Part shown: piece after piece, positions 1-64,000 of the stretch
How positions within the stretch are numbered: the first letter of the stretch is position 1
How the letters are laid out: each line of letters starts with the position of its first letter
Source of the DNA: Oscillatoriaceae cyanobacterium Prado104
Lineage (GTDB): Bacteria; Cyanobacteriota; Cyanobacteriia; Cyanobacteriales; Microcoleaceae
DNA length: 64,000 nt
Reading direction: 5' to 3'
NCBI GenBank assembly: GCA_025454405.1
Contig: JALOON010000001.1
Coordinates: 124,001-188,000 of the forward strand
Program-made: the position numbers and the translations under genes
Notes under the pieces: model-generated
What the model was told of the DNA's origin: nothing
Database searches by the model: none
What the model saw: only the letters and a program-made list of their open reading frames with translations

Positions 1-751
1 CGCGGAACAGTTCTGAGTTGAATCTTTCGCGCCGAAAAAGTTGCACGACGCCGATGCCGATCAAATTTTCTTGCAGTTGGGCGTTGAGGTCGGAAAGTTC
101 TTCTCTCGCGTCGTAATTGGCGGTACGGTATTGGTACTGAAAATAAATTATTAGTGCGGTAATCGGCACCATCATCAACACCAAAATTAAAGCAAGTTGC
201 CACTGCATGACAAACATGAAAACGGCAATTACAATAATAGAAAATAAATCGCTGACAATCCCGATCGCCCCTGAAGAAAACACTTCTCCTAATGCTTCGA
301 CATCGCTGGTAAGGCGAGTGATTAATTTGCCTACGGGAGTGCGATCGAAAAATCGAACTGCCAGGGAAGTAACGTGAGCGAACAAATCGTTTCTAATATC
401 AGTAGTAATGATTTGCCCGACTTTCGTGACTAAATATCCTTGAAACGATTGCAATGCCAGCCGAAATATTATAGTCAGCATCAGCAAAATTGCCAGCACA
501 TTTAATCCGGTAGATAGAGGCATTCCCCGCAGAAATTCGTAAGTAGGTTCCGCGCGAATTAAAGAGATTGCCTGCCCGATCAAGACAGGTTGAATTGCCC
601 CCGATACTGACAGCGGAATTAACAGGGCGATCGAAATAATTAGCAAGCGCCTGCAGCGCCCTGCATAGGCTGCCAACCTCAAGAACAAGCGCCAGTCTGT
701 TTCGCGGCGGGGTTGGTGTTTGGTATCTGCGACTGGTGAGGAAATAGTCAT
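1..751 (-). CDS. ABC transporter ATP-binding/permease protein (5' part only)
   Basis: Reading from an ATG at 751 towards base 1, the frame stays open for about 250 codons and runs off the left edge, so only the N-terminal half is here and the nucleotide-binding domain lies outside. The N-terminus (MTISSPVADTKHQ) is followed by an Arg-rich stretch and hydrophobic segments typical of an ABC_membrane (type IV exporter) domain. Family hallmarks include a KVGQIITTDIRNDLFAHV-like coupling-helix region and the FFDRTPVGKLITRLTSDVE stretch, as found in MsbA/multidrug-type exporters. Substrate cannot be told. No ATPase motifs are visible because of the truncation, but the permease half is distinctive. 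It is transcribed in the same direction as the ATPase gene that starts at 2490, with an R1 repeat between them. Confidence 0.85.
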   Translation of the reverse strand, partial: MTISSPVADTKHQPRRETDWRLFLRLAAYAGRCRRLLIISIALLIPLSVSGAIQPVLIGQAISLIRAEPTYEFLRGMPLSTGLNVLAILLMLTIIFRLALQSFQGYLVTKVGQIITTDIRNDLFAHVTSLAVRFFDRTPVGKLITRLTSDVEALGEVFSSGAIGIVSDLFSIIVIAVFMFVMQWQLALILVLMMVPITALIIYFQYQYRTANYDAREELSDLNAQLQENLIGIGVVQLFRRERFNSELFR

Positions 752-833
752 CCGATTTGGGATTTTAGGCTTAAGATTTTAGATGCTACTAAAATATAGC
801 GTTTAATTCGATCGATTACCATAACAAAAACCG

Positions 834-895
834 TTCGTTCGTAGTGCGGACTTCAGTCTACAATATGCTGCGGACTGAAGTCTGCACTACAAACG
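834..895. repeat. R1 palindromic repeat
   Basis: An imperfect inverted repeat: GTAGTGCGGACTTCAGTC followed by GACTGAAGTCTGCACTAC, with a short spacer. The same unit recurs at 41803-41860, three times in tandem at 52041-52243, as a half-copy near 43970 and as three in-frame copies in the gene at 58798-60783. It looks like a small non-autonomous dispersed repeat. It could also fold as a terminator-like hairpin, but it has no T-tract. Confidence 0.85.
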
Positions 896-939
896 TTATT
901 TATTGAGGTCGATAGATCGAAAACAATATTAGCAGAAAC

Positions 940-2490
940 TCACGCCCGAATCACAGTAATAGTACGTTGATTTTGGGTCACTACAACCTCGGTTAACAAC
1001 CGTTCTTCAATGGGCAGGGCATTCGAGCGCCGATCGAACACAAATAACCAACCAAAATCTACCCCCAATCGCGCTAAATAGGATTCTAATTGTTCGATGC
1101 CATCTGCTTGAGGGTCGCGTTTTTTTTCGCGCCATACTTTTAATTCTATTCCCAAAATAACCGAGCGATACCTCAAGCATAAATCCATGCGATCGCTCCC
1201 GATCGCGTATTCTCTTTCCAGAGTTCCGCCGCCATTAACCACGCGGTGTAAAAAAGCCATTAATACCAGATGGGGCGCGATTTCATGGTAGCCCGTCGTA
1301 CCCAATAACGGTTCTCCATGCTGCCGCCAAAACTTAATAAAAGCTGCCAGCAAAGCATCTATATTTAACTCACCAGTCGCAGTTAACCAAGTCGGCGATA
1401 TTGTAGGTAAAGAAGCCATTGGTGTCACTGTTAATACCCTCGGTAATACCTCACGATAAATCGGATTGGCAATAGTTAATCCCCCAAGGGGGTGCATTTT
1501 ACACAAACCCAAATCGATCAAAAATTGAATATCATCATTGGGAATATCTCCCAATTCCAAACCTGCTAACATCGGTTCGATGATATTTTTTATTCGTGGT
1601 TCCCGCAAGCGTTCTGCTAAACTATCGAGATGGGTATCTTGACGGGCGATTAGGATTTCCTTAGCTTGCAAAATATGTGCTTCGGTCATCGGAACCGTTC
1701 GATCCTTCACCATTTTTTCGACAACTTCTTTAGCCAAAGCATTGACCAACCAAGGTTGTCCTTGAGTTAAATCGAAGGCTGTTGCTGTCGCTTGGGAAGT
1801 AAAAATTTGTCCCGTTTCTTGAGTGTGTTGCTGGTATAACTCTGCTACTTCTTCTTGATTAAAGTTTCTGAGAGTAATGGAAGTGACTTTGATATTAAAA
1901 GGACTCGCTGTATTTAATCTATCGCTACCGCCGGCTGCTACTTTGTAATCCCGCACGTCTCGCAAACCGATTAAAGCTAAAGATGAGGGAAAGTTTTCCG
2001 GGCGACTGGGATAACCATCCCGCAATTGTCGCAACACTGAAATTAGAGTTTCATTTTGCAAAGAATCAATTTCATCGATAAATATGACCAAAGGTCGAGG
2101 TGAAACTTTTGCCCAAGCTTGTAAACTCGCTCTAATTCTTTGTCCTGGTTCTTCATAAACCCAAGCATTCGGTTGTAAATCCTGCGGTAAGCGGATGCTA
2201 ATTGCATCGCGCCAAGCCCCCAAAATTGCTAATTCTGCAGCAGCAGGGTCATTGTTAAAGGCACTACCCACCTCCACCGATACCATTACCGCCGCGTAGC
2301 GTCCGCTTGCGGTTAGCTGTTTGGCTAATGCTAGCATTGCCGTAGTTTTACCTGTTTGTCGGGGTGCGTGAAGCACAAAATAACTTTCTTGTTCGATTAG
2401 GGTTTCCAAGTCGGGGAGGCGACTTGTAGCTGATAGCATATAGTGTTTGTCAGCTCTGCAGGGACCAGCAGTATTGAACCAGCGAGGCAT
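940..2490 (-). CDS. AAA-like ATPase with C-terminal PD-(D/E)XK-like domain
   Basis: 516 residues from the ATG at 2490 (MPRWFNTAGPC). A further in-frame ATG at 2547 would add 19 unconserved-looking residues. Walker A is APRQTGKTT at about residues 42-50. A Walker B-type strand (LVIFIDEIDSL) lies near residue 135. This is the AAA-like domain of many cyanobacterial ATP-binding proteins (AAA_14/AAA_35-like). The C-terminal 100 residues contain DRMDLCLRY...GIELKVWR, a D...ExK pattern of PD-(D/E)XK nucleases, as in the PDDEXK_9 families attached to such ATPases. The architecture suggests a STAND/AAA switch linked to a nuclease fold, possibly in defence or mobile-element biology, but function is unproven. 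It is divergent from the GNAT genes at 2631. Confidence 0.75.
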   Translation of the reverse strand: MPRWFNTAGPCRADKHYMLSATSRLPDLETLIEQESYFVLHAPRQTGKTTAMLALAKQLTASGRYAAVMVSVEVGSAFNNDPAAAELAILGAWRDAISIRLPQDLQPNAWVYEEPGQRIRASLQAWAKVSPRPLVIFIDEIDSLQNETLISVLRQLRDGYPSRPENFPSSLALIGLRDVRDYKVAAGGSDRLNTASPFNIKVTSITLRNFNQEEVAELYQQHTQETGQIFTSQATATAFDLTQGQPWLVNALAKEVVEKMVKDRTVPMTEAHILQAKEILIARQDTHLDSLAERLREPRIKNIIEPMLAGLELGDIPNDDIQFLIDLGLCKMHPLGGLTIANPIYREVLPRVLTVTPMASLPTISPTWLTATGELNIDALLAAFIKFWRQHGEPLLGTTGYHEIAPHLVLMAFLHRVVNGGGTLEREYAIGSDRMDLCLRYRSVILGIELKVWREKKRDPQADGIEQLESYLARLGVDFGWLFVFDRRSNALPIEERLLTEVVVTQNQRTITVIRA

Positions 2491-2630
2491 AGGATTTTTG
2501 TTAATAGCTGTACAATAGATCGCAGTAATAATTGTAACAAATTTCAATTAAATTATGAAATCTCCTACGGCTCCCGCAAATTCTATTTCTGCTTCTGGGG
2601 GCGATCGCAAACAGTATTCTTCTATTACTA

Positions 2631-3104
2631 TTGAAGGTTTCCCTTGAATTTGCTGATGACCTAGAATATTTGCACCCGATCTACAGCGATTCTGAAGTGA
2701 TGAAATATGTGAGCCAAGGTGTCAGAAATAGAGAAGAAACAGCAGCCGATTTGTTGCAGATAATCGCAGATTGGGAAAAACACGGTTTCGGTTTGTGGGC
2801 TGTTGTCTGTAAAGAAAACAACCAATTAATCGGCGACGGAGGGCTTCGCTTTTTAGGCGATACGCCGGAAGTTGAAGTCGGTTATGTATTAGCAAAAGCC
2901 TATTGGGGGAAAGGTTTAGCAACGGAAATTGCAGCAGCCAGCCTCAAGTACGGATTTGAAGTATTGCAACTAAAAAAAATTGTTGCAGTTGCAGATACTG
3001 AAAACATCGCTTCGCGGCGGGTAATGGAAAAAGTGGGGATGCAATACCAACATAACTTTAACTATCGCGATCGCGATCGAGTATATTATTCTATTTGTTT
3101 GTAA
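2631..3104 (+). CDS. GNAT family N-acetyltransferase, N-terminus short
   Basis: 157 residues of an acetyltransferase of the RimJ/RimL type (Acetyltransf_3), transferring an acetyl group from acetyl-CoA to an unknown acceptor. It shows the conserved GYVLAKAYWGKGLATEI acetyl-CoA-binding loop and the C-terminal S.RVMEKVGM motif. The neighbour at 3108 is a clear paralog (IYSDSE.MK, GYILDKHYWNRGLATEA), so this is a tandem duplication. Compared with that copy, the first strand (ETARLYLRQFTPDD) is missing. The frame has only a TTG start at 2631 and is closed by a stop at 2556-2558. A 30-codon ATG frame (2555-2647) overlaps in another phase. The 5' end therefore looks decayed or frameshifted. The body of the gene is intact; activity is uncertain. 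Confidence 0.7.
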   Translation: MKVSLEFADDLEYLHPIYSDSEVMKYVSQGVRNREETAADLLQIIADWEKHGFGLWAVVCKENNQLIGDGGLRFLGDTPEVEVGYVLAKAYWGKGLATEIAAASLKYGFEVLQLKKIVAVADTENIASRRVMEKVGMQYQHNFNYRDRDRVYYSICL

Positions 3105-3107
3105 ATC

Positions 3108-3641
3108 ATGCAAGAATTAGAAACAGCAAGATTGTACCTCAGACAATTCACGCCAGACGATTTAGATGATTTGTACCGCATCTACAGCGATTCAGAAATC
3201 ATGAAACATCTCGGGAAAGGAGTTCTAACTAAAGAAGAAACCCAAAATCGATTGTATGCGATTCTTGAAACTTGGAAACAAAACAACTTCGGAATATGGG
3301 CATTATTACACAAAATAGATAATCGCTTTATCGGCCGCTGCGGGTTGGTTTTCCTCGATAAAACACCGGAAGTTGAACTCGGCTACATTCTAGACAAACA
3401 TTATTGGAATCGAGGCTTGGCTACTGAAGCATCTCTCGCTAGTTTGCATTATGGATTTGATATATTGAAGTTAGAGAAAATTGTCGCCGTTGCCCGCCCG
3501 GAAAACCTCGCATCCCAGCGAGTCATGCAGAAAGTCGGTATGAAATATGAAAAAAATGCTCGCTATTATGATAGTGATGTCGTATATTATTCTATTTCGC
3601 GATCTGTCTATTTTAGATTGCAGAATTTGCAATTGAATTAG
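3108..3641 (+). CDS. GNAT family N-acetyltransferase (RimJ/RimL type)
   Basis: 177 residues with the full family start (MQELETARLYLRQFTPDD), the IYSDSEIMKHLGKG segment, the acetyl-CoA pyrophosphate loop (YWNRGLATEASLA) and the terminal SQRVMQKVGMKYE motif. Three bases separate it from the stop of the upstream paralog, so the two are probably co-transcribed. The C-terminal tail (RSVYFRLQNLQLN) runs beyond the usual end and is rich in Leu/Asn/Gln; it may be read-through into former spacer. The acceptor is unknown. The family includes ribosomal-protein and antibiotic acetyltransferases, and nothing here distinguishes them. Confidence 0.85.
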   Translation: MQELETARLYLRQFTPDDLDDLYRIYSDSEIMKHLGKGVLTKEETQNRLYAILETWKQNNFGIWALLHKIDNRFIGRCGLVFLDKTPEVELGYILDKHYWNRGLATEASLASLHYGFDILKLEKIVAVARPENLASQRVMQKVGMKYEKNARYYDSDVVYYSISRSVYFRLQNLQLN

Positions 3642-3779
3642 CAGCACTGCGAAGCCAAAATAATGCAGCAGCAAATATTTTATATGAAATATCTAAATGT
3701 TTGCTACAAACGATCGAGCCCGAATGCAGGTAGCATAAAATACGATCGGTAGCATTCTTTTTTCTATTTCATATTAGAA

Positions 3780-3932
3780 CCCAACAAACAAAATCAAACT
3801 TCAACTGCTCCAAATATGGGAAATCAACAGCCAGCAAATCCGCCTTTTCTTCCCAGAGAAACTGCTCCTCCTTTAGGCGAATTTTCAGGGCGCGATCGTA
3901 CAGGGCTCGGGCGATCGTCAAAAAGATCTTAA
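3780..3932 (+). pseudogene. Relic of a VWA-protein gene (fragment of a 7194-9386-like gene)
   Basis: A frame through ATG 3816 ending at TAA 3930-3932 reads NPPFLPRETAPPLG followed by a GRDR motif. It matches, almost base for base over about 90 bp (about 3818-3905), the proline-rich linker of the intact VWA protein 3.8 kb downstream (about 7655-7740). Immediately before it, Q/N-rich codons also resemble that gene. No start region, VWA domain or C-terminus remains. It is a decayed partial duplicate, with the 31-residue-repeat gene lying between relic and parent. The rest of 3642-4006 holds no recognisable gene; just before base 4007 is a G/C-rich stretch that could be a minor hairpin. Confidence 0.75.
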
Positions 3933-4006
3933 ATGGGTTCTATAAACAAACATCCCTCCAGCAGGACGCTGAAGGGAGAAGTAGTCGGGATAGCTAAGGC
4001 TGCAGC

Positions 4007-6466
4007 CTAAGCGTGTGGTAGTTGCTGGGGCTGCTGAGCATCTAATTGCCCTTGCGAAGTTCTTCTTACCCAAGGAGTAAACCGATTCGGATGAACGCAT
4101 TCAGCATTATTTAGTTCATCTTTGAGGTTTTTGGCAAAGAGATCGAACATCTCAACCAAAGCTTGGCGATCCGTTAAGCAACCTTGCAGGGCAATAAGTT
4201 GTTCTAGAGTCCAGTTATACAGTTGGATATCTCCCTGCTCGATGCGGAAATATAACTGATTCTCAAACTGTCCCAAACGGACGTAGAAGTTCTCAATGTC
4301 AGTTTTGATTGACTGCATGTCGATGTAAAATTGCTGTTTTTTGATGTCTCCTAAAATCGTGGTTTTGAGAGATTCCGTGAAGTTTTGATTGACCTCATTC
4401 TTAACGAGGGTAGGTACTTCATTGCGGAAGTTGAAAAACTTATTGTCTACGCTGACATTGATGCGGTTATCCACATCGTTGACAACATTATTAACGACTA
4501 ACTGAAGGTTGTCATTTGTGGACTGATTAACAACAGATTGGATGCGCCGATCGAAATCAGATTCAATCTGTTTGATTACCAGATTCTTAATATTTTGGTT
4601 TTGGTTGGCAACCTTAATGTTAACTACCGCATCAATCCGCTTATCGATGTTGCTTTGTATCTGATGAATGACTTGAGTGCTAATATCTTGGGCTTGATTT
4701 TCAATTTTGAGGCTAACTACATTGTTAATGCGTTCCTCCATGTAGTTTTGCATTTGCTGAATCACAAGATTCTTAACATCCTCAGTTTGATCGGAAATTT
4801 TCAGCGTAACGACATTATCCACTCGTCGATCGATGTCTAAGTTGATCTGCTGAACGACTTGAGTGATGATTTCTTGACTTCGATCGGCAATTTTGACATT
4901 AAAGGCATTATCAATGCGGAGGTCAATGTCATTTGAGATTTGGTTGACAACTTGAGTGTTAATATCTCGAGATTGATTGGCAATTTTGAGATTGACGACG
5001 CTTTCAATCCGATGCTCCAGTTCTGTTTGCATTTGCTGAACGACTGAAGTCTTAATCTCTTGAGTTAGGTTGTTGATTTTCAGATTAACTACAGACTCAA
5101 CGCGCTCGCTCAATTCTGTTTGCATCTGTTGAATCACCAAGTTTTTAATTTCTTGGGTTTGTTCGTAGATTGCTACATTAACCTGGTCGCTCACCATTCT
5201 GGGAACTCTGGTAACGAACAAGTCATTGACATTTTTGTTAAAGTGATTGGACCAAGCTTGGAAGTTCTCGTTGAAATTTACCTCCATTTGTTGCGTGAGA
5301 GTCTTCATCATGAACTCAACCCGCGCTACCTGCATGGCAAGTTTCTTAGCTTGACTTTGATAGCCTTTAAGGATCGATTTTTCCAGGTTGTCCCAGTAGG
5401 CTTGTTTGTTCTCGTCTTTGTCATCAGTTACGGTGACTGAGGTTTCGATCCGGGCTGCCATCTCTTGCCACATTCGCTCCATCCGCTCTTCGTCAAAACT
5501 GAAGCTGAAAGCATTCCCACTGCTTAAGTTACCTCCACCAGCACCGATCCCAGCAGTAAATCCTGTAGCGCTAGTTCCGCCACCAGGGTTTACCACAGTG
5601 ACATTGCTGTCGTTGGTATTTTTGCCACCGGTTCCTTTTCCTGTGGATTCCTGCTCTTTGTACTTTTCCCTTACTTGGGCCTCACTCACTGTGTTAATTT
5701 CTAGAACAACTTGTCCTTGGTTATCTTCCTTGTAAGTGTCAAAGAAAAATCCTAAAAGGGTAGTTTTTTCTTTGACTTCTAAAATGAATTCGTCTTGCAA
5801 TCCGTTGAGCGAACACCAAGTTTCTTCAACTTCAATGCCTGTAATATTGGTGACAAATTTCCCATCTTTAACCCACAGTAACGCCCAGGGCTCTAATTGA
5901 AATTTTTGCTCGGCAGACCAATAGCTAGCATTGCTTTCACGAATCTTGACTTTGTAATTGCCCGCTGCCAACTCAATAAAATTGGAATTTTGTTGCTTCA
6001 GGCTTGATAGAATCCCTTCATCAAGAATGTAACAGTTTTTCTTGCTATCAACCGTTATATTTTGAGGGGCAAAAGAAGCTTTGTCGCTCGTAATTAAAAG
6101 GTTAACCCCTCCTTTGTTATCGCTATTATTAACATCCAAGAACAAAGCGCAGACAACTGCTTGATTTTTGACTTCTAACTGCAAGCTTTTGCTGTATCCG
6201 TTTAAAGTTGTCCAAGTTGCACCTGTTTCAGCGCCCGTGTTTTTGTTGATAAACGTACTGCCATCAACCCCGTATACCCAAAGTACAACCAAAGGTTCGC
6301 CTTCTGTTTTGCTCTGAGCGTAACTGTAACTGCCACTGGTGATTTTTATATCAAAAGTTCCTGACTCCAAAGTAAAAGAACTAGCAACATTTTGTTGCAA
6401 ATATTGCATTGCATTGTCTTCAATAACGTAACAATTATTTTTGGTGTCAATGGTTAAAAGTTGCAT
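4007..6466 (-). CDS. Large protein: duplicated N-terminal domain plus seven 31-residue helical repeats
   Basis: 819 residues from ATG 6466, chosen because GGTGA lies 4 bases upstream; an ATG at 6514 would add 16 residues without support. Not recognised. Residues about 1-125 and 135-265 are two copies of one domain: each begins with a (I/V)DxKxNCYxxx(E/D) strand, has a (P/A)LxLWV strand, a GxxxEETW/GATWxxLNG loop and ends (V/N)LxI(T/N). Length and strand-like pattern suggest a beta-sandwich. A Gly/Thr/Asn-rich linker (about 270-325) follows. Then comes a long helical part with seven consecutive 31-residue units of the form VNxKIxNQxQxI...VVxQI...IDxRIxxV (nt about 4590-5200). The C-terminus is mixed and ends in a Gln-rich tail. 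There is no signal peptide and no membrane segment, so cytoplasmic. A filament, scaffold or tether-like role is inference. Confidence 0.75.
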   Translation of the reverse strand: MQLLTIDTKNNCYVIEDNAMQYLQQNVASSFTLESGTFDIKITSGSYSYAQSKTEGEPLVVLWVYGVDGSTFINKNTGAETGATWTTLNGYSKSLQLEVKNQAVVCALFLDVNNSDNKGGVNLLITSDKASFAPQNITVDSKKNCYILDEGILSSLKQQNSNFIELAAGNYKVKIRESNASYWSAEQKFQLEPWALLWVKDGKFVTNITGIEVEETWCSLNGLQDEFILEVKEKTTLLGFFFDTYKEDNQGQVVLEINTVSEAQVREKYKEQESTGKGTGGKNTNDSNVTVVNPGGGTSATGFTAGIGAGGGNLSSGNAFSFSFDEERMERMWQEMAARIETSVTVTDDKDENKQAYWDNLEKSILKGYQSQAKKLAMQVARVEFMMKTLTQQMEVNFNENFQAWSNHFNKNVNDLFVTRVPRMVSDQVNVAIYEQTQEIKNLVIQQMQTELSERVESVVNLKINNLTQEIKTSVVQQMQTELEHRIESVVNLKIANQSRDINTQVVNQISNDIDLRIDNAFNVKIADRSQEIITQVVQQINLDIDRRVDNVVTLKISDQTEDVKNLVIQQMQNYMEERINNVVSLKIENQAQDISTQVIHQIQSNIDKRIDAVVNIKVANQNQNIKNLVIKQIESDFDRRIQSVVNQSTNDNLQLVVNNVVNDVDNRINVSVDNKFFNFRNEVPTLVKNEVNQNFTESLKTTILGDIKKQQFYIDMQSIKTDIENFYVRLGQFENQLYFRIEQGDIQLYNWTLEQLIALQGCLTDRQALVEMFDLFAKNLKDELNNAECVHPNRFTPWVRRTSQGQLDAQQPQQLPHA

Positions 6467-7193
6467 GATTTCACCCGTGAAAAATTTTACTATTTGGTAT
6501 TTGAAAATTTGCATTCATTAAATAAATGCATTTATTGAAAGTATAGCATCGCTAAATCTCGATTGTCAACCTCTTTTGTCATCTTTTTTACTTTATTTAC
6601 ACGACATCATTCGCGTTAATTTTAACACTAAAAAAACTGACACTATCAAACGTAAAAATGACAGTGCCGATATCCCGCCAAGCCAGCAGGAAAAGCCTAA
6701 AAGCATCGTTTCACTCACCGGAAAGTAAACCGAAGTTCTGAGATTTAAACTCTTGTGAACCGCTCAGTTTTTGAATGAACTCGATCGCCAGGAGTATAGG
6801 TTTTTGAATAGCTGCCCAACTATCCAAATTTTAGAGAAAAACCCAAAACCTAAATCTTAAGAAAACCTAAAATTTACAATCTATTCCGCCAGACCAACCA
6901 AGTTGCCGGCGTTTTCCAATAGAACTCCTAATTCCAAGCTCGCTAGCTCGACTTATATGTTGGCTGCTGCGCAAATGCAGGCGGGTTTTGCACTACGGAG
7001 CAGTTGCCTGAAACCATGTGCGCTGTAAGGTGTACAGCGGTTCCCGCAGTTATGAGATACATTAGCAGCAATTATCAAACTAATTTCTTAAAGCGGCTGC
7101 CACTGTATTTTGTATACCGCATTACAGCCGGAACTACTGTAATATATTTATTCAATCAGATCGCGATCGGCATACTGCCAGGAGTCAGCGCTT
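6467..7193. other. 727-bp spacer between divergent genes, no gene seen
   Basis: No frame here has family similarity; a short plus-strand frame at 7004-7201 overlaps the next start and looks spurious. The left part is AT-rich and must hold the promoter of the repeat-protein gene. An STRR-like run of AAACCTAAA-type units lies near 6840-6880. The right end carries AGGAG at 7180-7184, nine bases before the ATG of the VWA gene, a good ribosome binding site. Confidence 0.6.
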
Positions 7194-9386
7194 ATGCGTA
7201 AAGTTTTGTTGCAGGCAATCGTCTTGAGTTCCGCAATTTTGAGCATTTACTTAACAAGCTTAAAAACAAGTTCAAAAAGTGCGATCGCCTCAGAAGTAAA
7301 ACGAGAAAAAGACGCACAAGCTCAAACAAATGTTCCCCCAACATCAGAAGTTCCACAAAATAGCTGGGCGGTGCAAGCACTCAAAACTTTAGCGCAACGC
7401 TACAGTTGTACGATCGCTCCTCATACCCTCACTTTAAGCCGCCATGAATTCGCAGCAAGTTTAAATGCTTGTTTGGAGAAAATCGATCGGGCGATCGCAG
7501 CCGGTACTCAGAAATTCACCCCGGAAGATTTAGCTTTAGTGCAGCGTTTGCAAGCAGAATTTGCCACGGAATTAGCAGCCCTGCGCGGCAATAATGCTGC
7601 AGGAAACAATCCAGAACCCAAACGAAATCAACAGTCTAATGTTCCAAATTCGGGAAATCAACAACCGCCAAATCCGCCTTTTCTTCCCAGAGAAACTGCT
7701 CCTCCTTTAGGCGATATTAGCATTACAGGGCGCGATCGACTGGATACAAGACTTCAAGCACCCAGCGCTTCTCCTGCTCCTGCCTCGCCCCAACAACTGG
7801 GAATTCAAGATTACGCCCCTTTTGCTACCCCCCTACAAAGCGGACAAATCACCCCAAATTTTGCAGGTATTAATCCACCACCAGCACCATCAGCAACTTT
7901 TGGTATCTCACCTGTAAATCCCCAAGATCGAGAATACAATCGCGAAGGCTACAACCGCATTTATGAAAATGCCTACCAGCGAGTTAAAAACAACGCACTG
8001 TCAACATTTGGCATCGATGTAGATACGGCATCTTACAGCAATATTCGGCGCTTTATCAGTCAAGGAATGCTGCCGCCAAAAGATGCAGTGAGACTGGAAG
8101 AATTGATTAATTATTTTACCTACGACTACCCGCAACCCAAGGGCAATCGACCGTTTTCTATCAATACCGAAGTTGCCGCCACCCCCTGGAATTCCAAACA
8201 TAAATTAGTACATATCGGCTTGCAAGGAAAAAGCATCTCTACCAAGGATTTACCGCCGAACAATCTCGTATTTCTCATCGATGTTTCCGGCTCGATGAAT
8301 TCCCCCGACAAGTTGCCGCTAGTCAAAGCATCTTTGAAGTATCTTGTCGGCGAATTGCGAGCAAAAGATCGAGTAACTATTGTCGTCTATGCGGGAGCGG
8401 CAGGATTAGTTTTGCCCCCTACCCCAGGCAACCAAAAAGAGCAGATATTAGAGGCGATCGAACAGTTAAATGCAGGCGGTTCTACGGCAGGGGGCGAGGG
8501 AATTAAACTTGCCTACAAAATGGCGCGCGAAAACTTTATGAAATCGGGAAACAATCGCGTCATTCTCGCAACAGACGGCGATTTCAATGTAGGAATTTCC
8601 AGCGATGCCGAGTTAGTTCGCCTGATTGAAGAAAAGCGCGAACAAGGAGTTTTTCTGAGCGTTTTAGGATTCGGTACGGGAAATTTACAAGATGCCAAAA
8701 TGGAGCAGTTAGCCGATCAAGGTAACGGCAATTACGCTTATATCGATGGCTTGTTTGAAGCGAAAAAAGTATTAGTAAGTCAAATGGGCGGAACGTTGTT
8801 GGCGATCGCGAAAGATGTTAAAATTCAAGTAGAATTCAATCCCGCCAAAGTTCAAGCCTACCGTTTGATAGGTTATGAAAATCGGTTGCTGCAAGATCGA
8901 GATTTCAACGATGACAAAAAAGATGCGGGCGAATTGGGTGCGGGACATTCAGTAACCGCCCTGTACGAAATTATTCCAGTTGGCGTAGAACTTGATGTTA
9001 AGTTACCGGAAGTTGACGAGTTAAAATACCAACAGAATGCGGTCGATCGACCCTCTCAAAGCAATAACTCTCAAAGCGATGAATTGATGGAGGTGAAACT
9101 GCGTTATAAAAATCCTAACGATACAACGAGTCAGTTAATTTCGCAGCCAATAGTCGATCGAGCCGTACCGCTGGAAAATGCCTCGAAAAACTTCAGATTC
9201 TCGGCGGCTGTTGCAGCTTTTGGAATGCTGTTGAGGGATTCGGAATACAAGGGAAATGCTAACTTTGATGAAGTTTTGAGATTGGCAAATCAATCTAAAG
9301 GTGAAGATAAAGAAGGCTATCGGGCTGAATTTATCCGTTTAGTTGAAAACTGCAAGCAGCTAACAGCTAAAATCGGATCGAAGTAA
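7194..9386 (+). CDS. Exported VWA-domain protein (YfbK-like, VWA_N + VWA + DUF3520) with SLH-like N-terminus
   Basis: 730 residues. The N-terminus is a signal peptide or anchor (positive MRK, then about 20 hydrophobic residues). Residues about 50-100 (SWAVQALKTLAQRY...LSRHEFAASLNACLEKI) resemble the SLH-like segment at the start of cyanobacterial porins, in a shortened form. A Pro/Asn/Gln linker (about 130-250) follows. Next come the VWA_N domain (FGIDVDTASYSNIRRF), the VWA domain with a MIDAS motif (DVSGSMNS near residue 364, ATDGDFNVG later) and the C-terminal DUF3520 region (VEFNPAKVQAYRLIGYENR). YfbK-type proteins bind metal through MIDAS and probably mediate protein contacts at the envelope. 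A piece of a second copy survives at 3780-3932. Likely monocistronic. Confidence 0.88.
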   Translation: MRKVLLQAIVLSSAILSIYLTSLKTSSKSAIASEVKREKDAQAQTNVPPTSEVPQNSWAVQALKTLAQRYSCTIAPHTLTLSRHEFAASLNACLEKIDRAIAAGTQKFTPEDLALVQRLQAEFATELAALRGNNAAGNNPEPKRNQQSNVPNSGNQQPPNPPFLPRETAPPLGDISITGRDRLDTRLQAPSASPAPASPQQLGIQDYAPFATPLQSGQITPNFAGINPPPAPSATFGISPVNPQDREYNREGYNRIYENAYQRVKNNALSTFGIDVDTASYSNIRRFISQGMLPPKDAVRLEELINYFTYDYPQPKGNRPFSINTEVAATPWNSKHKLVHIGLQGKSISTKDLPPNNLVFLIDVSGSMNSPDKLPLVKASLKYLVGELRAKDRVTIVVYAGAAGLVLPPTPGNQKEQILEAIEQLNAGGSTAGGEGIKLAYKMARENFMKSGNNRVILATDGDFNVGISSDAELVRLIEEKREQGVFLSVLGFGTGNLQDAKMEQLADQGNGNYAYIDGLFEAKKVLVSQMGGTLLAIAKDVKIQVEFNPAKVQAYRLIGYENRLLQDRDFNDDKKDAGELGAGHSVTALYEIIPVGVELDVKLPEVDELKYQQNAVDRPSQSNNSQSDELMEVKLRYKNPNDTTSQLISQPIVDRAVPLENASKNFRFSAAVAAFGMLLRDSEYKGNANFDEVLRLANQSKGEDKEGYRAEFIRLVENCKQLTAKIGSK

Positions 9387-9394
9387 TTCAATTG

Positions 9395-9475
9395 TAAGGT
9401 GCGCGCCACGCACCTTACGCGAGGCAGAGCCTCTAGACATGGGTTTCCAGGCACAACCTGGGAACCAGTTCAAAT
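9395..9475. repeat. R9 plus R2 dispersed repeats
   Basis: Just after the VWA stop codon, GTAAGGTGCGCG..CGCACCTTAC (R9 hairpin) is followed by GAGGCAGAGCCTC and a CCCAGG-type inverted segment (R2). R2 recurs at 24083, 26519, 60869 and 60958, R9 at about 44005-44080. The R9 hairpin may also work as a transcription stop. The rest of 9476-9657 contains an R8-like GGGGACGTTCGCACT piece and nothing else recognised. Confidence 0.7.
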
Positions 9476-9657
9476 AACCTGTAGATACTGTCTTCACCTG
9501 TCAAGACAGTATCTACAATATAATAGACATCTCCAAAAAATATTTTTTAACCCTTACTCGATCGGGAAAAAACTTAGTTTCTGGAGAGATCTAATTACTA
9601 ATAACGGAAAGCGATCGGGGACGTTCGCACTAATGACGAATGACTAATGACTAACAA

Positions 9658-9831
9658 TTATTCATCGCCAAATGTGCGTTTGAATTCTTCTAAAAGGTCA
9701 TCAATTTCTTCGATCGCCTGACTGACATCGATTCTCAGAGAACCCAAATCCGGTCTGTCTAACAGTCGCACTAAAGATTCCCGCTTGGCTGCGATCGCTG
9801 CTACTTGTTCTTTAATCGTCTGTGCGTCCAT
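9658..9831 (-). CDS. Small conserved-looking helical protein (57 aa)
   Basis: Start ATG 9831 (MDAQTIKEQ) is preferred because AAAGGAAA lies about 8-12 bases upstream; a longer frame to 9885 adds a low-quality leader. The protein is strongly helical and acidic at its end (AIEEIDDLLEEFKRTFGDE), with no membrane segment or known motif. Not recognised. It may be a small regulatory or adaptor protein. It shares its direction with the gene at 9939-10286 and could be co-transcribed (107-bp gap). Confidence 0.6.
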   Translation of the reverse strand: MDAQTIKEQVAAIAAKRESLVRLLDRPDLGSLRIDVSQAIEEIDDLLEEFKRTFGDE

Positions 9832-9938
9832 AAGTTTGTTTCCTTTGCTGTTCTTAACAAAAATATATACCGCTTGCGACCGCAAACTGCAACAATCTTT
9901 AGCAGCAGTTTTGGTGAAATTAGTTCGGCTCTAAATCT

Positions 9939-10286
9939 TTAGCGCAAAAAAGGCGGGCGTTTGGTATCTGCCGGTTTATTTTTCATCATTTCAGCTAGAA
10001 ATCGCTTCAAGGCTTTTTCGCGATTTTGCATAAAAGCCGCCCAAAATCCGGGTTGATATTCATCCATCGTCTTCGCCAGCGCCCAGACATCTATAGCTAA
10101 GATGTTGTAAAGCCTTTCATCTTCTCGCTTGAGGGAATTAATTTGCTCGATTACCGATCTATTTGCCCCAGCAGGTGGTCTGTCTTCGTCTCTTATCATA
10201 TCTAAAAAAGTGGTTGTAAGGGCGAGAGAGCCGATCGCGACGGCCACTCTCCATACTTTGATGATACTGGCTATCTCGATTGCCAT
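9939..10286 (-). CDS. Small protein with one N-terminal membrane segment
   Basis: 115 residues from ATG 10286; an upstream in-frame GTG at 10313 would add nine. Residues about 8-30 (WRVAVAIGSLALTTTFL) form a probable membrane helix or uncleaved signal. The rest is soluble, with charged helices (SLKREDERLYNILAIDVWALAKTMDEY) and a basic Pro-rich end (KRPPFLR). No domain recognised. Neither start has a convincing ribosome binding site, so the exact N-terminus is open. Confidence 0.5.
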   Translation of the reverse strand: MAIEIASIIKVWRVAVAIGSLALTTTFLDMIRDEDRPPAGANRSVIEQINSLKREDERLYNILAIDVWALAKTMDEYQPGFWAAFMQNREKALKRFLAEMMKNKPADTKRPPFLR

Positions 10287-10598
10287 CTGGAAGCTGCGCC
10301 GCACGATTGACACCGAATCTTTGCAGGTACACCGCAGCGCGTCTGGCGGGATAAATTGCTGAAGCTAGAAACAAGATCGCAGATGCACCCCTCTCCCGCG
10401 CACATCGATGCTAGCAGTTTTTATCGGTCTTTTGTCAAAAATCAGAATTTAAATTTTTTGACAAAAGACTTTGACCTTCCCGGCGGCGGGTGTTGGTAAA
10501 TTTTCGATTTCGAGGGATCTCGCATATTTTTTGCGATCGAGACTGCGCGAGCGATAATAATTAAATGATCGTTAATTTCGGCTAACTACCTCACTTAT

Positions 10599-11162
10599 AT
10601 GTTGCGTCAAATTTCCTTAGCAAACCTGGCCTTAGTTGTTGGAAGTATTTTAGCAGCAGGCGGGTTCGCTGCCTACTTTTCCAACCAACCGACTCTGAAT
10701 TTGGCAGGCTTTTTTTACGGAATTCCTCTATTGCTGGGAGGTTTGGCCCTAAAAGCAGCGGAACTCGAACCGACACCGTTTGCCGAACCTAGTGCTGAGA
10801 TTCTCGCCCTGAGGGAAAAGCAAGCGACCGATACTCAAAATCAAGTCCGCAAAGATGTTACTCGATTTCGCTACGGTCAAAGCGCTCATTTGGATGTTGC
10901 TTTAGAACGCTTGGGTTTGGCACCCACAGATGAGGAAAGACCGATGCTGCGAGGATTGCGGGAAGCTGATTTTGGCGGCGCTTACGGGTTAATTTTAGAT
11001 TTTGATTCGCCTTTGATTCCCCTAGAAACCTGGCAAGAAAAACAGCAAAAAATAGCTGCTTTTTTCGGTCCGGGTTTGCGGGCGGAAGTTAATCAAACAG
11101 GTGAAAATAAAATTGAATTGGCTTTAATTACAAATCCGGGGGAAGGCCAAATAAAAAATTAG
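10599..11162 (+). CDS. DUF2854 membrane protein
   Basis: 187 residues of the DUF2854 family, which is confined to cyanobacteria and plant plastids and has no assigned function. Two hydrophobic segments lie near the N-terminus (about 8-27 and 35-52), followed by the characteristic [11 protein letters not shown] stretch, [15 protein letters not shown] and the C-terminal soluble domain with [22 protein letters not shown]. Length is normal. Probably a thylakoid or plasma membrane protein (inference). Its last 35 bases overlap the tail of a subtilase relic on the other strand, so its own end may have been remodelled. Confidence 0.85.
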
Positions 11163-11336
11163 TTAGATCCCAATGACTTTCCCCATATTCAATTGACAGC
11201 CATAACTTTACTTGAGGCGGAGTTAAAGTCGGATTAGCATTCAACACTAAAGCCGCTACACCCGCTACGTGCGGCGTTGCCATCGATGTACCGCTGTAGG
11301 TTTCATAGCTGTCAAAGGGAATAAATGTATCTGATA
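11128..11336 (-). pseudogene. Subtilisin-like peptidase relic (C-terminal piece with catalytic Ser)
   Basis: On the minus strand an open frame reads [20 protein letters not shown] followed by [10 protein letters not shown], the classic peptidase S8 motif around the catalytic serine and the segment after it. It stops at TAA 11128-11130. Everything upstream, including the Asp and His catalytic motifs, is missing: the similarity ends at about 11336, exactly where an R3 repeat begins. This is the remnant of an exported or intracellular subtilase cut off by the repeat or by a deletion between repeats. Confidence 0.8.
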
Positions 11337-11511
11337 TCTTCCACCAGGAGCGAGAATCTTGTAGGGGCGGGTTCGCCTGCAGGTCAAAAACGAAGCAGAC
11401 AGCTTAAATAAACCCGCCCAACCCCACAATTTCATTACATAACGGGTGCGCAGCCCTCGTGGGACGCTCTCAAAGAGGACTGAAGAATATAACTCATTAG
11501 TTCTCTTTCAG
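11337..11511. repeat. R3 and half-R4 repeats between two gene relics
   Basis: R3 (about 11337-11426) contains ACCAGGAGCGAGAATC, TGTAGGGGCGGGTTCGC and ends TAAATAAACCCGCC. An R4 half-unit (about 11464-11511: TCTCAAAGAGGACTGAAGAA) follows. The same pair in the same order and direction recurs at 12395-12490 and 12672-12715. Each copy abuts broken coding sequence. Confidence 0.75.
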
Positions 11512-11513
11512 AT

Positions 11514-12253
11514 CTAAATGAATTCAACTATCAAATAGAAATATCGATCTTTCTGAAAGCGAGCTAATAGTTTCGGTATGCGATCGTGCTTGCCTAATTT
11601 GTGCAATACTCGCGCTTCGGACTCGAACAACTTGGTTGTTTCGATCGACTGACTTTTTAAAGGTTTGACTGCACGTAAAGCAATACTGTTCAAATCAGAA
11701 CAATCTGACTTTTTTTCACAAGTCTGTATTCCCATAAATTAGTGAGATGAAATTCGTCAGAGAGTGCTAACCCAAGCATATTGGCACGTAAAGGGCGATC
11801 GGGCCGATCTTCATCTTCCGCAAGATAAGTATCGCTAAACTCGGTACTTACCAAATGTTCGGTAATTCGGTAACGCATTGGCAGTTTTCTGTCCAACATC
11901 GGATCTGGCGGTACGGGAGGTTGACTTTTTTGTACGGATTCCGACTGCACGCTTTGCTGGGCCACTCTCATCGCGGACTCCCACAAATTTTTGTTGCGGA
12001 CTTTTTCGTCCGGGTTGATAATTCCTGCATCTTTCAATACCTCTGTCAGCAATTTCCACAAATGATAAGCAACGTATCGCGCTAAGTAGCATATTTCATA
12101 GTTCCGCGCGATCGCATAATTATTCTTGATTTCTTGGTATGTCAAACCATCTAACACTCCTTGAATAATTGCTCGCTGCAAACGGTTCAATGGTTCGCCT
12201 CTCTTTTCCCTTACCAGGTTATCTAGAATGTTTGTAGCTGATTCTGCATTCAT
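11514..12253 (-). pseudogene. Frameshifted, truncated Ser/Thr protein kinase with N-terminal HTH-like domain
   Basis: From ATG 12253 the frame encodes an N-terminal domain common at the start of cyanobacterial kinases and STAND proteins (EPLNRLQRAIIQGVLDGLTYQEI). Then comes the start of a kinase N-lobe (YRITEHLVSTEFSDTYLAEDEDRPDRPLR), and the frame closes at 11690. A second frame (11514-11735) continues the kinase: an ALRAVKPLKSQS lysine strand, FESEARVLHKLGKHDRIPKLLARF and YFYLIVEFI. It stops abruptly where strand 5 should lead into the hinge, at the junction with an R4 half-repeat. No catalytic loop or activation segment remains, so it is inactive as a kinase. The first 135 codons could still give a short HTH-like protein. 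Confidence 0.8.
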
Positions 12254-13065
12254 AAAGTTACGCAGTAAGTTGACAGTTGACCTGTTTAACAGTTGATTTA
12301 AATCTTAGGCGGCCTAGATGGAAAAATCATTCGCTTTACCCGCAGACTTGATGCAGTATCAGGTGCAAAATAGATTGCGGGAAAGTGCAAAGTATGTGAT
12401 ATCTTGCACCAGGAGCGAGAATCCTGTAGGGGCGGGTTCGCCAAGGGTCAAAAACGAAGCAGGGTTAAATAAACCCGCCTAACCTCACAAATAACCCCCA
12501 AATAACCCCCAAATAACCCTCTTATTGACATTGGTGCAATATCTTAGATGTCTGTGAATATGTAGAGTAGATGGTTCACTTCCATCAGTTTTGAGATTGA
12601 ATCGCGATCGCAAACCAAGATTCATTCCACAGTCCGCCAGGGAATTAATTCCCTGTCTCATAGCGCAAGTCCTCTCAAAGAGGACTGAAGAATATAATTC
12701 ATTAGTTATCTTGCAGACAGGATTTACGCACTTCGACCAAAGAAACCGGGTTTTTTACCGAATCTGCGGGTCACAACCAAATATTTCGCAAAAAACCCGG
12801 TTTCTGGGCCCCAGGCGTAAGTCCTACAAATATAAATGTCGCTTTTAGGCAAAGTCTAGATCCCCCTAAATCCCCCTTAAGAAGGGGGACTTAAAGAGTG
12901 CTTCCAGTCCCCCCTTCTTCAGGGAGGCTAGGGAAGAAGGGGGACTTAAAGAGCGCTTCCGGTCCCCCCCTTCTTAAGGGGGGCTAGGGGGGATCGGATT
13001 TAATAGTTAAACAGCAATCTTCGATCGCTATAAAAATATCAATCCAATTCGCTATTAATAAAAAC
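12254..13065. repeat. Repeat-filled spacer: R3, R4, R6, R5
   Basis: No gene is seen in 812 bp. In order: R3 at about 12395-12490; tandem AATAACCCCC units to 12520; R4 at about 12610-12715 (CAGGGAATTAATTCCCTG palindrome, then AGTCCTCTCAAAGAGGACT); R6 at about 12720-12830 (GAAACCGGGTTTTTT ... AAAAAACCCGGTTTC, a perfect-looking hairpin flanked by ..TTACGCACTT / GGCGTAAGTCC..); and R5 at about 12845-13012 (AGATCCCCCTAAATCCCCC, AAGAAGGGGG units, ending near GTTAAACAGCAATCTT). Confidence 0.8.
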
Positions 13066-15645
13066 TTACTCAGCCTCCCCAATTAAAGTAAATGCCGCCC
13101 AATTTCTCGGCTGGGGATGAGTTTTCATCGTGGTTAGCATTGCCTGCCGCAATGCCTGGGCTTTATCGGGATTGTTTTGCAAGTTTTGATAAAATGCTTT
13201 CATCAATTCGGCTGTTGGCGCATCGGGAACCGCCCACAAAGAAACAATTACACTCGGTACTCCTGCCGAAATCAAAGCGCGCGACAAACCAATTACGCCA
13301 TCCCCGGTAATTCTGCCTTCTCCGGTGTTACAAGCACTCAAAACTACTAAAGAAGCTTGCAGTTTCATATCGAAAATCTCTTCTGCAGTCAACAAGCCGT
13401 CATCACCGCCAGAGGGAGCAAGGGCGATCGCACTTCCCAATCCGCGCAGATCGTCGAGCAATCCGTGGGTTGCCAGGTGAATAATCGATGCTTGGGGCAT
13501 TTTTTGGACGATCGCAGCTTTTGTCCCTTGCGCGCCTGTAATCGCTTGGGTGTTGAGCAGGGGGGCGATCGCTCTGGCTTCGGCTTCAGCCCCAGGTAGG
13601 GGAGACAATTTCTGTTTGGGAGATCCGATATAGGCAGAGGCGATCGGCATGGTGGGATTGCCCAAGACTAGAGCGTTACTGCTGTTGGATTGTTGGCTCG
13701 ATAACTTCTGTCGTTGTTGTCGGGTTAAATCCAAAACTTGAATCGAAGGGGCGGTGAGAATCGTGTGTTTTTCGATTAAGTAAGTGCCGTTGGCATCTTG
13801 CAGGGCAGGGAATGGCACTTGGAACAGGGAACCTTGGGGAATGAAGATGACGCGGGCATTGGGGTCTTTGGGGAGCAGCGTTTGAATGGGGTCAATCAGC
13901 AGTTGATGCAGCGTCGGCAAGTTGGGTTGGAGTGCGGCAAAACCAGTGCTGCTGCGACTGCGAACGGCGAGAAATTCTTGATTTCCAACAATTAAGTTGG
14001 TTAGGGAGGCGTTGTGTTTCTGCCAGAGGGGTTTGAGGTCTACCTCGCGGAAGGTAATTTCGCCCGTGGGTTGAATCACCCAGATGTAGAGCGCGGATTC
14101 ACGCCCTTCGAGTCTGCCCTGAATCTGGAAGTCCTCGTAGACGATCGAATACTGCACCAAAGTGGCGTTCTGCGCTTTGGCGATTTGGCGGATTTGCTCC
14201 TGGTTCGGAGAAGAAGCGATAACCGGATTGGTAGAACCTGAAGATAAGCGTTCACTCAGGAGATCGACAAAGGCACGAGCCCGTCCCCGTTCGGCAATTT
14301 CTAAGGCTGCGATCGGGTTATTCTGAGCCACCCTGACTCGTTGTAGAAGGCGATAGGTTTCGGCTTGTCCTTCAAAGATGGAAACCTTATTCGCGTCGTT
14401 GGAGCCGAGCATTTGTCGCATCGATTCCCAAACTTGAATGGCATTGAAGAGCATTTTCTCGGCTTCTGTTGGGTTGCCAGCCTTCAACAACATCGCTCCA
14501 AGGTTGTTGAGCGCCTTACCTTCCCCATCGCGGTCTTTAATTTCACGGGCGATCGCTAAAGTCTTTTGTGTATACTCAATGGCTTTGGCATAGTCGCCTA
14601 GATAGTGGTAAGCGATTCCCAAATTGCCCAGTGCCACACCTTCCCCACGGCGGTCTTTAGTTTCGCGGGCGATCGCTAAATGTTGCTGCCCATACTCAAG
14701 GGCTTTGGCATAGTCCCCCAGAGAGTCGTAAGCACTTCCCAAAATGCCCAGTGCCGCACCTTCCCCACGGCGGTCTTTAGTTTCGCGGGCGAGCGCTAAA
14801 TGTTGCTGCCCATACTCAATGGCTTTGGCATAGTCGCCTAGATAGCGGTAAGCGATTCCCAAATTGCCCAGTGCCCTACCTTCCCCAAGACGGTCTTTAA
14901 TTTCGCGGGCGAGCGCTAAATGTTGCTGCCCATACTCGATCGCTTTGGCATAGTCGCCCAGAGAGCGATAAGCGACTCCCAAATTGCCCAATGCCTTACC
15001 TTCCCCAAGACGGTCTTTAATTTCGCGGGCGAGCGCTAAAAGTTGCTGCCAATACTCGATCGCTTTGGCATAGTCGCCTAGAGAGTAGTAAGCGGCTCCC
15101 AAATTGCCCAGTGCCCAACCTTCCCCAAGGTGGCGGTTTTTAATTTCACGGGCGATCGCTAAAAGTTGCTGCCCATACTCAATTACTTTGGCATAGTCGT
15201 CTAGAGAGTGGTAAGCGTTTCCCAAATTGCCCAGTACCCTACCTTCATTTTGGCGGTCTTTAATTTCACGAAAGATCGCTAAACTCTGCTGCCCATAATC
15301 GATCGCTTTGGCATAGTCGCCCAGAGAGCGATAAGCGACTCCCAAATTGGCTAATGCCCTACCTTCCCCAAGGCGGTTTTTGAGGGCGCGATAAATTTCC
15401 AGTGCCTGTTGCCAGGAATTCAGCGCTGCTGGGACTTGACCAGTCTGATACTGTTGGTTGCCCTGTTGCAGTAGTCGATCGCCCTCTGCTTCACTAACCT
15501 CGATCGCCTGAGCAACAACCGGGACTGAGAAAAGCACAGGAATGTAAAAACCAACAGATAAAAAGCAAAAAGCGAGGGGAAAAAGGAAGCCCGATCGCAC
15601 TTTACAATTACCGTATTTAAGCAGTTTTATCGAGAAAGGCTGCAT
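13066..15645 (-). CDS. TPR-CHAT caspase-like protein
   Basis: 859 residues. A hydrophobic N-terminal stretch ends PVVAQA, a probable signal peptide, which would place the protein outside the plasma membrane. About nine 40-residue TPR units follow (e.g. LGNLGIAYRYLGDYAKAIEY), nearly identical at DNA level (120-bp repeats, about 14530-15400). The C-terminal CHAT domain (Caspase HetF Associated with TPRs, about 570-858) holds the dyad: His in IIHLATHG (about 725) and Cys in VVLSACNTGEG (about 771), then LWAVPDAPTAELM. CHAT proteins are clan CD peptidases; proteolysis is expected but the substrate is unknown. It starts six bases after the DUF928 stop, so they form an operon. Confidence 0.92.
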   Translation of the reverse strand: MQPFSIKLLKYGNCKVRSGFLFPLAFCFLSVGFYIPVLFSVPVVAQAIEVSEAEGDRLLQQGNQQYQTGQVPAALNSWQQALEIYRALKNRLGEGRALANLGVAYRSLGDYAKAIDYGQQSLAIFREIKDRQNEGRVLGNLGNAYHSLDDYAKVIEYGQQLLAIAREIKNRHLGEGWALGNLGAAYYSLGDYAKAIEYWQQLLALAREIKDRLGEGKALGNLGVAYRSLGDYAKAIEYGQQHLALAREIKDRLGEGRALGNLGIAYRYLGDYAKAIEYGQQHLALARETKDRRGEGAALGILGSAYDSLGDYAKALEYGQQHLAIARETKDRRGEGVALGNLGIAYHYLGDYAKAIEYTQKTLAIAREIKDRDGEGKALNNLGAMLLKAGNPTEAEKMLFNAIQVWESMRQMLGSNDANKVSIFEGQAETYRLLQRVRVAQNNPIAALEIAERGRARAFVDLLSERLSSGSTNPVIASSPNQEQIRQIAKAQNATLVQYSIVYEDFQIQGRLEGRESALYIWVIQPTGEITFREVDLKPLWQKHNASLTNLIVGNQEFLAVRSRSSTGFAALQPNLPTLHQLLIDPIQTLLPKDPNARVIFIPQGSLFQVPFPALQDANGTYLIEKHTILTAPSIQVLDLTRQQRQKLSSQQSNSSNALVLGNPTMPIASAYIGSPKQKLSPLPGAEAEARAIAPLLNTQAITGAQGTKAAIVQKMPQASIIHLATHGLLDDLRGLGSAIALAPSGGDDGLLTAEEIFDMKLQASLVVLSACNTGEGRITGDGVIGLSRALISAGVPSVIVSLWAVPDAPTAELMKAFYQNLQNNPDKAQALRQAMLTTMKTHPQPRNWAAFTLIGEAE

Positions 15646-15651
15646 GGGATT

Positions 15652-16410
15652 TTAGGGTTTGGGAGGGGGTTGGCGCTGTTGTTCGATCGCCCTTATTTGC
15701 TGCAATCGATCGCTCCAATCTTTCAAAGGTTGGGCTTCCGAACTAGCGAGAGCATCTAGCAATTCCAGCACGGGCGCTTGGTTTCGAGAAGTTTCAGAGG
15801 CTTTGCGCGCTTCGGCGAGCGCGTCGTACCACAGCCCGAACTGCGCGTACAGGGCGATTCGCTGTTGGGATGTGCCGGCGGCTGCAAGTTGAGCCTGCAA
15901 GGACGCATCGGGTCCAACCACTCGCATTTCTGCCACCGCCACCACGTTCCGAGAAGGAGCATTTCGATCGCACACCAACACCACCTGCCACTTATACGAC
16001 TGTCCGGCCTTCAGTTGCGGTAAATTTGAGGGCAAAGTAAAGGACATGATTCCCGGCTGACTTTGGATCTCGGTGCGATAAATCGGCTGTCCGGCGGCAC
16101 CGAACAGGCGGAATTGCAGGGGACGAGAAGTGCGATCGGGTACGAACCAGATAAATGTCGGATGCCCGGAAATTGTTTCTCCTACATGGCTGTACGGCAC
16201 CAAGGCAGTCAATCCCACCGTTGAATTAGCTTCGCAACTGCCCCCGCGAGTGGTATTTGTCACCGTTTCTTTCGGTGCGGAAGGATCTTTGGGGGGAGTG
16301 TATTTTGCCAGCGCTACAGGTGCGATCGAGAGCGCAACAATCAGCATGAAACTCGCAATGCCTGTAGAGTAGACAGTTCGGCGCTTCAACCTGTGAGCCA
16401 TCATCTTCAT
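15652..16410 (-). CDS. DUF928 exported protein
   Basis: 252 residues. A signal peptide (basic start, hydrophobic core, ALA-like site before KYTPP) leads into the DUF928 domain. Landmarks are GGSCE near residue 57, LTALVPYSHVGETISGHPTF, FRLFGAAGQPIYRTEI and the YKWQVVLVCDRN strand. The domain looks like an Ig-like or lectin-like beta fold, function unknown. The C-terminal 70 residues are helical (IALYAQFGLWYDALAEARKA), TPR-like. It sits directly upstream of the CHAT-TPR gene and downstream of a CHASE2 kinase. From memory, DUF928 genes are often found next to CHAT and CHASE2 genes in cyanobacteria, suggesting one periplasmic sensing unit (inference). Confidence 0.88.
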   Translation of the reverse strand: MKMMAHRLKRRTVYSTGIASFMLIVALSIAPVALAKYTPPKDPSAPKETVTNTTRGGSCEANSTVGLTALVPYSHVGETISGHPTFIWFVPDRTSRPLQFRLFGAAGQPIYRTEIQSQPGIMSFTLPSNLPQLKAGQSYKWQVVLVCDRNAPSRNVVAVAEMRVVGPDASLQAQLAAAGTSQQRIALYAQFGLWYDALAEARKASETSRNQAPVLELLDALASSEAQPLKDWSDRLQQIRAIEQQRQPPPKP

Positions 16411-16547
16411 CCCTAACTATTTTCTGTCGCGACAATACACAAATACAATACAACTTCCCGCAAACTAAGTTTGCGGGAAGGTGCAAATTGATAGTTAGCA
16501 TTGATGTCAACTGAAGTAACAACCGCTTAAGACTAAAAACTTTGAAA

Positions 16548-16715
16548 AATCTCGCTTTTACCCAAGTCTAGATCCCCCTAAATCCCCCTTAAGAAGGGGG
16601 ACTTTGAGAGCGATTCCAGTCCCCCCTTAAGAAGGGGGACTTTGAGAGCGATTCCGGTCCCCCCCTTCTTAAGGGGGGCTAGGGGGGATCGGATTTAATG
16701 ATTAAACAGTAGTTT
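16548..16715. repeat. R5 repeat element
   Basis: A 165-bp element in the 392-bp spacer between the CHASE2 kinase and DUF928 genes. It contains AAGTCTAGATCCCCCTAAAT, two AAGAAGGGGGACTTTGAGAG units, CTTAAGGGGGGCTAGGGGGG and ends ..TTTAATGATTAAACAGTAG. The non-palindromic edges (CCAAGTCTAGATCC at one end, TTAAACAG at the other) recur in the copies at 12845, 48345 and 63203 (inverted), which defines the element's limits. It splits what might otherwise be a continuous operon. Confidence 0.8.
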
Positions 16716-16802
16716 GCGTTTGTGTTTGATATTAAGTTGACACCTATAGGCAGTGTCGTGTCCCTAGGTCGAGCCGATTAAAATAAAAATTACCAAATCG
16801 AA

Positions 16803-18728
16803 TCAAAAAAATCCAAACCACCACCGCCGTTTCACCGACCAAGTTAACTCGCATACCATCCCCCTCGGATGATTCGGATAGCGCCGAAACGTTCCGCCTA
16901 ACTGTTTGGCTAAGTTGTTTGCTAACTGCGTTCCCAATCCAGAAGGTGGGATTTGAACATTGCCATCTGCGATCGCCTCCGAATTGCAATTTGTTTCAGC
17001 CGCTGTTGGGGTTTCTGCATAGCCATTATCCGCCACCCGAATCACCAGCCGATCGCCCTCTTGAGTGCAAATTACTGTCAATCGAGTGGCTTCGATCGCG
17101 TGTTTACCCACATTGCGGATCGCTTCTTCGAGAAAGCGGCAGAGTCCTCGCTTGTGTTCCAATCGCAAATTCTCAGCGTTCAAAGGATCGAATTGAACTA
17201 TTTTGCATCTGAGCGTTTGGAGATAGGGCAAATCGTGTTGTAGCGTGTCGTCATAAACTTTGTAAAGCAATTCATGCAGGGGAGATTGTAAACCTAATTC
17301 GATCGAACTTCCCCCGCAAAAATTCTGTTCGTTCAGGCTCGCTTCTCGCTGGATCGAACCGTAAACTTCCCGCAATTCTCGATTCAGGCGCTGCAAATCC
17401 GATAGATAGGATGGCGGCAATTCTTGTTCCCCAGCGCTTCTCAACATCCCGACTAAAGTTTGTAAAGGGCCGCTATGAATTGCGTTAAAAATCTGTTCGA
17501 TCGCAAACTGACGTTCCTCCAACCGCAGTTGCAATTCCTGTTGGTAGCGGTAAAAAAGTGTGGCGATCGAACCCGTTCCATTAAGCACCAAAATTACCAA
17601 CACGGGGACGATCGGCACCCACCATCCCCACAAAATTAATCCGTAACCAATCGCGATCGGGCTGATGGTGACAACTCCCAAACCGCACAAAAGTTTCAAG
17701 GGCGATCGCAGCAACTGCCCCAGACTCATCCCCAACAGTCCCCAAGCGACAATCCACAGAGTTTCCCAGCCCTCTCCCAACACCTGCAGCAACGGCCGCC
17801 CGTCCAGTACCGCGCTGAGAATTTGGCTGGTAGCGTGGGCCTGCATTTCGACTCCGTAAATCCGTCCGGGATTGATGCCCGCGATCGCGCCGGAACTTGC
17901 CAAATCCTTCGCGCTAAAAGACATCATGCCAATCAGCACAATTTTGCCTCGAATCCAATCCGGGTTGACTTGTCCCGATTTGATTTGCGAGAGAGACAGC
18001 ACGCGAAACGGCTGTGGCCCGCTGCGAACATTTAACAAAATTTGGTTGCCGCCTGCATCGGCTGCTACATATCCACCAGAGTTGGGTTGTACTCTGGTTA
18101 ATTCAACGCTGCCGAAGCGCATCGCATCTCGATCGCGAATTCCATTGCCCAACTTAATGCCTCGGGCTGCTAAATACCTTTCTGCCAGCCGGATCGTCAA
18201 GGAAAAACGGTACTCGTGTTGGGGGTTGCTAGCGCCCAACAAACTGCGGCGCTGGTAGCCATCGGCATCCGGAATGGTATCGGCAAAGCCAACTTGTTCG
18301 GGCGGCAGCGCGGGGGGGGGCGCAACTGTAAAGCCGTTGCGATCGGGCAGGGCAATTTCTACTCCAATGATATTCTTGCTGCTGCGCAACACTGCTGTCA
18401 GTTCGGCATGACCGGGTTCAACCGGAATGTTGCGGGTGATATCGAGTCCGATCGCGATCGGTTGATAGGCCTGCAATCGTTTAAGCAAATTGGCAAGATC
18501 GCGATCGGGAATGGGATAAGCTTTGGCGCGATCGATATCTTCCTCGGTAAGGCCGACGATGACAATTCGTTCGTCCGTTGGTTCGGGGGGACGCAAGCGC
18601 ATCAATCGATCGAGCGCTACCAATTCTAAAAACTGAAACGCACCCATCAATCGAGCCGCGATCGTAGCGACAATCAAAATTAATCCTGGCCGCGAACCCC
18701 GCCACCAAATCGCGTTCTTTACTTTCAT
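16803..18728 (-). CDS. CHASE2-domain sensor histidine kinase
   Basis: 641 residues from ATG 18728. A first membrane helix (about 10-30) precedes the extracytoplasmic CHASE2 domain (about 35-300: LDRLMRLRPPEPTDERIVIV, IGLDITRNIPVEPGH, GKIVLIGMMSFSAKD). Then three membrane helices lie within about 320-395. The cytoplasmic part has a NarL-class phosphoacceptor region (IEQIFNAIHSGPLQTLVGML, His near 415) and an HATPase: N-box RFLEEAIRNVGKHA, G1 VADNG, G2 GLGTQLANNLAKQLGG. It should autophosphorylate on His in response to an unknown periplasmic or membrane cue. The NarL-like regulator at 19541-20212, same strand, is the likely partner, separated only by an inserted toxin-antitoxin pair. Confidence 0.9.
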   Translation of the reverse strand: MKVKNAIWWRGSRPGLILIVATIAARLMGAFQFLELVALDRLMRLRPPEPTDERIVIVGLTEEDIDRAKAYPIPDRDLANLLKRLQAYQPIAIGLDITRNIPVEPGHAELTAVLRSSKNIIGVEIALPDRNGFTVAPPPALPPEQVGFADTIPDADGYQRRSLLGASNPQHEYRFSLTIRLAERYLAARGIKLGNGIRDRDAMRFGSVELTRVQPNSGGYVAADAGGNQILLNVRSGPQPFRVLSLSQIKSGQVNPDWIRGKIVLIGMMSFSAKDLASSGAIAGINPGRIYGVEMQAHATSQILSAVLDGRPLLQVLGEGWETLWIVAWGLLGMSLGQLLRSPLKLLCGLGVVTISPIAIGYGLILWGWWVPIVPVLVILVLNGTGSIATLFYRYQQELQLRLEERQFAIEQIFNAIHSGPLQTLVGMLRSAGEQELPPSYLSDLQRLNRELREVYGSIQREASLNEQNFCGGSSIELGLQSPLHELLYKVYDDTLQHDLPYLQTLRCKIVQFDPLNAENLRLEHKRGLCRFLEEAIRNVGKHAIEATRLTVICTQEGDRLVIRVADNGYAETPTAAETNCNSEAIADGNVQIPPSGLGTQLANNLAKQLGGTFRRYPNHPRGMVCELTWSVKRRWWFGFF

Positions 18729-18941
18729 CACGTACACCCCATTCGGCGAATTTCAAGATATTCAAGCATTTATTTGTAACTCACCTACCACAAGAAAGGC
18801 TATATTTAGCTATTAGTTCCGATGGACAAACAATGGTAAATGGTTGTACCAAGGGAATTTTGCAAATTTGGCACAAAGATTAATGTGGCATTTGAGGGAA
18901 AGAATGTAAGTTTATATTGATAATTCTGAGATAGTCTTGTC

Positions 18942-19250
18942 ATGACCGCCTATTCCATTGAAGTAACCGACTTAGCGGTTGAAGAACTGAAGGGAATTCG
19001 TGCCTTCGATCGTCGTCCAATTATAGAAGTCATTCACCAGCAACTCACCCGCGAACCCACAGTCATTACGCGAAATCGCAAACGTCTTAAGCCTTTAGTA
19101 CCCAATTTTGAGGCTGTGCCTCCCATTTGGGAATTGCGGGTAGAAGACTATCGAGTCTTCTATGATGTAGATGAGGAAGAGAAAATCGTTTACATTCGAG
19201 CAGTCCGTCACAAACCACCCGGACAAATAACAGAGGAGATCGTGAGATGA
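18942..19250 (+). CDS. RelE/ParE-superfamily toxin
   Basis: 102 residues with the compact RelE/ParE fold signature: SIEVTDLAVEELKGI helix start, central RLKPL region, WELRVEDYRVFYDVD strand pair and a basic end (IRAVRHKPPGQ). RelE-like members cut ribosome-bound mRNA and ParE-like members poison gyrase; the sequence alone does not settle which. The gene overlaps the antitoxin by four bases (ATGA), with the toxin first, the reverse of the usual order. It lies on the opposite strand to the two-component genes on either side, as an inserted module would. Confidence 0.85.
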   Translation: MTAYSIEVTDLAVEELKGIRAFDRRPIIEVIHQQLTREPTVITRNRKRLKPLVPNFEAVPPIWELRVEDYRVFYDVDEEEKIVYIRAVRHKPPGQITEEIVR

Positions 19251-19507
19251 AACAGCTAAGCTTAGAACAATTGTCCGAACAATTACAGGAATACGTGCGA
19301 TCGGCTCAACAAGAACAAATCTTGATTACTCAAAATGGCAAACCGATCGCGCTCTTGCTAGGACTGGAAGACTTTGACCCGGAGCAATGGAACCTGCAAT
19401 TTTCAGTAGAGTTTTGGGAAACGATCGGCGATCGCCGTCAGCGTCCCACAGTGCCCTTGTCTGTAGTAGAAGCGCAGTTAGAAGAGTTAGATTTAAATAC
19501 AGACTGA
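19247..19507 (+). CDS. Phd/YefM-type antitoxin
   Basis: 86 residues. The N-terminal half (SLEQLSEQLQEYVRSAQQEQ, ILITQNGKPIALLLGLEDFD) is the Phd/YefM DNA-binding domain: a helix followed by the ITQNGKPIA hairpin. The acidic C-terminus (VVEAQLEELDLNTD) should fold on the toxin. It is translationally coupled to the toxin gene by the ATGA overlap. Antitoxins of this type repress their own promoter, which here would lie in 18738-18941. Confidence 0.85.
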   Translation: MKQLSLEQLSEQLQEYVRSAQQEQILITQNGKPIALLLGLEDFDPEQWNLQFSVEFWETIGDRRQRPTVPLSVVEAQLEELDLNTD

Positions 19508-19540
19508 TATCGTGACTGCGCGCTCCGGCTGCATCGCTAA

Positions 19541-20212
19541 CTAATCGATCAGTCCTACTTCTCTAGCTCGCACTTCTGTCTGAATTCGCAAATTTTTGTC
19601 ATCATCGCGATACACTTCTAGCACATCTCGAATCTTCTCCCAATAATACTGGATTGTTCGTTCGGAAACATTCATCCGTTTGGCGATCGCCGTATCCTGT
19701 AAACTCTCTTGAAAAGCCAATTGCAGCACCTGCATCCACTCGGGTTTGAGTTGCAGCCCATTGCGGATTTCTCTAGGCGTACAAATCCGCTCGCGCAGCG
19801 CCCAATCGACCATTTCTAGCAAATCTTTCACCGACTGGCTCTTATCAACAACTGTAAATCCGCCCATGTGATTGTCGATCGACGGTTTCAGGCACACCAA
19901 TGTGCGAACATGAGCACTCTGCACCACGATATTCAAATTCGGATACTTTTCCATCAACGTTTTGAGAAGTTGATGCCCTGAATTAGCCTGAGCAGTTTCG
20001 CCGATCGCCTCTGGCATCACCAGATCTACAATTACTAGATTAGGGTGTGCCTCCTCTACCTGCAAGAGGGCTGCCCGAGCGGTCGAAGCTGACACAATAT
20101 CTGCATTTGGATACTCCTGCTTCAGAATGCTAAGCGTACCGCCTAACACCATCGCATGATCGTCCACGACTAAAAAGGTTCGTTTTTCCGGTTGAGGTAA
20201 AGTCTGGGGCAT
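19541..20212 (-). CDS. NarL/LuxR-type response regulator
   Basis: 223 residues. The receiver domain has the acidic pair (LVVDDHAMV, about 16-18), the phospho-acceptor Asp in LVIVDLVMPE (about 60) and the conserved Lys in VVDKSQS. There is an insertion after VMPE (AIGETAQANSGHQ). The output domain is a helix-turn-helix (SLQDTAIAKRMNVSERTIQYYWEKI, about 168-195), LuxR-like in layout. It probably controls transcription after phosphorylation by the CHASE2 kinase encoded downstream at 16803-18728 (inference from position and kinase class). Confidence 0.88.
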   Translation of the reverse strand: MPQTLPQPEKRTFLVVDDHAMVLGGTLSILKQEYPNADIVSASTARAALLQVEEAHPNLVIVDLVMPEAIGETAQANSGHQLLKTLMEKYPNLNIVVQSAHVRTLVCLKPSIDNHMGGFTVVDKSQSVKDLLEMVDWALRERICTPREIRNGLQLKPEWMQVLQLAFQESLQDTAIAKRMNVSERTIQYYWEKIRDVLEVYRDDDKNLRIQTEVRAREVGLID

Positions 20213-20721
20213 AGTTCGATCGGTACGTCTCTAATCGCCAATTAATTGGACAAACGTGTACTCAGCATACAAAATAAAACCTTGACGCCTCAAAAGCGGT
20301 CATTGTTTAGCGGATAGCTGCAGCACATCGTCAGTTTGTTAATCCGTTCTCTTCTTAGAATAAAGGCATTGTCTGGATTCCGTCCTGCCTTTGCCCGCAA
20401 AATAAGGCTGTGGAGGTCGGCAAGGAAAATTGCGCTAAAGTGCAATTGTGTCGATCGCATTGCCAAAAATTCAAAATTTCTATTAAGTAAGTTCTTGTAA
20501 ATTGATTCTCTCACAATTGACTGTTGACATTTTACAGCAAAAAGTTGACAATCGATCGACAATCAAAATTTTCCCATCTTCCCATCTGACAATTAACAAT
20601 CTAAAATCCCCAATCTTCCCATCTGACAATCAACAATCCCCATCCAAAATCTCAAATCCCAAAATTCCTCAATCTCAAATCTCAAATCTCAAATCCTCAA
20701 TCCCCAATCTACAATCGCCCT
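20213..20721. repeat. 509-bp spacer ending in a heptamer-type tandem repeat (STRR)
   Basis: The first 350 bases are unremarkable AT-rich sequence without a supported gene. From about 20570 to 20716 the spacer is built from variants of CAATCCCCAAT / AATCTCAA / CCCATCTGACAAT, ending 5 bases before the sbcC start. No ribosome binding site is visible in it. Confidence 0.7.
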
Positions 20722-23700
20722 ATGCGTCCCCTAGAACTATTGCTTGAAGGATTTACTAGCTTTCGTCGCGAGCAGCGTTTGGACTTTTCCGAACTCGATT
20801 TATTTGCGATCGTCGGTGCTACTGGTGCGGGCAAGTCTTCACTATTAGATGCGATGACTTATGCTCTTTTTGGCACGACAATTCGCAGCGGCAAACAAGT
20901 AGCAGATTTGGCAAGTCAAGGTAGCAAAAATTTAAAAGTACAGTTGCGCTTCGCAGTAGGTGCGGCACAGTATCGGGTGACGCGTACCTGGCGGTTTCGC
21001 CCGAAAACTCCCGAGAATAAAGTGATTTTGGATTGCTGGCAAAACGGCAGTTGGGAAACTGTAGGAACGAGTATTGTTGCCGTTCAAAATACGATCGAAC
21101 AAATTTTAGGCATGGATTTCGATACTTTTACGCGATCGATTGTCTTGCCTCAAGGGAAGTTTGATGAGTTTATTAAAGGCGATACTTCCAAACGCCGGGA
21201 AATTTTGCGACAATTAGCGGGATTTGAAGTTTTTGAGCAAATGCGGAAGGAAGCAAACGAGCTCGCCAAGTTGCTGAAACAGGAACGGGAAATGGTGGAA
21301 AGGCAGTTAGGCGATTTGAATGCGCCGCCTGCAGATGAGGTGACAGAAAAACGATCGCGCTTAGCTATTTTAGAACAGCAATTGCCTCAGTTCGATCGCG
21401 CTGCTGCTGAGGCTCAAAAGGCTTTAGATGAAGGGGAAATGCTGTTTTTGCAAATTAATAAATCGCGCCAGTTGCAGCAAAAGTTGGCTGAATTAAATGC
21501 TAGCGCGCCGGAAATTGAACTTTTAACTTTACGTTTGGTAAATGCGCAAACGGCCGATCGATTGCAGGGCGAGCGGGCTTTAGTCGAACAAGCACGCAGT
21601 CAAGATGCAGCGGCTGAAAGTGCGTTTAAATTATCGCAAGAAAAGTTAATTAAAGCTCGATCGGACTTAGACTTGCAGCAGCAGCAAGTCGATGCAGCGA
21701 GGGCAAAATCGGCAGAAATTGCGCCGCAAATCAAGGCGCGAGAGGATGCTTTAGCTGCTGCTAAAGTATATGAAGAACAGCGCGCGCAGTTAGATAAAGA
21801 AGTGAAAGCAGCGCAAACTTTGCAACAGGAAAAATTGCGCTCTTTGCAAGCAGCAGAAAAAGAAGTGCAAGCTGCTAACAGCAAAATGCAGGGCGCGGGA
21901 TTGTTGGTAACTCAAGCAGCAGCTTTGTTGGAACAATATGCGGTGGGAGGCGATCGTTTGGAGAAGTTGCAGCAAATTTCGCCGCTATTAATGGAGTTTC
22001 AGCTAATTGCCAAACAGGAAAAAAATCAGCAGCAGCAGTTAGAGAAAGCAGCGAGCGAGCGACAAAATGCCCAACATAATTATACTCAACTTGCGACAAA
22101 TTTGGCAACTGCGGAACTTCGGGTAAAAGAGTGCAGTCGCGAGTTAGAAGTGGCAGAGGTAACTAATGCGGAATCTGCCCGTTTGCATAGCGTTGCTGCT
22201 GTCAGAATGTCACTGAATCCTGGCGATATTTGTCCTGTTTGTGGGGGGGAGCATCCCGAGAGCGATCGACTTCCTGTGTTACCGCCATCTAATATAATAG
22301 ATACTGCCGAATTGCGACAGAAATTAACAGCAGCCGATCGAGTTTTTCAAACCGCCCAACTGGCTGCTGCTGAGGGAAAAAGCGCTGTGACGGCGCGCTT
22401 GCAGCAGGAATCAGAAATTGCTCAAATGCTAGAATTGACACTGCAAAGAGTTGCCGAATTGCAGCAGCAAATTACCGATATTTTGGGCGATGCTGGTTGG
22501 GAAGCGTTGCAGTTACAGCAGGAATTTGCTAATCTGAGAGAGAGCGATCGACAGTATCGCGAAGCGGCGCAACAGTTCCAACAAGCCTCAGTAGAATACG
22601 ACAGATTCCAGCAAATATTTAGTTTTGCCGAAGCTACTAAAACAGCCAAACAAAAAGAATATCAAGAAGCGATCGCGGAATCGGAACGCCGCCAACAGCA
22701 ATTGCAAATTTGCTCGAACGCGCTTTATCAAATTACGCAATATCAACCTTACGCTAATTTAGCAAACGCGCTGGCAAAAGACAAGCTAGATTTAGCAAAC
22801 CTCCTAGCTGTTGCGGAAAAAAATTATCAAGCTGCTCAAAATACGGCAATTCAAGCAGCAGAAAGAAACGAACAGGCGCGAGAATTGTTGGCACAAGCTA
22901 CTGTTAAAAAAGAGCAGTTAAATTTGGATTGGGAAGCAAAATTAAGGGCGGCGGAGTTTACAGAAACAACTTTTTTAGCAGCCGTTGCCACCGCTGCGGA
23001 ACAATCTAAATGGGAAGAGGCGATTCGGGAACATCGAGAAACAAAGATTCAATTAGAAACGCGATTGCAAGATGCGATCGAAACTATTGCAGGCAGGACT
23101 ATCGATGAAACTACTTTAGCACGCGCGCGATCGGCTAAAGATGCAGCCCGCGAAAATCTCAAACAAGCAAATAACGATCGCGCCGAACTTTTAGCCTGGA
23201 TTCAAGTAGCCGAACAAAACCTGGAACAAGCCGAAAGACTGTTGCAGCAAATCACCAATTTTACGGAACAAGAGCAAACCTATCACACTTTAGCTCAGAA
23301 TCTCAAGGCTAACGAATTTCAATCTTATATTTTAGAGCATTTGGAAGCCGAATTAGTGAGCAGCGCGACAGTAATTTTGCAAGAATTAACAGAAAACCGC
23401 TACGCGTTAAAAATCCAAGATGGCGAATATTGGGTAGCAGATAATTGGAATGGCGGCGAAGCGAGAAGAGTGCGCACTCTTTCCGGCGGCGAAACCTTTG
23501 CAGCTTCCCTGTCAATGGCTTTAGCTTTGTCGGAAAAACTATCTCAAGGAGCTCAGTTAGGTAGCTTGTTTCTGGATGAAGGATTCGGTACTTTGGATGC
23601 GGAAACACTGGAAAGCGTGACGCAAATTTTAGAATCTTTGCGGCAGCAAGAAAGGTTGATTGGAGTGATTACGCACGTGCGGGGATTGGGGGAAAGATTG

Positions 23701-23763
23701 CCCGCACAAATTAAAGTGTTTAAGTCGCCGCAAGGTTCGAGAATCGAAGTTGAAAGAGTGTGA
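20722..23763 (+). CDS. sbcC: SbcC-like exonuclease subunit (SMC/Rad50-type ATPase)
   Basis: 1013 residues. Walker A is GATGAGKSSLLDAM (about 32-40). Long Ala/Gln/Glu-rich coiled coils flank a zinc-hook CPVCGG (about 504-507). The C-terminal lobe has the ABC signature TLSGGETFAASLSMALALS and Walker B SLFLDEGFGTLD, then ITHVRGLGERL. Family members pair with the SbcD nuclease to process hairpins and DNA ends; no sbcD is present here, so it must be encoded elsewhere. A hairpin-processing enzyme is of interest in a genome this rich in palindromic repeats. Upstream is an STRR rather than a visible ribosome binding site. Confidence 0.92.
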   Translation: MRPLELLLEGFTSFRREQRLDFSELDLFAIVGATGAGKSSLLDAMTYALFGTTIRSGKQVADLASQGSKNLKVQLRFAVGAAQYRVTRTWRFRPKTPENKVILDCWQNGSWETVGTSIVAVQNTIEQILGMDFDTFTRSIVLPQGKFDEFIKGDTSKRREILRQLAGFEVFEQMRKEANELAKLLKQEREMVERQLGDLNAPPADEVTEKRSRLAILEQQLPQFDRAAAEAQKALDEGEMLFLQINKSRQLQQKLAELNASAPEIELLTLRLVNAQTADRLQGERALVEQARSQDAAAESAFKLSQEKLIKARSDLDLQQQQVDAARAKSAEIAPQIKAREDALAAAKVYEEQRAQLDKEVKAAQTLQQEKLRSLQAAEKEVQAANSKMQGAGLLVTQAAALLEQYAVGGDRLEKLQQISPLLMEFQLIAKQEKNQQQQLEKAASERQNAQHNYTQLATNLATAELRVKECSRELEVAEVTNAESARLHSVAAVRMSLNPGDICPVCGGEHPESDRLPVLPPSNIIDTAELRQKLTAADRVFQTAQLAAAEGKSAVTARLQQESEIAQMLELTLQRVAELQQQITDILGDAGWEALQLQQEFANLRESDRQYREAAQQFQQASVEYDRFQQIFSFAEATKTAKQKEYQEAIAESERRQQQLQICSNALYQITQYQPYANLANALAKDKLDLANLLAVAEKNYQAAQNTAIQAAERNEQARELLAQATVKKEQLNLDWEAKLRAAEFTETTFLAAVATAAEQSKWEEAIREHRETKIQLETRLQDAIETIAGRTIDETTLARARSAKDAARENLKQANNDRAELLAWIQVAEQNLEQAERLLQQITNFTEQEQTYHTLAQNLKANEFQSYILEHLEAELVSSATVILQELTENRYALKIQDGEYWVADNWNGGEARRVRTLSGGETFAASLSMALALSEKLSQGAQLGSLFLDEGFGTLDAETLESVTQILESLRQQERLIGVITHVRGLGERLPAQIKVFKSPQGSRIEVERV

Positions 23764-24185
23764 ATAAATACATGCTCGAATTTTTGGCAAGCAAAGCTGT
23801 TTGATTCGATACAGAGAGTGTGAGGTGCGTCAGTAGATTAATCCAACAGGTTTATATTCCGATCGACAGTTATTCAAGCGCCCGATCCAGCAACTGAAGT
23901 GGATAGAGTAGAGCAAATTATTATCCCAGAACTTCGGAAGGTGGACGATTTGATAAATCAACTAATGAAATAAATAAATAAATAAATAAATAAACCCCCA
24001 ACAATTGCTGGAGGTTGAATTTTTGCCTAAAACTGCAGTTATTTCAAAGAGTTTTAAAAAAAGGGGGGAGCAAAAGTATTACTGGTTCCTAGGCTCTGCC
24101 TGGGAACCCAGATCCCGAGGCTCTGCCTCGCTTCGGGGTAGAATGCCCGATCGCGCAATTTAGATATAGAATGTAAACTCAGGTT
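23764..24185. repeat. Spacer with short coding relic, tetranucleotide run and R2
   Basis: Near 23866-23973 an open stretch without a start codon ends VEQIIIPELRKVDDLINQLMK and looks like a decayed gene tail; its family is not recognised. Its stop codon begins a run of AAAT units (23970-24000). CCCCCAACAATTGCTGGAGG with a following TTTTTG (about 23995-24025) could be a terminator. R2 lies at about 24083-24142 (CCTAGGCTCTGCCTGG and CGAGGCTCTGCCTCG). Confidence 0.5.
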
Positions 24186-24202
24186 ATGATAACGATTATC
24201 AT
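24186..24202. promoter_or_regulatory. Fur-box-like palindrome
   Basis: ATGATAACGATTATCAT is a perfect 7-3-7 palindrome and matches the Fur/FurA operator core (GATAAT..ATTATC type). No strongly supported gene starts just after it. Possible targets are the short frame at 24238 or the Crp-type regulator gene at 24692. Confidence 0.6.
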
Positions 24203-24237
24203 GAAGGAATGAGTCAATCTAAAATCGGCGAGCGGGT

Positions 24238-24465
24238 TTGGCCTTCGAGTATCAATTACAGCAAATTATTATCAATAAGTTCGTGCAAACACTTGACTCT
24301 CAAGCGGTGCCATCCAGCGTCTCGGCAACCCCCCGCCGTGTCATAGGAGTCGGAAATATCGGACGATCGCCCGGACGAGTCACCTACACTCTCTACAACC
24401 CCGACACCGATACCGTCAACTTCCGCCAATTCTCGTACTCCGCCCGCAAAGGCTTTCAACCTTGA
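24238..24465 (+). CDS. Doubtful short ORF (75 aa)
   Basis: The frame opens at 24223 and has only a TTG start (24238). The product has a middle basic Gly/Pro section (ATPRRVIGVGNIGRSPGRV) and ends in an aromatic, basic stretch (FRQFSYSARKGFQP). Composition is protein-like, but no family is recognised. An ATG frame from 24209 in another phase stops after about 44 codons. It sits 36 bases after a Fur-box-like palindrome, so it could be an iron-regulated small protein or a gene relic. Confidence 0.3.
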   Translation: MAFEYQLQQIIINKFVQTLDSQAVPSSVSATPRRVIGVGNIGRSPGRVTYTLYNPDTDTVNFRQFSYSARKGFQP

Positions 24466-24691
24466 GAATTCACAGCATATCGCTGTTATGCAAGCAAAAA
24501 CCGAGGGTTGTTACTAAAATCCTGCGCTATAGCGCCGAAATTAGCTAAAAAACCCGGTTTCTTTAATACCTGCGCCCCAATCCCAGCATTCAAGGGCTAC
24601 TGGAACTCGATGCCAGCTATTTGACATAAATTATCAATTATTTTAAACTGCAGATTGTACTTAAGTAGCGGTAGCGATCGACCGCAATACT

Positions 24692-25261
24692 ATGACTCTT
24701 GCCATCCAGACACCAGTCTTGTACCCGAATTTGCCACCGAAGGCTTTCATCACCCGCCAGCTAGTTCCCGTGCCGCCTAAGGGCTTGCTGCGCATCGAAC
24801 GGGGAATAGTCCGAACATTTACGTGGAACGAACAGGGAACAGCAATGACGCTGGGATATTGGGGAGTTGGAGACGCCATCGGTCATGCGCTGTCGGGCAT
24901 TAAACCCTATCAAATCGAGTGCAAAACTCCTGTTGAAATTAGCTATATTCCCGAACATTTATCTCCTCAGTTTTTAGGTGAAATTTTTCAACACATCCAG
25001 CAAACTCAGGAATTTTTCTGCATTGTGCGGCAGGATTGCCTGCGCGATCGCCTGATAAGATTGTTAATTTGGTTGGGACAAAAATTTGGTCGAAATATCG
25101 AACAGGGACGGTTAATCGATTTGAGATTAACTCATCAAGAAATTTCCGAGGCGATCGGCATTACTCGGATTACAGTAACGCGGTTGATGGCGAGATTGGC
25201 AGAAGAAGGAGTTATCGATCGATCGCGCCCTCAATACATTGTTTTAACTTCTTGTTTTTGA
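24692..25261 (+). CDS. Crp/Fnr-family transcription regulator
   Basis: 189 residues, somewhat short. The N-terminal half is a reduced cyclic-nucleotide-binding-type barrel (RIERGIVRTFTWNEQGTAMTLGYWGVGDAIG). I see no canonical cAMP-binding Arg-Ser phosphate cassette and no cysteine set for an iron-sulphur cluster, so the ligand is unknown. The C-terminal HTH_CRP domain is clear: LRLTHQEISEAIGITRITVTRLMARLAEEGVI (about 145-177). It lies between two Fur-box-like palindromes and next to hemB, which makes a role in iron or tetrapyrrole control plausible (inference). Confidence 0.88.
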   Translation: MTLAIQTPVLYPNLPPKAFITRQLVPVPPKGLLRIERGIVRTFTWNEQGTAMTLGYWGVGDAIGHALSGIKPYQIECKTPVEISYIPEHLSPQFLGEIFQHIQQTQEFFCIVRQDCLRDRLIRLLIWLGQKFGRNIEQGRLIDLRLTHQEISEAIGITRITVTRLMARLAEEGVIDRSRPQYIVLTSCF

Positions 25262-26398
<1,137 letters not shown>

Positions 26399-26767
26399 AT
26401 TCTCGATCTGGGAAGCGCAGATTCCAGCAGATAAACACAGATTAACGCAGATAGTCTGAAGATAGTTTGCCAGTTTCTCAAACTTCTCTCTCTGTGCGAT
26501 CTGTGTTTCTCGTGTTTCTCGTTCCCAGGCTGTGCCTGGGAATGCAGATCCGGAGGCTCTGCCTCCTGCGGCTCAGTCATTTTATTGGAATAACAATAAT
26601 AATTGTAGCTTTTTGAGGCAGCATATTGGCGATCGAGCAACTGCGATTGTACAGGAAATCATCGGAGTTAGGTTGATTGCGATGGGAATAGTCATATTAT
26701 TAAAGCTGGAGTAGCGATCGTGAAAAACCGTTGGATTAAATGGGTTAAGTTTAGCCTAAGAGCTTTG
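26399..26767. repeat. 369-bp spacer with R2 repeat
   Basis: R2 at about 26519-26575 (CCCAGGCTGTGCCTGGGA, then GGAGGCTCTGCCTCC). The short frames across it are made of repeat sequence and are not supported. After it the sequence is AT-rich with an AATAACAATAATAATTG stretch; no gene or clear terminator is seen. Confidence 0.6.
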
Positions 26768-27322
26768 CTAAAAGATGGGAGGCCACAATTGAGAGACTGG
26801 CAATTCCCAACCGGGAAAAAGTTCTGGTACAGTCAAGATATCGCCGTTTTCTAAAACCGTCGGTTCGCCTGTCGTTCGATAAATTTTCACTGTTTCTGCG
26901 TCGGGATCGATCGCAATTCCCACAATCGCGCCCAATTCTATAAATTTTACAATCTTGCTTTCAATAACTTTAATGCGAGCGCTCTGAGATTTAATTTCTA
27001 CCACCAAATCGGGGACAAGCTGTGCGAAATAGCGCGGACTTTCACGCAAACGGGCAGCACTAACAAAAGAAACATCCGATGCTTTCAGGTTAGTATCTGG
27101 CATAATGAAACCACCTGAAGAATCACAAACTCGCCCCAGACGGCGGGGATCTACCCAAGCAAAGAGAAAGGCGATGAGGCGACTACTGATTTCGCTGGAT
27201 ACGATGTCTGATGGCCCCACGATTGAAATTCTCCCGTCTTCTAATTCGATTTGGTAATCTAAACCTGCTTCGGCAAAAGCAATTTGAACTTGCTCTACAT
27301 CTTTGACAGTCATTGCTGGCAT
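26768..27322 (-). CDS. Uma2-family (DUF820) putative endonuclease
   Basis: 184 residues of the Uma2/DUF820 family, very abundant in cyanobacteria, with a PD-(D/E)XK-type fold. Landmarks are YQIELEDGRISIVGPSD, the LKASDVSFV strand (catalytic Asp), PDLVVEIKSQSARI (ExK) and KFIELGAIVGIAIDP. All catalytic positions are present. DNA target and role are unknown. MPAM at the start allows ATG at 27322 or 27313. It is convergent with hemB and a lone gene. Confidence 0.85.
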   Translation of the reverse strand: MPAMTVKDVEQVQIAFAEAGLDYQIELEDGRISIVGPSDIVSSEISSRLIAFLFAWVDPRRLGRVCDSSGGFIMPDTNLKASDVSFVSAARLRESPRYFAQLVPDLVVEIKSQSARIKVIESKIVKFIELGAIVGIAIDPDAETVKIYRTTGEPTVLENGDILTVPELFPGWELPVSQLWPPIF

Positions 27323-27485
27323 AAGAACTTTCTCCTATTTTGAGCTTAGCTTTGATTTTAGCACGATCGATTTGCGATCGACCCTATTTCGATTGTTGGG
27401 AAAAGCACACCAGCAACTTGCTGAAAGTTAAAAAAATGATGTACGATCGAGAGTAATTAAATTCGATCGACTCTGAGGTAATTTT

Positions 27486-27710
27486 ATGATAAACTTGGAA
27501 GCTCTACAATCTGTGAGGTTGGTCACGGTTAAAGGTAAACGCCTTGCCGTTTTGAATGCGAATGACTGGGAAAAATTAATTGAATGCCTGGAAGATATGG
27601 AAGATTTGCAGGTGGCGCGCAGTGTCTTGGCTAAACTGAAAGCTGCAGGCAACGATTACGAGCGTGCTGGTTGGTTAAAATGGGATGATGTGGAGGCAGA
27701 GTTAGATTAG
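27486..27710 (+). CDS. Small antitoxin-like protein, no toxin beside it
   Basis: 74 residues. VRLVTVKGKRLAVLNANDWEKLIECLEDMEDLQ resembles the N-terminal domain of Phd/YefM-type antitoxins, followed by an acidic end (WDDVEAELD). GAGGT sits a good distance before the ATG. No toxin gene follows: the next gene, 24 bases on, is an aminotransferase. It may be an orphan antitoxin or a solo regulator. Confidence 0.6.
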   Translation: MINLEALQSVRLVTVKGKRLAVLNANDWEKLIECLEDMEDLQVARSVLAKLKAAGNDYERAGWLKWDDVEAELD

Positions 27711-27734
27711 CAAATATTTAACCAAATATTTAAC

Positions 27735-28904
27735 ATGGAAATCAACCCCACTCGAATGCAATCGGTACAGTCGCCAATCATTCCTGTTGTCGGCGAATTA
27801 ATCCGCCAAAATCCCGGAACAATTTCTTTAGGACAAGGCGTAGTTTATTACAATCCCCCAAAAGAAGCATTTGCCAAAATTTCCGAATTTCTGGAAAATC
27901 CTGACAATCACAAATACAAAGCCGTCGAAGGAATTCCCGCACTACAGGAAGCGATCGCGGCGAAACTCAAAGCAGATAATAACATAGAAATTAACGAAAA
28001 AAACTGCATTGTTGTCACCGCCGGCAGCAATATGGGATTTACCAACGCGATTCTCGCCATCACGAATGCCGGCGATGAAATCATCATTCAATCTCCCTAT
28101 TACTTCAATCACGAAATGGCGGTAATCATGGCAAACTGCCGCCCGGTGATAGTAGAAACAGATGAAAACTACCAGCTAAAAATTGCTGCCATAAAACAAG
28201 CAATTACCCCCCAAATCCGCGCTATTGTTACCATTTCACCAAACAATCCCACAGGCGCAGTTTATCCTCCAGAAGCCTTGCGAGAAGTCAGCGAAATTTG
28301 CCGCCAAAACAACATATATCACATCAGCGACGAAGCCTACGAATACTTTACCTATGATGGTGTCAAACACTATTCCCCCGCATCATTTCCCGACAGCAGC
28401 GAATACACAATTTCCCTGTTTAGCCTTTCCAAAGCCTACGGTTTTGCCAGTTGGCGCATCGGGTACATGGTAATCCCCGAACATTTGCTAGTTTCCGTGA
28501 GAAAAATTCAAGATACCATCTTAATTTGTGCCCCAGTAATTTCACAATATGCCGCCTTGGGAGCACTGCAAGTCGGGCGAGAATACTGCGATAATTATGT
28601 AAGCTCGATCGCATCTGTCCGGCAACTTGTAGGAGAAGAACTCAACAACCTCAAAAATTGCTGTACAATTTCCCCAGCCGGCGGCGCATTTTACTTCTTC
28701 TTGAAAGTCGATACCAAAATCAATACAATGGAATTGGTAGAACGATTAATTCGCGAATATCGAGTAGCAGTCCTGCCCGGTACTACTTTTGGCATGGATA
28801 GCGGCTGCTATTTGCGAGTTGCTTACGGCGCTTTGGAAATTGAAACCGCCGCCGCAGGAATTCGCAGATTAGTTAAAGGTTTGAAAACAATTTTAGGAGC
28901 GTAA
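27735..28904 (+). CDS. PLP-dependent aminotransferase, class I/II
   Basis: 389 residues of the fold-type I aspartate aminotransferase family. Seen are the cofactor-binding TAGSNMGFTNAI, the substrate/PLP motif ISPNNPTGAVYP, DEAYEYF (Asp that contacts the pyridine nitrogen) and the Schiff-base Lys in SLSKAYGFASWRIGY, plus the C-terminal Arg in GCYLRVAYGAL. Full length. Substrate specificity cannot be fixed from sequence alone. Three bases separate it from the aminopeptidase P gene, so the two are almost certainly co-transcribed, which may fit amino-acid or peptide salvage (inference). Confidence 0.92.
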   Translation: MEINPTRMQSVQSPIIPVVGELIRQNPGTISLGQGVVYYNPPKEAFAKISEFLENPDNHKYKAVEGIPALQEAIAAKLKADNNIEINEKNCIVVTAGSNMGFTNAILAITNAGDEIIIQSPYYFNHEMAVIMANCRPVIVETDENYQLKIAAIKQAITPQIRAIVTISPNNPTGAVYPPEALREVSEICRQNNIYHISDEAYEYFTYDGVKHYSPASFPDSSEYTISLFSLSKAYGFASWRIGYMVIPEHLLVSVRKIQDTILICAPVISQYAALGALQVGREYCDNYVSSIASVRQLVGEELNNLKNCCTISPAGGAFYFFLKVDTKINTMELVERLIREYRVAVLPGTTFGMDSGCYLRVAYGALEIETAAAGIRRLVKGLKTILGA

Positions 28905-28907
28905 AAA

Positions 28908-30785
28908 ATGGTCGCAACTAATGTTAAATCCGCTACAAAGCAGCAATTAGTTGCTGAGAAAATTAGCGGTTTGCGCGCTTTGATGGGAGATGGCAATTTA
29001 GATTGCTATTTAATTCCCGCAATTGACGAACATTTAAATTTATCAGTACCGGCAGCGAAACAGCGGCGGGCTTGGATTTGCGGCTTTACCGGTTCTGCAG
29101 GCGATTTGTTAGTTGGCAAAGATGCAGCTTGGCTGTTTGTAGATTCCCGCTATTACGAACAAGCAGAATTGCAGGTGGATGCGGCGCTAATTCAAATCTC
29201 GAAACTCGGCTTGGAAGGGAATTTAACTTTAATTGAAACTCTAGAAAAACAGGTTTCCGAAAACAAAAATTCGACTAAATTGCGTTTTGGCTTCGATCCT
29301 TTTACCGTCTCGTTAGAGCAATTTCAAAGCTGGGAGAAAAAGTTTGCCAAGGCCGCGATCGAACTCGTACCGATACCGGAAAATTTAGCAGATAAGGTGC
29401 GATCGCAAACAGAAAACTTGCCCGAAACTGACACAGCCCAAATATTTAGCTTGCCCGTCCACCTGACAGGAGAAACTGCAACCGCCAAACTAGCGAGAGT
29501 CAGGGAGGAAATGCAAAAAGCTAACATCAACCTGCTGCCAATTACCAACCTCAATCAAATAGCATGGCTGTTCAACCTGCGCGGTGCGGATATTCCCCAC
29601 ATTCCCATTTTCATATCCTACGCGATCGTCAGTTCCGACGCAGCATATTTGTTTACCAACCCGGAAAGAGTTGCGGCAGAAATCCAACAAGAATTGCCTG
29701 CCAGTGTAACTTTGCTGCCCTACGCAGACTACCCGCAAGCTTTAGAAACCTGGCTGAATTTGTGCGAAAAAGCGCGGGTGTTGTTAGATCCGAAACACAC
29801 TACAGCAGGCACGTACCAGATAATTTCAGATAGGCAAAAGCTGAAGCCAGATGCGATCGAAATTGTGTGTGACAGCAATCCGATCGAAGCAATGAAAGCT
29901 CGCAAAAATCCAGTGGAAATCGAGCAAATGCGATCGGCAAATTTCAAAGCCAGTCGGGCAAAAACTCTGACATTAAAATGGTTGACAGAACAGCTAGAAG
30001 CTGGTAAAATAATTACTGAGTTTGATGTTAAAGAGGCGATCGAACGATTTTACCGAGAAGAAACAGAATTTCAGACACTAACATTTAGAACGATCGCGGG
30101 TGCGGGAGCAAACAGTTCGATCGTCCACTACGGAACGCCCAGCCCGGAAGTCGTTTTAAAAACCGGAGAAATGCTGCTTTTAGACTCGGGAGCGCAGTAT
30201 TTAGGAGGCACCACCGACGACACGAGAACGCTAATTATCGGCGAAGCAACCTCCAAACAAATCGAGCGTTACACGACAGTTTTAATCGCGCACATTAACT
30301 GCGCGATGCAGCAATTTCCCAAAGGAACAACGGGAGCGCAATTAGATGCGATCGCCCGCGCCGCTTTGTGGCAAGAACAACTAGATTTCGGACACGGAAC
30401 GGGTCACGGAGTCGGCGCATTTTTAAGCGGCCACGAAGGGCCAAACGGCATCAGCAAATCTGTCCAATATCCCCTAGAAGCCGGAATGGTAAACAGCATA
30501 GAACCGGGATATTACGAACCGGGATGGGGCGGAATTCGCATCGAAAATCTCTATCTTGTGAAAGAAATGCCCTCAGAAAACGATACAGTTTGGTACGGAT
30601 TTGAACCGCTGACATACATCCCGTTTGACACCAAATTAATAGCGGTCGATCGACTGTCAAAGGCACAATTAACTTGGTTGAATAACTATCACGCCGCCGT
30701 AGTGGAAAAACTCGCTACCGTATTGGATGCCGCAGAGGTTGAATGGCTGAAAAAAACGGTGGCATTAAGTGCGATCGAAGGGTAA
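28908..30785 (+). CDS. pepP: Xaa-Pro aminopeptidase (M24, three-domain type)
   Basis: 625 residues: two creatinase-like N-terminal domains (about 20-320), an M24 'pita-bread' catalytic domain (about 330-550) and an M24_C tail. The five metal ligands are visible: Asp in LLLDSGAQYLGG and TTDDTRT, His in GHGTGHGVGAFLSGHEG, Glu in NSIEPGYYEPG and GGIRIENLYLV. The length matches the eukaryote-like, long aminopeptidase P rather than the E. coli form (about 440). It removes N-terminal residues preceding proline, presumably in the cytosol. Second gene of a pair with the aminotransferase. Confidence 0.93.
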   Translation: MVATNVKSATKQQLVAEKISGLRALMGDGNLDCYLIPAIDEHLNLSVPAAKQRRAWICGFTGSAGDLLVGKDAAWLFVDSRYYEQAELQVDAALIQISKLGLEGNLTLIETLEKQVSENKNSTKLRFGFDPFTVSLEQFQSWEKKFAKAAIELVPIPENLADKVRSQTENLPETDTAQIFSLPVHLTGETATAKLARVREEMQKANINLLPITNLNQIAWLFNLRGADIPHIPIFISYAIVSSDAAYLFTNPERVAAEIQQELPASVTLLPYADYPQALETWLNLCEKARVLLDPKHTTAGTYQIISDRQKLKPDAIEIVCDSNPIEAMKARKNPVEIEQMRSANFKASRAKTLTLKWLTEQLEAGKIITEFDVKEAIERFYREETEFQTLTFRTIAGAGANSSIVHYGTPSPEVVLKTGEMLLLDSGAQYLGGTTDDTRTLIIGEATSKQIERYTTVLIAHINCAMQQFPKGTTGAQLDAIARAALWQEQLDFGHGTGHGVGAFLSGHEGPNGISKSVQYPLEAGMVNSIEPGYYEPGWGGIRIENLYLVKEMPSENDTVWYGFEPLTYIPFDTKLIAVDRLSKAQLTWLNNYHAAVVEKLATVLDAAEVEWLKKTVALSAIEG

Positions 30786-31128
30786 TGAAATCGTGTCCGA
30801 TCGAGCGTAATTGCTGTAGGGGCGGGTTCGCTTACAATATTTGCCAAGAATTAACAATCTCGAAAACCCGCCCCCACTCAACAATGTTACTTGATGTTTG
30901 TACTTTTTTCGATCGCAGGTGCAGGCTGATGGATGTATTTGGGATTAAGGGCGATCGCACTTTTTGAGGTAAGGGCGATCGCACTTTTTAGCAGCGCTTC
31001 GGAACGGAAATAAAGAAGGATTGAGGAAGGGCGATCGCACTTTTTGTGTTAAGCGCGATCGTCTGTGGAACTAAACCGATTATAATTGCTAAAATAAAAC
31101 TAAATAGCACTTTATCTATAATCAGATT
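30786..31128. repeat. Spacer with R3 and R7 repeats
   Basis: R3 at about 30808-30890 (TGTAGGGGCGGGTTCGC ... AAAACCCGCCC). Then R7, three or four loose copies of AAGGGCGATCGCACTTTTT around 30944-31060, each holding a HIP1 octamer. R7 appears again at 31845-31885 after the vapC gene. No gene is seen. Confidence 0.7.
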
Positions 31129-31380
31129 ATGACTGTTATTGAACAAATCTACGCGATCGTCAAAAGTCTTCCCCAAAATCAAGCTAGCGAAATTCTCACT
31201 TTTGCTGAGTTTGTTCGTGCCAAGTACCTGAATGCGAACCAATCCACCGACACAGTAGATTCTTTAACTCCTTGGCAAGAACTGATTTATTCCCTAGCAG
31301 GAACTTGGGCAGAAGACTTTCCTACTCTGGAAGAAATTCGTACCGGGGAGGGGGAAGACATTTTGAGGGAGAGCTTTTAG
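31129..31380 (+). CDS. DUF2281-type antitoxin
   Basis: 83 residues. The N-terminal IEQIYAIVKSLPQNQASEILTFAEFVRAKYL is the DUF2281 motif common in cyanobacterial VapB-like antitoxins. The C-terminus is acidic (TLEEIRTGEGEDILRESF), fitting toxin binding. The PIN gene starts on the very next base after its stop codon, so translation is coupled. Confidence 0.8.
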   Translation: MTVIEQIYAIVKSLPQNQASEILTFAEFVRAKYLNANQSTDTVDSLTPWQELIYSLAGTWAEDFPTLEEIRTGEGEDILRESF

Positions 31381-31773
31381 ATGTATATTTTGGATACAAA
31401 CACATTAATCTACTACTTCAAAGGACAAGGACAAGTTGCCCAAAACATTGCGAATGTATCTCCTCAAGAAATTGGAATTTCCACGATCGTCCTGTTTGAA
31501 TTGCAAGTTGGTATTGCTAAATCTACTTCGCCTGCAAAACGCACCCAACAACTCGATCAACTTTTGAGCCGAGTTAATCTTATTCCGTTCGATCGCGATT
31601 CTGCTGTTGCTGCTGCCACAATCCGCGCTCAATTAGAGCAACAAGGTACTCCGATCGGTCCGATCGATGTTTTGATTGCAGGGACAGCCTTAGCTTTTCA
31701 GGCAACTCTTGTTACTCACAATGTCAAGGAGTTTGCGAGGGTTTCTGGACTTGCTATCGCCGATTGGTATTGA
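31381..31773 (+). CDS. vapC: VapC-type PIN-domain ribonuclease toxin
   Basis: 130 residues. The PIN acidic residues are visible: Asp in YILDTNTLIYYF (residue 5), Glu in VLFELQVGI (about 42) and Asp in GPIDVLIAGTALA (about 99). LVTHNVKEFARVSGL is the usual end motif. Mg-dependent RNA cleavage, typically of tRNA, is known for the family; the target is unknown here. It forms an operon with the DUF2281 gene in the usual antitoxin-toxin order. Confidence 0.92.
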   Translation: MYILDTNTLIYYFKGQGQVAQNIANVSPQEIGISTIVLFELQVGIAKSTSPAKRTQQLDQLLSRVNLIPFDRDSAVAAATIRAQLEQQGTPIGPIDVLIAGTALAFQATLVTHNVKEFARVSGLAIADWY

Positions 31774-31925
31774 ATGTCTGGCATTAAGTTCTGCTTATCT
31801 TTGGTCAATAGTTCGAGACAGTAAATCCAGCATAACAAAGGGGCGATCGCACTTGTTGTGGTAAGGGCGATCGCTCTTTTTAGCAACAGCAGATGAACGG
31901 GAATTGACGCGGAGGGATGAAGCGC

Positions 31926-34900
31926 TCAAATGAAGGTCAATTGGTCTTTATTGAAAGAGCCATCCAAAATCGCAAAGTATGTATCCTGTTTGAACGCCGT
32001 ATATAAGTCTAAATCATTCTTTTTGCTCCATAACAGAGTCTTGTTATTGTCAATTATCAGGACATCTAGCTGCCCAGGAGTTAAGCCGTTCAGCTTAATT
32101 TTAGTGACACCCCGCGAGTCGCCAGTCGAAATAAAACCTACCTTACCTGTACGAAAATTGGTAATTATATCAGCTCCATCACGACTTGTACTACCGTCAT
32201 CAACTCCAAAGACTATGGTATCATTGCCATCTCCACCATCAATGGTATCCTTGCCTTTTCCACCAATTAAAATGTCGTCACCACCTTCTCCCAGGAGCAA
32301 GTCATTTCCATCACCAGCATCAAGATAATCTGTCCAGTTACCGCCACCACCCCATAGGGTATCGTTATCTTCTCCACCAATGAGAGTGTCTTTATCATCG
32401 TTGCCTTCTAAACTATCGTTGCCTTTACCTCCAATAACTGTGTCCTCTCCTTTCGCACCAAATATAGTGTCATTGTCATCGCCACCGAAAATGGAATCGT
32501 TGTCTTCTTCACCATTGATGAAATCGTTGCCTCCATCGCCGTATATGGTGTCATTTCCCTTTTGTCCTCTGATGTAGTCATTTCCCTCGCCCCCGACAAG
32601 GCTATCGGCTAACTCATCACCACCACCCCAAAGGGTATCGTTATTTTCTCCACCGATGAGAGTGTCTTTACCATCGTTGCCTTCTAAACTATCGTTGCCT
32701 TTACCTCCAATAACTGTGTCCTCTCCTTTCGCACCAAAGATATTGTCGTTGTCATCCCCACCCTCAATACGATCGTTGTCTTGTTGAGCATTGATGAAAT
32801 TGTTGCCTTTACCAGCGTATATGGTGTCATTTCCCGAACCACCAAAAATTAGATCGTCTCCTGCTTCGCCGTAAAATATATCGTTGCCTGCATCACTATA
32901 AAGTGAGTTATCTTGAGAATTAATAGCGATAATTAGGCTGCGAAAAAAAGAAGCATCTAAAGTATCATTTCCGTTAGTACCGTAAACGATGTCGTCTTCT
33001 TTTCCAGACAACTCAGCATTTTTAACAATTAACGTTGCGGGTTTTGCACCTCTATCGTTTTTATTTTCATCTAAATCACCAGGTTGTTCTGCTTCCAGAA
33101 CAGCTTCAGGACCACCAGGTATATTACGCCATTCTTTATTCAAAGGTGCATCTAGAGATAGTTTACTGCTGATGGCATCTTCACCCTTCAGGATATTACT
33201 AAAAAGATAGACTAGATCGCCATGATTAGTTAAGCCATCACCTAATAGGCTCTGTGATATTATTAATCGATCGCTGCCCTTAAATACAACTTGTATAGAC
33301 TCATCAGCAGTTTCATTGTAACGCGGTGAGCCCAATCCATCACCTTCTACGAAATCTCCCCAGATCGATCGAGAAAAAGTAGCAACTTCACTAAACTTAG
33401 GAGGCGATTGAATCCCTGGTTGGCTCCCATCTAGATCGTAATCCTCCGAATCTGTAAATTGTCCTCCTATCGAAGAGAATGTACTATCTCGATCTATCTT
33501 AAGAACTCTTGCTGAATCAAGGAGTATTAATTTGTTGATTTTAGATCCAGTATACTTTAGATACTTTTCCGCAATTAACCCCGACACAAAAGTTCCTAAA
33601 CTGTGACCAACTAAATTGATTTTATCTGCCGAAACACCCCAAACGTCTTTGAGAGAATGAACTGCAAATTCAGCAACTTTATTGACCCATTCAGCGGCTA
33701 AATTAGGACGAACACCAGCATTTGAATTATTGTCAGCCGGTTGACTCCAGTCAACTACCAAAACTTGTGGTTCTTCATCACTATTTTGTTTTTTCTTGTA
33801 TTCTGCAACTGCATCAGCTAGTGCAGACATTTTGGCTGATTTAGAAGAGTCTGTATTTCCATGAACCACAATCCATGTTTCTTTGTTAGGATCAATGCTT
33901 GTTATAGGTGAGCCATCGCGCTTGCGAATATTGATAGCAAGACGCTCCTTATCCTTCTCCTCATCCTTCAGCTTAGGAGTTTTATCAATTAACTTATCTT
34001 TATTCACATCATTGGTAACAAAACCTGCAATTTCTGAAGGTGATTGCAGACTCAGTGTTTGATTTTCAGCTTCTGTTAAATATATAGCTGATGTTCGCAG
34101 ATTGTAATCAATTTTCTCATCACTTGCATTGGGTTTCCTTTGCACCTCAATCAAGTAATCACCTGGTTGTAACTCCCGACTAATAGCGCTGCTTGTACCT
34201 TTTTGAATTCCTGTTCCCGATCCGAGATCTTCCCCATCATTGGAGCGCAGAATTACGGTAGCATCGCCACTTGGCTTTCCTGCATTTTGAGGATTGAGTA
34301 ATAAATTGAAGCTACTACGATTTGTTAAACTAAATCGAAAGAAGTCACTGGTATTGCTTGAATCGACGGAGTTAAATAAATCTTGAGACTTTAGTAACTT
34401 TCCAATTTCAAAAGGTGTCTTCAGAGAACTTCCAATGCCAGGAGTAATATCGAAGGTTGGCCCGACGGCACTGATTGAACTACCTGTACCAGTATTAAGA
34501 ACCAGCTTTAAAGGATAGTTACCTGGAGAAATATTGTTGGGTACGGTTATTTTTGTGTCAAATTTAACTGGAATTGACCCATTAGTAGAACTAACGAAGT
34601 TTACTGGTATGGAATTGTTGCCCAAAAATACTTTCAAGTTATTAAGGAGAAAACCAGTTATTTGATCGAAACTAGCATTATTTATGCCTGTCACTAAACC
34701 CTCGACCAAAATTGTGCCACCTGGAACAAGTGCTCGATCGCCATCTCCCAAATCCGAGGCACTGGTGATGGAGATTGAGCTACTGTTGGTGGTTGGCTGC
34801 TGTATGTTATTTGGTGTCGGTGTTGGAGTTGGTGTCGGGGTTGGAACAGTCAGGGTTGGAGTTGGAGTTGGAGTTGGAGGAGTTGGAGTTGGAGTTAGAG

Positions 34901-36143
34901 GAGTTGGAGTTGGAGTTAGAGGAGTTGGAGTCGGAGTTAGGGGAGTTGGTGTTGGAGTCGGAGTCTCAGCCGGTGTTGGAGTTGGTGTTGGTGTCGGAGT
35001 TGGAGTCGGGGGAAGCACAGTCCGAGTCGCAGATGGGATAGATGATCCTCCGCTAACTGAAAAACCACCAGAATAATTAGCAGGGAAAGTTAATTTTTCA
35101 TCAGGTGTAACCGAACCGGTAACTGGATCGATCACAACTCGTTGATTTCTATTGCCAGCGCCAGAAGCAGTATTAAAGCCAAAAAGAGTGTTAGACTCAT
35201 CAAAATACAACCCGCGAATGTCTGTTAAATCAGAATAAGAGTTTAAGTCCAGGTCAATAATTTTAGTAGTTTGCCCAGTCAAGGAAATAGAGAAGAGACT
35301 GGCTTTTGGCGAAGATAAGCTTGAAGAGATTAATGGTTCAGAGGTTCCGGTAGCTATAAATTGATTCCTTATTGGATCGAACGTTAGATTATCAATACTT
35401 AAGTTAGGATCAAATTTAGCTACTAATGATGCCTGAGCTCGATCGGGATCAATTGTGTAGAGACCAAAATTGCCGAACAGGCTGGTAGAAGGACTCCCTA
35501 ACCCATACAGTAGACCATTTGGAGCGAATTCTAATGAATTCCAACTTAGAGCTTTGTCAAGTTTTCCAATAATTGAAAAGGAGTTTAACTTCGGATCGAT
35601 GCTATACAAATCCTTACTAAAATTATTAAAACCGAAAATCTGACTATTACTTGATACAGCTATATCCTCGAAGCTTTTACCATCAGGTAAGCTGGTTCTT
35701 ATTGGTATTGCATTACCAGATGAATCAACTGTCCCTATTGTATCACCAGATACAGGGTTACTTAGATTAATGACTGATGATGCTGAGCTTAGTAAGTTAG
35801 TAGTGATTGTATAATCACCACCGAAAACGGAACTAGCGACTCCTTCCAGCTTGTAATCAACGCCAGGATAAACAGTAAATGCTATTTTAATAGGTGGTTG
35901 GACTTCAGTTAGCTCTAAGATACTTGTGCTAATACCAATTATTTCATCGGTATTAGCATTAATCAGTCGCAATTTTGAGGCATCTCTTAATGTAGTACGA
36001 TTGAAGCTCACTTCAACTTGCTGCCAATTACTCAACCCAGTGAACTCATATTCATCTACAAAATAATCATTTCCCCTTGTATCTTTAGAATCATCCTGTG
36101 TAAAGCTTCCATCAATCGTCTGTCCCAAAGTAATATTCGTCAT
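31926..36143 (-). CDS. RTX-type secreted lipase-like protein (1405 aa)
   Basis: Domains in order: an N-terminal PPC-like domain (1-115); a DUF4394-like propeller region with a GLYFDESNTLFGFN motif (about 120-350); a (PT)n linker (about 375-445) from a GGAGTT-type DNA repeat at 34805-35020; an Ig-like stretch (about 450-560); a second PPC-like domain (about 570-690); an alpha/beta-hydrolase of lipase type (about 740-1000) with WIVVHGN oxyanion and the GHSLG nucleophile elbow near residue 843; Ca-binding RTX nonapeptides (GGxGxDxL, about 1060-1325); and a C-terminal secretion-type tail. No N-terminal signal peptide, so type I export is expected. It probably hydrolyses lipids or esters outside the cell. 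No ABC/HlyD genes are adjacent. Confidence 0.9.
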   Translation of the reverse strand: MTNITLGQTIDGSFTQDDSKDTRGNDYFVDEYEFTGLSNWQQVEVSFNRTTLRDASKLRLINANTDEIIGISTSILELTEVQPPIKIAFTVYPGVDYKLEGVASSVFGGDYTITTNLLSSASSVINLSNPVSGDTIGTVDSSGNAIPIRTSLPDGKSFEDIAVSSNSQIFGFNNFSKDLYSIDPKLNSFSIIGKLDKALSWNSLEFAPNGLLYGLGSPSTSLFGNFGLYTIDPDRAQASLVAKFDPNLSIDNLTFDPIRNQFIATGTSEPLISSSLSSPKASLFSISLTGQTTKIIDLDLNSYSDLTDIRGLYFDESNTLFGFNTASGAGNRNQRVVIDPVTGSVTPDEKLTFPANYSGGFSVSGGSSIPSATRTVLPPTPTPTPTPTPTPAETPTPTPTPLTPTPTPLTPTPTPLTPTPTPPTPTPTPTLTVPTPTPTPTPTPNNIQQPTTNSSSISITSASDLGDGDRALVPGGTILVEGLVTGINNASFDQITGFLLNNLKVFLGNNSIPVNFVSSTNGSIPVKFDTKITVPNNISPGNYPLKLVLNTGTGSSISAVGPTFDITPGIGSSLKTPFEIGKLLKSQDLFNSVDSSNTSDFFRFSLTNRSSFNLLLNPQNAGKPSGDATVILRSNDGEDLGSGTGIQKGTSSAISRELQPGDYLIEVQRKPNASDEKIDYNLRTSAIYLTEAENQTLSLQSPSEIAGFVTNDVNKDKLIDKTPKLKDEEKDKERLAINIRKRDGSPITSIDPNKETWIVVHGNTDSSKSAKMSALADAVAEYKKKQNSDEEPQVLVVDWSQPADNNSNAGVRPNLAAEWVNKVAEFAVHSLKDVWGVSADKINLVGHSLGTFVSGLIAEKYLKYTGSKINKLILLDSARVLKIDRDSTFSSIGGQFTDSEDYDLDGSQPGIQSPPKFSEVATFSRSIWGDFVEGDGLGSPRYNETADESIQVVFKGSDRLIISQSLLGDGLTNHGDLVYLFSNILKGEDAISSKLSLDAPLNKEWRNIPGGPEAVLEAEQPGDLDENKNDRGAKPATLIVKNAELSGKEDDIVYGTNGNDTLDASFFRSLIIAINSQDNSLYSDAGNDIFYGEAGDDLIFGGSGNDTIYAGKGNNFINAQQDNDRIEGGDDNDNIFGAKGEDTVIGGKGNDSLEGNDGKDTLIGGENNDTLWGGGDELADSLVGGEGNDYIRGQKGNDTIYGDGGNDFINGEEDNDSIFGGDDNDTIFGAKGEDTVIGGKGNDSLEGNDDKDTLIGGEDNDTLWGGGGNWTDYLDAGDGNDLLLGEGGDDILIGGKGKDTIDGGDGNDTIVFGVDDGSTSRDGADIITNFRTGKVGFISTGDSRGVTKIKLNGLTPGQLDVLIIDNNKTLLWSKKNDLDLYTAFKQDTYFAILDGSFNKDQLTFI

Positions 36144-36397
36144 AATCCCATCTCCTCAAAAATATGGTTGCGTCAAAACCAGCAAAGCCCGCCTTGCAAG
36201 CCTTCCTATATATCTCTCAGGGCAGATGCAATTTTTTTATGCGTTTTGCCCGCATTTTGTAATAAAACTTTACATTGCTCCCCAGAGCAGATAAGCTGTA
36301 TGCCCGATCGCCCGCCAGATGCACCATCAAACGTAGCTGACAACCAGACACATCATTTCAGATTACTCCAGAATCCTGAATCTGCATAGGGCTAAAC

Positions 36398-36468
36398 GGC
36401 TCACCATTTGGCTCAGCAAAAAAGGCTCATTTAGCTCATTTGTCTCATTTGGCTCACTTCTCGGCTCA
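36398..36468 (+). repeat. Array of GGCTCA-type direct repeats upstream of the NB-ARC gene
   Basis: Seven GGCTCA-like hexamers (five exact, plus AGCTCA and GTCTCA) begin at 36398, 36410, 36424, 36433, 36442, 36451 and 36463, spaced 12, 14, 9, 9, 9 and 12 bases and mostly followed by a TTT or CC. The array ends 52 bases before the start of the NB-ARC gene. It may be an operator array or a slippage product. The rest of 36144-36520 shows no gene. Confidence 0.6.
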
Positions 36469-36520
36469 CCAGATCGTGTAACATTCTTGACTAACGCAAA
36501 GTTTCCGTAGGGGAGTACCA

Positions 36521-38122
36521 ATGGCAGGCTTGCTCAGAGCATCCGAAGAAGGGCTAAAAATCATCGACATGGTACGACGCAATCTCGGATGGAATAAAAC
36601 TGAGGATACTTGGTGCAAAGCCGCTCTAACTTCAAAAGCCACTTTAAAGCGGTTTTGGACGCAAAACCGAATTCGACGCGAAACATTTATCGATATTTGC
36701 AAAGCTGTCGGAATCAATAACTGGGAAGATATTATCGAGCGCAATGATATAAAACAAACAGAATTACTTTTAGCTGCCTCGATCGCAGATATTCCCCTCG
36801 ACTCCCAAACCGATCGCACTTTCCCCCTCCCAGAAAACTTACCCCCCGTCAGAAATTGGGTACAGCGCACCAAAGAAATCGATATCTTAAAAACTACTAT
36901 TATTAACTCAGACATCGCTGCCATCTCAATTGTCGGATTACCTGGCACCGGCAAAACCACCCTCGCCAGCCAACTAATTCGCCAACTCCACACAGAAAAT
37001 ACCCCATTCGCCTCCGCCGCTTGGCAATCCTTGCAATCCGCAACAAGCAAAGCACCACCGTTCGATCGCACAATTGACTCCCTGCTATTCACCCTCTCCA
37101 ACGGCGAGATTACCGCAGCCGTAAATCCTCAAAATGACTCTTTCCAAAAGATCGAAAAACTGATAAAAATTATCAAAGCTAAACTTTGCTTAATTGTATT
37201 CGATCGCGCCGAAACACTTTTAAAAACAGGAGAAGCAAAAGCCGCCGGTTATTTTGCAGAAGATTGTGCGGAATATGCTTGGTTATTCAAACAACTATTA
37301 GAAACAGAACATCAAAGCAAAATTATATTTACCAGTCGCGAAAGCTTGGCTGAATTGCCGCCAACAGTCACCCGCGAAATTCAGCTCGACGGATTCGATC
37401 GAGATGCCGCAATTTCCCTGTTGCAATCTTTCAATCTGACTGCAAATGCAGAGGAATTAGCGGAAATGTGCGATCGCTATTGCGGACATCCCAAAGCCTT
37501 ACAACTCGTCGCAGCCTTGATTCGAGACGATAGCGAATTTCAGGGAAATGTCGGGATGTTTTTACACAATAGAGACTGGTTACTAATTCGAGATATTGAA
37601 AGCGCGATCGATGAAATTATCGCCCGTCTCAGCAACAGCGAGCAAACTTGTCTGGGCCGAATTTCTGTCTATCAAACCTCAGAATATCCCCTATCTTTTG
37701 CCGGGATTAGCGCTCAAATGCCGGAAGTTAGCAAATACGAACTTAAAGAAAATATTATTCAAGCACTGAAGCGCAGGCAATTGCTATATTACGATCGCCA
37801 CCTCAAATCCTATCAGTTGCATCCCCTAGTCCGAGAAAAGGGCGAGCATCTGTTAAATCAAAATTCCGAATATTTCCGTACCGCCCACAACCAAGCCTAT
37901 AATTATTATATCAGCATTTCCCTCAAACCTGCATCGGAATGGCAAAATATCGAGGATATTCAGCCGCTAATTAGAGCGCACTATCATGCATCTAAAGCAG
38001 ATAATTTAGATGCAGCAAATGCAATTATTTCCCAAATATCCGATCGCCTGCAAGACTGGAATTGTGCGGAGTTATTATGTGCAAATCTACCCTTGCCATT
38101 GTTAGCGGAAGTACGGATATAG
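36521..38122 (+). CDS. NB-ARC (STAND) ATPase with N-terminal HTH-like domain, no sensor repeats
   Basis: 533 residues. The N-terminal 75 residues (LKIIDMVRRNLGWNKTEDTW, ATLKRFW) form a helical domain found at the start of many cyanobacterial NACHT/NB-ARC proteins. The NB-ARC module has Walker A GLPGTGKTT (139-147), Walker B-like LCLIVFDRAETLL, sensor KIIFTSRESL, a GLPL-like CGHPKALQL and a winged-helix region to HPLVREKGEHLL (about 445). STAND proteins usually carry TPR, WD40 or LRR sensors next; here the protein ends after about 80 more helical residues, 30 bases before an R3 repeat. Either a naturally short form or a truncated one. Roles in this class include signalling and antiviral defence. 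Confidence 0.82.
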   Translation: MAGLLRASEEGLKIIDMVRRNLGWNKTEDTWCKAALTSKATLKRFWTQNRIRRETFIDICKAVGINNWEDIIERNDIKQTELLLAASIADIPLDSQTDRTFPLPENLPPVRNWVQRTKEIDILKTTIINSDIAAISIVGLPGTGKTTLASQLIRQLHTENTPFASAAWQSLQSATSKAPPFDRTIDSLLFTLSNGEITAAVNPQNDSFQKIEKLIKIIKAKLCLIVFDRAETLLKTGEAKAAGYFAEDCAEYAWLFKQLLETEHQSKIIFTSRESLAELPPTVTREIQLDGFDRDAAISLLQSFNLTANAEELAEMCDRYCGHPKALQLVAALIRDDSEFQGNVGMFLHNRDWLLIRDIESAIDEIIARLSNSEQTCLGRISVYQTSEYPLSFAGISAQMPEVSKYELKENIIQALKRRQLLYYDRHLKSYQLHPLVREKGEHLLNQNSEYFRTAHNQAYNYYISISLKPASEWQNIEDIQPLIRAHYHASKADNLDAANAIISQISDRLQDWNCAELLCANLPLPLLAEVRI

Positions 38123-38149
38123 TAGTTGATAGTTGATAGTCCATCGATT

Positions 38150-38232
38150 ACTGTAGGGGCGGGTTCGCTAGGGGTTCAAAACGTAGCAAACAGATTAAAT
38201 AAACCCGCCCGACCCCACCAATAACCCCCCGA
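38150..38232. repeat. R3 repeat after the NB-ARC gene
   Basis: TGTAGGGGCGGGTTCGC followed by TTAAATAAACCCGCCC and AATAACCCCC, as in the copies at 11337 and 12395. A heptamer run (TTGATAG) precedes it. It lies 30 bases past the stop of the NB-ARC gene. The rest of the spacer to 38411 shows no gene. Confidence 0.7.
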
Positions 38233-38411
38233 TCGACAGTTGACAGTCGATCGTGGTTATATTTTGTCCGATCGCATCGATCGTACATCCTTGTAGGGGT
38301 GAAGCATTCGGGCGATAATCTCTGAAATAAATTACAGTTTTTATATCCGTTGGCGTAGCCTGCCGGCAGGCATATGCTTCACCCTGGCCCTCACGCAACG
38401 CATCCGAAATC

Positions 38412-39452
38412 CTAAAGTCCTGCCGCACAAACCGCTGCCCCAATCAACCCCACGTTCGGATTCAATACTACAGAAACAGGCATCACTTCTAACAGCACAT
38501 CCATCCGCCCTTTGTGCGTAAAAGCCCGCATAAAACTTCCCTCCAAAATCAACGGCAAAATCTTAGCAGCAATCCCGCCCGCTACATACAAACCGCCGTA
38601 AGGTAACAGCGTTAAAGCTAAATTTCCCGCCACCGCACCGTAAGCTTCAACAAACATTTGCATCGTTTGTTCGGAAAGTCGATCGCGCTTTTCCAGTGCC
38701 GCCGTGGCAATTGTCGCACCCGGATCGACAGTCTTCTCGCTTTTCCCGATTTCCGACTCCCATTTTCTAATAACTTCCCCTACCTCCGGCGACTCCGGGG
38801 CAAATTTTCTGTCTCGCAAAAACTGATAAATTGAAACAATTCCCTGTCCCGAAACAACACGCTCGATCGAAATTCTTTGAATGTCATGTTTTGCCAGCAA
38901 ATATTTTAACAATTCAAAATCCAACTCCGATCGCGGCGCAAAATCACCGTGTCCCCCTTCCGAAGAAAAAACCCGCACTCCATTCGCCTCGGGAACCGCA
39001 AAACAATTACCCAAACCAGTACCCGCACCAATAACCGCGATCGGATCGTGTTCCCGGCGTTTTCCTGCTTGCAAAACCTGCAAATCTGCCGCATCCAAAC
39101 CCCACACGCCGTAGCCGACAGCTACAAAATCATTAATCAAACTGACGCGAGATATTTTTAACTCCTCCTCCAAACGCTTCGCCTCCAAAACCCAAGGCAA
39201 ATTAGTCAATTTAGCAGAATTGTTAACCACCGGACCAGCGATCGCAAAACAAGCCTTTTCAGGTACAGGTACAAAATCCAATTTAGCAGCAGCTTCCGTC
39301 AAAAATTTCTCCACCATCGGCACTAAATCGGGAAATTCGCCGCTCGGATAGCGGAGTTCAAACAGAGCGTTCATCTCACCCTTAACGCTCCTTTCCACCA
39401 AGCGCAAAATAGTTTTAGTACCGCCAATATCGCCCGCCAATAATAATGCCAT
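38412..39452 (-). CDS. glk: Glucokinase
   Basis: 346 residues of the bacterial Glk family (PF02685). ATP/phosphate-binding AGDIGGTKTILRL is at residues 6-18. Sugar-binding regions include NDFVAVGYG and the IGAGTGLGN motif, with SSEGGHGDFAPR (catalytic area) and GQGIVSIYQFLRD. It phosphorylates glucose with ATP in the cytosol. The neighbours fit: the debranching enzyme upstream on the same strand releases glucose from glycogen, and treZ/treY opposite make trehalose. An STRR (39481-39602) separates it from the debranching gene. Confidence 0.92.
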   Translation of the reverse strand: MALLLAGDIGGTKTILRLVERSVKGEMNALFELRYPSGEFPDLVPMVEKFLTEAAAKLDFVPVPEKACFAIAGPVVNNSAKLTNLPWVLEAKRLEEELKISRVSLINDFVAVGYGVWGLDAADLQVLQAGKRREHDPIAVIGAGTGLGNCFAVPEANGVRVFSSEGGHGDFAPRSELDFELLKYLLAKHDIQRISIERVVSGQGIVSIYQFLRDRKFAPESPEVGEVIRKWESEIGKSEKTVDPGATIATAALEKRDRLSEQTMQMFVEAYGAVAGNLALTLLPYGGLYVAGGIAAKILPLILEGSFMRAFTHKGRMDVLLEVMPVSVVLNPNVGLIGAAVCAAGL

Positions 39453-39480
39453 AAACTTCCTTGAACTTATCTGCGTTAAT

Positions 39481-39602
39481 CTTAGGTTTTAGGTTTTAGG
39501 TTTTAGGTTTTAGGTTTTAGGTTTTTTTAGCGCCGTTCCACCTACTACCTAACATTTACTTTTTCCTTCTTCCTTCTTCCTTCTTCCTTCTTCCTTCTTC
39601 TT
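39481..39602. repeat. Two heptamer STRR blocks
   Basis: About six units of TTTTAGG (39484-39530) and six of CTTCCTT (39556-39602). Heptanucleotide tandem repeats (STRRs) are a known feature of filamentous cyanobacterial genomes. The inverse GAAGGAA heptamer recurs at 58484-58524. Confidence 0.9.
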
Positions 39603-39621
39603 ACCAAACGATGCTGCTAAT

Positions 39622-41679
39622 TTAACCACCCGTACCGTTAATTGCCAACCAAGCCCGCAACACTTCCGCCACCGTCCAAGCTTGCGCCGTACAGCCCCGC
39701 GGCTCAAAAGGATCGTTGCCTTCAAAAATCTCGCCCAAACTGCCAACACCACCTGCAAGTATATGATGTGCCATTGGTGCCAGCAGTTCGTTGGCTTGTG
39801 CTGGATCTTTGTATACATCTAAGTAAGCCAAAACAAAGGAACCGATCGGCCAGCCCCAAACCGTCCCCTGATGGTAGGCGCTGTCTCGCTGCAATTGGTC
39901 GCCTCCGTATTTGCCCCGATACAGCGGATGGTTCGGGGAGAGGCTGCGCAGCCCGAAGGAAGTTAACAAATGCTGCGCGCAGGCATCTACTACAGCCTTG
40001 CGCCGATCGGGCGTGAGTAACGGTGTATACCTGTGAGTTTCTTTCCCCCGCATCCCCTTGAATGACGGGAATTTGAAGGACAAGTCGAGGGGCAGGGATA
40101 CTGCAAATATCTGATTGGGGCGCAGGGAAATGTCGTTGCCGCCGGGGCCGTCGAGAACGTCGAAACAAAAGCCTGCATTGCCGTTCCAGAAACGGGTGAA
40201 TCCGGCTGCCGTCCGATCGGCCAACTTTTGGTATTCATAGTGAGGTTTGCCCAATTTGTGCGCGAAATCTACCATCGCTTGTATAGCGTTGTACCAAAGA
40301 GCGCTGATTTCGATCGGCTTGCCAGTCCGGGGCGTCACCACCCAATTGCCGATTTTGGCGTCCATCCAGGTAAGTTGCAGGCCGTCGTCACCGGCGTAAA
40401 CTAAACCGTCGTCGGGATCGACGCGGATATTATACCGAGTGCCGCGCAAGTGCCAGTCCACTATCTCGCACAAAATCGGCCAGAGTTCGCCCAACAGTCG
40501 ATCGTCCCCGGTAGTATCAACATAGGCGCGAATTGCCTCAAAGTACCACAGCGTCGCGTCTGCGGTGTTGTATTCCGGCGCGCCGCCGGCATCGGGAAAG
40601 CGGTTCGGCAGCATTCCCCGATCGACATACCGCGCAAAAGTCCGCAGGATCGATCGGGCAATTTCCCACCGCCCGGTACAGATTGTGAGGCCCGGCAGGC
40701 TAATCATCGTATCGCGCCCCCAGTCGCTAAACCAGGGATATCCGGCGATGATGGTTTTGCCCTCCGGTTCCTCCGGCAGCGGGCGGCTGACGATAAATTG
40801 GTCTGCAGCGAGGACTAATTGCTCGATCCAATCGGGTGAATCGCCTGCGGCAGACCATTTTTGCAAAACTTCGCGATCGCCTGCGCGGCGTGCTTCCAAG
40901 GCTGTAGGGCCATCTAACTCGGGATTTTTGGCGGTGCTGGCTGTTAAAGTGAGGGACTGTCCGGGTTCGATCGTGAAGTGAAAAGTCGCGGCATGCAGGT
41001 GATCCTCGCAGCATTCGAGTCCGCGCCGCCTTTCTGCTGCCAGGTCAAATCCGTAGTGCCAGTTGTATAAAGGTGTCGAAACTCGGAATTTCGCCTCAGG
41101 TGCGGCATCTGCTAGCAGGTACAGCGGGGCTGCTGCTGCGAAAGCTGTCACGCAAACGCCCTGCGGCAGGGTTTCTACGGCAATCGGCCAGTCGCCGGCA
41201 CCGGTAATGTGGTGGTAGTCGCGGTAATTGACAAGGGCTTTGACGGCTAGGGCGATCGATTTTGAGGCGCGGTGCAAGCGATATTGTATATATGTTGTGT
41301 TAGCACTTTGTTGCATCCAAATCCGCTTTTCGAGGATGGCGTCGGCGAGGGCAAACCGCCAAACCGGCGTCGTGCCTTCGAGGTGAAAGCTTTCGATGTA
41401 TTTGTAGCCCTGGGGTTCGATCGTCCCGTCGGCCCAGCGGTTTGTATAAAGCGGGTAGGCGCGATCGTGATACACGGCCGTTTCGTCCAGCTTGGCAAGC
41501 ATCAAAGTCCTTGCCAGCGGGGGTTTGAGGGCTGCCACCAGCAGGCCGTGATAGCGCCTGGTAAGGAGACCCGCGATCGTCCCGCTAGCGTAACCGCCGA
41601 TGCCGTTAGTTACCAACCACTCGCGAGACTCCCCAGAGTCTAGATTGCCACAAATTTCCCGTCCAAAAGCAATAACCAT
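39622..41679 (-). CDS. Glycogen debranching enzyme (amylo-alpha-1,6-glucosidase, GH133 type)
   Basis: 685 residues. The N-terminal beta-sandwich starts EWLVTNGIGGYASGTIAGLLTRRYHGLLVAAL (about 20-50), the signature of bacterial/archaeal GDE_N. The C-terminal (alpha/alpha)6 domain has WFSDWGRDTMISLPGL (catalytic Asp region, about 320), YNTADATLWYFEAI, GLQLTWMDAK and YHQGTVWGWPIGSF. Full length. It removes alpha-1,6 branch residues of glycogen, feeding free glucose to glucokinase and linear chains to TreY. Same strand as glk, 169 bp upstream, probably co-regulated. Confidence 0.9.
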   Translation of the reverse strand: MVIAFGREICGNLDSGESREWLVTNGIGGYASGTIAGLLTRRYHGLLVAALKPPLARTLMLAKLDETAVYHDRAYPLYTNRWADGTIEPQGYKYIESFHLEGTTPVWRFALADAILEKRIWMQQSANTTYIQYRLHRASKSIALAVKALVNYRDYHHITGAGDWPIAVETLPQGVCVTAFAAAAPLYLLADAAPEAKFRVSTPLYNWHYGFDLAAERRRGLECCEDHLHAATFHFTIEPGQSLTLTASTAKNPELDGPTALEARRAGDREVLQKWSAAGDSPDWIEQLVLAADQFIVSRPLPEEPEGKTIIAGYPWFSDWGRDTMISLPGLTICTGRWEIARSILRTFARYVDRGMLPNRFPDAGGAPEYNTADATLWYFEAIRAYVDTTGDDRLLGELWPILCEIVDWHLRGTRYNIRVDPDDGLVYAGDDGLQLTWMDAKIGNWVVTPRTGKPIEISALWYNAIQAMVDFAHKLGKPHYEYQKLADRTAAGFTRFWNGNAGFCFDVLDGPGGNDISLRPNQIFAVSLPLDLSFKFPSFKGMRGKETHRYTPLLTPDRRKAVVDACAQHLLTSFGLRSLSPNHPLYRGKYGGDQLQRDSAYHQGTVWGWPIGSFVLAYLDVYKDPAQANELLAPMAHHILAGGVGSLGEIFEGNDPFEPRGCTAQAWTVAEVLRAWLAINGTGG

Positions 41680-42138
41680 AAAGACACACTCGCACTGATT
41701 TGTTGTCTACCTTTAGGTAGATTCTACACACGATCAAAATATGGCATTTGAACCCTTGCAGGCCGATAATATCGTCTCGGGTCAACTCCCGCAATAAAAA
41801 CAGTTTGTAGTGAGGACTTCAGTCTTCTAAATCTGCGGGCTGAAGTTCTCACTACGAACCTTAATTATGGCAATCTAGCGGACGCGATCCGATTTTGAGA
41901 TCGAACTCATACATATTCGTGCTTTAATTTAAACAGCCAACTGCTAATTTTACCTCAGTGATAATTCTCAGGGACAATTCTAGCCGTTGTTCTATCTGAA
42001 GTTAGTTGTCTTGAACTTCTTTTTTAATTCATATTACTTTTCAAATCGATTTTGGGCGATCGGCATTCAATATGCCTACTGCCACAATACCATTTTCAGC
42101 GAGATAGCAAACCAATTTTATCAGGAGAAAAACTCAAA
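41680..42138. repeat. Divergent promoter spacer with R1 repeat
   Basis: 459 bp between the debranching gene and treZ. R1 at 41803-41860 (GTAGTGAGGACTTCAGTC ... CTGAAGTTCTCACTAC). AGGAG at 42123-42127 serves the treZ start. No clear operator is visible. Promoters for both carbohydrate genes must lie here. Confidence 0.65.
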
Positions 42139-43965
42139 GTGAAGCTCGGAGCAAATTATTTGGGCAACAACCGATGCGATTTTACCGTGTGGGCTCCCAC
42201 CCTCGATCGAGTAGAACTGCAAATTGTTGCTCCCCAAAAACGCCTCCTCCCCATGCAAAAATCTGGGGCTGGGTATTGGACAACTACAGTTACAGACATC
42301 CCACCAGGCACTCTTTACAACTACAAACTCGATGGTAAAATCGATCGCCCAGACCCCGCATCAAAGTATCAGCCCCAAGGCGTGCACGCTCCATCTCAAG
42401 TAATCGATGACAGCGCTTTTAAATGGACGGATGCAGATTGGCAAGGAGTGCCTTTACCGGAAATGATAATTTACGAACTGCACGTCGGTACTTTCACACA
42501 AGATGGAACATTTGAAGCAATTATTCCCCAGCTCGATCGACTCAAACAACTGGGAATCAATGCCATAGAAATTATGCCCGTCGCTCAATTTCCGGGCGAT
42601 CGCAATTGGGGCTACGACGGCGTATATCCCTACGCAGTGCAAAACTCCTACGGCGGCCCGCAAGGCTTCAAAAAACTCATTGATGCCTGCCACCAACAAG
42701 GTATTTCAGTAATATTAGATGTCGTTTACAACCACCTCGGACCCGAAGGCAACTATCTCCGCGACTTCGGCCCCTACTTTACCTCAAAATACGGCTCTAT
42801 TTGGGGAGATCCCCTCAACTTCGACGACGAATACAGCGATGAGGTGCGCAACTACTTTATCGAAAACGCCGTTTACTGGTTCCGGGACTATCACGTCGAT
42901 GCCCTGAGACTCGACGCAATTCAAGCAATATTTGAAGTAAGCGCGAGACCGTTTTTACAAGAACTAGCCGACACAACAGCCGAACTTTCCCAACAGCTAG
43001 GAAGGCAACTTTATTTAATCGCAGAAAGCGACTTAAACGATGTCCGAGTCTTGCGATCGAAAGAACTCGGCGGCTTCGGACTCGACGCCCAATGGTGCGA
43101 CGATTTCCACCACGCACTGCACGCGCTTCTCACCGGAGAAAATGACAGGTACTACCAAGACTTCGGCAAGTGCGAACACCTGGAAAAAGCCTTCAAAGAA
43201 AGCTTTGTTTATTCAGGACAATACGCCCCCCACCGCAAGCGCAAACACGGCAATTCTGCAGCATCCCAACCAGCCCATCAATTTCTCGTATTTTCCCAAA
43301 CCCACGACCAAATCGGCAACCGCATTCTCGGAGACCGGCTGTCAAAAATAGTTGATTTTGAAGCTTTGAAACTTGCTGCCGGAACTGTTTTGATTTCTCC
43401 CTATATTCCATTTCTATTTATGGGGGAAGAGTATGGGGAAGAAGCACCGTTTTTTTACTTCGTTTCCCACTCAGACGGGGACTTAATCGAAGCCATCCGC
43501 AAAGACAAACAGCAAGAATTTAAAATCTTTGAAGGGCGGGGAGAATTTCAAGATCCCCAAAGTCCTGAGACTTTCCAAAAATGCAAGTTAAATTGGGAAA
43601 AACAAACAGCAGGCAAACACAAAATCCTCTGGGAATGGCACCAGCAACTAATTCAACTGCGGCGGACTGTTCCTGCATTGAAAAAACTCGATAAAAACAG
43701 TTTGGAAGTATCTTGCATCGAAGCTGACAAAATCTTATTTCTCCGTCGTTGGACAGATGACAACCAGATATTTTGCATTCTAAACTTCAACAAGCAAGAG
43801 GTTGCTTGTACGGTGAAAGTTCCTCAAGGTAACTGGGAAAAGATTTTAGATTCGATCGACCAAAAATGGCTGGGTACGGGTTCGACTTTGCCCGAAAAGA
43901 TAACTTCCGAGCAAAAATTGACCGTCAAACCGCAGAGTTTCGCACTTTATCAATTACTACAGTAA
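42139..43965 (+). CDS. treZ: Maltooligosyltrehalose trehalohydrolase
   Basis: 608 residues from GTG 42139, chosen because the family starts at KLGANYLGN..CDFTVWAP and AGGAG lies upstream; the frame is open back to a TTG at 42052. N-terminal CBM48-like domain, then a GH13_10 barrel: PVAQFPGDRNWGYDGVYPYAVQ, VYNHLGPEGNYL, the nucleophile Asp in DALRLDAIQAI, the acid Glu in LIAESDLND and FSQTHDQIGNR. It cleaves trehalose from maltooligosyltrehalose made by TreY. It is followed on the same strand by treY, 177 bp on, with R1/R9/STRR repeats between. Confidence 0.93.
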   Translation: MKLGANYLGNNRCDFTVWAPTLDRVELQIVAPQKRLLPMQKSGAGYWTTTVTDIPPGTLYNYKLDGKIDRPDPASKYQPQGVHAPSQVIDDSAFKWTDADWQGVPLPEMIIYELHVGTFTQDGTFEAIIPQLDRLKQLGINAIEIMPVAQFPGDRNWGYDGVYPYAVQNSYGGPQGFKKLIDACHQQGISVILDVVYNHLGPEGNYLRDFGPYFTSKYGSIWGDPLNFDDEYSDEVRNYFIENAVYWFRDYHVDALRLDAIQAIFEVSARPFLQELADTTAELSQQLGRQLYLIAESDLNDVRVLRSKELGGFGLDAQWCDDFHHALHALLTGENDRYYQDFGKCEHLEKAFKESFVYSGQYAPHRKRKHGNSAASQPAHQFLVFSQTHDQIGNRILGDRLSKIVDFEALKLAAGTVLISPYIPFLFMGEEYGEEAPFFYFVSHSDGDLIEAIRKDKQQEFKIFEGRGEFQDPQSPETFQKCKLNWEKQTAGKHKILWEWHQQLIQLRRTVPALKKLDKNSLEVSCIEADKILFLRRWTDDNQIFCILNFNKQEVACTVKVPQGNWEKILDSIDQKWLGTGSTLPEKITSEQKLTVKPQSFALYQLLQ

Positions 43966-43967
43966 AC

Positions 43968-44130
43968 GTTTTGTAGTGAGGAATTCAGTCCTTCTTTTTG
44001 AGATTTGTAGGGGTGCGCAGCGCGCACCTTACCATACACAAACACTCGACTTGTAGGGTGCGCAGTGCGCACCTTACCGTCCCCAATTCCCAATTCCCAA
44101 TTCCCAATTCCCAATTCCCCATTCCCAAAT
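43968..44130. repeat. Half R1, two R9 hairpins and an STRR between treZ and treY
   Basis: A half R1 (GTAGTGAGGAATTCAGTCC) at about 43972, two copies of TGTAGGG(G)TGCGCAGNGCGCACCTTACC (R9) at about 44007-44033 and 44053-44079, and a run of CCAATTC heptamers (44083-44130) reaching 13 bases before the treY start. The hairpins may attenuate read-through from treZ. Confidence 0.75.
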
Positions 44131-44142
44131 AACATTAAAATC

Positions 44143-46938
44143 ATGAGAATTCCCACCACGACATATCGGATTCAATTTCATGCAGGCTTTAACTTTGAAT
44201 CTGCCAAACAAATCCTCAACTATTTGGAAGAATTAGGAATTACCGATCTTTATGCTTCACCTATATTTAAAGCCAGAAAAGGCAGCACTCACGGTTACGA
44301 TGTAGTTGACTCGAATCAGCTAAATCCCGAATTGGGAACCTCAGAAGACTTTGAAACACTCAGTGAGGAAATTCAAAAACGCCAAATGGGATGGCTGCAA
44401 GATATCGTCCCGAATCACATGGCTTACGATACTCAAAACCTGCTGATTTTAGACGTACTCGAACACGGACCAGATTCTGACTATTTCGACTACTTTGATA
44501 TTGAATGGAACCACAGTTACGAAAATATTAGGGGGCGATTGCTAGCGCCACTTTTGGGCAACTTTTACGGCGAATGTTTGGAAAATGGCGAAATTCAACT
44601 CAAGTACGGCGAATCGGGGTTGAGTGTCAATTACTACAGCTTAGAATTGCCAGTTAGAATCGAATCTTACATCAAGTTTATCGGTCAAAATTTGGGACGT
44701 TTAAGCGGGGAATTGGGAAGACGCCACCCGGATTTTATCAAGTTGCTGGGGATTCTTTACATGATTAAAAATGTCCCTTCAGAAACTAAAGGTAAGGAAA
44801 GGTACGACCAAATAGCTTTTGTAAAAGGCTTGCTTTGGGAACTCTACACTCAAAATCCCATCGTCCAGAAATTTTTTGAGGATAATATCAAGTTTTTCAA
44901 CGGAGAAAAGGGGAATCCTGAAAGTTTTAACCCGCTGGATAATTTGCTTTCCGATCAGTTTTACCGCCTTGCTTTCTGGAAGGTGGGCGCAGAAGAAATT
45001 AACTACCGGAGATTTTTTACTGTCAACGAACTGATTTCTGTTAAAGTGGAAGAACTTAAAGTTTTCCAAAAAAACCATGCTTTGATTTTTGACTCGATCG
45101 AACAAGGTAAATTCACCGGATTGAGAATCGACCACATTGACGGACTTTACGATCCTACGGAATATCTGGAAAGGCTGAGAAAGAAAATCGGCGACATTTA
45201 CATCGCTGTCGAAAAAATCCTCGAACACAAAGAAGATTTGCCTGCTTATTGGCCGATTCAAGGAACTAGCGGCTACGATTTTTTAAACTACGCAAACGGC
45301 GTTTTTTGTCGGTGCGATCGCGAACAGCAATTTAGCGATATTTATTCCAGATTTACTCGCTTAAACGTTCCCTACGAACAGCTTTTTATCGATAAAAAAA
45401 CCTTGATTATAGAAAAGAATTTAGCGGGGGATGTAGACAATCTGGCGCAACTTTTAAAAAATATCTCCGGTCATTCCCGACAAGGAAATGACTTTACAAG
45501 GCGCGGCTTAGAACAAGCGCTTTTCGCAGTTTTGGCAGTTTTTCCAGTTTACCGAACCTACATCAATCAAGACGGTTTGAGAGAGTCCGATCGCACTTAT
45601 GTCAAAGAAGCAATCGACCAAGCAAAAGAACAAGTACCGCTGCTGCTGAAAGAACTAGATTTTATCGAAAAAATCCTGTTATTGGAAGAAGAAGAAACCG
45701 TAACATCCGAACAAAAAGCCTACCGCCGCCACTTCGTCATGAAGCTGCAGCAGCTAACTGGTCCGCTGATGGCAAAAGGCATTGAAGATACGCTTTTATA
45801 CGTCTACTATCGGCTGTTATCGCTTAACGAAGTCGGCGGAAATCCCAGTCAATTCGGTGTTTCTTTAGCAGATTTTCACGAATTCAACCAACAGCAGCAA
45901 CAAGTTTGGCCGCACAAAATGAATGCTACAGCTACCCACGACACCAAACGCGGCGAAGATGTCCGAGCTCGAATTAACATACTTTCAGAAATGCCTGAAG
46001 AATGGGAACAGCAAGTCAGATCCTGGAGGGAGTTGAACTCTGCAAAAAAAGTCAACTTAGTCAATCGCATCGTTCCCGATACTAACGACGAATACTTTTT
46101 TTATCAAACCTTAGTAGGTACTTTTCCGTTTGAGGGAATTGAAAATACCGATTATATCGTTCGCATCAAAAATTATGTCACCAAAGCCGTCCGCGAAGCT
46201 AAAGTTCACACTGCTTGGCTGAGGCCGGATAACAAATACGAAGAAGGTTTTATTACCTTTGTCGATCGCGTTTTGGAACCTTCAGAATCAAATCAATTTC
46301 TCAAAAAAATTCAGCCCTTCTGCAAAAAGGTAGCCCTCTACGGCATTGGCAATTCTTTATCCCAAACTCTGCTCAAAATCGCATCTCCCGGCGTCCCAGA
46401 CATTTATCAAGGAACGGAGTTTTGGGATTTAAGCCATGTCGATCCTGACAACCGCCGCCCGGTAGATTTCGATCGCCGGATCGAGGTTTTGCGGGAGATT
46501 AAAGAGAAATCTGAAACAGATATTTTGCAACTGATTGAGGAGTTGATTTCAACGCGGGAAGATGCTAGAATTAAGCTATTCCTGACAGCAAGACTTCTCG
46601 CAGCGAGAAAACAGTACCAAAATGTTTTTCAAAGAGGCAACTACCAACCGCTAACAGTAACTGGCACGTTTAAAGATAGTATTGTAGCTTTTGCCAGAAG
46701 CTGGGGAGACATAACAATTATAGCGATCGCCCCGCGATTTGTCACGAGTTTTGTTGCGCCAGAAGCAATGGCGATCGGCAACGAAATTTGGAAAGATACT
46801 AAGTTAGAATTGCCACCGGAAATGCCTGTTGTTTGGCAAGATGCGGTGACAAATCAAACGCTAGAAAGTAACGGCACGCTAGCAATTGGTGAAATTCTAA
46901 AATACTTTCCTGCTGCGATGGCGATCGGGAATAGTTGA
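44143..46938 (+). CDS. treY: Maltooligosyltrehalose synthase
   Basis: 931 residues from ATG 44143 (MRIPTTTYRIQFHAGFNF, the family start); an upstream ATG at 44065 would translate the STRR and is rejected. GH13_26 signatures: DLYASPIFKARKGSTHGYDVVD, DIVPNHMAY, nucleophile region TGLRIDHIDGLYDP, acid/base in AVEKILEHKEDLP, and NATATHDTKRGEDVRARI late. It turns the reducing end of a maltodextrin into a trehalose unit; TreZ then releases trehalose, a desiccation and osmotic protectant. The stop codon TGA lies in the first unit of a GTTGACA/GTTGATA heptamer array. Confidence 0.93.
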   Translation: MRIPTTTYRIQFHAGFNFESAKQILNYLEELGITDLYASPIFKARKGSTHGYDVVDSNQLNPELGTSEDFETLSEEIQKRQMGWLQDIVPNHMAYDTQNLLILDVLEHGPDSDYFDYFDIEWNHSYENIRGRLLAPLLGNFYGECLENGEIQLKYGESGLSVNYYSLELPVRIESYIKFIGQNLGRLSGELGRRHPDFIKLLGILYMIKNVPSETKGKERYDQIAFVKGLLWELYTQNPIVQKFFEDNIKFFNGEKGNPESFNPLDNLLSDQFYRLAFWKVGAEEINYRRFFTVNELISVKVEELKVFQKNHALIFDSIEQGKFTGLRIDHIDGLYDPTEYLERLRKKIGDIYIAVEKILEHKEDLPAYWPIQGTSGYDFLNYANGVFCRCDREQQFSDIYSRFTRLNVPYEQLFIDKKTLIIEKNLAGDVDNLAQLLKNISGHSRQGNDFTRRGLEQALFAVLAVFPVYRTYINQDGLRESDRTYVKEAIDQAKEQVPLLLKELDFIEKILLLEEEETVTSEQKAYRRHFVMKLQQLTGPLMAKGIEDTLLYVYYRLLSLNEVGGNPSQFGVSLADFHEFNQQQQQVWPHKMNATATHDTKRGEDVRARINILSEMPEEWEQQVRSWRELNSAKKVNLVNRIVPDTNDEYFFYQTLVGTFPFEGIENTDYIVRIKNYVTKAVREAKVHTAWLRPDNKYEEGFITFVDRVLEPSESNQFLKKIQPFCKKVALYGIGNSLSQTLLKIASPGVPDIYQGTEFWDLSHVDPDNRRPVDFDRRIEVLREIKEKSETDILQLIEELISTREDARIKLFLTARLLAARKQYQNVFQRGNYQPLTVTGTFKDSIVAFARSWGDITIIAIAPRFVTSFVAPEAMAIGNEIWKDTKLELPPEMPVVWQDAVTNQTLESNGTLAIGEILKYFPAAMAIGNS

Positions 46939-47125
46939 CAGTTGATAGTTGACAGTTGACAGTTGATAGTTGACAGTTGGGCATTGGGTATCGGGAATTC
47001 TCCCACTCTCCCCCTCTCGCCCTCTCGCACTCTTCCCCTCCCCCACTCTCCCACTCTCCCCCTCTCGCCCTCATCCACTCTCCCACTCTCCCCCTCTCCC
47101 CCTCTCCCCCTCTCTCCCCCTCTCC
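46936..47125. repeat. STRR arrays after treY
   Basis: GTTGACA/GTTGATA heptamers (46936-46980) overlap the treY stop codon. A long C/T-rich run of CTCTCCC/CTCTCGC-type heptamers (about 47000-47125) reaches almost to the dprA stop. Confidence 0.85.
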
Positions 47126-47131
47126 CCATAA

Positions 47132-48295
47132 TTAGCACCGCTGATATCGCATTCCCGGTAATTGCGAAACTAATCCCAATAATTCTAATTGCAAGAGGAT
47201 TCCCGAAACTTTTCCCGGCGGCAATCCGGCAGTTTCAACAATTGAATCAAAAGAACTTGGCCCGGATGCGATCGCCCTCAAAACTTGCTCTAATTCCGGT
47301 TCCAAAAGCGGCGCTTTCTTTTCAGGAACAGCAGGTACGGGAAACAACGACAATTGCTCGTATTTACTCTCAACTTTATCCAATTTTGGCATAGCTCCGA
47401 GCATTTCTAACAAGCGTTCTTCGCTCAACAATCGTTCGCTATCGGGCAAAATGGGGTGCGCGCCTTTACTCAGCAATTCCAAACAACCAAAAGAGCGATC
47501 GTCATCCAATCTTGCTGTCAAAACATACACGTCGCGGCAAAAATCGTTAGCTTGATAAGCAGTAATTAAAGCTCCCGATTTTTGAGGAGCTTCTATCACA
47601 ATTGTAGCGCGACTCAAGCCGGCAATAATCCGATTGCGGCGGGGAAAATTAGTTTTATTTGGTTGAGTGCCTGCAGGATATTCGCTAATAGCCAATCCCT
47701 GCTGCAAAAGTCGATCGCACAGCCTCTGATTCGGCTTGGGATAAACGATATCGACTCCCGTGCCAAAAACTGCCAAAGTCCGCCCTCCCGCCTCCAAACA
47801 GCTTGTATGGGCCTCTGTATCGATGCCGGCGGCAAATCCCGAAACAACTGTAAAACCGCTTTTAGCCAAAGCTGTACTAATTTTGCGAGTCCACCTCCTG
47901 CCGTATTCCGAAGGGCTGCGAGTGCCGACAATCGCCACAGTTGGCTTGATTCCTAAATTTTCATCGAGTTCGATTTTACCGCGATAATACAGCACCGGCG
48001 GCGGGTTAGAAATTTCCAATAACAAGCGGGGATATTCTTTATCGGCGGGCGTCCAAAAATGGGGGTTGGCGATCGAATGTTTGGCAATAAATTCTTCAGG
48101 ATCGATCTGCGATCGCTCTTGTAATATTGTTTCTATTGTCAGCTTGCCAAAACCTTCTACTTGCGCTAAATCTGCGGGTTTTGCCGTCCAAGCTGCTGCT
48201 AGAGTCGGGAAATGTTGGTGCAATCTTTGCAGTAAAATCGGTCCGACACCGCGAATTTGCGACCATGCCAGCCAGTAAGCGCGTTCTTGGATCAA
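47132..48295 (-). CDS. dprA: DNA-processing protein DprA
   Basis: 387 residues. An N-terminal SAM/HhH-like region (WSQIRGVGPILLQRLHQHF) precedes the Rossmann-like DprA core: VAIVGTRSPSEYGRRW, GFAAGIDTEAHTSCLEAGG, FGTGVDIVYPKPN, SEYPAGTQPNKTNFPRRNRIIAGLS and IEAPQKSGALITAYQA. The C-terminal 65 residues are the winged-helix DprA_WH domain. It binds incoming single-stranded DNA and loads RecA during natural transformation. It implies competence potential, in line with an isolate rich in transferred and repeat DNA. Confidence 0.93.
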   Translation of the reverse strand: MIQERAYWLAWSQIRGVGPILLQRLHQHFPTLAAAWTAKPADLAQVEGFGKLTIETILQERSQIDPEEFIAKHSIANPHFWTPADKEYPRLLLEISNPPPVLYYRGKIELDENLGIKPTVAIVGTRSPSEYGRRWTRKISTALAKSGFTVVSGFAAGIDTEAHTSCLEAGGRTLAVFGTGVDIVYPKPNQRLCDRLLQQGLAISEYPAGTQPNKTNFPRRNRIIAGLSRATIVIEAPQKSGALITAYQANDFCRDVYVLTARLDDDRSFGCLELLSKGAHPILPDSERLLSEERLLEMLGAMPKLDKVESKYEQLSLFPVPAVPEKKAPLLEPELEQVLRAIASGPSSFDSIVETAGLPPGKVSGILLQLELLGLVSQLPGMRYQRC

Positions 48296-48344
48296 AGAGT
48301 TTTCCTCAACTTTTCTGAGTACGATTTTATCATTTTTTTTACCG

Positions 48345-48440
48345 TGGGATTTAGATCCCCCCTAGCCCCCCTTAAGAAGGGGGGGACCGGAAGCGGCCAA
48401 AGTCCCCCTTTTTAAGGGGGATTTAGGGGGATCTAGACGG
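48345..48440. repeat. R5 repeat
   Basis: GATCCCCCCTAGCCCCCCTT, AAGAAGGGGGGGACCGGAAG, then AGTCCCCCTTTTTAAGGGGG and ATTTAGGGGGATCTAGAC, in inverted orientation to the copy at 12845. The short single-unit version of the element. Confidence 0.8.
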
Positions 48441-48482
48441 GCGGGAAACACGAGATTAAATATAAGTAATTAAAAATTATTG

Positions 48483-49151
48483 CTAATTTTTCCAACCGAC
48501 GAAACGGGTGTAAATATAAGCAATAATTTCTCCTGTAACTGTGCGAAAACCTTCGCTGGATTTCCACCATTCTTGGGGATTGTAATCTTGGGGTTCTGCT
48601 GCGATGATGCCGACTTGAATTTCGGGCTTTAACACTTCTTTAAAGATGATCCAACTTCTGCGGGCGTGCGTGCCGAATGAGTAAAGATTAATTGAGTTAA
48701 TTTTTAAACTGGAAGCAGACAGCCAATCTCTCAGAGCAATTGCGGAAGCGGCGGTGCGGTATTTGATAACGCTGGCGGCGGGTACGGCTATTATTTTGGT
48801 TCGATCGAATCCTAAGGCAATACAAGTAGCGGCTGTTAATTCGGCATAGTTTTTATATTCTGCTAGATAGTAGCCTTTGCTTAAAGGGAGTCCTGTAGTA
48901 ATTAATTTTTGGTAATTGCCTGTTTTGAATTCGGCGATCGCGCTTTCGATCGCGTAATCTGGCAGCCAGCCTTCGACTACTAATATATCTGCTTCGATCG
49001 GGGAGTTTACTGCTAAAAATGGATGGATGTTAGTGATGATTAAGAGCATTGATATTGTGAGTGAGATCGCTCCTATTATCCAGCCTTGTCTGGTAATTGT
49101 CCATGTTTCTCGGCGGCGGATTAGGCTAATTTTGATTTTGGGTTTTTGCAT
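48483..49151 (-). CDS. YdcF/SanA-like DUF218 membrane protein
   Basis: 222 residues. One N-terminal membrane helix (about 22-45: WIIGAISLTISMLLIITNI), then a DUF218-type domain: EADILVVEGWLPDYAIESAI, ITTGLPLSKGYYLAEYKNYAELT, TKIIAVPAASVIKYRTAASA and a Y..FGTHARRSWIIF segment. ElyC/SanA/YdcF relatives act in envelope or peptidoglycan-precursor metabolism; this copy's role is unknown. Confidence 0.8.
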   Translation of the reverse strand: MQKPKIKISLIRRRETWTITRQGWIIGAISLTISMLLIITNIHPFLAVNSPIEADILVVEGWLPDYAIESAIAEFKTGNYQKLITTGLPLSKGYYLAEYKNYAELTAATCIALGFDRTKIIAVPAASVIKYRTAASAIALRDWLSASSLKINSINLYSFGTHARRSWIIFKEVLKPEIQVGIIAAEPQDYNPQEWWKSSEGFRTVTGEIIAYIYTRFVGWKN

Positions 49152-49185
49152 TTTTGATTGTTTCCAATATTAGCCATAGGCGAGC

Positions 49186-49263
49186 GAGGAGCAAAAGCAA
49201 GCGAGCGGGGACGCTCGCACTACAAGGGCGATCTGGCAAGCGAGCGGAGACACTCGCACTGCT
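49186..49263. repeat. R8 repeats
   Basis: Two units built on GCGAGCGGGGACGCTCGCACT and GCGAGCGGAGACACTCGCACT. R8 recurs at 53927-53988 and three times at 61557-61665. Confidence 0.8.
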
Positions 49264-49278
49264 GAATCTTATCAGCTA

Positions 49279-49957
<679 letters not shown>

Positions 49958-50063
49958 AGCTTTCTCCTTTGTATCAGATACTGGATTCGGACAAGAAATC
50001 AGACACGAATGTACTTCGACCGAGATATACTCTGTTGTTAAACCCCTACACCGAGATCGAGTT

Positions 50064-50738
50064 ATGCCTAAGTTTGACAAGCCTAAATTAAACAAGTCTA
50101 AATTAAACCAGTCTGAATTTGACGGGTCTAACTCTACCGACGATTGCTCAAATAAGAGCAAATCTTTGCCAACAGCAAAACTTCCTCCCGTTCAGCTTGA
50201 TGAAACTATTGTAGCAGGTCACAGGCCGAAAAAACTCAGTCAGCTAGAGCGACTGCTCATGGAAATGCCGAACTTTCACATCAGCCAATTGGCATTCCCC
50301 GCCGATATTGCAGGAGACGATCCTGTTGATGTCAAAGAATTTGAAAGTAGAATTAGCAAAATCCTGAATGCCAAAAATATTGATGTGAATGTTAAAAAAT
50401 TAACTAAATATCTGGAATACCTCAAGCAAAATATTAAATTTCCCTGCCGCGTCACCGGAAGAGAAGAGTTTATCTGGGAAGAAGAATACCTGTTCGGCGG
50501 CGGTAGCAAGAAACAATATGAAAAATTGAAAAAAACTCAACCTTCTTACACTGATACTTTCGCGATTTCACAATTCGAGGACGCTTTCGATACAGATGAA
50601 GGCATTATCGTCAAGGTGCAGCGCTTGAGTGACAAGAAAGAATTTATCCTGCCTTTAGTAGAGTTGGAAGCCAGCGATAACAACTCTCCAAACGATAGGT
50701 TATTGGATGATTACAGTACGTGGTTTGCCAATTATTAA
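50064..50738 (+). CDS. CcbP-like putative calcium-binding protein
   Basis: 224 residues. The N-terminal 45 are low-complexity, with KPKLNKSKLNQSEFD repeats. The C-terminal 110 (LEYLKQNIKFPCRVTGREEF, then a WEEEYLFGGGSKKQYEKLKK stretch, KTQPSYTDTF and VKVQRLSDKKEFILPLVELEA) resemble the cyanobacterial calcium-binding protein CcbP family, which sequesters Ca2+ in cells and acts in heterocyst regulation in Anabaena. Many acidic side chains (DEG, DAFDTD, WEEE) suit Ca binding. Family call is from memory and moderate. The N-terminal extension is unusual. Confidence 0.6.
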   Translation: MPKFDKPKLNKSKLNQSEFDGSNSTDDCSNKSKSLPTAKLPPVQLDETIVAGHRPKKLSQLERLLMEMPNFHISQLAFPADIAGDDPVDVKEFESRISKILNAKNIDVNVKKLTKYLEYLKQNIKFPCRVTGREEFIWEEEYLFGGGSKKQYEKLKKTQPSYTDTFAISQFEDAFDTDEGIIVKVQRLSDKKEFILPLVELEASDNNSPNDRLLDDYSTWFANY

Positions 50739-50753
50739 CAGAACTCGCATTCC

Positions 50754-51115
50754 GATCCCCCCCTTTTTTCGGCAGGGCTGTAACATTGCTCTTGTAGGGT
50801 TCGATCTCAAAGTCGAATAACGAGTTTGACCTGGAACTCGAAGAACGAGTTTGACCTCATACTCGAATAACGAGCGAAGCATATTCGAGTATGAGGTCAA
50901 ATAGAAGCATATTCGAGTTTCAGGTCAAATAGTAGCATATTCGACTTTGAGGTCGAAATGCCCCCGTGGCAGCCCCAAGGCCTGAAATAACGGCAAATGG
51001 TCGGTGGGGGGGTAGGCACGGGGACACTCCCTGGGCTAAACGCTCCGCCCCTAAAGAAACCTCGTTTTTTGGAGAATGAAACAGCCCTGCTTTTTTAGGG
51101 GGGTTAGGGGGGATC
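50754..51115. repeat. Composite inverted-repeat element with a three-block hairpin
   Basis: Outer arms: GATCCCCCCCTTTTTT..GCAGGGCTGT (50754-50782) and the inverse ACAGCCCTGCTTTTTT..GGGGGGATC (51081-51115). Inside, 50800-50957 forms a long hairpin of three paired blocks: TTCGATCTCAAAGTCGAATA with TATTCGACTTTGAGGTCGAA (19/20), TTTGACCTGGAACTCGAA with its complement, and TTTGACCTCATACTCGAATA with its complement, separated by small internal loops. Each unit also contains a small CTCG..CGAG hairpin. No gene is seen. A short non-coding RNA or a non-autonomous mobile element is possible. Confidence 0.75.
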
Positions 51116-51159
51116 GAAATCTGGATAAAAATGAGAAATACCAACCGCATTTCAGCAGT

Positions 51160-51915
51160 TTACATGGAGGCGAAAACGCGCGAGCGCTCTACCGATGCCA
51201 AAGCTTCGACCAAACTGCGAACCGCTGCTACCATTGCCACTTCGCTGTTAAGTTGGCTGACAGCAGATCCGACGCCAATACCGGCAGCACCGGCTCCGAT
51301 AGCTAGGGGTGCAGTGACGCTGGAAATGCCGGAAGCGCAAAGTACGGGCACGGATACGGCGCGGGAAATTTCAAAAGCCGCAGCCAAAGTAGGCGCTGCT
51401 TTTTCAATTAATCCTAAGGTGCCGGCGTGGGTTGGTTGGGCGCTGGTGCCGCCTTCTGTTTGAATGATATCAGCGCCGGCTTTAACTAATTCTGTTGCTA
51501 ATTGCACCTGTTTGTCGAGAGACAAAATGTGGGGAACTGTCACAGAAAGGGTAATCTTGGGAAGGAGCGATCGAGTTTGGCAAGTTAATTCCAAAACTTC
51601 CTCAGCTTCAAAACGGCGGCCTAAAGCATAGAAAGAGTCAAAGTTGCCAATTTCAATTAAATTAGCACCGGCTTCTACCGCAGGTAAGAACTTTTCCGGT
51701 TCTACCGCCGATACGCAAATTGGCAAATTTGTCAACTGTTTTGCCATCAGTACCAAATCTCGATCGGCCGCAATATCGACAAAAGAAGCACCGCCGAGAT
51801 CCGCTGCTTTAACTACAGCAGCCACTCTCGCAGCATCAAAATTATTCAATCCGCTGATAATTTTTAGGGCGCGACCTCGATCGAATGCTTGCTGCAATTT
51901 AGGTTCTACACTCAT
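51160..51915 (-). CDS. ycf23: Ycf23/DUF561 TIM-barrel protein
   Basis: 251 residues. DUF561, the plastid Ycf23 family. Landmarks: RALKIISGLNNFDAARVA, ASFVDIAADRDLV, ICVSAVEPEKFLPAVEAGAN, IEIGNFDSFYALGR, ADIIQTEGG and the phosphate-binding-like VLCASGISSVTAPLAIGAGAAGIGVGSAV. A nitronate-monooxygenase or ThiG-like barrel; enzymatic role unproven. Encoded in red algal plastids, so a core cyanobacterial gene. Full length. Confidence 0.88.
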   Translation of the reverse strand: MSVEPKLQQAFDRGRALKIISGLNNFDAARVAAVVKAADLGGASFVDIAADRDLVLMAKQLTNLPICVSAVEPEKFLPAVEAGANLIEIGNFDSFYALGRRFEAEEVLELTCQTRSLLPKITLSVTVPHILSLDKQVQLATELVKAGADIIQTEGGTSAQPTHAGTLGLIEKAAPTLAAAFEISRAVSVPVLCASGISSVTAPLAIGAGAAGIGVGSAVSQLNSEVAMVAAVRSLVEALASVERSRVFASM

Positions 51916-52040
51916 CGTTACTTTTCCAACTTAGAAATTTTCTTAAACTCATTTTGACACGGATCGGCACAGTTTGCGCTCTTAATATTTAATTAATTTT
52001 TAATTCTTAGATTGCGTTCGATCGGGCGATCGCCATCAAA

Positions 52041-52243
52041 TTAGTTTGTAGTGGAGACTTTAGTCTTCCCAAGAAGCGGACGGACTTAAGTCCGCACTAC
52101 GAACTTAAAGTTAGTTTGTAGTGGAGACTTTAGTCTTCCCAAGAAGCGGACGGACTTAAGTCCGCACTACGAACTTAAAATTAGTTTGTAGTAGGGACTT
52201 TAGTCCTCCCCAAAAGCAGACTTAAGTCTGCACTACGAACGAT
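52041..52243. repeat. Three tandem R1 repeats, 70-bp period
   Basis: TTAGTTTGTAGTGGAGACTT starts at 52041, 52111 and (variant GTAGGGACTT) 52181, exactly 70 bp apart. Each unit is an R1 hairpin (GTAGTGGAGACTTTAGTC ... GACTTAAGTCCGCACTAC). The first two are identical over about 65 bp, so a recent duplication. The last unit overlaps the stop codon of the creatininase gene. Confidence 0.9.
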
Positions 52244-53048
52244 TTATATTTATCCTCGGTTGTCGGAATTTACCAACATCTTCAATAACTTTTACCCAAG
52301 CATCAGAGAGAGATTCGAGGATAATTTCGCCCTTTTCCTTAGTTGCCGCCGTTGCATCACCCAACACGCCGCTTGCAGTCAACTCTCCCGTCAGCCAAGC
52401 AAAAGGCAAATTACCTTCCATACTCAACAAACTATCGCTTGGCAAACCCTGCGGGTACTCGCAAACTGCCAGATCCATTTTCACCTGTTCCGGCAAAATT
52501 GACAGTAACAAACTCGTTTCTGCATCTCCCGCATGAATCCCGAATTCTAACTCTTTCGCAGTCAATAACTCGGCAGCAACGTTCGGCACACGCCAGACAA
52601 ACAGCGGAAAAACAGAAAAATCTTGATATTTTTGATGGATATCCCGCGCCGCAATTTCCATCACCTGAGGCTGCCCTCCGTGAGCGTTCGCTAGCACTAA
52701 CTTGCGAAATCCAGCCCGATAAATGCTGTCCGCCATTTCGCAAATTACCGCTAATAAAGTTTGAGCGCCGAGCACAATTGTACCGGGAAAATGGCAGTGT
52801 TCGTTCGATTTGCCGTAGTAAAGAGTGGGCAAAGCATAAGCGGGAATATTGGCATCTAATTTTGCTAAAGCTTTGCCCGTGACAGCCGCGCTAATTGCCG
52901 CATCGACGATTAAAGGCAAGTGCGGGCCGTGTTGTTCGATCGCGCCTAGAGGTTGAATGATAACAGTATTTTCCTTATCGGGCATCGACTCAATTTCTGT
53001 CCAGGTAAGATAAGGAAAAAAGCGTTCTGGTGGAGTAAAATTGTGCAT
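52233..53048 (-). CDS. Creatininase-family amidohydrolase
   Basis: 271 residues from ATG 53048 (MHNFTPPERFF); an in-frame start at 53063 adds five. The family's metal ligands are present: Glu/His in IQPLGAIEQHGPHLPLIVDA, His in LVLANAHGGQPQVM and HAGDAETSLLLSI (His/Asp/Glu). Members include creatinine amidohydrolase and the F420/riboflavin-related MftE/FAPy hydrolases; substrate is unknown here. The final residues NRS and the stop codon are encoded by an R1 repeat, so the natural C-terminus has been replaced. Confidence 0.88.
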   Translation of the reverse strand: MHNFTPPERFFPYLTWTEIESMPDKENTVIIQPLGAIEQHGPHLPLIVDAAISAAVTGKALAKLDANIPAYALPTLYYGKSNEHCHFPGTIVLGAQTLLAVICEMADSIYRAGFRKLVLANAHGGQPQVMEIAARDIHQKYQDFSVFPLFVWRVPNVAAELLTAKELEFGIHAGDAETSLLLSILPEQVKMDLAVCEYPQGLPSDSLLSMEGNLPFAWLTGELTASGVLGDATAATKEKGEIILESLSDAWVKVIEDVGKFRQPRININRS

Positions 53049-53160
53049 ATTGCAACGATCCAAGCTCGGGTAAGTCTAACCTGAATTAAAAGATTTTCTG
53101 AATATTATTTTATCTTTGTGTGAGGGCGAATTGATTCCTTAATGCCATCCATAAAACAGA

Positions 53161-53182
53161 AGACCCCCAAAGGTGGAGGTCT
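53161..53182 (-). terminator. Probable terminator hairpin for the WGxxGxxG gene
   Basis: AGACCTCCACCTTTGGGGGTCT (minus strand, shown in parts AGACCTCCA..TGGGGGTCT) forms a nine-pair stem with one mismatch and a four-base loop, followed on the minus strand by TCTGTTTTAT. It is 79 bases after the 53262 stop. T-tract is short, so confidence is moderate. Confidence 0.45.
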
Positions 53183-53261
53183 CGCGATCTATATTAAGTT
53201 TTGGACTGGTTAAAGTACCCTGTCCCCGTCTGGCGCTCATAGTCCAAAGACTAGAGCACGA

Positions 53262-53585
53262 TTAACGGTAGTCGCTGCGAACAGCAGGGTCGCGATCGCC
53301 CGTGGTAGTAGTAGTATAGCGGACTGGTTCTTCGCGCTTGCGAGGAATCAAACCGAGCAAACCAGACAATCCTAACAAGCCCAACCATCCCCAATCAAAA
53401 TCGCGATCTGTTTCAGTACCGTACACATCGGAGCGAGGAGTTGTGGTAGTGGTAGTTGTGTCTCTACTGTTAGTCCCTGGAGCGGTATCTGTCTGAGCGG
53501 AAGCGGGCAAGTTAGCGGGGAGAATTGCTAAACCAGCAGCGATAACGCCTGCACCGATTGCTTTAGATAAATTTGAGGGCTTCAT
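53262..53585 (-). CDS. WGxxGxxG-motif exported protein
   Basis: 107 residues. A signal peptide (LSKAIGAGVIAAGLAILPANLPASAQ) ends at ASA-Q. A Thr/Ser/Asp-rich spacer (residues 31-62) with six consecutive Thr follows. Then comes FDWGWLGLLGLSGLLGLIPRKREEP (about 63-87), the WGxxGxxG motif of small exported or membrane-anchored cyanobacterial proteins, and a charged tail. The hydrophobic motif followed by RKRE suggests membrane anchoring. Function unknown. Confidence 0.8.
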   Translation of the reverse strand: MKPSNLSKAIGAGVIAAGLAILPANLPASAQTDTAPGTNSRDTTTTTTTPRSDVYGTETDRDFDWGWLGLLGLSGLLGLIPRKREEPVRYTTTTTGDRDPAVRSDYR

Positions 53586-53997
53586 AATCCTAAATGCTCT
53601 CTGTTGGCAAATTCTTTAACTATCACTACTATATCGATCGAGCGCGCGCTCCAAATCCACCCCTAGCAGTAAACTCGATCGAATTTCAGCTATTACTATA
53701 GATCGATCCAAACTCGAATCTCCGTCAAAAAGCCCGGTATAGCTGCGGACATAGCACTGGGATATACTGTAGAGTGCGTCATGTCTCTTAAGATTTGAGA
53801 TTTGAGATTTTGGATTTCAATTTTTAAAATAGTAAATATTAAGTATTTAATACTCATGTTGCATAATTTAATTCTCCGTTTACTCAACATAACACAAACA
53901 AAACTTCCGCACCTGTCAAATATTGACGATCGCGAGCTGGGACGCTCGCACTAATCACATCTGCGAGCGGGGACGCTCGCACTGTCAACTGTTGAAC
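53586..53997. other. 412-bp spacer with STRR and R8
   Basis: AT-rich. AATCTCAAATC-type heptamers at about 53790-53820, R8 units at 53927-53988 next to the stop of the SGNH-like gene. A short minus-strand frame across 53696-53890 is built from the STRR and is not supported. No RNA gene seen. Confidence 0.6.
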
Positions 53998-55329
53998 TTA
54001 CTTCTTGCTTTTGGGCGCTTCTTTCCTCAATTTTTCGAGAATCGATCGACCGATATAATTGCTAAAAATTACTTCTCCCGTTTGATTGTAGTGGCAGCAG
54101 CTATCTACGTAAACAACATCTTTAGTCTTGTCAAAAACATTCACGGCATTCAATACATCCACATTATTTTTTTTCAAATTAGGAAACTTTTTCAACAAAG
54201 CCGGATATCCTAGTTTCACAGATTTAGCATAAGGAGTATCTTTATTAAAAGCAATCTGCTTTTCTGCTTCGCTAAAAACTCTTTTAGTTTGATAGTATTG
54301 ATTCGGCTGGAGGACGTGAAAATAAGGCACTCTGCTGGCAGACAATACTTTATTCATAAAAATCGAACTTTTCGCCCAATTCCACGCCATTTGCTCGAAG
54401 GCAACTTCATCCTTTAAAACAGCTTTGTTAGTATTGATGAAAACCGCACTGCCTCCATCATCTTCATTCGTTTTACCGCGTTCTTTTTCAAACCGAATCA
54501 CATCTTTGCGGTAGTTATTTACCAAGTTTTGAATGTAAACTGACGTTAAAGCATCGCAGGCTGCTAGCTGGCAGTTTGGCAAACTTTCCAAAGCTTGATT
54601 GATTCGATCTTTATTCTCTTGAATCGCGATCGTAGCTTTCATCGCATTTACGGACAGGCTGTTATTCGCTAAGTTAGTCAGGGGCAGGATGTGCTGCACG
54701 CTGGGCATCGCCAAATCTATTTTATTTTGATTGTTTAAATTAGCCAGCGCTACTTCGTTAAAGCCGTCAATATTGACGACCATATCGAGTTCTTGACCTA
54801 AAGCCAGAAAATAGTTTAAAATTAATAACTGCTGCGGTTGTTTGTAACCGCCCGTCGCAAATGATAAAATCACAAATTCCTTATCTTGCAAACCTGGTAA
54901 CTGTTTGAGGTATTTAGCCAGAATTTGATTTTGCACTTCAAATATTGCATAACCCGAAGCAACTGAACCGCCAAATACGCCAATAATAAATTGATTTGGT
55001 TTGGTTTTTTTGAAAGGGTAATCGTAGGGAGAAATAAACCCGTAATTGTTAACTTTAAATCCCGGACGAAAATCCGAACTTGGTTTTTGAATAAATCCAA
55101 AATAAGGATGAAATCTTTCTACGATCGACTGATTCAACCGCACTCCTTCTAAATTAATTCCCAGGGCTGAATTGTCTTGCGGCTTTTGTCTGGTGTAGAA
55201 AAATTGCTTGTGTTTGACATAGTACCATCCCAAAGAACCGAGTTCTAGGAAAACTAACAACATCACTAAATTAATCGCAGCGATTTTTAAAATTTCGGGA
55301 ATGTTTTTGACAAACTTCAACTCTTTCAT
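53998..55329 (-). CDS. Membrane-anchored SGNH-like protein (copy 2)
   Basis: 443 residues. N-terminal membrane helix (about 14-36), then a region with an SGNH-like layout: block I is IIGVFGGSVASGYA with Gly-Gly-Ser in place of Gly-Asp-Ser, block II FATGGYKQPQQL, a NIDGFNEVAL block III and DSCCHYNQTGEVIFSNYI near the end, where His would complete the triad. It is a clear paralog of the next gene upstream (both share HKQFFYTR/NQKQFFYTR, ERFHPYFG, FFLALGQE). Predicted extracytoplasmic. Related folds act on acyl or O-acetyl esters of glycans; here the substrate is unknown. Last gene of the six-gene cluster, six bases after the previous stop. Confidence 0.75.
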   Translation of the reverse strand: MKELKFVKNIPEILKIAAINLVMLLVFLELGSLGWYYVKHKQFFYTRQKPQDNSALGINLEGVRLNQSIVERFHPYFGFIQKPSSDFRPGFKVNNYGFISPYDYPFKKTKPNQFIIGVFGGSVASGYAIFEVQNQILAKYLKQLPGLQDKEFVILSFATGGYKQPQQLLILNYFLALGQELDMVVNIDGFNEVALANLNNQNKIDLAMPSVQHILPLTNLANNSLSVNAMKATIAIQENKDRINQALESLPNCQLAACDALTSVYIQNLVNNYRKDVIRFEKERGKTNEDDGGSAVFINTNKAVLKDEVAFEQMAWNWAKSSIFMNKVLSASRVPYFHVLQPNQYYQTKRVFSEAEKQIAFNKDTPYAKSVKLGYPALLKKFPNLKKNNVDVLNAVNVFDKTKDVVYVDSCCHYNQTGEVIFSNYIGRSILEKLRKEAPKSKK

Positions 55330-55335
55330 AAATAT

Positions 55336-56670
55336 CTATTTTGATTTTCTGACTGTTTGAACGATCGAACTTGAAACATAATTTGCCAAGATTTCATCGC
55401 CTACTGAATTATAGTGACAGCAGGCATCTTTGTAAACTGTTTCTTTGGTATTGTCCAAAATATTCACAGCGCTAAATATATTAACTCCGGCTTTTCGCAA
55501 GTCGCCTACTTTGGACAGCAATACCGGATAGCCTTGTTTTACTCCTGCGATGTAAGGGCTGTCTTTGCTAATTGCAATCTCCTTTTCCTTATCAGTAAAA
55601 ACTCGTTTTGTCGGATAATACTGATTGGGCTGGATGAAATGAAAATACGGGATTTTTCTACTCGATAAAATTTGATTCATAGATACCGAGGATTCATACC
55701 ACATTGCTGCCATTTTGTCAAAAGCGGCGGCATCTGCTAAAACAGAATCGGCTTTGGGAATGTAAAATATACCGCTATTTGCATCTGAATTGGATTCTTT
55801 GACTTGCTTGTCGTACTTGACAACGGCTTGTTGGTAACTGCTAACTAATTGTCTCACTTGTAGCGATGTTACTGCGTGGCACAACGCGATCGAACAATTT
55901 TGCAATTTGTCAACTGCTGCTTTCAACTGTTTTTTAGTTTCGCTAATTTGGACGATCGACCCCATCAATTCCGGCGATAAGTTGTTGTTAGCTAAACCCG
56001 TCAGCGGCTGTAGGTGTTGCACGCTGGGCATTCCGATATCGAGTTGGGCTTTGTTGTTTAAATTTGAAAGTGCAACTTCGTTAAAACCGTCAAGATTGAT
56101 GACTAGATCGAATTCTTGACCCAAAGCCAAAAAATAATTTAAAATCAATAATTGCTGCGGCTGTTTGTAGCCGCCGTTGCCGAAATTTAAAACTACAATT
56201 TCCTTATTCGCAAATTCGGGATAACTCTTTAATTTTTTCGACAATCTTTGAGTTACATATTCATCTACGGCAAAGTTGTTAGCTACAGATCCGCCGAATA
56301 CTCCAATAATAAATTGATTTTTATTGGTTTTGACAAACGGATATTCATACAGCGAGAAAAAGCCGTGCCTGTTAACTTTTAACTTTAACTTTTCATTGGT
56401 AAAAGCACCTTGTTTGAGTACGTAGCCGAAAAACGGGTGCAGCCTTTCCACGATCGACTCATCTAATCTAATTCCCGCCCGATCGATTTCTTCTACTATT
56501 TTTTCTTGAGTTTTACCCCGCGTGTAAAAAAACTGCTTTTGGTTGACAAAATAAAACGCTAATGAGATAGCTTCCAGACAAACAAATGCGATCGCCAAAT
56601 TAACAGCAATTAAAACCGAGAGATTTTTGGCTTTTTTGAATAGCGTTGAATCTTTCATAAAATTAGACAT
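55336..56670 (-). CDS. Membrane-anchored SGNH-like protein (copy 1)
   Basis: 444 residues. Same architecture as 53998-55329: membrane helix at about 19-40, IIGVFGGSVANNFAVDEY, LNFGNGGYKQPQQLLILNYF, INLDGFNEVALSNLN, and DACCHYNSVGDEILANYV at the end. The two copies look strongly similar across their length. Ser in GGSVA and the late His are the candidates for catalysis; the missing Asp of the usual GDSL block is normal in several SGNH subfamilies. It starts eight bases after the stop of the upstream SGNH hydrolase, so all are one transcription unit. Confidence 0.75.
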   Translation of the reverse strand: MSNFMKDSTLFKKAKNLSVLIAVNLAIAFVCLEAISLAFYFVNQKQFFYTRGKTQEKIVEEIDRAGIRLDESIVERLHPFFGYVLKQGAFTNEKLKLKVNRHGFFSLYEYPFVKTNKNQFIIGVFGGSVANNFAVDEYVTQRLSKKLKSYPEFANKEIVVLNFGNGGYKQPQQLLILNYFLALGQEFDLVINLDGFNEVALSNLNNKAQLDIGMPSVQHLQPLTGLANNNLSPELMGSIVQISETKKQLKAAVDKLQNCSIALCHAVTSLQVRQLVSSYQQAVVKYDKQVKESNSDANSGIFYIPKADSVLADAAAFDKMAAMWYESSVSMNQILSSRKIPYFHFIQPNQYYPTKRVFTDKEKEIAISKDSPYIAGVKQGYPVLLSKVGDLRKAGVNIFSAVNILDNTKETVYKDACCHYNSVGDEILANYVSSSIVQTVRKSK

Positions 56671-56677
56671 ACTGCGG

Positions 56678-57904
56678 TTAACGCTTGGGAAGTTGAGATT
56701 GCTTCAATTCTCGACACAAATTTTGGTTAATTAAGATGCTGGCCAAACGGTGTCCGATTTCGTTCCAGTGGCCGCCGCAGGGTACGGAATTCTCGAAGCC
56801 GTGGACGCAAACTTGATAGTTTTCAGTGTAACCTTTGAACTGTTCGGATAAAGTTAACACTCGAAAACCTTCGCGCGCGCCCAATTTTTCCAGCCTCCTG
56901 TCGGGATAATACAAATCCTGAATGTTATTTTCCTGCATCAACTTTTGCCGCTTCGCCGGATCGCGATCGACTTGAATCGGATCGCCGATAACTACTAGCA
57001 AGAAATCAGCATTTTTCTGCACGACTTCATTGCGAATTTTCACGATTAAACCTTCCGTTACTTTCCAAGCATCTTTCCAAACAGCATTCTCCGGCGGCTT
57101 GAGATTCTTGGTACTCAGATTCGTAAAATCCTCAGACAACTGCCGCTTTTTCATGTCTAAATCCGCTTTTTTCACAACTTGTAAAATTCGCGAATTATCG
57201 ACCAGCCAACCCGGCAGCCTGTCAACAAATGAAACAGCTTTTTGATTGCGATCGACTGGCTTTAAATCCCGAAACGAATTATCTTGAACTAACTTACCGC
57301 TTTCATTATAAACAAAAAACGGTCGGTAAAGATCGTATTCGAGTTTGGGAGAATTGTTGATGATATCGTTGCCCGTAAAAAAAGCCAGAACTACAATATC
57401 GGGATTGTAATCCCACACCTTTTTGCGCAGCATAACTAGCTGTTGGGCGGTGCTGTAACCCTGCACGCCAAAATTAATTACCTCAACATTTTTTCGCCCT
57501 TTTACCGCCGCGCAATTGCCCAATTTGCGCTCTAATTTTGACCAGAAAGTTTGTTCTAGAGGGACGTGAATTGCCTCGGTGAAAGAATCGCCCAAAACTG
57601 CCACTCTCAGGGTATTTGGCGACTTAACTTTGGAATGTTCGCGATCGTGCAAACCCTCGCTATTCACCCGCACAAAACTCGCACCTTCCCCTTTCCACTC
57701 CCCCGAAGCATTCGGTTTGAGTTTCCATCCCAAATCGCGATCGGAAGTGTGGAAATTAGTTGGTGCCGACTCTACAAAATCCCCGATTTTTTGATAGCCT
57801 TCAATCTGCGCTACCCGCAATCCAATTTCACCAATTATCACCCCCACAAACAAACCGCTGAGTGTCAAACCCAAATTGACACCCAAATCCTTCAACTTGC
57901 TCAT
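56678..57904 (-). CDS. SGNH/GDSL hydrolase, membrane-anchored
   Basis: 408 residues from ATG 57904; a TTG at 57937 in the same frame is less likely. The membrane helix (LGLTLSGLFVGVIIGEIGLRV) is followed by the classic blocks: RVAVLGDSFTEA (nucleophile Ser), NFGVQGYSTAQQL, FFTGNDI (block III GxND) and HWNEIGHRLAS (DxxH-type, here HWNEIGH). It should hydrolyse or transfer ester groups outside the plasma membrane. It begins five bases after the 54-residue DUF5989 gene's stop, with AAAGG directly before its ATG. Confidence 0.85.
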   Translation of the reverse strand: MSKLKDLGVNLGLTLSGLFVGVIIGEIGLRVAQIEGYQKIGDFVESAPTNFHTSDRDLGWKLKPNASGEWKGEGASFVRVNSEGLHDREHSKVKSPNTLRVAVLGDSFTEAIHVPLEQTFWSKLERKLGNCAAVKGRKNVEVINFGVQGYSTAQQLVMLRKKVWDYNPDIVVLAFFTGNDIINNSPKLEYDLYRPFFVYNESGKLVQDNSFRDLKPVDRNQKAVSFVDRLPGWLVDNSRILQVVKKADLDMKKRQLSEDFTNLSTKNLKPPENAVWKDAWKVTEGLIVKIRNEVVQKNADFLLVVIGDPIQVDRDPAKRQKLMQENNIQDLYYPDRRLEKLGAREGFRVLTLSEQFKGYTENYQVCVHGFENSVPCGGHWNEIGHRLASILINQNLCRELKQSQLPKR

Positions 57905-57908
57905 CCTT

Positions 57909-58073
57909 TCAAAACAGCGTGTAAATAAACGGAGCAATTACAGAACCCTGACTGATGACAATCAAAGCTCCCAAAAAGACTAAAGTAATAATTAATGGCA
58001 GCAGCCAATACTTTTGGCGTTCTTTCATAAACGCCCACAAATCTTTGAGAAAGTCTAAAGTTGCTTCAAACAC
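57909..58073 (-). CDS. DUF5989/SxtK-like small membrane protein (54 aa)
   Basis: A GTG start at 58073, one base after the stop of the SxtJ-like gene, gives MFEATLDFLKDLWAFMKERQ, a basic KY turn, then a hydrophobic span (WLLPLIITLVFLGALIVIS) and GSVIAPFIYTLF at the end. This matches the small DUF5989 family, to which saxitoxin-cluster SxtK belongs, and such genes typically follow carbamoyltransferase and SxtJ genes. It probably spans or lies on the membrane. It is easily missed because of its size and GTG start. Confidence 0.8.
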   Translation of the reverse strand: MFEATLDFLKDLWAFMKERQKYWLLPLIITLVFLGALIVISQGSVIAPFIYTLF

Positions 58074-58074
58074 T

Positions 58075-58476
58075 TTAAAAAGGTCGCTCCATACTAACTT
58101 TTGTTCTTGGGACGCGGTAAGTATCCATTTTCGGATTCAGTTTGCGCCGCATAGCATCTTCACCAAACAGGTTTTTGATAACTCCCATCGGCCAAACTAT
58201 CAGGTAAAAAACTATCCCCAAAATAATCGGCGTTTCGATTTTGTTGAGGAGAATTCCGAATTTCATCCAAGCGTGATAGATGGGATTCAAGGCTTTCGGT
58301 GCAACTAATGCTAGCACGACTAGCACCGCACAAATTGCCCAGGGCCACCAAGGTAGAGAATGCCGCCGCAGTAAAGGTACTACTAAACCGAACAGCACTG
58401 CAATCAAGCCGCCAATTAGCAGCCCGAAATCGCGCAGGCCTTTTTTATCGAGTTTTTTAATTTCGTCGTGAGTCAT
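58075..58476 (-). CDS. SxtJ-like membrane protein
   Basis: 133 residues from ATG 58476. MTHDEIKKLDKKGLRDFGLL, two or three membrane segments (LIGGLIAVLFGLVVPLL, PWAICAVLVVLALV, ILGIVFYLIVWPMGVI) and the family end KNLFGEDAMRRKLNPKMDTY. SxtJ-type proteins have unknown function but travel with O-carbamoyltransferases. The frame is open much further upstream, but that part is read from a heptamer repeat and is rejected as coding. The STRR ends eight bases before the ATG, so there is no ribosome binding site of the usual type. Confidence 0.85.
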   Translation of the reverse strand: MTHDEIKKLDKKGLRDFGLLIGGLIAVLFGLVVPLLRRHSLPWWPWAICAVLVVLALVAPKALNPIYHAWMKFGILLNKIETPIILGIVFYLIVWPMGVIKNLFGEDAMRRKLNPKMDTYRVPRTKVSMERPF

Positions 58477-58797
58477 GGTGAAAGAAGAAGGAAGAAGGAA
58501 GAAGGAAGAAGGAAGAAGGAAGAGATTCGATCGTGCAGAAAGTCCGTCGATTATTCCGAGGGTCCGACAGGGGTTGAAAACCCCTGTCTCATAGCTAAAG
58601 TCCTCTGAAAGAGGACTAAAATACATCGTAATTTCGATTGTAATTGACGATTGTAATTCATTGTAATTAACAGTCGGTTTCAACCGACTTTCGCTATGAG
58701 GCAGGGGTTTAAACCCCTGCCGGACTGATGGACTGCTGCCGGACTGATGGACTGGTGCCGGACTCCTGGATTGATGTCAGACTGCCGGACTTTGGAT
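58477..58797. repeat. STRR plus full-length R4 inverted element
   Basis: GAAGGAA heptamers (58484-58524) abut the SxtJ-like start. The R4 element (about 58560-58725) has inverted ends: CAGGGGTTGAAAACCCCTG, CTCATAGCTAAAGTC and AGTCCTCTGAAAGAGGACT on one side, and AGTCGGTTTCAACCGACTTT, CGCTATGAG and GCAGGGGTTTAAACCCCTGC on the other. Then CCGGACTGATGGACTG units (58718-58795) follow to the carbamoyltransferase stop. No gene is seen; the repeat sits inside a cluster that otherwise has almost no spacers. Confidence 0.85.
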
Positions 58798-60783
58798 TTA
58801 ATCTAATTCAAATTCGTTTTTCCAAGAATCGTCTTGTTTCCAGGGAATTTGTTCGGTTTTTGCCATCAAGAAATTCTCCACAACCAGATAATCCATTTCG
58901 GTGCGCATGAAGCAGCGGTAAGCATCCTCAGGAGTGCAAACAATCGGCTCGCCTCGCACGTTGAAAGAAGTATTTACTAACACCGAACAGCCCGATCGCT
59001 CTTCAAAATGAGTTATTAAATCGTAGTACCTCGGATTGGTTTCTTTATGAACTGTTTGGACGCGCGCCGAGTAATCGACGTGGGTGATCGCCGGAATTTC
59101 GGAACGCGGTACGTTGAGTTTTTCGATGCCGAATAACTGTTCTTGTTCCGCAGTCATCGGAATGCGGAGACTGTTTTTAACAGGAGCTACTAACAGCATA
59201 TAAGGACTGGAGCGATCGAGCTCGAAATAATCAGCAACTCGTTCGGCCAATACTGACGGTGCAAACGGTCGAAAAGATTCCCGATATTTAATTTTCAGGT
59301 TCATTACCGACTGCATTTTAGTATTGCGGGGGTCGCCAATAATCGATCGACCGCCCAACGCCCGCGGCCCGAATTCCATCCGCCCCTGAAACCAGCCCAC
59401 CACATTTCCCTGTTCCAAAATCTCTGCCAAACGCGGCATTAATTCCGCATCATCCAATCGATGATAGCTGGCTTTTATAGCATCCAAATATTCGATAATT
59501 TCCGCATCAGAAAACTTCGGTCCTAAATAAGAACCGCGCATTCGATCGTTGCAAGTTAAATGAGCAAAAGATTTCACCGCAGTCGCCACCCCACTGTTGG
59601 TAGTGAGGACTTCAGTCCGCTCTTCTACCATTTGGTTGGTAGTGAGGACTTCAGTCCGCTCTTCTACCATTTGGTTGGTAGTGAGAACTTCAGTCCGCTC
59701 TGAAACATTCCGACTTTGTTCGCAATACTGATACCAAATCGCCAAAGCCGCGCCCAAAGCACCGCCGGCATCTCCCGCCGCCGGCTGAATCCAAATATCT
59801 TTGAAAATACCTTCCTGCACGATTTTACCGTTAGCAACGCAGTTGAGCGCCACCCCGCCCGCGAGACAAAGATAATCAGCATTCAATTCTTTTTTAATCG
59901 TCCGGCAAAGCCGCAATACAACTTCTTCAGTAACAACTTGAATTGAAGCAGCAATATCCATTTCCCGCTGAGTCAATTTCCCTTCAGCTTGGCGCGGAGG
60001 CCCGCCAAACAGTTCGTCAAATTTCTGATTGGTCATGGTTAAGCCAACAGTGTAGTTGAAATAATCCATGTTCAACCGAAAAGTTCCGTCATCTTTGAGG
60101 TCGATTAAAGAGGTAAGAATCTTATCTACATACTTGGGTTCGCCGTAAGGCGCTAAACCCATCAATTTGTATTCGCCCGAGTTAACTTTGAAGCCGGTGT
60201 AATAGGTAAAAGCTGAATAAAGCAAACCCAAAGAGTGAGGAAAATCGATTTCCCACTGCGGAGTCAGTTCGTTGCCGTCTCCCAACCAAATTGAAGTTGT
60301 CGCCCACTCGCCCACACCGTCAAGACACAAAACGGCGGCTTTTTGAAACGGACTGGGGAAAAAAGCTGAGGCTGCGTGGGATTGGTGGTGTTCGGTAAAC
60401 AGCAGAGATGGCAATTTATTGGTTTTGCAGTTTGCCATTTCTGCGAGTTCTTTTTTGAGCATGGTTTTGAGGTAAAGCTTTTCTTTCAACCATACCGGCA
60501 TGGCGGCGAGAAAAGAACGAAAACCGTTTGGCGCGTAGGCTAAATAGGTTTCGAGAAGGCGCTCAAATTTAACTAAAGGTTTGTCGTAAAAAACAATTTT
60601 ATCGAGTTCCCGCAGCTCGATTTGCGCTTCTTTCAGGCAATACGCGATCGCATTCTTGGGAAATCTGGCATCGTGCTTTTTGCGGGAAAATCTCTCTTCC
60701 TGTGCTGCGGCAATAATTTCTCCGTCGCGAACTAATGCTGCGGCGCTGTCGTGATAGTACGCCGAGATTCCAAGTATGTTCAT
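58798..60783 (-). CDS. O-carbamoyltransferase (NodU/CmcH family, SxtI-like) with in-frame repeat insertion
   Basis: 661 residues from ATG 60783, with AGGAG five bases upstream. The N-terminal domain starts MNILGISAYYHDSAAALV and has AAQEERFSRKKHD and EHHQSHAASAFFPSPF (metal/His motif), then CLDGVGEWATTS. The C-terminal domain has LAGGVALNCVANGKI, GPRALGGRSIIGDPR, FRPFAPSVLAE and VNTSFNVRGEPIVCTPEDA, the carbamoyltransferase signature. It makes carbamoyl-adenylate and moves carbamoyl to a hydroxyl. Residues about 361-395 are an insertion of repeated RTEVLTTNQMVEE units from R1 repeats; neighbouring motifs are intact, so activity may be kept. First gene of the cluster. Confidence 0.92.
   Translation of the reverse strand: MNILGISAYYHDSAAALVRDGEIIAAAQEERFSRKKHDARFPKNAIAYCLKEAQIELRELDKIVFYDKPLVKFERLLETYLAYAPNGFRSFLAAMPVWLKEKLYLKTMLKKELAEMANCKTNKLPSLLFTEHHQSHAASAFFPSPFQKAAVLCLDGVGEWATTSIWLGDGNELTPQWEIDFPHSLGLLYSAFTYYTGFKVNSGEYKLMGLAPYGEPKYVDKILTSLIDLKDDGTFRLNMDYFNYTVGLTMTNQKFDELFGGPPRQAEGKLTQREMDIAASIQVVTEEVVLRLCRTIKKELNADYLCLAGGVALNCVANGKIVQEGIFKDIWIQPAAGDAGGALGAALAIWYQYCEQSRNVSERTEVLTTNQMVEERTEVLTTNQMVEERTEVLTTNSGVATAVKSFAHLTCNDRMRGSYLGPKFSDAEIIEYLDAIKASYHRLDDAELMPRLAEILEQGNVVGWFQGRMEFGPRALGGRSIIGDPRNTKMQSVMNLKIKYRESFRPFAPSVLAERVADYFELDRSSPYMLLVAPVKNSLRIPMTAEQEQLFGIEKLNVPRSEIPAITHVDYSARVQTVHKETNPRYYDLITHFEERSGCSVLVNTSFNVRGEPIVCTPEDAYRCFMRTEMDYLVVENFLMAKTEQIPWKQDDSWKNEFELD
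59600..59700. repeat. R1 half-units inside a coding sequence (three copies, 39-bp period)
   Basis: GTAGTGAGGACTTCAGTC begins at 59600 and 59639 and GTAGTGAGAACTTCAGTC at 59678, each followed by CGCTC. The 39-bp period keeps frame and gives 13-residue peptide units (RTEVLTTNQMVEE). The core is identical to the R1 copy at 41810-41827. Confidence 0.92.
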
Positions 60784-60868
60784 GCCTCTCCTCACAAATC
60801 GCAATGCGTCTGGATCTGTACTGTTTAAGAATAGCTAACGATTATAGCGTTAGAGGTGTCGATTTATC

Positions 60869-61014
60869 GAGGCAGAGCCTCTGGACATGGGTTCCCAGGC
60901 AGAGCCTAGGAACCAGTTGCATCGACTCGTTCTACTCGTCTACTCGTTTCTACTCGTTCTACTCGTTACCAGGCTCTGCCTGGTAACGCAGATCCGCGAG
61001 GCTCTGCCTCGCGA
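60869..61014. repeat. Inverted pair of R2 repeats
   Basis: CGAGGCAGAGCCTCTGGACA and CCCAGGCAGAGCCTAGGAAC at 60869-60923, then TCTACTCG-type units (60932-60965), then ACCAGGCTCTGCCTGGTAAC and CGAGGCTCTGCCTCGCG at 60968-61014. Two R2 copies in opposite orientation form a possible hairpin between the carbamoyltransferase gene and the zinc-ribbon gene. Confidence 0.85.
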
Positions 61015-61027
61015 GTCCCCGCAAGCC

Positions 61028-61513
61028 TCAGCGCCTGGAAATCCGCCGCCCCCAAGCCCTGAAGTACGTCGCCACGGGAAATTGATAAAATTCCACAACC
61101 AACCACAACACAATTCCCAAGTGAGACAAAAAGGCCAAGCCCGTCCAAGCTGCAGGCAACCAAGACAAGCGGCTTCCCGGTACGGGGGGAAAATAGTATG
61201 CTGCCAGCGCCAACAATGCGGGGGGCAGAAAAATTAAACCTATGGCGGCTGCAAGGTAGGGCCAGCCGAATTCTACCCCTTCGAGGTGAGCTCCGATCCA
61301 CCGCTTGCCGTTCCAGTGCCAAATTACCGGCGGAGATCGATCGACCATTTTCAAAATTTGTCTTTCTTCGCTGGCGGTAAAAATGTGCTGGCAAAAGTTG
61401 CAAGCTAGGGCGTCCATCAGCGGTAAGGTGGAAATTTGACCGGTGCGACATACCGGGCAAGGATAAGTATCTTGAGAGTTAAAGCGGCGGGTTGAGTTGG
61501 GAAGCTTTTGCAT
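61028..61513 (-). CDS. Zinc-ribbon membrane protein
   Basis: 161 residues. An N-terminal zinc ribbon (YPCPVCRTG ... LACNFCQHIF, CxxC-x16-CxxC, about 18-42) is followed by WHWNGKRWIGAHLEGVEFGWP and two membrane segments (LAAAIGLIFLPPALLALAAYYF, AWTGLAFLSHLGIVLWLVVEFY). A cyanobacterial type of unknown function, probably with the ribbon in the cytosol. Start ATG 61513 (MQKLPNSTRRF); an overlapping frame in another phase (60966-61460) is a shadow. Separate from the carbamoylation cluster by an R2 pair. Confidence 0.8.
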   Translation of the reverse strand: MQKLPNSTRRFNSQDTYPCPVCRTGQISTLPLMDALACNFCQHIFTASEERQILKMVDRSPPVIWHWNGKRWIGAHLEGVEFGWPYLAAAIGLIFLPPALLALAAYYFPPVPGSRLSWLPAAWTGLAFLSHLGIVLWLVVEFYQFPVATYFRAWGRRISRR

Positions 61514-61556
61514 GGAGAAGGCTGTTTGTCAAGATATTGAGTTATTTTAGCAGTCG

Positions 61557-61665
61557 TGAGTGCGAGCGTCCCCGATCGCGCCGAACCCGGAAAGTCGCCA
61601 GTGCGAGCATCCCCGCTCGCGGCAGGCCCGGAAGGTCGCCAGTGCGAGCATCCCCGCTCGCGAAC
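61557..61665. repeat. R8 repeats
   Basis: Three units of AGTGCGAGCRTCCCCGMTCGCG at about 61558, 61600 and 61638, linked by CCCGGAAGGTCGCC. Beyond them, ATCAGTCAT-type units and an AATTCCC heptamer array (61803-61840) reach the folK start. No gene is seen in 61514-61841. Confidence 0.8.
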
Positions 61666-61841
61666 CTTGTCCGACTTCATGAGTCATCAGCTATCAGTCA
61701 TCGGTCATCAGTCATTAGTCAGATCTTGTCCTGTTCAATAGATAGTTTCTACAAACACTTGAAAAGCAATACATCCGCTTAGCTTACCCCCGCAACACTC
61801 AGTCCAATTCCCAATTCCCAATTCCCAATTCCCAATTCCCA

Positions 61842-62342
61842 ATGAAACTCGCAAAATGCGCGATCGCCCTCGGCAGTAACTTAGGCGATTCCCTTGCCAC
61901 TCTCAAAAGCGCGATCGATACCCTAAACAGCCAGCCAGAAATCACTGTAAAATCTCATTCTAGCTGGTATCAAACAGTGCCGATCGGACCTCCCCAACCC
62001 GATTACATAAATGCTTGTGCTATCCTCGAAGTTGCGCTAGAACCAGAAGAATTGCTAGCAAAATTATTAGAAACAGAAACAAAATTTAACCGCATTCGCC
62101 GCGAAAAATGGGGACCGCGCACCTTGGATTTAGACTTGCTGCTGTACGATAATTTAATTTTAGAAACTCCGACGCTAACTTTGCCCCATCCCCGGATGGC
62201 AGACAGAGCATTTGTATTAGTACCTTTAGCAGAAATTGCTCCTGATTGGGTGCATCCGGTAACGGGAAGCGCGATCGACAAATTACTGCAAGCTGCAGAC
62301 TGTTCGGGAGTACAAAAATTGACAGTTGGTAAGGAGTTTTGA
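61842..62342 (+). CDS. folK: 6-hydroxymethyl-7,8-dihydropterin pyrophosphokinase
   Basis: 166 residues. HPPK signatures: AIALGSNLGDS at the start, SHSSWYQTVPIGPPQPDYINACA, NRIRREKWGPRTLDLDLLLYDN (the Asp pair that binds Mg-ATP) and TLPHPRMADRAFVLVPLAEIAPDW. It pyrophosphorylates the pterin in folate synthesis. Cytosolic, full length. Its stop codon TGA is in the first GTTTTGA unit of an STRR, and the AATTCCC array lies directly before its ATG. Confidence 0.93.
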   Translation: MKLAKCAIALGSNLGDSLATLKSAIDTLNSQPEITVKSHSSWYQTVPIGPPQPDYINACAILEVALEPEELLAKLLETETKFNRIRREKWGPRTLDLDLLLYDNLILETPTLTLPHPRMADRAFVLVPLAEIAPDWVHPVTGSAIDKLLQAADCSGVQKLTVGKEF

Positions 62343-62500
62343 GTTTTGAATTTTGAGTTTTGAGTTAAAGACAGTTCTGAAGTTCACAACTCAAAAGTCA
62401 GAACTTCCCCAATCCCCAATCCCCAATCTAAAATCTAAAATCTAAAATCTAAAATCTCTCAATCTAAAATCTAAAATCTAAAATCTAAAATCTAAAATGC
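62343..62500. repeat. STRR array after folK
   Basis: GTTTTGA/ATTTTGA units (62336-62365), then CCCCAAT and AATCTAA/AAATCTA heptamer runs to 62500. The array overlaps the folK stop codon. Confidence 0.9.
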
Positions 62501-62559
62501 TATGCGATCGCTTATCATATTTTAAATCGGTGCAATCCAACATTATTCGCTCCTAGCCT

Positions 62560-63108
62560 ATGCCCTTCGGTCAAGAATTACCCCAACTTATCCAACAGCG
62601 CCTGTTTTACCAAGGACGCAAATTTAACTTTGACGTGGCCACCCTCCGCCTTCCCAACAGCGCTGTCGGCGACTGGGAATGCATTCGCCACCCCGGCGGA
62701 GCACTTGCTGTTCCCGTCACTCCCGAAGGTAAACTCGTTTTGGTGCGGCAATACCGCTTTGCTGCTAAAGGGCGGATTTTAGAATTTCCTGCAGGGACGA
62801 TCGAAATTAATGAAGATCCGGCAAAAACCATCGAACGCGAAATTGAAGAAGAAACCGGATACCGCGCGGGAAAATGGCAAAAATTGGGAGAATTCTTTCT
62901 CGCCCCCGGCTATTCGGACGAAATAATTTATGCTTTTTTAGCGCAAGATTTAGTCAAGTTGGAAAAGCCGCCCGCACAAGATGATGATGAAGACATGGAA
63001 ACAGTTTTATTCACTCCTGAAGAGTTAGAAAAAGCTATCTTAGCTGGCGATCCAATTGATGCGAAATCAATTTCTAGTTTTTTCTTAGCGCGCCCTTTTT
63101 TGATGTGA
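62560..63108 (+). CDS. Nudix hydrolase (ADP-ribose pyrophosphatase-like)
   Basis: 182 residues. Full Nudix box: GTIEINEDPAKTIEREIEEETGY (about 91-113, RE..EE core intact). Upstream VLVRQYRFAAKGRILEFPAG and downstream FFLAPGYSDEIIYAFLAQDL match the ADP-ribose pyrophosphatase subfamily (NUDT5/NudF-like), which splits ADP-ribose to AMP and ribose 5-phosphate. DMETVLFTPEELEKAI closes the domain. Cytosolic. Follows folK on the same strand after an STRR of 217 bp. Confidence 0.88.
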   Translation: MPFGQELPQLIQQRLFYQGRKFNFDVATLRLPNSAVGDWECIRHPGGALAVPVTPEGKLVLVRQYRFAAKGRILEFPAGTIEINEDPAKTIEREIEEETGYRAGKWQKLGEFFLAPGYSDEIIYAFLAQDLVKLEKPPAQDDDEDMETVLFTPEELEKAILAGDPIDAKSISSFFLARPFLM

Positions 63109-63202
63109 AGCAGATGAGTGGGCGATCGATAATATACTGTTGAAATAACAGTAAGGTACGCAACCATCGGTGTTAACTTAATATCGATGGCGGTGTCAGA
63201 TT

Positions 63203-63305
63203 GCTGTTTAACCATTAGATATAGATCCCCCCTAGCCCCCCTTAAGAAGAGGGGGGGACCGGAGAGTTCTTTAAGTCCCCCTTTTTAAGGGGGATCTAGA
63301 CTTTG
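63203..63305. repeat. R5 repeat (inverted orientation)
   Basis: AGATTGCTGTTTAACCATTA, GATCCCCCCTAGCCCCCCTT, AAGAGGGGGGGACCGGAGAG and AAGGGGGATCTAGACTTTGG. Its edges match those of the copies at 12845 and 16548 read the other way. The rest of 63109-63504 shows only a short AATCTAA heptamer run (63465-63500) next to the photolyase start. Confidence 0.8.
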
Positions 63306-63504
63306 GTAAAAATGAGATTTTTAGTTGGTTTCAATTTTAAGTTGCTACCAATGGGTGCGCGAGACTACTCTACATATTACTTGAGTTTAGCTGCCAGGCA
63401 GATGCTGGGAACGCATTCTTAAAATCTCTGTCTCTAGTAGCAAGACGCGCAGCGCGCATTAAATTAGAATCTAAAATCTAAAATCTAAAATCTAAAATCA
63501 TCAA

Positions 63505-64000
63505 ATGTCCGATCTCATTTTATTTTGGCACCGCCGCGACTTGCGAATTTGTGACAACATCGGACTGGCTGCGGCGCGCCAGCAAAGCCCGAAAGTAGTC
63601 GGTATTTTTTGTCTCGATCGCGCTATTCTCGATCGCGATGACGTAGCGCCAGCCAGAGTTAAATATATGATAGGTTGCTTGCGCAATCTCCAGCAACGTT
63701 ACAGGGAAGCAGGCAGTCAATTGCTGGTAATTCAAGATGAACCGAGTCGCGGCATCCCAAAATTAGCAACGGCTATAAATGCTAAAGCAATATTTTGGAA
63801 TTGGGACGTTGAACCCTACGCAAAACAGCGCGATCGAGCCGTATTAACTGCCCTCCAACAAGCCGGAATTCGAGTCGAAAACTTTTGGGATCAACTGCTG
63901 CATTCCCCCGACGAACTGCGCAGCGGTACGGGGCAACCATACACAGTTTACACCCCTTTTTGGAAAAATTGGATCGCCAAACCTAAAGCCGAACCAGTAG
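63505..64000 (+). CDS. phr: Deoxyribodipyrimidine photolyase (5' part only)
   Basis: 165 codons to the right edge. ATG 63505 gives MSDLILFWHRRDLRICDNIG, the N-terminal photolyase (antenna) domain; KVVGIFCLDRAIL, RNLQQRYREAGSQLLVIQDE, FWNWDVEPYAKQRD and QPYTVYTPFWKNW are typical of class I CPD photolyases or cryptochromes. The FAD-binding half lies beyond the window. Uses blue light to split pyrimidine dimers, useful to a sun-exposed mat former. Confidence 0.9.
   Translation, partial: MSDLILFWHRRDLRICDNIGLAAARQQSPKVVGIFCLDRAILDRDDVAPARVKYMIGCLRNLQQRYREAGSQLLVIQDEPSRGIPKLATAINAKAIFWNWDVEPYAKQRDRAVLTALQQAGIRVENFWDQLLHSPDELRSGTGQPYTVYTPFWKNWIAKPKAEPV

Follow-up and report, generated by a model that had tools for sequence, protein, structure and literature searches.

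This locus raises the question of what saxitoxin-type carbamoylation genes do in the DNA of a filamentous cyanobacterium that shows no toxin pathway in the same window (the whole stretch of 64,000 nucleotides that was analysed). Six genes lie at 53998-60783, all on the minus strand and in the order given by an earlier note on this DNA:

58798..60783, minus strand: O-carbamoyltransferase (CT, SxtI position), 661 aa; assigned by PF02543/PF16861, by motif alignment with NovN and GdmN and by its place in the triad CT clade
58477..58797, minus strand: CT-SxtJ gap, 321 bp, with short tandem repeats
58075..58476, minus strand: 133-aa membrane protein of the SxtJ family with 3-4 hydrophobic segments; assigned by PF19588, start and hydropathy
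57909..58073, minus strand: DUF5989 protein (SxtK position), 54 aa, GTG start, one hydrophobic segment; assigned by PF19451 and alignment
56678..57904, minus strand: SGNH1 (SxtL position), 408 aa, N-terminal anchor; Ser107, Asn179, His379
55336..56670, minus strand: SGNH2, 444 aa, type-2 SGNH protein; motifs with Ser128, Gly167, Asn197 and His419
53998..55329, minus strand: SGNH3, 443 aa, SGNH2 paralog with the identical motif set; assigned by 50% identity and alignment

The CT matches PF02543 (E 1e-128) and PF16861 (E 1.5e-76) and has the architecture of the NodU/TobZ-type O-carbamoyltransferases, with both Carbam_trans_N and Carbam_trans_C domains; its alignment with the NovN and GdmN structures shows HHxxHA, EYKxMGLAP, GPRALGxRS and NTSFN...EPIV in common. 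SxtJ scores 53.8 bits against PF19588 (cut-off 24.4), and DUF5989 scores 89 bits against PF19451 (cut-off 27). The preferred SxtJ start is the ATG at 58476, which gives 133 aa and for which the 202-aa longest ORF was dropped; SGNH1 has an alternative TTG start at 57937, overlapping DUF5989. The last four gaps measure 1, 4, 7 and 6 bp, matching the 1-8 bp spacing described earlier for most genes, with the repeat-rich 321 bp between CT and SxtJ as the exception. Saxitoxin clusters were compared through the accessible portions of PMC2679770, PMC2684587, PMC2885083 and PMC3037375. The earlier observation that genes of the sxtA and sxtG type are missing was borne out for the 20 large ORFs of the window that were scanned, none of which has a saxitoxin core domain.

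A conserved carbamoylation unit

CT, SxtJ and DUF5989 form one conserved unit, as seen from linkage, co-occurrence and one fusion. Among the best 80 of 567 DUF5989 loci in a multi-phylum search, a CT lies within 9 kb in 78 and SxtJ in 79, supporting the statement in the earlier note that SxtJ/SxtK-like genes accompany CTs, and in 71 of these 80 loci the triad forms a single same-strand run with gaps of at most 250 bp. In 194 genomes of the phylum, DUF5989 exceeds its cut-off in 27 and SxtJ in 25, all within those 27, SxtJ being found by profiles built for this analysis in the remaining two (L099 and L100, the latter with a gene like the CPSase large chain adjoining DUF5989-SxtJ-CT); Carbam_trans_C is present in 36, including all 27. 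CT and SxtJ are fused in one genome (G022).

The triad-linked CTs form a single clade with a support of 99 (FastTree; some branches are long), which includes the CTs of five genomes that carry the CT at a separate site and retain all three genes. CT bit scores also differ between genomes with linked and with unlinked genes, but this was set aside as proof because the profile had been built from linked CTs, and the tree was used instead.

The unit is not specific to cyanobacteria and is spread over many phyla. It is also present in Prochlorococcus and Pelagibacteraceae genomes, and in pSymB of Sinorhizobium meliloti 1021 a profile search places SxtJ, DUF5989 and CT consecutively. A possible link with the Sinorhizobium arabinose polysaccharide cluster was considered and rejected: in strain Ak57 the annotated neighbouring genes do not resemble a polysaccharide cluster, and the papers listed by a literature search gave no connection between that cluster and the module. 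Glycosyltransferases are frequent in the triad runs: of 113 proteins there, 9 match PF00535 and 8 match PF00534, against at most 1 match to each among 113 distal proteins. Clustering of 806 neighbours of 110 loci gave no fixed substrate gene beside the triad, the largest non-core cluster occurring in 11 loci. SxtJ/SxtK-type genes are part of a multi-phylum carbamoylation unit with its own CT clade, and because of this spread their role can be studied in harmless laboratory strains such as S. meliloti 1021.

The SGNH proteins

SGNH1 scores 24.3 bits against PF00657 (cut-off 23.6) and 24.8 bits against PF13472, under the cut-off of 32.9. It contains the GDS, Gly, Asn and His positions, but its His stands in C-G-G-H, without the usual Asp two or three residues ahead, so that the earlier description of it as canonical does not fully hold. 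SGNH2 and SGNH3 match no Pfam family, and comparison of 47 type-2 members with Pfam and NCBIfam gave no convincing family. BLAST shows a weak relationship of SGNH2 to SGNH1 (E 3e-4), and a profile comparison links the SGNH1 and type-2 groups (99.4%, E 5e-22). The SGNH2 motifs are Ser128 (GGSVA), Gly167 (GGYKQPQQ), Asn197 (DGFNE) and Asp415-x-Cys417-Cys418-His419. Their Ser, Gly, Asn and His (blocks I, II, III and V) are invariant in the 47 type-2 sequences and match up with SGNH1. In the D-x-C-C-H of SGNH2 and SGNH3 the Asp lies at -4 from the His, not at -2 or -3, so that the usual catalytic Asp is missing from all three window proteins; Asp at -3 is found in 7 of the 47 type-2 relatives.

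The predicted SGNH2 structure has an SGNH fold of esterase type, and SGNH3 would share it by its 50% identity, so that the earlier note's refuting condition, paralogs without an SGNH fold, does not hold for the modelled SGNH2. By the SGNH2 model, the identity between the two and the shared motifs, both are SGNH proteins with an unusual acid position. The earlier prediction of an extracytoplasmic location was likewise upheld, all three proteins having predicted N-terminal helix anchors with the catalytic domain outside.

Association of the SGNH genes with the unit

Across 195 genomes from the order to which the window belongs, DUF5989 is present in 31 of the 32 genomes with an SGNH1-type gene (G480 being the sole exception) and in all 24 with a type-2 gene, against a base rate of 49/195; Fisher values for this co-occurrence ignore shared ancestry among the genomes. 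The co-occurrence includes f5 and f4 genomes with an unlinked SGNH gene, and neither SGNH type is present in 14 of the 49 DUF5989 genomes. Type-2 genes were seen in only four families of the order. They are the only SGNH genes found next to the triad in two stretches (G421 and G400), and in a Desulfobulbus locus (L129) a type-2 protein adjoins the CT; this known case was the one strong match to the type-2 profile in 148 Desulfobulbus-group genomes, so that the group supplies no independent evidence on linkage. The triad followed by at least three SGNH genes recurs in 13 other fetched loci, near-copies being possible among them, and one locus (L248) contains five SGNH1-type and two type-2 copies beside a single SxtJ-DUF5989 pair, with the CT outside that stretch.

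Because of this recurrence and the co-occurrence counts, the association is more than chance. The arrangement suspected in the earlier note thus recurs in relatives, and its idea of a single functional system stands on the linkage of the triad and the near-exclusive co-occurrence of SGNH and DUF5989 genes, which supports the membership of SGNH1-3 in the CT-SxtJ-DUF5989 system. Since an SGNH gene lies within the triad run at 28 of the best 80 of 567 multi-phylum loci and is missing from many, these genes are not essential to carbamoylation. The type-2 proteins are an unnamed family whose occurrence tracks the unit, and this pattern points to a yet-undiscovered carbamoylated molecule.

Proposed function

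Carbamoyltransferases of the NodU/TobZ family use carbamoyl phosphate and ATP to form carbamoyl-AMP, from which a hydroxyl is then esterified, and the conserved domains and motifs suggest that the window CT would perform the same two steps in the cytosol. The reading put forward here, with its chances about evenly balanced, is a stand-alone membrane-associated O-carbamoylation module with extracytoplasmic SGNH processing of the product. Docking of the CT at the inner membrane would be the most likely task of SxtJ and DUF5989, both predicted membrane proteins; the acceptor would be membrane-held, probably a lipid-linked glycan or glycolipid; and the outward-facing SGNH1-3 would most likely trim or edit acyl or carbamoyl esters on the product after it has crossed the membrane. 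A glycan-type acceptor is supported by the frequency of glycosyltransferases in the triad runs and by the suomilide precedent, and a role in envelope modification is plausible. Against this reading count the lack of visible glycan genes beside the module in Microcoleus, the many triad runs that hold no SGNH gene, the 14 DUF5989 genomes with neither SGNH type, the SGNH1-type genome G480 without DUF5989, and the missing Asp at -2/-3 in the three window SGNH proteins.

A possible, though unlikely, alternative is that the genes tailor a soluble secondary metabolite whose synthesis is encoded at another site of the genome, with SxtJ and DUF5989 coupling carbamoylation to export. The use of sxtI-L for saxitoxin and the presence of sxtJ, K and L in the suomilide cluster favour this (accessible portions of PMC2679770 and PMC10157211), as does the lack of visible glycan genes beside the module at the Microcoleus locus; the triad nevertheless occurs in Prochlorococcus and Pelagibacteraceae, which would be improbable hosts of large metabolite pathways, its runs are rich in glycosyltransferases, and no core genes were present in the 20 window ORFs scanned. 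Doubtful to a similar degree is a role of the SGNH proteins as decarbamoylases that undo the CT step, giving reversible or edited carbamoylation. The available text of PMC2679770 and PMC3037375 proposes this role for SxtL, where it stands as a proposal, and PMC3037375 describes one cluster with a truncated sxtI that also lacks sxtL; the predicted esterase-type fold is compatible with it, but the seven SGNH copies of L248 better suit several substrates than a single removal reaction. Less likely again is a relay in which CT-SxtJ-DUF5989 acts as a trans-membrane carbamoyl donor and the outward SGNH proteins as transferases onto different surface molecules. That the system is the triad only, with the SGNH genes as chance neighbours, would agree with the minority of multi-phylum runs that hold one, but is rendered highly improbable by the near-exclusive co-occurrence, also when unlinked, by the type-2 genes as sole SGNH genes in G421 and G400, and by the Desulfobulbus case. 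A remnant of a decayed saxitoxin cluster, which the sxtI-L gene order might suggest, is hardly credible, given that the module is intact, is conserved in Microcoleaceae and far beyond, and has a CT that clusters with those of related organisms.

Comparison with known systems

With NodU, TobZ, NovN and GdmN the window CT has its two-domain architecture and conserved motifs in common; by contrast, the triad CTs are a separate clade, have a longer C-terminal domain match and are tied to SxtJ and DUF5989. The SGNH proteins AlgX/AlgJ and PatB are extracytoplasmic in their own O-acetylation systems and have the SGNH fold in common with the window proteins, and a mixed SGNH profile (A4) matches AlgJ (E 1e-7) and AlgX (E 5e-7) in the C-terminal third; the D-x-H motif of the AlgX and PatB systems is missing here, and no MBOAT-type partner was found among 30 window ORFs scanned. 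The relay, if true, would do for carbamoyl groups what the AlgI/AlgX and PatA/PatB machines do in O-acetylation; a single donor unit shared by many SGNH copies, as many as seven in L248, would be in keeping with it, and so would the altered acid position. The same mixed profile matches CgnD (8a2n; E 2e-8) of the crocagin pathway, while the type-2 profile (A3) matched nothing in the PDB with E values allowed up to 10. CgnD is a slow peptidase with Ser79-His328-Asp325 (accessible portions of PMC10070186).

The suomilides carry a sugar with carbamic and fatty-acid esters, and genes resembling sxtJ, K and L are grouped in the cluster that makes them; this suomilide/banyaside grouping, with its carbamoylated and acylated sugar product, sits inside a non-ribosomal peptide cluster, unlike the window module (accessible portions of PMC10157211). 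Genes of the sxtI/J/K/L type outside saxitoxin clusters were noted in 2009 (PMC2684587) and 2023 (PMC10157211), in the portions available. The searched literature contained no mention of 'DUF5989', and a search combining the module's features found nothing.

The closest likeness is to the saxitoxin clusters. In its available text, PMC2679770 lists sxtI, J, K and L in that order, with sxtL as the GDSL-lipase gene, and its table gives lengths of 405 bp for sxtJ, 165 bp for sxtK and 1278-1281 bp for sxtL. In the accessible portions of the saxitoxin literature, SxtJ and SxtK are termed 'unknown' or functionally uncharacterised. The first four genes of the locus (CT, PF19588, a protein of about 54 aa and GDSL-type) follow this order, and the last three of them have similar lengths of 402, 165 and 1227 bp, DUF5989 being equated with SxtK and SGNH1 with SxtL by position and length alone. 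The earlier view of SGNH1 as a member of a largely unstudied system is right as to the shared system, but SGNH1 takes the sxtL position, and the arrangement of four of the six genes was known already. The locus differs from the saxitoxin clusters in its two added type-2 SGNH genes and in the lack of a toxin core domain among the 20 window ORFs scanned.

The six-gene locus

The six genes lie on one strand in the order that the earlier note had described, flanked as follows (window coordinates):

61028-61513, - strand: zinc-ribbon-like membrane protein, 161 aa, upstream of the O-carbamoyltransferase gene (CT); shares 83% identity with its positional counterpart in locus L124
60783 down to 53998, - strand: CT, SxtJ, DUF5989, SGNH1, SGNH2, SGNH3, in this order
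53262-53585, - strand: WGxxGxxG family protein, just downstream of the module
52233-53063, - strand: creatininase/MftE-like amidohydrolase, just downstream of the module

The last five genes, from SxtJ to SGNH3, are separated by 1, 4, 7 and 6 bp, in agreement with the 1-8 bp proposed for most gaps, but CT and SxtJ are 321 bp apart, separated by repeat-rich DNA. This gap, which differs in size among related genomes, contains short tandem repeats at 58480-58797 (a 7-bp GAAGGAA unit x6.3 and a 19-bp unit x2.5), and a further 39-bp unit (x2.7, 98% match) lies in frame at 59596-59701, in the linker joining the two CT domains. The near relatives of the proteins carry the names Microcoleus, Oscillatoria, Tychonema and Kamptonema. 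The gene order recurs, as the triad of CT, SxtJ and DUF5989 followed by at least three SGNH genes, in 13 other fetched loci (near-copies retained in the count), in two of which, L077 and L117, two of the SGNH genes are of type 1, the SGNH1 type.

Elsewhere in the window, consecutive genes for glucokinase, glycogen debranching enzyme and two alpha-amylase family proteins (38412-46938) belong to alpha-glucan metabolism, and single genes encode a lipase-RTX repeat protein (31926-36143, - strand), a TPR-CHAT protein (13066-15645, - strand) and an NB-ARC ATPase (36521-38122, + strand).

CT, SxtJ and DUF5989 form a unit

Among 194 genomes of the phylum, 27 exceed the family cut-off for DUF5989, 25 that for SxtJ and 36 that for Carbam_trans_C. 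The sets are nested, with all 25 SxtJ genomes inside the DUF5989 set and all 27 DUF5989 genomes inside the Carbam_trans_C set (Fisher, 2e-29 and 1e-25, shared ancestry ignored). In 22 of the 27, CT and DUF5989 are no more than about 2.5 kb apart; in G014, G076, G080, G093 and G106 it is present, but away from DUF5989.

A scan of named genomes gave at least 567 DUF5989 relatives, the best 80 of which, being those nearest to the query and no random sample, span cyanobacteria (Prochlorococcus included), Pelagibacteraceae, Nitrospira, Balneolaceae, Omnitrophota, delta- and gammaproteobacteria, and others. Within 9 kb of DUF5989 in these best 80 loci, CT was found in 78 and SxtJ in 79, the exceptions being L135 and L174, the latter at a contig end; the three genes form a single same-strand run in 71. 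Gene order inside the triad differs among loci, which speaks for function rather than mere inheritance of one operon. In Sinorhizobium meliloti 1021, SxtJ, DUF5989 and CT are consecutive, and an SGNH gene lies at a distance on the opposite strand. In G022 (L098, 5844-8087), CT and SxtJ are joined in a single 747-aa reading frame, and DUF5989 is close by on the opposite strand.

The unit-linked CTs are a clade of their own. In a tree of 117 rows, a branch with support 99 sets apart 103 rows, namely the CTs of DUF5989 loci (the window CT entered twice) and those of the five genomes with a relocated CT. Outside this group are the second CT of L144 and the 13 CTs whose stretches yielded neither SxtJ nor DUF5989.

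SGNH proteins co-occur with the unit

The SGNH fold that the earlier note had ascribed to the last three proteins is upheld, and its view of them as part of a single system with the unit is supported. Both SGNH types co-occur with the unit across 195 genomes of the order, where DUF5989 has a base rate of 49/195. Strong SGNH1-type matches (at least 200 bits; that of G441 is broken) occur in 32 genomes, 31 of which have DUF5989, the exception being G480. Strong matches to type 2, the type of the divergent paralogs SGNH2 and SGNH3 (above 450 bits, all remaining matches being at most 35 bits), occur in 24 genomes, all with DUF5989 (Fisher, 3e-22 and 2e-17, respectively, shared ancestry ignored).

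The type-2 gene is on the DUF5989 contig, at most about 13 kb away, in 17 of the 24 genomes, and on another contig in seven genomes of family f4. Family f5 retains an SGNH1-type gene remote from DUF5989 (e.g. G143). Conversely, 14 of the 49 DUF5989 genomes have neither SGNH type. Type 2 is the sole SGNH type in the fetched stretches of G421 and G400, each with one such gene, and in Desulfobulbus a type-2 gene (27% identity) adjoins CT. In L248 (G464:C64, 3714-16688), whose fetched stretch lacks CT, five SGNH1-type and two type-2 genes adjoin SxtJ-DUF5989 on one strand, a striking expansion.

In the proposed working of the module, the unit would dock at the membrane, where the acceptor may be held, and the SGNH proteins, probably located outside, would process esters.

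Neighbouring genes

Of 153 unassigned proteins in the triad runs of the best 80 loci (of at least 567), 113 were scanned, the omitted ones being mostly short ORFs and genes upstream of CT in cyanobacteria. The glycosyltransferase families PF00535 and PF00534 were present in nine and eight of these proteins and epimerases in five. A control set of 113 proteins, taken from 239 lying beyond 5 kb, gave at most one for either glycosyltransferase family and three epimerases, the two sets being unmatched for strand and length. No glycosyltransferase or epimerase genes were seen beside the Microcoleus module, the six-gene locus of the window. The zinc-ribbon-like membrane protein cluster is present in nine related loci, and in G039 a NAD kinase lies beyond this gene on the upstream side of CT.

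On a Methylosinus plasmid (L109, 7941-9700), an AMP-binding enzyme and a 240-bp ORF (80-aa class, carrier-protein size) precede SGNH-SxtJ-DUF5989-CT. In L100 (4356-7043), from a phylum member of family f28, an 895-aa protein resembling the carbamoyl phosphate synthetase (CPSase) large chain immediately precedes DUF5989-SxtJ-CT, and is a possible dedicated supply of carbamoyl phosphate.

Comparison with known gene clusters

In the open-access literature searched, no published account was found of the wide reach of the CT-SxtJ-DUF5989 unit or of the type-2 SGNH family. The first four genes are an already known arrangement. The saxitoxin cluster table of PMC2679770 gives the order sxtI (carbamoylation), sxtJ and sxtK (unknown), and sxtL (GDSL-type, decarbamoylation proposed). 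As early as 2009, PMC2684587 described homologs of these genes from Oscillatoriales that are saxitoxin-negative (Lyngbya, Trichodesmium). Genes like sxtJ, K and L are also grouped in the suomilide cluster, whose product contains a sugar bearing carbamic acid and fatty acid esters, according to PMC10157211. The earlier note had compared the locus with sxtI, sxtJ and sxtK, but overlooked that the first four genes of the locus match the sxtI-sxtJ-sxtK-sxtL order of the PMC2679770 table, with similar lengths; judged by position, length and annotation, DUF5989 would be the ortholog of SxtK and SGNH1 that of SxtL.
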